IMG/VR virus record: IMGVR_UViG_3300010150_000259
Coordinates: 1 to 20,077 of that record
From: a virus
Direction: 5' to 3' (one strand)
Length of the DNA: 20,077 nucleotides
Shown: in pieces, positions 1-20,077 of the stretch
Layout of the letters: each line of letters opens with the position of its first letter
Numbering within the stretch: the first letter of the stretch is position 1
Made by a program: the position numbers and the translations under genes
Notes under the pieces: model-generated
Told to the model about the DNA's origin: nothing
Seen by the model: the letters and a program-made list of their open reading frames with translations, nothing else
Database searches by the model: none

Positions 1-722
1 ACATATTTACCAGCAGGAATAGCACTAGCACTAGTGCCATAGACTCCACGAGTAATTGTCAGTTCATTGTTTACAGTATCAATACCAGAAGCGTCAATCT
101 GAGCAACTTCTGTTCCTGCCGCACCAGCATCTGTTGACAACATCAACAGTGTATTTTCTGCTAGTCCAGTGTTACGTGAAACATGAACAGTAGTAGCATT
201 GCTTGCAACATCAGGTGTAGTTAGGTACATTGTACCAACGACATCATCATAGGCGCGAACAACACCAGTAATACCAGATGTTGCACCAGTGAAAGTTTCA
301 CCAAGTTCAACAATACCGATGATATTATCAACGAGTGTATCAACACTGTATAGTTTATCTACCTTGACATAGCGGTTGATAACTGATGTGTCTTTATACA
401 CATCCAGCAATTTAGCAACAGCACCACCTGTGGTTGCAATATCAGTACCAGGAGTTGCCTCGCTAAATGTAAGTCCAGGAGCAACCTTGATACGATATGC
501 ACTAATAGGGTTACCTTTCTGGAACTCATAGTTAGATGGTTCGTTACCATCAAGAGTAAGAATTTGATCGTAGTCTCTAATAGCAGCACGATATGTGACT
601 GCGCTACCACTCTGGTTAGCAACATTCATTACAGCAGATGCTGTACTTTCAATATCTACTTTATAGAGTTCTGTGTTAGTTGTTGCCCCTGGTTTTGCAG
701 CGGCGAGTCTTCCTGCTGTCAT
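1..722 (-). CDS. virion structural (appendage-type) protein, C-terminus cut by window edge
   Basis: Open frame of 240 codons read from ATG at 722 to base 1 with no stop, so the 3' part lies outside the window. The product begins MTAGRLAAAKP and is rich in Thr, Val, Gly and Ala with short alternating beta-type segments; no signal peptide or membrane segment is seen. Near residues 200-235 it has a pattern (EVAQID..., ELTITRGVYGT) that recurs in beta-rich phage appendage proteins. It starts 7 nt after the stop of the upstream structural gene, with an AGGA about 15 nt before the ATG, and so looks co-transcribed with it. By comparison with what I know of cyanomyoviruses it is a virion structural protein, perhaps a fiber or neck appendage. 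The exact role is inference. Confidence 0.65.
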   Translation of the reverse strand, partial: MTAGRLAAAKPGATTNTELYKVDIESTASAVMNVANQSGSAVTYRAAIRDYDQILTLDGNEPSNYEFQKGNPISAYRIKVAPGLTFSEATPGTDIATTGGAVAKLLDVYKDTSVINRYVKVDKLYSVDTLVDNIIGIVELGETFTGATSGITGVVRAYDDVVGTMYLTTPDVASNATTVHVSRNTGLAENTLLMLSTDAGAAGTEVAQIDASGIDTVNNELTITRGVYGTSASAIPAGKY

Positions 723-729
723 TTGTTAA

Positions 730-2064
730 TTACCATCCTGCTTGGAAAAATGATTGTAGTCTGAGTTGTCCGCCAAGGACGGGTGCTGCCAGTGAACCAC
801 CGAAGGAAACACCAACTGCATCAATGTTGTTTGTAGATAGAAGCGTAGCATCACCAGCGGGGAACCTAATAGTCACCGCTTCTTCAATGTTAGATGCATC
901 GATAGTGACGATACCATTCAGATTATCTGGGTTGTTAATCTGCATGAACTCCATCGTCTTGAACGCAAGAGTTTGTGTTGCTCTTTCCGCTACAAGTACG
1001 TTGGCATCTGTTCCATTATTTAGGGGTTCTGCCAAACTACCTTCTGGGAAGGTATACTGTAAGTTTGTATTGTCATTGAGGTTACCCAATGCAAATGTAA
1101 TCTTCTTAGATGACTCAGTAGTATCTTGGAAGATAGCACCCTCATATACTTTGTTAGTAAGAATCTGAGTTGATGCTTCGCCAACGACTGTAACATTCAA
1201 ATCTGGGAATGTTACTGTTCTGTCACTGGTGAGAACTGATGAGTTAAAGATAACGTATCTTGTAGGATCGTTCTCATCATTAGAAGGTGTATTAGAGAAC
1301 GTGGGGTTAACCATGTTCTTGTTATATACATCCTGCTCTGTAATATCATCTAACAGAGTAGATTGAGTCTGACCAGCACCAAAGTCAGGCAGACGATAGA
1401 TGTGCTCACCAGGAGCATCCCATGCGTCAGTCTCAAACTTAGCAATCTTTGCAGTATCAGTAGAACCAGTGATACTTAACTCAGTATCTTTAATGATAAT
1501 AGTCTTGTTAGTGATCGTTTGGAACGTATCAGTAGCAAGGAATGTTGTTGTAGTATTACCACCTACTGATGGGAAGTCGAATCTCTTCGTACCACCAGCA
1601 GTAGATACCGTATCAACATTAAAGACTACTTTCTTTGCAGGGTTTTGATCACCTGTAAAGAACGTAGTCGCGTCATTAAATTGAGAAGTTCCACTAACAG
1701 TAAAATAACCACTACCTTGTGGTTGAATTAGCATGTTAGCATTAGCAGAAGCGGTGTCCTGCACAACCTGCCTAATAGTTGCAGATCCGTCAGTATTACT
1801 GGTTCTACTCTGATACAGAGTAGATGTACCAAATGTAATACCTATCTCATTAATTGCTGATTGGAATAATCCCGTGTCACGATCCAAGTCAAACGCCAAA
1901 CCTGGCGAAGTAACTGATCCCGCTGAGATAGATCTAAAAAGTTGATTAACCTTAGACTTTCTGTTAGGGATCAGTGGATCAGAAATAACAATAGGGATAA
2001 TTGCTTCACCCGTTACGAGTTCATCAGCAATAGTATCAAGTTGTGATATTCTTTTAGTTCCCAC
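730..2064 (-). CDS. tail fiber-like virion structural protein (444 aa)
   Basis: Starts at GTG 2064; there is no in-frame ATG further upstream before the promoter. The N-terminus (KRISQLDTIADELVTGEAIIPIV) resembles the capsid- or baseplate-attachment start of several cyanophage structural proteins. Downstream there are repeated units of the type TxTNKTI / ILTNKVYEGA (about residues 185 and 310) and paired 'RxVTFPD / ITFALGN / YTFPEG / IRFPAGD' beta strands, as in phage tail fiber repeats. No enzymatic motif was seen. A TATAAATA late promoter lies 29 nt upstream of the start. The neighbour downstream is another structural protein, 7 nt away. Family level (fiber or appendage protein) is fairly safe; the specific role is inferred. 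Confidence 0.7.
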   Translation of the reverse strand: MGTKRISQLDTIADELVTGEAIIPIVISDPLIPNRKSKVNQLFRSISAGSVTSPGLAFDLDRDTGLFQSAINEIGITFGTSTLYQSRTSNTDGSATIRQVVQDTASANANMLIQPQGSGYFTVSGTSQFNDATTFFTGDQNPAKKVVFNVDTVSTAGGTKRFDFPSVGGNTTTTFLATDTFQTITNKTIIIKDTELSITGSTDTAKIAKFETDAWDAPGEHIYRLPDFGAGQTQSTLLDDITEQDVYNKNMVNPTFSNTPSNDENDPTRYVIFNSSVLTSDRTVTFPDLNVTVVGEASTQILTNKVYEGAIFQDTTESSKKITFALGNLNDNTNLQYTFPEGSLAEPLNNGTDANVLVAERATQTLAFKTMEFMQINNPDNLNGIVTIDASNIEEAVTIRFPAGDATLLSTNNIDAVGVSFGGSLAAPVLGGQLRLQSFFQAGW

Positions 2065-2093
2065 TGATAACCATCGGTGCTGTTCTTCCCAGT

Positions 2094-2101
2094 TATTTAT
2101 A
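2094..2101 (-). promoter_or_regulatory. T4-type late promoter TATAAATA
   Basis: Perfect TATAAATA on the minus strand, 29 nt upstream of the GTG start of the 444-aa structural gene. It overlaps the stop codon of the preceding 87-aa gene. TATAAATA is the known T4 late -10 element and is used in cyanomyoviruses. The match is seen directly; activity is inferred. Confidence 0.65.
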
Positions 2102-2360
2102 CGTCTTTACAAGTCATCAATGCTTTAAACTCTTTGTACTTGTTCATTGCATTCTCATGATATTTAATGTTCTCTTCTACCTCATAGAGAATAGATTCAT
2201 AGAACAACTTAGAACTGACTTCGGAATCACCCAACCAGTCCATAATAACATCACCTAAACGATCTCGACGCTGCTCTGCATAAGAAGGCAACTGCTTCCA
2301 CCGTGTATTCAACTCAGGATCTTTCAAGATCTCTTCGTAAACAGAATCAAATTGTGACAT
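2097..2360 (-). CDS. small hypothetical protein (87 aa)
   Basis: I do not recognise this protein. It is highly charged and mostly helical in appearance (MSQFDSVYEEIL..., then KYHENAMNKYKEFKALM near the end), soluble, without cysteine pairs or membrane segments. I chose ATG 2360 because the only upstream alternative is GTG 2372, which would add four residues (MKIT). It begins 26 nt after the 3' end of the tRNA-Thr gene on the same strand, so tRNA and mRNA are probably cut from one transcript. Its stop codon overlaps the late promoter of the next gene. Confidence 0.6.
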   Translation of the reverse strand: MSQFDSVYEEILKDPELNTRWKQLPSYAEQRRDRLGDVIMDWLGDSEVSSKLFYESILYEVEENIKYHENAMNKYKEFKALMTCKDV

Positions 2361-2386
2361 AGTAATTTTCACATAGTAATAATGAG

Positions 2387-2460
2387 AGCCTGATACCCGA
2401 CTTGAACGGGTGACCTGATCTTTACAAAAGACCTGCTCTATCCAACTGAGCTAATCAGGC
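2387..2460 (-). tRNA. tRNA-Thr (anticodon UGU)
   Basis: Complete 74-nt cloverleaf on the minus strand. The acceptor arms GCCTGAT and ATCAGGC pair fully (2454-2460 with 2388-2394), with a U discriminator at 2387 and no encoded CCA. The D arm is GCTC...GAGC, the anticodon stem is GGTCT/AGATC with one G-U pair, and the loop is TTTGTAA, giving anticodon UGU (reads ACA). The T arm is ACCCG-TTCAAGT-CGGGT. Phage-encoded tRNAs of this sort supply codons that are common in AT-rich phage genes. Its first ten nucleotides are also the 3' end of the upstream protein gene. Confidence 0.95.
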
Positions 2461-2717
2461 ACGTCTTTGTAGTTTGAGATAAGATCTGACATGTCAAATA
2501 GGATGGGATGACATTCTTCTGAGATCAAATAGTCTGACCATTTGTACATTTGCCTCATAGTAATATGAGGATTAGTGTTTGCTTCTGCTACTACATCTGC
2601 GTCAGTGGAGTCAAACCCTTCATCTTCAAAGGTGAAAGGCAGACCACCAATCATAAACATCTTGACGATACCTACGTCATCAAGATAACAATATGCTTTA
2701 TCGACGGTGTACTTCAT
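2451..2717 (-). CDS. small hypothetical protein overlapping the tRNA 5' end (88 aa)
   Basis: I do not recognise the family. It is acidic and soluble (MKYTVDKAYCYLDDVGIVKM..., FTFEDEGFDSTDAD). ATG 2717 lies within the 3' end of the upstream gene (20-nt overlap) with a purine-rich stretch before it. The last three codons and the TAG stop fall inside the tRNA-Thr gene: the stop is the conserved U8-A9-G10 of the tRNA. It belongs to the run of small same-strand genes between gp5 and the structural genes at 1-2064. Confidence 0.6.
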   Translation of the reverse strand: MKYTVDKAYCYLDDVGIVKMFMIGGLPFTFEDEGFDSTDADVVAEANTNPHITMRQMYKWSDYLISEECHPILFDMSDLISNYKDVPD

Positions 2718-2922
2718 TCGCTTCTTCTGCCATTAATTTGGCAATACGGTATTCGATGTTTGCTAAGGCAGTGGAGTACGAATCTGCCGTACTACTATGT
2801 AGTGTGCTACCATCTTCAAACGCTAGGAGTGAATAATGCCAGACGTTATCAATGTCGGAGAACCACAATTTAATGTCAATCGTTAAGTTCCTTCTGCATT
2901 GTTGTAAGTTCTTCGTCAACAT
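2698..2922 (-). CDS. small hypothetical protein (74 aa, start uncertain)
   Basis: Unknown protein. The core (IKLWFSDIDNVWHYSLLAFEDG, ALANIEYRIAKL) alternates beta strands and a helix, somewhat like small DUF1508- or HicB-type folds, but I would not assign it. Two starts are possible. ATG 2922 has AGGAG nine bases upstream but lies 47 nt inside the preceding gene. An ATT codon at 2880 overlaps that gene's TGA stop and has AAGGA eight bases upstream, giving a 60-aa product. The longer form is listed. Its end overlaps the next gene by 20 nt. Confidence 0.5.
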   Translation of the reverse strand: MLTKNLQQCRRNLTIDIKLWFSDIDNVWHYSLLAFEDGSTLHSSTADSYSTALANIEYRIAKLMAEEANEVHRR

Positions 2923-3163
2923 ACTGTCGTACTCCTACGGGGTCAGGTTGCCACCCACTAGGCATAGGTAAAGGTGGGTTTGCTTCTTTTGCAGTCTCGA
3001 TAGTTTCGAGTGCTTTTTCATACTCAGGGATAGGAACCATGAGGACTGACCCATGACCCTCCCGAGTGATCTTAATTGTATGTCCTCTTCCACACAATGT
3101 CAAGCACAAATCGAAGTTGCTTTCGACTTCCTCGAAGGTCATCTCAATGATACTTGAATTCAT
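2876..3163 (-). CDS. Phd/YefM antitoxin-like protein (95 aa)
   Basis: Residues 7-55 follow the Phd/YefM antitoxin pattern. A helix of the type 'TFEEVESNFDLCLTLC' is followed by 'GHTIKITREGHGSVLMVPIPEYEKAL', matching the family's 'G..v.ITr.G...avL.p..eYe.l'. In known members this N-terminal half is a DNA-binding dimer and the C-terminal tail covers a Doc- or YoeB-type toxin. Here the tail (proline-rich, then VRQYVDEELTTM) does not look like a known toxin-binding tail, and no toxin gene is recognisable next door. It starts 1 nt after the stop of the upstream gene. It could neutralise a host toxin or act as an autorepressor. Family call moderate, role inferred. Confidence 0.55.
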   Translation of the reverse strand: MNSSIIEMTFEEVESNFDLCLTLCGRGHTIKITREGHGSVLMVPIPEYEKALETIETAKEANPPLPMPSGWQPDPVGVRQYVDEELTTMQKELND

Positions 3164-3164
3164 A

Positions 3165-3359
3165 TTAGTTAAAGCAGTAGGTCAGTGAATCAGAAGGAAG
3201 ACGACTTTGAAGGAACTCGACAATTTGGGCAAATCCTTCGGCACCATCGGCGTCGAATTGGAATTGAACCGTCTCATCATAACCATCATCGTCAGCAACG
3301 GTGATCTTACGCTCAGAAAAATAGAAGTAAGCGTGATCAATGAAATTAGGAGACATCAT
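3165..3359 (-). CDS. small hypothetical protein (64 aa)
   Basis: Unrecognised acidic protein (MMSPNFIDHAYFYFSERKIT..., ADDDGYDET). The start ATG 3359 follows directly after the gp5 stop codon (TAA-ATG), so it is translationally coupled to gp5. A second ATG follows immediately. The aromatic-rich strand and charged turn suggest a compact beta-alpha domain. No function can be assigned. Confidence 0.6.
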   Translation of the reverse strand: MMSPNFIDHAYFYFSERKITVADDDGYDETVQFQFDADGAEGFAQIVEFLQSRLPSDSLTYCFN

Positions 3360-5954
3360 TTAGTTAAGCATGACAGGTAGACCATAAATTTGAGTGGGAC
3401 CGAGGGCACACCCAAATGCAGCAAGACCAGTTCCGCACCCATGTGAGAGCAGTCCTGTTGTTACTTGATTAACGATAGCACCGCTACCGCCCGTTACGAT
3501 CTCACCTATGCCACCTGTTGGAGTGGACACTAGGGTCATGTGAGCGCCAGCATTAGATCCCGCAACGATGTCTGCCATTCCAGCAGCAGTTTTGGTACCT
3601 AGTGACATACGAACATGCATAGCAGGTGAGACTGATCCCATCGGGGCATCCATGCAGATATCTACAATGGATCCGTTCACCAGACTGTATGAACCAGTAA
3701 AGACTGGCATTGTCTGGAAGATCGCGATGATGTCCATTCTACCACATGCCAAGAAGGATGTGATCCATGATGCTTCATTCACGATCTCACCAGTTGCCTT
3801 GTTTGTGATAGAGGTCGCACTGGTGTGTACGTCAGGGGCATCAAGGGTGATGCCTGAGATCCCTTTCACTTTAACCTGGTTTCCTTGCAGTGTCAAGTCA
3901 CCCTGATATGCAATCGCGTGATCTCCTGCTTTGGTTTGTGTAGACTTTGCTTCCTTCTCACCTGCTTCGATCGATACATTCTTACCAGAAGCGATCTGAA
4001 CAGCATTTTCAATAGAATCAGATGCTTGCTTAGTCCACTGGTTGTTGTCCTGACCTAGTGGGTTACCACCACCACTACCGCCACCTTTTGCCTTAGCACC
4101 AGCACCATTAGAAGTGTGCTCGTTGAATGATCCTGAAACTTCAAGGTGGAAGTCACCCATCACTTTCAGATAGTAATCACCCTCAATAGTATGAACATGG
4201 TTGTTCTTGACATTATGAATAAGGTCGCGACCAATGATTTGTGTTTCGTTACCAGGAATATTTTGGTGCTCGTTACCTAATTTATCTTGGAAACTAGTAA
4301 CACCACCAGGACCAGAACGAATTCTCTTCTCTTTACCAGGTGTTGCATCATCAATATCTCTTGCACCATTCAGGAACAACTTAGTTTCCATCACATATGG
4401 ATTTAACTTCTGGAAGAACTTATCAAAGAAGTTTCCACCACCACCTTCATCACCAAAACTACTGCAATCATCAGAGTCAGAGTTACCACCAGGACCATAC
4501 AGTCCTTCACCAACGTCAGCACACTCGGTGGTACCAACTAATGGTAACCACCCCTTCGCTTTCGGTTTTCGCGCCTTCCTTCCACAATCAATAAACGATG
4601 CAATAATATCAACAATCAGTGCAATGATATTAAGAACGTTAGAGAAATTAGTTAACGCTGTAAAATCAATAGAGAAGAACTTGCTGACGGAGGTTGCAAT
4701 CTCACTAATCTTATCGATAGTGCTGATTGCTTTGAGAATTTTATTGAAGACCTTAGATACTGCTTTGATTGCTTTACAAATCGCCTTCTGAATATTTTTC
4801 AGTGCTTTGGTTACATAGTCAGCAATTTGATTGATAATTTTGTTAACGATGTCCATGACAAGATCAAATATCCCGTCTACAAAGTCTCCTATCATTCCCA
4901 TAATATTACCAATAGCATCTAACCAACCAGGCACAGGTTGACAGAAGATATTCTGAATGATGTTCTTGATCAATGTAATGATAGTAGTGACCACTGCCAG
5001 TGGGATGATCTTGGCACCAAATGAAACCACAGCATCAATCATCACTCTGATTTGCTGCGCTAGGATCTCCTTAATAGGAGCAACCATACCTGTAACAGCA
5101 TTAACAACAAAATTAGATACATTACTGATACTTTTTAGGATGTTGTTACCTTGCTGAATGTGACCTGAAACAACAGATACCAGACCACCAGCGCCATTAG
5201 ATCCTAATGAACCAATCTGTACACCAATATCATTCAACATTCGTGCTAGATCCTTAGAAAAGGAATCACTGGTACCAATAGGACCATGAATACCATCAGC
5301 AATACCACCTTCCATTGATGGTGGACCCAATGGGTTTGTGTATACATTAAATGGTGCTTCTACTTCTGCTCTACTAATAGCACCACGAGATTGCTCTTCA
5401 CCACCCTCAGGACCACCAGTAGTAGCACCCTGATTCTTAACAAATGGATGACCACCTTCAACATCTTCACCTGTCAGAGATTTTCTTTGAGGTGATGTAG
5501 TAGCGTACTCATCTTTCTCTGCCTCGGTATTATCAGCAATGACAGTCTTACTGACTTCGGTATCTTGACCTTCTTCTCCTCCTGAACCACCACCTTGATT
5601 AGTTTTCTTCTTAAATCCACGGAATGCACCAAGCACACAAGGTAGTTGTGCTTCATCACCATCCATGAAGAAACCCATCACGAATGCACCTACTTGCAAT
5701 TCACATGTAGATCCAGCATTCTTGATCTGTGGTTTATCATTAGGCAACAACACAGTTGCCCACGGTAATACCTCAGTAGGTAAGTCTTCTAGGTAAGTAG
5801 AGGATCCATCATCATTAGTTTTACCTTTCTGATGCCATCCCATGATACGAACTTTGACCCTACCTGTCTGAGCAGGATCTTCTACGCTCTCAACTTCACC
5901 AATCCACCAGGAGAAACCATCTCTACCTACAAAGTCAGTCTTAGTTCCAAGCAT
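3360..5954 (-). CDS. 5: baseplate central hub/spike protein gp5 without lysozyme domain (864 aa)
   Basis: Residues 15-112 form the gp5 N-terminal OB-fold, with the family pattern 'WWIGEVESVEDPAQTGRVKVRIMGWH', 'LPWATVLLPN' and 'GAFVMGFFMDGDEAQLPCVLG'. In T4 this is followed by a lysozyme domain and then a trimeric beta-helix spike. Here residues 113-225 are a Gly/Glu-rich linker, and about 230-455 are long hydrophobic and amphipathic helices with no lysozyme Glu/Asp/Thr arrangement. Residues 545-730 are a beta-helix-like stretch (HTIEGDYYLKVMGDFHLEVSG, YQGDLTLQGNQVKVKG), and the end is a glycine-rich tip of about 120 residues. It is far longer than T4 gp5 (575 aa). It overlaps the cpeT stop by 1 nt (TAATG) and has a TCTAAATA late element 31 nt upstream. 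Confidence 0.9.
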   Translation of the reverse strand: MLGTKTDFVGRDGFSWWIGEVESVEDPAQTGRVKVRIMGWHQKGKTNDDGSSTYLEDLPTEVLPWATVLLPNDKPQIKNAGSTCELQVGAFVMGFFMDGDEAQLPCVLGAFRGFKKKTNQGGGSGGEEGQDTEVSKTVIADNTEAEKDEYATTSPQRKSLTGEDVEGGHPFVKNQGATTGGPEGGEEQSRGAISRAEVEAPFNVYTNPLGPPSMEGGIADGIHGPIGTSDSFSKDLARMLNDIGVQIGSLGSNGAGGLVSVVSGHIQQGNNILKSISNVSNFVVNAVTGMVAPIKEILAQQIRVMIDAVVSFGAKIIPLAVVTTIITLIKNIIQNIFCQPVPGWLDAIGNIMGMIGDFVDGIFDLVMDIVNKIINQIADYVTKALKNIQKAICKAIKAVSKVFNKILKAISTIDKISEIATSVSKFFSIDFTALTNFSNVLNIIALIVDIIASFIDCGRKARKPKAKGWLPLVGTTECADVGEGLYGPGGNSDSDDCSSFGDEGGGGNFFDKFFQKLNPYVMETKLFLNGARDIDDATPGKEKRIRSGPGGVTSFQDKLGNEHQNIPGNETQIIGRDLIHNVKNNHVHTIEGDYYLKVMGDFHLEVSGSFNEHTSNGAGAKAKGGGSGGGNPLGQDNNQWTKQASDSIENAVQIASGKNVSIEAGEKEAKSTQTKAGDHAIAYQGDLTLQGNQVKVKGISGITLDAPDVHTSATSITNKATGEIVNEASWITSFLACGRMDIIAIFQTMPVFTGSYSLVNGSIVDICMDAPMGSVSPAMHVRMSLGTKTAAGMADIVAGSNAGAHMTLVSTPTGGIGEIVTGGSGAIVNQVTTGLLSHGCGTGLAAFGCALGPTQIYGLPVMLN

Positions 5955-6442
5955 TATGTCAACGTGTGATTTAAGTTCCTGGCATTATTTAGACGATCAA
6001 ACTGAAACATACCTTCATCGGGAGTTTTACCCCAAGCAAAGTCACCAGTCTCTACATTATATCCAGTATCTAGTGATCGATATACATCACCATTGAACTG
6101 AATACTACTGACTACCCTAGTATTTCGTAAGATACATTCATCTTGAACCTCACCAAACCACCATCCATCAAAGTATCCCCATTGTAGATTACATCCTGGT
6201 TCGTCAGTACCTACGTTATGTGCATGTGTAATAACACTATGCTCATCCAGATGCTCTAATGTTAGATGATAGTGGCGATATGGTTTATCTTCGCCTTGAT
6301 AGTTATACCATTGCTTCAATTCTAACACAAGATCATCAATCTTGGTGTATAAGATGTTAATCTGTGGCCATTTAGTAGGATTAGACTGTGCTTGTTTCTT
6401 ATTCCTATAATGACCAAGAATCATATTTTCAAATAAGGTCAT
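5954..6442 (-). CDS. cpeT: CpeT-like phycobiliprotein lyase (162 aa)
   Basis: The sequence follows the CpeT/CpcT chromophore lyase family. It opens with 'MILGHYRNKKQAQSNPTKWP' (family: G.f.N..QA..dP), then 'PYRHYHL' near 55, 'GCNLQW' at 83-88, a central Cys at 103, and 'SLDTGYNVETGDFAWG...GMFQFDR' at 123-150 (family: D.G.d....vWG...G.f.F). Cellular members attach phycoerythrobilin to phycobiliproteins. Cyanophage members (phiCpeT) are known and are thought to bind bilins or modify host light harvesting during infection. At 162 aa it is slightly shorter than cellular CpeT. The start ATG 6442 lies 14 nt inside the oxygenase gene, so the two are a translational pair. Confidence 0.85.
   Translation of the reverse strand: MTLFENMILGHYRNKKQAQSNPTKWPQINILYTKIDDLVLELKQWYNYQGEDKPYRHYHLTLEHLDEHSVITHAHNVGTDEPGCNLQWGYFDGWWFGEVQDECILRNTRVVSSIQFNGDVYRSLDTGYNVETGDFAWGKTPDEGMFQFDRLNNARNLNHTLT
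5986..5993 (-). promoter_or_regulatory. late promoter-like TCTAAATA upstream of gp5
   Basis: Minus-strand TCTAAATA inside the 3' end of cpeT, 31 nt upstream of the gp5 ATG. The extended string GTCTAAATAAT is also found upstream of gp26 at 15825-15832. It differs from T4 TATAAATA at one position. It would let gp5 be transcribed late independently of the metabolic genes before it. Confidence 0.5.
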
Positions 6443-7010
6443 ACCATCCAGTAATAATCATTTTCTCTTCATTGGGTGCAGGTATACCATGGTGCATATG
6501 TGTCCAGTCAGCAGGCCAAATAAGAGTCAATCCTTTGGCAGGTTTAACCTTTGCCTTCTGCTGAGAGAAATATGTTTCCCCACCCTCTTCAATATCATTT
6601 AGGTATGTCATCCATGCCATGATCCTACCATTGCATGATGCATGATTCCTAGCACGTTCACAGTGTAGTTTCTTGAATCCACCACCAGGTGGATAACATT
6701 GAATATTAAAGTCTTCAATAATATCCCACTCAAAAGTTTTGAGTTGTGGAAAAAAGTCACAATAATTTTTAGTGACTTCTGCCAAACTATCAATATAATC
6801 CGTTACTCGTTTATCTTTAATATACCTAGGAAGTGTTAAGTCAATGGAATCTTTGATGTCCTTATCGACACCAGCACCACCACACTCTCCCTGTTCCTTA
6901 TCCAGATAGTCACACGTATTGTAGAAGTCGATCAGTCCATCACAAATTTCTGGACTGATCTTACCCCCACCTATGAAACTGTAAGGGGCGTCAATGTCAA
7001 TGTATTCCAT
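6429..7010 (-). CDS. 2OG-Fe(II) oxygenase, prolyl 4-hydroxylase-like (193 aa)
   Basis: The double-stranded beta-helix core is visible: 'CYPPGGGFKKLHCE' at 105-118, 'WMTYLNDIEEGGETYF' at 133-148, 'VKPAKGLTLIWPADWTHMHHGIP' at 155-177 and 'EEKMIITGWY' at 181-190. By alignment to prolyl 4-hydroxylases the iron ligands would be His116, residue 118 and His173, and Lys183 would hold 2-oxoglutarate. Residue 118 is Glu rather than the usual Asp. Such oxygenases are common in cyanomyoviruses; the substrate is unknown. It has its own sigma-70-like promoter (7053-7081) with an untranslated leader of about 35 nt, and it overlaps cpeT by 14 nt, so both are probably expressed together. Confidence 0.85.
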   Translation of the reverse strand: MEYIDIDAPYSFIGGGKISPEICDGLIDFYNTCDYLDKEQGECGGAGVDKDIKDSIDLTLPRYIKDKRVTDYIDSLAEVTKNYCDFFPQLKTFEWDIIEDFNIQCYPPGGGFKKLHCERARNHASCNGRIMAWMTYLNDIEEGGETYFSQQKAKVKPAKGLTLIWPADWTHMHHGIPAPNEEKMIITGWYDLI

Positions 7011-7052
7011 AGTATCTTTAAGGCCCTTGCCCTGTGAACCCTTACAGTGTTG

Positions 7053-7081
7053 AGTATAATACTTTATCTATACTCTGTCAA
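7053..7081 (-). promoter_or_regulatory. consensus sigma-70 promoter (TTGACA-N17-TATACT)
   Basis: On the minus strand TTGACA occupies 7081-7076 and TATACT 7058-7053, with exactly 17 bases between them. This is an almost perfect bacterial housekeeping promoter. It sits in the only sizeable spacer of the region (7011-7082), just after the cp12 stop and before the oxygenase start. Transcription would begin near 7046. In cyanomyoviruses such promoters mark early genes read by host RNA polymerase. No late octamer was seen in the same spacer; the nearest is TATAGATA, one change from TATAAATA, between the two boxes. Confidence 0.75.
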
Positions 7082-7082
7082 G

Positions 7083-7295
7083 TCAGTCCTCGTAGATCAG
7101 ACATTCAGGTTCTGATGGGTTCTGGTCACAGAACATTTCCAAGGGACTAGGATCGTGAGGATCATTAGGATGTCCTTCCTGCCACAGTAGAAGATCGTTC
7201 AGTTCAGATGTGAGGTGACGCTTACGTTGTGCAGAGCACTCAGTACCGTTTAGTTCTTCTACGTCTTTGTTGATATGAGTTGTGATATCTTTCAT
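7083..7295 (-). CDS. cp12: CP12-like Calvin cycle inhibitor (70 aa)
   Basis: The C-terminus 'LEMFCDQNPSEPECLIYED' matches the CP12 tail 'YCEENPEALECLIYDD', with the paired cysteines C56 and C65 separated by eight residues as in the family. CP12 is a small disordered redox protein that binds glyceraldehyde-3-phosphate dehydrogenase and phosphoribulokinase and shuts down the Calvin cycle when oxidised. Cyanophages are known to carry cp12 to divert host carbon flow toward the pentose phosphate pathway. The length fits. The canonical AWDxVEEL core of cellular CP12 is not seen; 'ELNDLLLWQ' lies in its place. It starts 24 nt downstream of the hub gene stop, with AATAAATA in between. Confidence 0.88.
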   Translation of the reverse strand: MKDITTHINKDVEELNGTECSAQRKRHLTSELNDLLLWQEGHPNDPHDPSPLEMFCDQNPSEPECLIYED

Positions 7296-7319
7296 CGTAA
7301 TACTTTAATTAGTATGGGA

Positions 7320-8693
7320 CTATTTATTATAGGCTGGTAATGAATCTCTGCATAAAAACAGTTCTGTGGTCATTCCTGTGTTAGAATACACATGTTTGAC
7401 CCCTTTTACGAGGTATTTGCCCGAAAACATACGATCTTTTGGTAGTTTATTCTTATTCTTCTGTTGAGATGTAGGTATCTTCACCTTAATTACAGCACCT
7501 GCGAACATTCTGGTGTTTCCTGGTACCTTAATTGTTAGCGTATGCGTATTTAATAGGTACCAACGTTGAGATGCATATGATGAAGCATTAAGAATACTTG
7601 CACTCTCTTCCTCTGCACCACCATCCATATTGTTTGAATCCTGCTGTGTCATCTTAGGCAGAATTTTCATTCTGGATCTAGTTGGGTGTAGATCAAGAAA
7701 TTCTTCGATTGCTTCGAGATCGTATGGAAACTCTTTCTCTAAGGTTGATGCTTTCTTGAACAGTTGTAGGATTTGTGATACCACAGGACCCATTACAGTG
7801 CCTTCTGGACCTTCTGTATCGGTAGATGCACCTGAGGTGGGCAATGAACTCATTGTAGGCGCTGCCATCACAACACCAAAGGTTGTTGTTTTATAGATAC
7901 CATTCCTAAGTTTTTCTAATTGATTAGCACGATCAGGATATTTGATACTCTCAATCCTATTCATATCTGCTACGGGATCATTACCATTCACATTCTTCTG
8001 ACCATAGATGAATTCATTAATGGAATCCTGCTCACATAGCATATCAATCGATGCAAAATTATATCCATGCTTATTCTGCCAGAACAAAAATCCTGCTTGC
8101 TTCTTAGAAGTTCCTTTCTTGCCAGTCTTACTATTCCTACCTTTACCTACTCTGGAAACTTTATCAGTTAGATATGATATAGCATCAACAGGTCTCCAAT
8201 TAGGGCAGATCACATTCATAGGAGTGTGTGACTCAACAAAGATCTCTTTGTTAGGTATCTTTAAATGCTTCTTCAACATCGCCTGAACAAGATCTTGTTT
8301 TCCATTCTTCACACCAAACATACCGAATGCACGGTTTGCTTCATTGAAGTACATCTGCTCTGGTGCAAAATGTAGGATATACATCTTTGCTCTTTCTGAT
8401 TTCAGAACAGAACCAATCTTATACATCTTGAAGGTTGCTTTACATCTACCTTCCTTCCTTCCCTCTTCCTGACCAGCGAACGTGGAGAATTCAATATCCA
8501 GCATCTCAGTACCATACAATCTGGTATCTAAATCTGTGGAATCCAGAATACCAACATCCAATCGAATGAATGGCGAATCAATCGATTCAAACCAAACAAA
8601 TTCACTAATGATACTTTTGATGTCAAGAGGTTCATTATTACCACGTACATGTAAATCTGCTTTGGTTAGTTTATAAGACTTGGTGTCTGCCAT
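7320..8693 (-). CDS. putative baseplate hub protein, gp27-like (457 aa)
   Basis: Sequence identity to T4 gp27 is not obvious, but the layout fits a hub protein. The N-terminal beta-rich domain has 'FVWFESIDSPFIRLDVGILDSTDLDTRL' and 'GTEMLDIEF' (extended target-fit pattern seen in phage hub proteins). The C-terminal domain ends with 'FSGKYLVKGVKHVYS...TTELFLCRDSL', which matches the 'G.Y.V..v.H.....Y.T.l.l.RD' ending of gp27/Mu gp44-type hubs. Position also fits: it follows the two giant tail proteins, with only the metabolic insert separating it from gp5, its expected partner. Its start overlaps the preceding stop (TAATG). It could instead be another tail-tip protein. Confidence 0.6.
   Translation of the reverse strand: MADTKSYKLTKADLHVRGNNEPLDIKSIISEFVWFESIDSPFIRLDVGILDSTDLDTRLYGTEMLDIEFSTFAGQEEGRKEGRCKATFKMYKIGSVLKSERAKMYILHFAPEQMYFNEANRAFGMFGVKNGKQDLVQAMLKKHLKIPNKEIFVESHTPMNVICPNWRPVDAISYLTDKVSRVGKGRNSKTGKKGTSKKQAGFLFWQNKHGYNFASIDMLCEQDSINEFIYGQKNVNGNDPVADMNRIESIKYPDRANQLEKLRNGIYKTTTFGVVMAAPTMSSLPTSGASTDTEGPEGTVMGPVVSQILQLFKKASTLEKEFPYDLEAIEEFLDLHPTRSRMKILPKMTQQDSNNMDGGAEEESASILNASSYASQRWYLLNTHTLTIKVPGNTRMFAGAVIKVKIPTSQQKNKNKLPKDRMFSGKYLVKGVKHVYSNTGMTTELFLCRDSLPAYNK
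7321..7328 (-). promoter_or_regulatory. late promoter-like AATAAATA upstream of cp12
   Basis: Minus-strand AATAAATA at the very end of the hub gene, 25 nt before the cp12 ATG. It differs from TATAAATA at one base and has the same spacing to the gene as the other late elements here. Because it also encodes the hub C-terminus it could be chance. Confidence 0.35.
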
Positions 8694-11600
8694 TACGCTA
8701 TGCTAACAGGTGAGTTAAAGATATCCGATGTAATCCCAAACCTAGGTCTGGCATAATCATTTGCTGGTATTATATAGGGTTCACTACTGCCACCACCACC
8801 TGATGGAGCAGCAGCAGCAACTTCGTCACCACCACCACCCTGAGGAGGTAAGGTGGCAGCAGAAGGACCAGCACCCTCTTTTGCTTCTGCTGCTGCATCA
8901 TCTTCCTTCTTCTGCATTCCTGCTAGAAGATCTGCACCAAATGTTTTATCACTAGCAGAAATACCACCATCATCATCCATTGCTGATGCATCCGTAGCAT
9001 ACTTCTGCAACATACTCAACTTACTGGCAATATTATCCTTTACACTTTCAACAGTGGGTTTCTTTTGTCCTCCATCACCTGTTGATGGTTCAGTTGCACT
9101 CAAAGTATCTGCTGATGTGCCCTGTGAAGTAGCACTCACACCATCATGAGCACCCCAACCCATACCATCAAAGATCTTTTGTTTACCATCCTTCATGACG
9201 ATATCACCAGTCTGATATTTCTTATTAGGATCAAACTTAGGAATACCACCTTTCTTCACTTGCTTCAATGCTGTCATGATCTTGTCAGGAGTCATTGCAC
9301 TGCTTTGACCTGGATAATGGAACTTACCATCCATATTAGGTAGTGACGCAAACTCCTGAGATAATCCTTGCATGAATTCTCTATCAGTCATCTTACCCGC
9401 TAACCAGGATTCTGCTCCACGCGCTTTTAAGTTTGCCTCAATAATAATCTTATCTTGATTAGCAGCATTGTATAGATCTTTATCTGGATCTAAACCTGCC
9501 TTTCTTGCTCGTTCAGCAAGGAAACGTGGAAGTTGTTGATACTTACCTACTGCACCTGATGCCTGACCAATAACCTGAGAAATGGTCATCTTAGTAGCAC
9601 CTGGAAGAGTGGTACTAGGATACATCGCTTCATAATTACCACCAGATTCTTTACCAGCAACCAGATTCAACAACGGTGCCCATTTACCACCCGAAGAGAA
9701 TCCATCCATGGCACTAGCATCTGATGCATAGTTTCCTAACATCCCAGCGGATTTCCCAAAGAAATCCATAATTGCACCAGTGGACTTATATTGTGCCTCT
9801 TGCTGTGTTTCACCCGCCCCAGGAGACGCGCTAGGACTGCCTGAGGGCGTTGTAGTTGAACCATTGGGACTAGACACAGTTGTCTTTGCTCCCTTGATTG
9901 GTGCTACGGATCCTGATGACTCTGCCACGGTGGAATCACCACCCATAAATCCTCTCGCCTTAGCGCGAATGATGTTACCACCAGAACCTTTTTCTCCATC
10001 CTTAGTAAGGTGCCAGAGATCCCAACGTGCTCCATCACCACCCCACGCCGTAGGACCATAGTTATCATTGCGAGGAAGTAAACCATCTTTACCAGACGCT
10101 GCCTCCGCATGAGTCATCACATTCTTGACATTAATATCATTAGGAGACCACCCTCTGTTCTTTGCAATATTAGCAATCTCTTTGGACATTGAAGTGACTT
10201 GATCATCACTAGGCCAACGATAATTACCTGCCCCACCTGACATCGCAGCGAGAGACAATCCAATACCTGTACTATTTCTTAAATATGTGTGTGCAACACC
10301 ACCTCTTTGATCATAGGGGTGTGCTCGATATACACTACCATCACCTTGAATGATACCGTGGTACTTACCTTTCTGTTTGAAGTTACCACCACCAGCGGTC
10401 CAGTGCAAGAACATCTTGCCACCTTTCGCCATTCTATCCATTCCAGCAAGACGATTCTCTTCCTGAGAACCATCACGACGGTGATTCTTTGTACCTGATA
10501 ACTTACCACCCTTAGCAAATGCAGGGAGTCCATATCCACCCGCTTTCGCCTGCTGCATTCTCATGTTAGTCAGACCATTGCCACCCCTAGTTGCAGGAGT
10601 ATCGAATGGTACAACGAATGCATCACCACCACCAGAACGTTTACCTACCCATTCAGTACCATGACCGATGAATGAGGTTGACCTTCCACCATCAAGTGAT
10701 ACAGGATATCCAGATTGAGGACCGTTAATCCATCCACCACCTGATGCTTTACCAACTGGACCACCTACTGCTTTCTCTTCTAACCTTTCTATTTGTTCTT
10801 TGATGGGTTTATCTTTACCCAACATCTTCTGAATGAAGTTAAGACTTTCTAACTGCTTTGTTAGTTGCTTCTCAGTCTCTTCTTCACCCTTATCCTCCAC
10901 CATCGCATCGACACTTTCATTAGTAGGATCTTCATTAAATCCACCAGCAACTGCAACTGCTGCGGTACCTGCTAAGAATGCTCCTGCTACCCAAAGACCT
11001 CTACCTTTAACAAAGGCAAACAGTCCTTTCATTAATGAAGTAGTAGTAGTGAATAATGTGGTAATAAAAGAAGTAAGACCTTTAACTAATCCACCCCCTT
11101 TCGCTAGTTTAAAGAATAAACCAAGACCTAGTTTTGCTACGGCAGCAGGAGCAAATATGAGTCCCAGTGCTGTAATAAATTTGATAATACCAAATACACC
11201 ACCCAAACTTAGTGGGTTCTCTAAAAATTCTACGAGACCGTTAAGTCCCATCTTAACTAATGCACCATAGGTTTCGATAAGAAACTTACCAATAGATTGT
11301 ATTGCCTCGAACAGTTTCTTTACTTTTTTGGTGTTCGCTGGATCACCCAACCAATCCATCAATCCATAAAGGAGCATTGATTTGAAGATACCCCCAAACA
11401 GTGAAGCAAGACCTTTAAAGAATCCTAGTGACTTAGCAGCAATTGCTTTACTCTTCTCACCAATAGAACTCCTCTTACCTTTACCTTCTTGCTTATTTTC
11501 TGCCTTCTTATCTTGTTCTAACCCTTCTGCTTTCTTATCTTTACGTTTCTGATCTTTGAGAAGTTTCTTCTCATCTGCCATCGCATCTCTACGTTGATCA

Positions 11601-11845
11601 ATCAACCCTTGCTGCAACGAAAGAGTTTGTGAATAAAAATTCTTGAATGAGGCACTCATATCCTCAACTAAAATAGCAATACTATTGGTAGTCGCACCAA
11701 GACTGTTGACTGCTTTGATATTTTTAACAAAACCCACTGTTGGTGAAGTGATTGTCTTATCACCAATCTTCACAGTAATTCCACCCTTACCAGTAGTGGA
11801 AGGAGGTGTTACATACTTATATAATCTTGCTTTGGTTTCTGCCAT
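8693..11845 (-). CDS. giant tail protein with amidase and GH104-like transglycosylase domains (1050 aa)
   Basis: Residues 55-125 are charged coiled-coil; 135-300 are hydrophobic helices including 'YGLMDWLGDPANTKKV' at 160-175, shared with the upstream paralogue. Residues 475-612 look like an Amidase_2/PGRP domain: 'FLHWTAGG' (H481), 'GVAHTY..N.TGIGLSLA' (H519), 'VMTHAEA' (H579) and 'RWDLW' (D609), giving a plausible zinc set H481/H579/D609. Residues 722-865 resemble lambda R endolysin (GH104): 'GKESGG' with E733, 'SGAVGKYQQLPRF', 'NQDK', 'EFASLPN..GKFHY'. A YASDASAMD-type motif recurs at 706 and 949. The protein ends in Gly/Ala-rich linkers and 'NDYARPRFGI'. It probably lies in or on the tail and cuts the cell wall at entry. 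It could also be the tape measure. Confidence 0.75.
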   Translation of the reverse strand: MAETKARLYKYVTPPSTTGKGGITVKIGDKTITSPTVGFVKNIKAVNSLGATTNSIAILVEDMSASFKNFYSQTLSLQQGLIDQRRDAMADEKKLLKDQKRKDKKAEGLEQDKKAENKQEGKGKRSSIGEKSKAIAAKSLGFFKGLASLFGGIFKSMLLYGLMDWLGDPANTKKVKKLFEAIQSIGKFLIETYGALVKMGLNGLVEFLENPLSLGGVFGIIKFITALGLIFAPAAVAKLGLGLFFKLAKGGGLVKGLTSFITTLFTTTTSLMKGLFAFVKGRGLWVAGAFLAGTAAVAVAGGFNEDPTNESVDAMVEDKGEEETEKQLTKQLESLNFIQKMLGKDKPIKEQIERLEEKAVGGPVGKASGGGWINGPQSGYPVSLDGGRSTSFIGHGTEWVGKRSGGGDAFVVPFDTPATRGGNGLTNMRMQQAKAGGYGLPAFAKGGKLSGTKNHRRDGSQEENRLAGMDRMAKGGKMFLHWTAGGGNFKQKGKYHGIIQGDGSVYRAHPYDQRGGVAHTYLRNSTGIGLSLAAMSGGAGNYRWPSDDQVTSMSKEIANIAKNRGWSPNDINVKNVMTHAEAASGKDGLLPRNDNYGPTAWGGDGARWDLWHLTKDGEKGSGGNIIRAKARGFMGGDSTVAESSGSVAPIKGAKTTVSSPNGSTTTPSGSPSASPGAGETQQEAQYKSTGAIMDFFGKSAGMLGNYASDASAMDGFSSGGKWAPLLNLVAGKESGGNYEAMYPSTTLPGATKMTISQVIGQASGAVGKYQQLPRFLAERARKAGLDPDKDLYNAANQDKIIIEANLKARGAESWLAGKMTDREFMQGLSQEFASLPNMDGKFHYPGQSSAMTPDKIMTALKQVKKGGIPKFDPNKKYQTGDIVMKDGKQKIFDGMGWGAHDGVSATSQGTSADTLSATEPSTGDGGQKKPTVESVKDNIASKLSMLQKYATDASAMDDDGGISASDKTFGADLLAGMQKKEDDAAAEAKEGAGPSAATLPPQGGGGDEVAAAAPSGGGGSSEPYIIPANDYARPRFGITSDIFNSPVSIA

Positions 11846-14800
11846 TTACTTTGTAAGCAGGGGAGATGATGCGGGAGAAGAGTTACCACCACCGCCACCA
11901 GCATTGACTGTCTTAGTCTGGATAACTGGTTGCACGGCAATCATCATATCAGGTTTAGCGGGTTGCTTATCTCTACGTACCTTTGCAGCAGATAGAGATT
12001 TTAATTTATCTACTTTTGTATTTATGCTAGAAGGTGCAGTGCTCTTAGACTTTGCTGCATCATTGATTTTGGTAGCATATGCAGCACCATCAGCAACAGG
12101 TCCTATACCATTCAACGGTGTCTTTGGCATACTTGTGGATGTTGGTATAGGACTTGGTGGCATTCCTGAACCATCCATTGCTGATGCATCTGATGCATAC
12201 TGCCCTAACATACCAACAGATTTCTTAAAGAAATCTACAATACTACCAGTTGATTTGTATTCTTCCTTCTTTGCTTCTGTGGTACCACTACCACTGTTGT
12301 CACCTGTTTTAGCAGTAGATCCACCACCACCTGTGTTACCACCACCAGCATCGCCAGATGCAACATAAGATCCAGCACCATCCTTACTACCAGAACCACT
12401 CAGATTCTCCCAGTGCCATGCTTCATGTCCATCAGGATTGTCTGTTTCATATCCTGGTATCTGACCAAAACCAAATTTGCCTGCATTCTTCCTTAACCAT
12501 TTATATGATGCATTAGTGTACCAAAGGTCAACTGCTTTACCTAAACCATGATTAGATGTTCCTGGATATGCAGCAGTACCAGGTCCTAATTGATCATAAA
12601 GTTGCTTCTGCTTATCATATGTTCTATATGATGAGTTGATTCTAAAATGAGTTCCCATCTTGAATCCAGACTCTGATGCTGATTGCATCATTGCCTTGAA
12701 CTGTGGTGCAATTCCCTTAGCAAGTTTATGACCACTACCAATAGATACTAGATCTTCATCAGGTAGTTGTCCATTGACAGTACCACCCTTAGCAAATTTA
12801 CCCCAATCGGAAACAGGTGTCTTTGCAGTATCTTTCCGTTTCAGAATAACAGGATCTACAAATCTCTTAGTTCCTTGGTTGTGTGCGCGAATAGCACCAC
12901 CCTTTGCCATCTCAGGAAGATCTGGTGGTTTGATCTCTGACGTACCATCACCATCATTCTCAGCGGCACCCATCAATGCCTCCATACCAGGCATTCCCTC
13001 CTTAGGATCACGTACAATCTTCCTTTTTGCAAAATCACCACCAATCGCCGCAGCAATTGGATCATCTATATCTTTCAGACCAGTCTTAGCAAGCAAACCA
13101 AGTAATTGCTCTGCTGCCCATTCACCAGCGAATCCACCAGCAGCACCAGTAACGAAACCAGGAACACCACCGAATGGAGCACCAATAGCAAAACCAGCAC
13201 TATATCCTAATAAACCACCTAATGCTTTCAGTATAGCGTTGATAGGTGACTCACCAAACACACCATAATCTAACAATGCCATGATAGAGGCAATCAGTGT
13301 ATCAATACCACCGATCTTCATGCTGGATTTCGCAGCACCAAGAAACTCTCGCATGGTCTTGAACCCAGGATTCTTAAATCCTGATTTTAAGAAACCCCAA
13401 ACAGATTTTCCTGCCTGCTTTACCTGTTGCCCTCTTGGTAACTCAGCAAACTCTTGAATCTTCTTTGCCTGAGGATTCTTTTCTAATACAGGTTTGATGA
13501 AGGCTTTAACTTTTGTAGTTACCTTTGCAGCAAGTGCCTTAGGATTCTTTGCCAGTTCGACAACATCACCAAGACTCTTCCCCGCTTTCTTACCAAAGTC
13601 CCAGATGCCTTGACCCATGCCCTTGACATTATCAATCAATCCAGCAGCACGAGCACCAAACCAATTGTTAAGTCTGCCTACCTGCTTTAATGCAAAACTA
13701 CCACCCTCTTTGAGTTTTGTCTTGGCAACAGCACCTGCATCGACAACACCACCCCAAAGATTTCTAAGAACACCAGTGACACCCTTGTTCTTTGCTGCTG
13801 CTTTTGTAAGTTTCTCACTACCCTCCTCAACAACATCAGTAGCAACACCAGTGGTAAGGCGTTGCGTTGCCGCTTTCTGACCCTGCGCCTGTTGGAACGG
13901 TGATACTGGTTTTGGTTTTACAGTAGGTACTGGTGGTTTCTTGAATAGACCATTGATCCTAGTTGCCGCTGCCCCAAACTTCTGAGTGATCTTACCGCGA
14001 AGAGCCTTTATCCTCCTAAGTCTCTTCGCTCTCTTCATATCTTTGAGACGTTGCTTAGCAGTTCTACCATCTCTGCCAGGTGTCTTACGTCTAATTTTGG
14101 GTCTTTTTGGTCCACATCCAGCGGTCTCAACAGCGTCTAGCGCCTTGCCCAGACCAAACATGAATTTGACATCACCTATCAACTTCCATGGCATTAGGAT
14201 GCGTGTTGCCAACTGAATCGAAGCGAGTCCCGCTAAGATTTTAAGGACGCCAAACATCTTATCGAGAGCACCCCCGATCATACCCTTGTCGGGGTCATGT
14301 CCAAATACGTCAGTTATGCCATCCAGAACCAAACCAACACCCATACGGGTGAAGAAGTTGGCAAATTTCCAAATAGCAGCAAAGAAACCTATTACTTTTG
14401 TTATCTTCTCTTTATTTTTTGGATCACCTATCCAATCCATCACACTCATTATGACGGGTATAGCAACTAACTTAACTAAACCACTAATGAGCAATGTCAT
14501 TGGTTTGAGTAGTTTCTTTAACCACCCAAACCTAGACTTTTTCTCTTTCTTACCTTCTTCTTCCCCTAACTTCTCTTCACCTTTCTCATTCAGAGTTTCT
14601 TGCTTCTTCTCTGCTAACTTATCTTGCTGTAAACCTTTCTTCCTACCAAGTGCATCACTCTTTGCTTCAATTATCTTCTTCCTATGTTCACTCTCTTCCG
14701 TTGATATATCTACCTCTTCTTGCAAGAATCCTACTGTGGACTCTTGATACATCTGGACTAATGTTTTAAACTCTGTAAGTTGTACACCAATATTTGTTAC

Positions 14801-14917
14801 AGCACCACCCATACGGTTTTGGGCAATGGTCATTTTTTTAAATACCTTGCCCAAATCATCAGAACCAGTATCTTGACTGGGACTGACCGTAATATATTTT
14901 CTTAGAGTTGCTGCCAT
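11846..14917 (-). CDS. giant tail protein with M15/VanY-type peptidase domain (1023 aa)
   Basis: Same build as its neighbour: 'RKYITVSPS' start, charged coiled-coil 55-130, hydrophobic helices 135-250 with 'VMDWIGDPKNKEKI' at 159-172, then long Lys/Ala-rich helices 270-530 and a glycine-rich hydrophobic patch at 565-610. Residues 750-840 form an M15B/VanY DD-carboxypeptidase-like domain: 'INSSYRTYDKQKQLYD', 'GTSNHGLGKAVDLWY' (H790, D797), 'EAWHWE' (catalytic E832, ligand H835). Near the end 'YKSTGSIVDFFKKSVGML' and 'YASDASAMDG' repeat those in the 1050-aa protein. The peptidase would cleave D-Ala-containing peptides of host murein. It follows the gp26 module, where long-tailed phages place the tape measure gene. 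Start overlaps the 59-aa ORF stop (TAATG). Confidence 0.75.
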   Translation of the reverse strand: MAATLRKYITVSPSQDTGSDDLGKVFKKMTIAQNRMGGAVTNIGVQLTEFKTLVQMYQESTVGFLQEEVDISTEESEHRKKIIEAKSDALGRKKGLQQDKLAEKKQETLNEKGEEKLGEEEGKKEKKSRFGWLKKLLKPMTLLISGLVKLVAIPVIMSVMDWIGDPKNKEKITKVIGFFAAIWKFANFFTRMGVGLVLDGITDVFGHDPDKGMIGGALDKMFGVLKILAGLASIQLATRILMPWKLIGDVKFMFGLGKALDAVETAGCGPKRPKIRRKTPGRDGRTAKQRLKDMKRAKRLRRIKALRGKITQKFGAAATRINGLFKKPPVPTVKPKPVSPFQQAQGQKAATQRLTTGVATDVVEEGSEKLTKAAAKNKGVTGVLRNLWGGVVDAGAVAKTKLKEGGSFALKQVGRLNNWFGARAAGLIDNVKGMGQGIWDFGKKAGKSLGDVVELAKNPKALAAKVTTKVKAFIKPVLEKNPQAKKIQEFAELPRGQQVKQAGKSVWGFLKSGFKNPGFKTMREFLGAAKSSMKIGGIDTLIASIMALLDYGVFGESPINAILKALGGLLGYSAGFAIGAPFGGVPGFVTGAAGGFAGEWAAEQLLGLLAKTGLKDIDDPIAAAIGGDFAKRKIVRDPKEGMPGMEALMGAAENDGDGTSEIKPPDLPEMAKGGAIRAHNQGTKRFVDPVILKRKDTAKTPVSDWGKFAKGGTVNGQLPDEDLVSIGSGHKLAKGIAPQFKAMMQSASESGFKMGTHFRINSSYRTYDKQKQLYDQLGPGTAAYPGTSNHGLGKAVDLWYTNASYKWLRKNAGKFGFGQIPGYETDNPDGHEAWHWENLSGSGSKDGAGSYVASGDAGGGNTGGGGSTAKTGDNSGSGTTEAKKEEYKSTGSIVDFFKKSVGMLGQYASDASAMDGSGMPPSPIPTSTSMPKTPLNGIGPVADGAAYATKINDAAKSKSTAPSSINTKVDKLKSLSAAKVRRDKQPAKPDMMIAVQPVIQTKTVNAGGGGGNSSPASSPLLTK

Positions 14918-15096
14918 TAGAGGGAGTTCTTCTGTTTAGATCTTTCTCGTTCTTCTTCTTGGAGGTATGCCAAGAGCAAGTTAGTATAAACTTCTCGTTC
15001 CCAAGGTATCATGGTTTCCAACTCAGCGAGTGAATACTTATGATGATGCATTAAGGCGAAGTTAGTCTTGTAATAATTTTCAAGACTACTATGCAT
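14917..15096 (-). CDS. 59-aa tail assembly chaperone-like ORF, candidate -1 frameshift extension of gp26
   Basis: Frame from ATG 15096 to TAA 14919-14917 (60 codons with stop), in the -1 frame relative to gp26. The peptide reads MHSSLENYYKTNFALMHHHK, then YSLAELETMIPWEREVYTNL, and ends in a charged Glu/Arg/Lys helix. The 'H.YSL.EL..M..WE' pattern resembles the downstream half of tail assembly chaperone pairs that sit just before the tape measure gene. There is no Shine-Dalgarno before this ATG, only 5 nt after the gp26 stop, so it is made either by reinitiation or by frameshift at 15108-15114. The fusion would have 295 residues: 232 from gp26, four linking (RIAL), then 59. Confidence 0.7.
   Translation of the reverse strand: MHSSLENYYKTNFALMHHHKYSLAELETMIPWEREVYTNLLLAYLQEEERERSKQKNSL
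15063..15088 (-). repeat. 8-bp perfect hairpin downstream of gp26 slippery site
   Basis: On the minus strand TAGTCTTG (15088-15081) and CAAGACTA (15070-15063) pair perfectly around a 10-nt AT-rich loop. It begins 19 nt after the U_UUU_UUC heptamer. A four-base stem (GCAT/ATGC) could form in the gap. It is a candidate frameshift stimulator, although the spacing is longer than the usual 5-9 nt. Confidence 0.5.
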
Positions 15097-15101
15097 CAGG
15101 G

Positions 15102-15803
15102 CTATGCGAAAAAAGAAGCGAGTCCTTCAAGTGTAACAGTATTCACAACTTTGGTCTTAGGATTCTCAACATCGAACTCATGCACTAGTTTAGGCATGGT
15201 GTCGAAGAATGTTTGAATCATACCGAACTGTTCATTGTTCATCTGACCAAGGAATTCCTTTGCTTCATTCTTAGTGAATGAATCATAGGTCTCTTCACCT
15301 TCATATACTTTCTTGATGCAACTAGCAGCAAGATCAAACACATCATCAATATCAGGTTCGTCTTTCATGTTTCGATCGACGAATGATTCAAGAGCAGGAT
15401 ACTTCATCTCAATCTTGACAGTTTCATTCAGTTTGATAATCTTTTTGTGTTCCTTAGGAACGATTACCTCAACATCTTCAAGGTTGATAGCAACATCAAC
15501 TTGGGTTTCACCATCATCTTGACATGTGACTTTGAATTCACTAACTTCACCAACTGCCTTGGATCTGATCTTCAAGAATAGATATTCAATCTCAAATGTT
15601 GCAAGGTTGTCAACTGTTCTAAGATTAGTACACGCCTTCAAGATAGTCTTGACTGCTTTGAACATCTCTTTCTCGTTCTGACTCTCCATAGCGAGATAAA
15701 GTAGTTTCTCCTCTTTTACAAGGAAAGGTCTATACGTGACCTTTGTTCCACTGATGGGCATTTTGCACTCATAATCAGGGATAACAAGAGTAGGAAGTGG
15801 CAT
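15102..15803 (-). CDS. 26: gp26-like baseplate hub / tail assembly protein (233 aa)
   Basis: Matches the T4 gp26 family (T4_baseplate): a beta-type start 'LPTLVIPDYECKMPISGTKVTYRPFLVKEEKLLYLAMES', then helix 'EKEMFKAVKTILKACT', 'FEIEYLFLKIRSKAVGE', a Cys-containing beta segment and C-terminal helices 'QFGMIQTFFDTMPKL'. T4 gp26 is 208 aa, so the length is close. In T4 it takes part in building the central baseplate hub. Its position just before giant tail proteins, with a second small ORF in the -1 frame, suggests a role like the G/GT chaperones of other tailed phages. A TCTAAATA late element lies 21 nt upstream. The last codons TTT-TTC-GCA-TAG contain the slippery heptamer. Confidence 0.75.
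   Translation of the reverse strand: MPLPTLVIPDYECKMPISGTKVTYRPFLVKEEKLLYLAMESQNEKEMFKAVKTILKACTNLRTVDNLATFEIEYLFLKIRSKAVGEVSEFKVTCQDDGETQVDVAINLEDVEVIVPKEHKKIIKLNETVKIEMKYPALESFVDRNMKDEPDIDDVFDLAASCIKKVYEGEETYDSFTKNEAKEFLGQMNNEQFGMIQTFFDTMPKLVHEFDVENPKTKVVNTVTLEGLASFFA
15108..15114 (-). other. candidate programmed -1 frameshift site U_UUU_UUC
   Basis: At the end of gp26 the zero-frame codons TCT TTT TTC GCA TAG place T_TTT_TTC exactly in X_XXY_YYZ register. Slipping back one base keeps both tRNAs paired (Phe/Phe) and continues as CGC ATA GCC CTG ATG, directly into the 59-aa ORF. An inverted repeat lies downstream. The heptamer, its register and the open -1 frame are seen directly. Use in vivo is inferred from the known conserved frameshift of tail chaperone genes in other phages. 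Confidence 0.6.
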
Positions 15804-15824
15804 AGTATGAAATTACGATGTAAT

Positions 15825-15832
15825 TATTTAGA
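15825..15832 (-). promoter_or_regulatory. late promoter-like TCTAAATA upstream of gp26
   Basis: Minus-strand TCTAAATA in the 33-nt spacer between the tail tube-like gene and gp26, 21 nt before the gp26 ATG. It shares GTCTAAATAAT with the element before gp5. Being the clearest intergenic copy, it supports TCTAAATA as a variant of the late octamer in this phage. Confidence 0.55.
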
Positions 15833-15836
15833 CAGG

Positions 15837-16583
15837 TTATCCGATGCTAAACCTTTGTACATCAGGATTGCCCGAACCAGATATTCTGGTTTGAATCTCA
15901 TCATAACTGATAACACTTCTCTTACCACCTCTTGTTTTGAGTGTGTGAGGGGATACTTGATCAAAACGATACCGTTCAAAGTAGAACTGTATATCCATTT
16001 GTAACAAATTTGTCTGTTCGTTATCAAATGTCATTGTACTAATATTAGTTGGGAATGCACCATACATCTTCCACACAGCAGATGCCTGTGATGGATGCAA
16101 ACCTGTTGACTTAGGAAACCCCTTAGGTTTGATCTTAAAGTTTGCTCCATGCTCCCACTTAACGATCATCATATCTGTCACATAATTATCATAGAAACCC
16201 ACAGTATTGTCAGAGTCAGAGGCAGCAGCATTCATCCATTGCTCAAAGAACATTCTATGCTGCATATCTTTGGTAACTAAGAATGAAATAGTAATCTCAG
16301 AGTTAGTTTGACCTGTCACGAATCGACGCATCATACCAAAGTTGTTAACTTCACCAGTAGTGATTGCTCTACTAGGGACAGTTACATTGGATGCATAATA
16401 ATTAATATTACGCATAGTATTTCTTGCCCGATTGCGTATCTGCGGGTCTATGGTATTATTCTGCACATCAGAGAATACTGCTGGCAATGGCAAAATGATC
16501 TGATACAGATTGCTAGTAGCAGGAGCACCTGCATTGGTTGCAATTTGTTCTCTGAAATCAGTAAATCTGTTGGGGGTTGCCAC
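15837..16583 (-). CDS. tail tube family protein (gp54/gp19-like, 248 aa)
   Basis: Starts at GTG 16583, one base overlapping the TAG of the gene before it, with GGAG eight bases upstream. The protein has the T4 gp19-type tail tube pattern: 'NLYQIILPLPAVF' start, 'NINYYASNVTVPSRAIT' and 'MMRRFVTGQTNSEITISFLVTKDMQHRMFFEQWM' in the middle, 'FYDNYVTDMMIVKWE', and a C-terminal 'GAFPTNISTMTFDNEQTNLL' with 'FYFERYRFD'. It is longer than T4 gp19 (163 aa) and shorter than gp54 (320 aa). gp48 lies next to gp54 in T4, and here gp48 is less than 1 kb away, so I favour the baseplate-tube junction protein gp54 over the main tube gp19. Confidence 0.65.
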   Translation of the reverse strand: MATPNRFTDFREQIATNAGAPATSNLYQIILPLPAVFSDVQNNTIDPQIRNRARNTMRNINYYASNVTVPSRAITTGEVNNFGMMRRFVTGQTNSEITISFLVTKDMQHRMFFEQWMNAAASDSDNTVGFYDNYVTDMMIVKWEHGANFKIKPKGFPKSTGLHPSQASAVWKMYGAFPTNISTMTFDNEQTNLLQMDIQFYFERYRFDQVSPHTLKTRGGKRSVISYDEIQTRISGSGNPDVQRFSIG

Positions 16584-17050
16584 TATCTACTCCAAATAAT
16601 ACTACTAGGTACATCAATGTAACGACCAGCAACATCCATTGTGAATTGCTCCAATGGTAGTGGTACTTTCATTTCTTTTAGATCAATAGAAGGCACAGTT
16701 TTAATATTACCTGCATTTGACATAAAGTATTTATGATGGCAACGCATAGGATACGATAGTGATCCCCCACCCCACGTTCTAGCAATACCTGTTCGTGTAC
16801 TTGGTCGTAGATAATGTAAATTACCACCAGAGAATTGTTTCTTAGGTAGATCTACATCAGTTACTAATACCATAGGGAATTTATCATAATACTGCAATCC
16901 CTCAGTTTGTGCAGAATATGAAAAGAATATAACATCACCTACATTGAACCCTGTGGAATCTTGTAGTCCATACATAAACTGAGATCGATACCATTCTTTG
17001 GATTGCTTGCTACCACCAGCAAGATCTTTGACATCGTTGAAGATACTCAT
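16583..17050 (-). CDS. conserved phage protein of unknown function (155 aa)
   Basis: Soluble, aromatic-rich protein. It starts 'MSIFNDVKDLAGGSKQSKEW', followed by 'GDVIFFSYSAQ', 'YYDKFPMVLVTDVDL', 'GGNLHYLRP' and 'RCHHKYFM'. I recall the 'YYD.FP.V......F.G.NLHYL' pattern from other T4-like phage proteins of unknown function, but cannot name the family. Start ATG 17050 overlaps the gp4 stop by 4 nt and its stop shares one base with the next GTG, so it is tightly coupled between gp4 and a tail tube-like gene, suggesting a virion assembly role. Confidence 0.7.
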   Translation of the reverse strand: MSIFNDVKDLAGGSKQSKEWYRSQFMYGLQDSTGFNVGDVIFFSYSAQTEGLQYYDKFPMVLVTDVDLPKKQFSGGNLHYLRPSTRTGIARTWGGGSLSYPMRCHHKYFMSNAGNIKTVPSIDLKEMKVPLPLEQFTMDVAGRYIDVPSSIIWSR

Positions 17051-17481
17051 ACCTTTAATTCGTGTTCGGTCAGTATCATAAATCTCATTCTTCTATCAAG
17101 ACAATACTCTTTCGCTGCTTTCCATTTAGCATCATTCACAGCATATGTCTTCACTTCACTAATATATCTCTTCGTTACTCTTTTAGACTTCTTCGGCGGT
17201 ACGGTTTGTGCAGCGGGTTTAACCTCAATGATGTACTTTTCAGTCTTGCCAGTTTTAGTTCGTGCTCGCACATAAAAGTCTGGAAAATAACGATGGGGAC
17301 GGTTATCGACAGGACTGATATATGGAATGACGATCTCTTCGCTACCCCATTCAAGAACATTCTCATTCTTATCGCACCACATCATGAACTTTCTTTCCCA
17401 TAAACTTCTATAAATAATATTTGTGGGATCACCTTTATACTTATGAGTGTTTGACGGTCTAAACTTTCCTGAATAACTCAT
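17047..17481 (-). CDS. 4: head completion protein gp4 (144 aa)
   Basis: Family signature 'MSYSGKFRP..THKYKGDPTNIIYRSLWERKFM' at the start, then 'CDKNENVLEWGSEEIVIPYISPVDN', 'HRYFPDFYV' and 'IIEVKP'. T4 gp4 is 150 aa and is needed to complete filled heads before tail joining. P67-D68 and E86-V87-K88 form a PD-(D/E)xK nuclease-like motif. I start it at ATG 17481 and not at 17511, because the extra ten residues are not family-like and MSYSGKF matches known starts. The start codon overlaps the divergent gp48 start in one CATG. No strong Shine-Dalgarno is seen. A GATAAATA late-like element lies inside gp48 at 17572-17579. Confidence 0.85.
   Translation of the reverse strand: MSYSGKFRPSNTHKYKGDPTNIIYRSLWERKFMMWCDKNENVLEWGSEEIVIPYISPVDNRPHRYFPDFYVRARTKTGKTEKYIIEVKPAAQTVPPKKSKRVTKRYISEVKTYAVNDAKWKAAKEYCLDRRMRFMILTEHELKV
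17409..17416 (+). promoter_or_regulatory. T4-type late promoter TATAAATA for gp48-gp53
   Basis: Perfect TATAAATA on the plus strand, 63 nt upstream of the gp48 ATG and inside gp4 on the opposite strand. It is the only consensus late element seen upstream of the two plus-strand genes. Transcription would start near 17424 and read the antisense of the gp4 N-terminal codons before reaching gp48. Confidence 0.6.
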
Positions 17482-18529
17482 GCCACAAAAGAATAAAAAA
17501 GCAAGAAACAATCCTCAGTCCGCTAAGAAAAATAGTGGGATGGGAAAGATTGGCACTGATGGCGCTAGACTTATTTATCCATTACAGTTGCCTCGTGGTC
17601 CGAGGGGTAAGGGGGACGGGTCAATATCTAGACGCTCTACAAGTTCTACACGTAGTATGGACTACTTGAAGTTCTCTATCTACGACTCTGAGAAGAATAA
17701 TCCATATACTTATGCTGGTCAACCTGGTAAGGGTGGCGGTAAAGCAAAGACAGGTACAGCAGATCAGATCATGAAGTCTGTGTACTTATACTTACCACAT
17801 GATTTAAGTGAGACATTCAGCACTACTTATGACAAAGCAACATTAGGACCATTCGGTTCTGCTGTTGTGGAAGCAATGAAGAATAACGATATGTCAAATA
17901 TTGTTGATAAGGTGCAGCAAGGAGCAAATGCAGCAAAACCAGAGATTGCGTTTAGTGCAGTCTCTCAGATCTTCAACGGTTTGAATAGTTTTGCTGGTAC
18001 TGATGGCGCTCTGGATAAGAACCAGATGGCAGCATTAGCAAAGGGTAAGGTATTCAACCCATACCAAGAAACAGTGTTCAAAGGTGTTAACTATCGTTCT
18101 CACAACTTTACCTTTGATATGTCACCACGTAATGCAAAGGAAGCAGAGAACATTGTCAAAATTGTTCATACACTCAGGGATGCAATGCTACCTGGTACAA
18201 GTGGTGAGGCAGCAAGATGGTTAACTATCCCACGTTTCTTTAAAGCAGAACTGATTAGATACAATCCAAGTGCTGGTAGCAAGACTGCAAAGGGTGGAGG
18301 TGAGATAACTCGTCCTGAAACATTAGCAACACTACTTACGTATCCTGTCAATATGGTGTTGACTAACATGCAAGTCAATATGACACCATCAGGACAAAAT
18401 AGTTCAATCAGAGGTCTTGCTGATGATGGTACAGACTTCGGTCCTGCATCATACAGAATGACATTGACATTTGATGAGACTGCGTTCATCACTCGTGATA
18501 TGTACAAAAACGGCGCTAAGAACAAATGA
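17480..18529 (+). CDS. 48: baseplate tail tube cap gp48 (349 aa)
   Basis: Matches cyanophage gp48 in length (T4 gp48 is 364 aa), in its pairing with gp53, and in pattern. It has a basic disordered start (MPQKNKKARNNPQSAKKN), 'ARLIYPLQLP', 'SVYLYLPHDLSETFSTTYDKATLGPFG', 'NPYQETVFKGVNYRSHNFTFDMSPRNAKEAENIV', 'LTIPRFFKAELIRYNP' and 'LTNMQVNMTPSG.....YRMTLTFDETAFITRDMY'. The last part is the beta-layer shared by tube initiator proteins. gp48 caps the baseplate and starts tube polymerisation. ATG 17480 is used, though ATG 17540 (MGKIGTDG) is possible; neither has a clear Shine-Dalgarno. It overlaps gp53 by ATGA. Confidence 0.82.
   Translation: MPQKNKKARNNPQSAKKNSGMGKIGTDGARLIYPLQLPRGPRGKGDGSISRRSTSSTRSMDYLKFSIYDSEKNNPYTYAGQPGKGGGKAKTGTADQIMKSVYLYLPHDLSETFSTTYDKATLGPFGSAVVEAMKNNDMSNIVDKVQQGANAAKPEIAFSAVSQIFNGLNSFAGTDGALDKNQMAALAKGKVFNPYQETVFKGVNYRSHNFTFDMSPRNAKEAENIVKIVHTLRDAMLPGTSGEAARWLTIPRFFKAELIRYNPSAGSKTAKGGGEITRPETLATLLTYPVNMVLTNMQVNMTPSGQNSSIRGLADDGTDFGPASYRMTLTFDETAFITRDMYKNGAKNK
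17572..17579 (-). promoter_or_regulatory. late promoter-like GATAAATA for gp4
   Basis: Minus-strand GATAAATA within gp48, 90 nt upstream of the gp4 ATG; one base from TATAAATA. Since no spacer exists between gp4 and gp48, any gp4 promoter must lie in this coding sequence. Weaker than the plus-strand copy, so listed with caution. Confidence 0.35.
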
Positions 18530-19506
18530 CACATTATTTTGAACTAATCCCAAATGTAAAGGTACGCATATCTTCTTTTAGGAAGAATAATGTTGAACCT
18601 TACATTGTTGCTAAGAATATCTTCCGACGAATCAAGATTCGAGATATTGTCCAAGAGGATATCTTAGGTTTTGAGCAATATTCTATTGTTAATAATGAAA
18701 GTCCTTATCAGGTTGCAAATGAACTTTATGGTGACCCAGAATTAGACTGGGTGATATTGCTATGCAACAACATTATCAACATTTATAATGAATGGCCGAT
18801 GGATGAGCAAGAGTTATATAAGTATGTTGATACTAGATATAATAGTCAAATCAACCAAATCCATCATCATGAAACTTTTGAAGTAAAGAGTGATCAAGGT
18901 GATACTCTCTTACATGAAGGTACTGTTGTTAATAGCACTTTTAGGTATTATAGACCTGATGGAACACAAGTAACTCCTATCGTATATCCAGTATCAAACT
19001 GGGAACATGAAAGGAATCTAAATGATGAGAAAGCAAATATTTGGGTTTTACGTAATGACTACGTAGAACAGTTTGTTGATGAATTTGAAAGTCTTCTGGA
19101 ATATCTACCAAGTGAAGAAATTGGTGATGGTGATCAGGTTAAGATGACACCAAATTCTGTCCAAGAGGTATTCATCACCGCCAAGGACATATATTCTACT
19201 CGATATGGTCTCTCACCATCTATTGCATTCGCTGGACAGCAAGAACTTGGTTCCAGAGTTATTCGTACTACAACGTTAGACTCTGGTGCAACAGTTACTA
19301 ATAGTGATGGTGGATCCACAGCAACTGCTGAGAACCTTGTGAACTCTTCTGGTGTTGTGGCAGGAACCACAGATGCTAGTAGCACTGCTAATAGTAACGG
19401 TGCTAGCAGCAGCAGTTCTTCTTCCAGTAGCAGCAGTAGCAGCAGTGGTTCTTCTTCTAGTTCTGGATCCTCTGGTTCTAGTGGGTATGGATATGGTGGT
19501 TACTAA
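18526..19506 (+). CDS. 53: baseplate wedge protein gp53 with Ser-rich C-terminal extension (326 aa)
   Basis: Residues 55-100 carry the gp53 hallmark 'ESPYQVANELYGDPELDWVILLCNNIINIYNEWPM', equivalent to T4 'ANAIYGNPQLYWVLLMCN'. The core to about residue 200 equals T4 gp53 (196 aa), which links neighbouring baseplate wedges. Residues 200-326 are an extension: Thr/Ser-rich to 290, then a nearly unbroken Ser run with a few Gly (294-319), ending GYGYGGY. Start ATG 18526 overlaps the gp48 stop (ATGA). The last 29 nt overlap the 3' end of the glutaredoxin-like gene on the other strand. Confidence 0.85.
   Translation: MTHYFELIPNVKVRISSFRKNNVEPYIVAKNIFRRIKIRDIVQEDILGFEQYSIVNNESPYQVANELYGDPELDWVILLCNNIINIYNEWPMDEQELYKYVDTRYNSQINQIHHHETFEVKSDQGDTLLHEGTVVNSTFRYYRPDGTQVTPIVYPVSNWEHERNLNDEKANIWVLRNDYVEQFVDEFESLLEYLPSEEIGDGDQVKMTPNSVQEVFITAKDIYSTRYGLSPSIAFAGQQELGSRVIRTTTLDSGATVTNSDGGSTATAENLVNSSGVVAGTTDASSTANSNGASSSSSSSSSSSSSSGSSSSSGSSGSSGYGYGGY
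19405..19482 (+). repeat. serine-codon low-complexity tract in gp53
   Basis: Twenty-six codons made almost wholly of AGC, AGT, TCT and TCC (with a few Gly codons) encode the Ser-rich end of gp53. Both Ser codon families are mixed, so this is not a pure trinucleotide repeat; the protein composition appears to be what is kept. Confidence 0.8.
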
Positions 19507-19735
19507 GTAAACCCTTATCACCCAACCAATGTAGGGTTTCCTTCATATCCCCAAGATGCTTGACACCGATCGAGACTTGGGGATATGTTGCTTCTGGACC
19601 AAACTCATTCTCAAAGGATCTTTGAGAAAAATGTTCATTTAGACGATATTCTAGAAATTCACCACCTAGTGAGTATAGCAACGATGCCATACGCTCACAC
19701 TCTTGACTTCCGTTTGAATAAATGACTGATTTCAT
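19478..19735 (-). CDS. glutaredoxin-like protein with SxxC active site (85 aa)
   Basis: Thioredoxin-fold pattern of a short glutaredoxin: first strand 'SVIYSNGS' and helix 'QECERMASLLYSLGGEFLEYRL', then 'FGPEATYPQVSIGVKHLGDMKETLHWL'. This contains the cis-proline (TYPQ) and the 'KHLGD' glutathione-side region. Glutaredoxins reduce disulfides and, in T4-like phages, serve ribonucleotide reductase. Here the expected CPxC site reads GSQEC: the N-terminal nucleophilic Cys is Ser and only C13 remains, so classical dithiol chemistry is unlikely. The last residues (NHHIHTH) come from the region overlapping gp53. Start ATG 19735 overlaps the gene before it by 4 nt. Confidence 0.7.
   Translation of the reverse strand: MKSVIYSNGSQECERMASLLYSLGGEFLEYRLNEHFSQRSFENEFGPEATYPQVSIGVKHLGDMKETLHWLGDKGLLSNHHIHTH
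19544..19587 (-). repeat. 12-bp perfect inverted repeat inside the glutaredoxin-like gene
   Basis: CATATCCCCAAG at 19544-19555 pairs perfectly with CTTGGGGATATG at 19576-19587 around a 20-nt loop. It lies 38 nt past the gp53 stop, where plus- and minus-strand transcripts converge. Neither side is followed by a clean U-run, so it is not a classical terminator, but it could protect or define the 3' end of the gp48-gp53 mRNA. Confidence 0.6.
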
Positions 19736-19926
19736 TTTGGGTCCTTATATGTAATTGTGATTTTATGATAAACTTCATCTCGGTTGTCACTGTCGTAAAC
19801 ACGACAACGATCGATCTTAGCATCTAAGATCTTCACCACATTATCTATCTGTAAATTAACTACGAACTCTTTGAATACAGGAGTGAGTCCTGTCTTGTTA
19901 GATCCTGGTGCGTTAAAATCATCCAT
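19732..19926 (-). CDS. small hypothetical protein (64 aa)
   Basis: Unrecognised protein. It has a flexible start (MDDFNAPGSNKTGLTPVF) followed by alternating strands and a basic/acidic segment (NLQIDNVVKILDAKIDRCRV, then DEVYHKITITY). Its ATG overlaps the stop of the PurS-like gene (TAATG) and its stop overlaps the next ATG by 4 nt, so it belongs to a coupled three-gene run with the PurS-like and glutaredoxin-like genes. Confidence 0.6.
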   Translation of the reverse strand: MDDFNAPGSNKTGLTPVFKEFVVNLQIDNVVKILDAKIDRCRVYDSDNRDEVYHKITITYKDPK

Positions 19927-20077
19927 TATTCAATACCTTTGGGGAATGTGTCAATCTCAGTCAATTCATAATCCCAGTCTTCCATGACTGTATTAGCATA
20001 GAAACGATCTGAAAGCATTTCGATTTCTTTCTCGGCATACTCTCTGGTCTCTGCTTCTAACCAAATATCAATCACCT
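19926..20077 (-). CDS. PurS-like protein, 5' part outside window
   Basis: Forty-nine codons to a TAA at 19928-19926, open to the window edge. The end reads 'WLEAETREYAEKEIEMLSDR' then 'FYANTVMEDWDYELTEIDTF'. This resembles the C-terminus of PurS (family: helix '..A...l..mc..lLANPVIEdy..e'), the small subunit of formylglycinamidine ribonucleotide synthase in purine synthesis. Cyanomyoviruses are known to carry several pur genes including purS. The Asn-Pro-Val of the usual motif is Asn-Thr-Val here. With only part of the protein visible this is a moderate call. Confidence 0.5.
   Translation of the reverse strand, partial: VIDIWLEAETREYAEKEIEMLSDRFYANTVMEDWDYELTEIDTFPKGIE

Follow-up and report, generated by a model that had tools for sequence, protein, structure and literature searches.

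A candidate −1 ribosomal frameshift joining gp26 to gp51 in a T4-like cyanophage and its relatives

Xu, Hendrix and Duda reportedly described in 2004 a tail assembly chaperone frameshift that is conserved among long-tailed phages, lambda with its G/GT pair included. The slippery site of lambda is G GGA AAG. In phage P2, which has a contractile tail, E and E+E' are produced by a slip on T TTT TTG upstream of the tape measure gene, and the frameshift of E. coli dnaX occurs on A AAA AAG, between a Shine-Dalgarno-like (SD-like) element located about 10 nt upstream and a hairpin located downstream. The 2004 chaperone frameshift is cited in PMC9024508 and PMC10885494. Tail assembly chaperones of T4-like phages were identified by Vladimirov, Gautam and Davidson (2022, Virology 566:9-15), according to the passages that cite them: the PRFect paper of 2024 (PMC10885494) does so for phages that have both a short gene and a gene for a long fusion, and the Adele paper of 2025 (PMC12846349) for poly-T slippery sites in T4-like TAC-N genes. 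For the TAC locus of Vandenendeviridae and Andersonviridae, PMC12846349 proposes a −1 frameshift on the grounds that a poly-T motif is conserved and the −1 frame is open. Chaperone or cofactor roles have been proposed for T4 gp26 and gp51 (P1 paper, PMC9024508). Finally, Sullivan et al. (2010, PMC3037559) noted that gp51 of cyanophages and marine vibriophages lacks the ~200 N-terminal residues present in its T4 counterpart and described it as reduced; the word 'frameshift' is absent from the portion of that text available.

We analysed a virus record of 20,077 bases from a T4-like cyanophage, called the window throughout, whose nearest isolates found are S-WAM1, S-SZBM1 and P-RSM6. On its minus strand, gp26 is followed by a 59-aa gp51-like ORF and then by giant proteins of 1023 and 1050 aa (Table 1). 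The original prediction had placed gp26, the heptamer, the 59-aa ORF and the hairpin correctly, and the two giant ORFs do come directly after the pair. The 3' end of gp26 reads TCT TTT TTC GCA TAG; the claim that T_TTT_TTC stands among the last sense codons in exact register is thus borne out. In-register heptamers of the XXXYYYZ type occupy 19 of the 6179 codon positions of the 20 window genes, and that of gp26 alone falls among the final codons of its gene. Translation confirms that the −1 frame runs across the junction as F-F-R-I-A-L-M-H-S-S, without a stop, into the 59-aa ORF, and no SD-like stretch precedes the ATG of this ORF (15096), as had also been read. The comparison with lambda G/GT made at the outset fits, both in gene order and in the predicted likeness of the gp26 N-terminal domain to the HK97 chaperone. 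Common to both are a short chaperone gene, a −1 slip at its 3' end (here a predicted one), a downstream domain in the −1 frame and one or more large tail genes next; the window differs in its N-terminal protein, which is longer and belongs to PF12322, and in its slippery sequence, T TTT TTC. Elsewhere in the window, a 326-aa protein (18526-19506, plus strand) carries a long C-terminal Ser/Gly-rich run.

Table 1. Positions of the gp26/gp51 features in the window
Feature	Position	Strand	Evidence
gp26 ORF, 233 aa, candidate short tail assembly chaperone (TAC-N)	15102..15803	-	PF12322 E 5.8e-66; phrog_150 E 7.6e-71
gp51-like ORF, 59 aa (candidate TAC-C)	14917-15096	-	phrog_634 'baseplate hub assembly catalyst' E 3.1e-26
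−1 frame from the heptamer: R-I-A-L + 59-aa gp51-like ORF	14917..15117	-	
Slippery heptamer T TTT TTC, zero-frame register	15108..15114	-	
Zero-frame stop TAG, one sense codon (GCA) past the heptamer	15102..15104	-	
Possible upstream stimulator: SD-like GAAGGA in Glu-Gly codons, 8 nt ahead of the heptamer	15123..15128	-	
Predicted composite stem-loop: outer 15098-15091/15051-15044, inner 15088-15081/15070-15063	15044..15098	-	centroid fold
1023-aa protein with VanY domain, directly downstream; presumed tape-measure-like partner	11846..14917	-	

The window gp26 matches PF12322, the T4 gp26 family, with 222.8 bits (Pfam curated cut-off 24.5), and its AlphaFold (AF2) model has a pLDDT of 87.5. 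Residues 1-93 of the model align best with 3fgx (uncharacterised, Z 7.8), 2ob9 (the HK97 tail assembly chaperone, 7.4) and 3klu (YqbN, 6.9), the next structure scoring 2.2, bearing in mind that a Z under 8 may reflect just a common arrangement. A Foldseek search of the model against the PDB gave nothing with E below 0.001, and the best hit of a gp26 profile among PDB sequences had an E of 0.045. Modelling supports a gp26 N-terminal domain that is TAC-like and resembles the HK97 chaperone. The same three structures lead (Z 7.3-8.0, next 4.9) for the model of a natural in-frame gp26-gp51 fusion, found at 2501-3391 of a 236-kb IMG/VR contig (L098), in which the C-terminal tail is partly helical and of low confidence. 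The slippery site of this locus is two bases shorter than that of L106, either a real change or an assembly error. The 59-aa ORF shows a weak match to the C-terminal part of phrog_150 (E 4.3e-4) and covers positions 61-117 of phrog_634, that is, the tail only; judged by these matches, it is the C-terminal domain of gp51. In T4 gp51, by comparison, residues 1-201 match PF12322 (E 3.9e-52) and residues 147-246 match phrog_634. Hence T4 gp51 is a gp26 paralogue with the same tail, and T4 encodes the short and long versions of one protein separately. In T4 and Aes508, gp51 holds a gp26-like body and the C-terminal tail in one ORF, whereas the window gp51 has no body. A duplication tree placed the gp26 and gp51 proteins of T4 and Aes508 on one side of a branch with a support of only 79/56; it would fit a single duplication in the T4/Aeromonas lineage without demonstrating it.

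Alignment of gp26 3' ends, put forward originally as a check, revealed that both the heptamer and the open −1 frame are conserved. The first set comprised 125 sequences, the window included, of which 3 are cut at a contig end (L030, L079, L097). For the codon counts, L098, the window itself and copies were left out, and each of the 98 remaining distinct loci carries T TTT TTN in register (97 TTC, 1 TTG). A profile search with 12 diverse gp26 proteins found no conserved stretch, and single-protein queries replaced this profile for fetching distant loci; the gp26 of KVP40, used as a query, returned 2 loci only. Queries with distant gp26 proteins of Stenotrophomonas and Sinorhizobium phages yielded a second set of 80 loci, mostly 27-40% identical to the query apart from three near-copies; 4 were cut, 19 were copies and 57 were counted. 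The heptamer is present in 56 of the 57, within 8 codons of the stop in 51 and at 8 codons before the stop in 5 more, which fell just outside the initial scan. Beyond the heptamer, gp26 continues for 8 sense codons in L151, L177, L196, L197 and L211 and for 3 in L189, L195 and L200, which makes the spacing between slip site and stop variable. The single failure, L145 (a 159,514-base contig), has five T where its relative L144 keeps the site with six, the gp26 of both being 99% identical to Ps15 gp26. With five T, both gp26 and the −1 frame are broken, and the missing T is perhaps a homopolymer error. Among 16 chosen isolates, 14 have T TTT TTC, TTT, TTG or TTA at this place; VAP7 (L131) and K483 (L132) have C GTT TTT or A CTT TTC instead of T TTT TTN, with the −1 frame still open, and these may be slippery sites of a different type, comparable to the GTTTTT described in Vandenendeviridae.

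Codon choice at the site is also constrained. The terminal Phe-Phe pair is encoded by TTT TTC in 97 of the 98 distinct loci, against 6 of the 102 Phe-Phe pairs located internally in these genes (Fisher p 1.6e-48, uncorrected for relatedness); since many loci are related, this test and the shuffles used below overstate independence. In T4, where a separate gene encodes the long form, gp26 reads TTC TTT at the corresponding place. We ruled out a chance heptamer, given that it is the only gene-end case in the window and that TTT TTC is nearly fixed in relatives.

The frame entered by a −1 slip is likewise maintained. It is open for at least 45 codons in 56 of the 57 second-set loci, whereas the +1 frame is open over this length in none (0/57), and a +1 shift was therefore rejected. 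In L005 the −1 frame runs off the contig. Within the window clade, the DNA between the heptamer and the ATG varies while the −1 peptide R-(I/V)-A-L is kept, Ala-Leu being encoded by GCC CTG in the window, GCG TTA in S-WAM1 and P-RSM6 and GCA TTG in S-SZBM1. In the wider set the −1 residues vary, and the fourth −1 codon has T as its middle base in 97/97. A tblastn search with the −1 peptide found 602 records; among the 60 matches listed, all begin before the residue of the ATG and 59 within the Phe-Phe of the heptamer, reaching phages KVP40 and those of Sinorhizobium and Aeromonas.

We then considered RNA structure downstream of the heptamer. The 8-bp perfect hairpin of the original prediction is present, but the 19-nt spacer regarded there as the weak point is not necessarily one: the hairpin forms the inner part of a longer predicted stem, which starts 9 nt past the heptamer. 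The centroid fold of the window (88 nt) has a z of −2.19, and a 70-nt fold of L001, identical to the window here, has a z of −3.99; in ten close relatives z ranges from −2.3 to −6.2, with a partly different register of the outer stem. Overall, z is below −1.65 in 57 of 101 folds and lies between −0.3 and +1.2 in, for example, L032, L038, L041, L051, L052 and L055 (in this set, the cut in L138 came 3 nt early, and L133, L136 and L137 start inside the heptamer). Structure after the heptamer is common, not universal. The window clade shows little covariation: a single pair has changes on both sides, a count not above that of 485 of 500 shuffles, most measures are near the shuffles, and two outer-stem registers compete. 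The consensus fold of the clade and the fold of the window sequence alone disagree in the outer stem, which means that the outer stem rests on energy and not on covariation.

In a sister group, the stem shows compensatory changes. The alignment held 48 of the 67 loci of the L058-L126 range, 7 being copies and 12 being left out by name; these 12 were picked by eye after the folds had been seen, as their post-stop sequence differs or is shifted, a choice that favours the stem. The stem, named as 11 bp, starts 5 nt past the heptamer and covers the ATG. It contains 29 double-changed cells against 11.0 in shuffles, with 0 of 500 shuffles as high, while two of the five measures, pairs with a double change and further pair types, were not above shuffles; RNAalifold kept 7 of the 11 pairs. 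One covarying pair is U-A in 21 loci, G-C in 14 and A-U in 12. It has changed 7 times on the best gp26 protein tree, of which well-supported branches force at most 2 per pair type. In this pair the wobble base of an Ala codon tracks the middle base of a Val/Glu/Ala codon, a link beyond what protein coding alone would require. Searches for other RNA elements gave one Rfam match in 14700-15500, with an E of 0.4 and far below the gathering score, and no terminator in 14700-17100.

Upstream of the heptamer, the Glu codon of the SD-like element is GAG in 65 of 94 relatives, compared with 781 of all 2375 Glu codons, which looks like a preference for an SD-like GAGG; as the loci are related, this excess is suggestive only. 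A putative SD-like GARGG would fit an upstream stimulator of the dnaX type. The two systems are alike in having an SD-like element upstream and a hairpin downstream of the slippery site, and differ in the heptamer and in the outcome, the shift shortening the product in dnaX and lengthening it for gp26.

The main alternative to a fusion is that gp51 is a separate 59-aa protein made by termination and reinitiation, the ribosome passing from the TAG to an ATG 5 nt on, the heptamer being incidental. Since the window ORF does have an ATG, separate initiation would still be available to the window taken alone, and an in-frame ATG lies within the first 12 −1-frame codons in 82 of 113 distinct loci (L138 was entered one codon off, in the same frame); annotators start gp51 at this codon, for example in P-SSM4, P-RSM6 and S-SZBM1. 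However, such an ATG is missing in 31 of the 113 loci, and 24 have none of ATG, GTG and TTG; we therefore rejected a separate gp51 as a general rule. For the ATG-less loci a frameshift would be the simplest route to translation of a conserved domain. Reinitiation also fails to account for codons before the ATG that are kept as −1-frame protein, for heptamer codons fixed far past codon bias and for the gp26-like body fused in T4 gp51, and we judge it very improbable. On the side of annotation, gp51 is unannotated in four isolates that have no such ATG (ACG-2014i, ACG-2014d, Syn10 and S-CAM4). It is unannotated in S-WAM1 too (L040, 1386-1973), where the annotated gp26 start is too far downstream, giving 588 nt for a homologous frame of 699 nt.

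A mixed outcome would be compatible with frameshifting: mainly fusion, with some reinitiated free gp51 wherever an ATG exists, its level kept low by a stem over that ATG. The 82 loci with an ATG and the stem that covers it in the 48-locus sister group speak for it; an SD-like motif at only 2 of the 82 ATGs speaks against it, and we consider it unlikely. Finally, the two ORFs could be one gene split by a miscounted homopolymer. A six-T run is error-prone and other counts do occur in L098 and L145, yet the same in-register run in 98/98 and 56/57 loci, from many assemblies and isolates, is decisive against this explanation, to which we give almost no credence. From the comparative evidence, we infer that a −1 frameshift on T TTT TTC yields a gp26-gp51 fusion, with a probability of about 0.93.

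According to this frameshift reading, most ribosomes would end at the gp26 stop and release TAC-N of 233 aa. A fraction would slip by −1 on T TTT TTC, both Phe-tRNAs re-pairing with UUU, probably aided by the stem-loop that starts 9 nt downstream and perhaps by the SD-like GAAGGA 8 nt upstream. The slipped ribosomes would pass the gp26 stop and produce TAC-NC, a fusion of 295 aa (232 + 4 + 59 residues). Short and long forms together would probably chaperone, and presumably bind, the tape measure or hub protein encoded next. The gp51 of the window lineage would then be mainly the C-terminal domain of the fusion, and the two forms would correspond in T4 and Aes508 to two genes, 26 and 51.

The N-termini of the giant proteins of the window (8693-14917, minus strand) are homologous (26% over 209 aa, E 2e-13), and the two proteins share a stretch 61% identical over 54 aa that ends in YASDASAMDG; one has a VanY domain and the other Amidase_2. 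They may be paired tape-measure-like proteins. A profile search gave neither of them a match named tape measure; phiM12 has in the corresponding region, one small gene further on, a protein annotated as tape-measure-like, with weak matches to tape measure profiles.

Compared with the published T4-like chaperones, the locus has in common the type of phage, a short and a long form and poly-T sites (as cited in PMC12846349), whereas the title of the Vladimirov paper stresses a route other than frameshifting. The Vandenendeviridae and Andersonviridae locus is similar in that its second part is annotated as a separate hypothetical gene, and differs in its invariant motif, GTTTTT, being likened to gp26 by description only (PMC12846349). 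The gp26 genes of phiM9 and RHph_I9 use T TTT TTG as P2 does, again a likeness by description only. The original prediction knew of no description of frameshifting for T4-type gp26. We saw no report of the cyanophage gp26/gp51 junction among the literature matches listed; T4-like tail assembly chaperones were published in 2022 according to the citing papers above. A tail chaperone frameshift is thus already known in kind, while we have seen no printed account of this stem-loop, of the SD-like element or of a lack of free gp51.

If the fusion is made, the ~200 residues missing from gp51 (Sullivan et al. 2010, PMC3037559) would be gp26, joined by frameshifting. The 'baseplate hub assembly catalyst' would be given a definite function, namely as the tail of the long form of the chaperone, and it would be explained why gp51 often goes unannotated where the ATG is missing, as in the four isolates named above. 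The gp26/gp51 junction offers a conserved site suited to a simple reporter test. We think it reasonably likely that all of the following hold jointly: frameshifting would be ancestral in the T4-like supergroup, most members would have no free gp51, the stem-loop would both drive the slip and hide the gp51 start, and T4 genes 26 and 51 would be the two frozen outcomes of an old recoding event, through a duplication that made one lineage independent of frameshifting. Should this ancestral reading be true, the gp51 called 'reduced' in hundreds of cyanophage and vibriophage genomes would be an annotation error.
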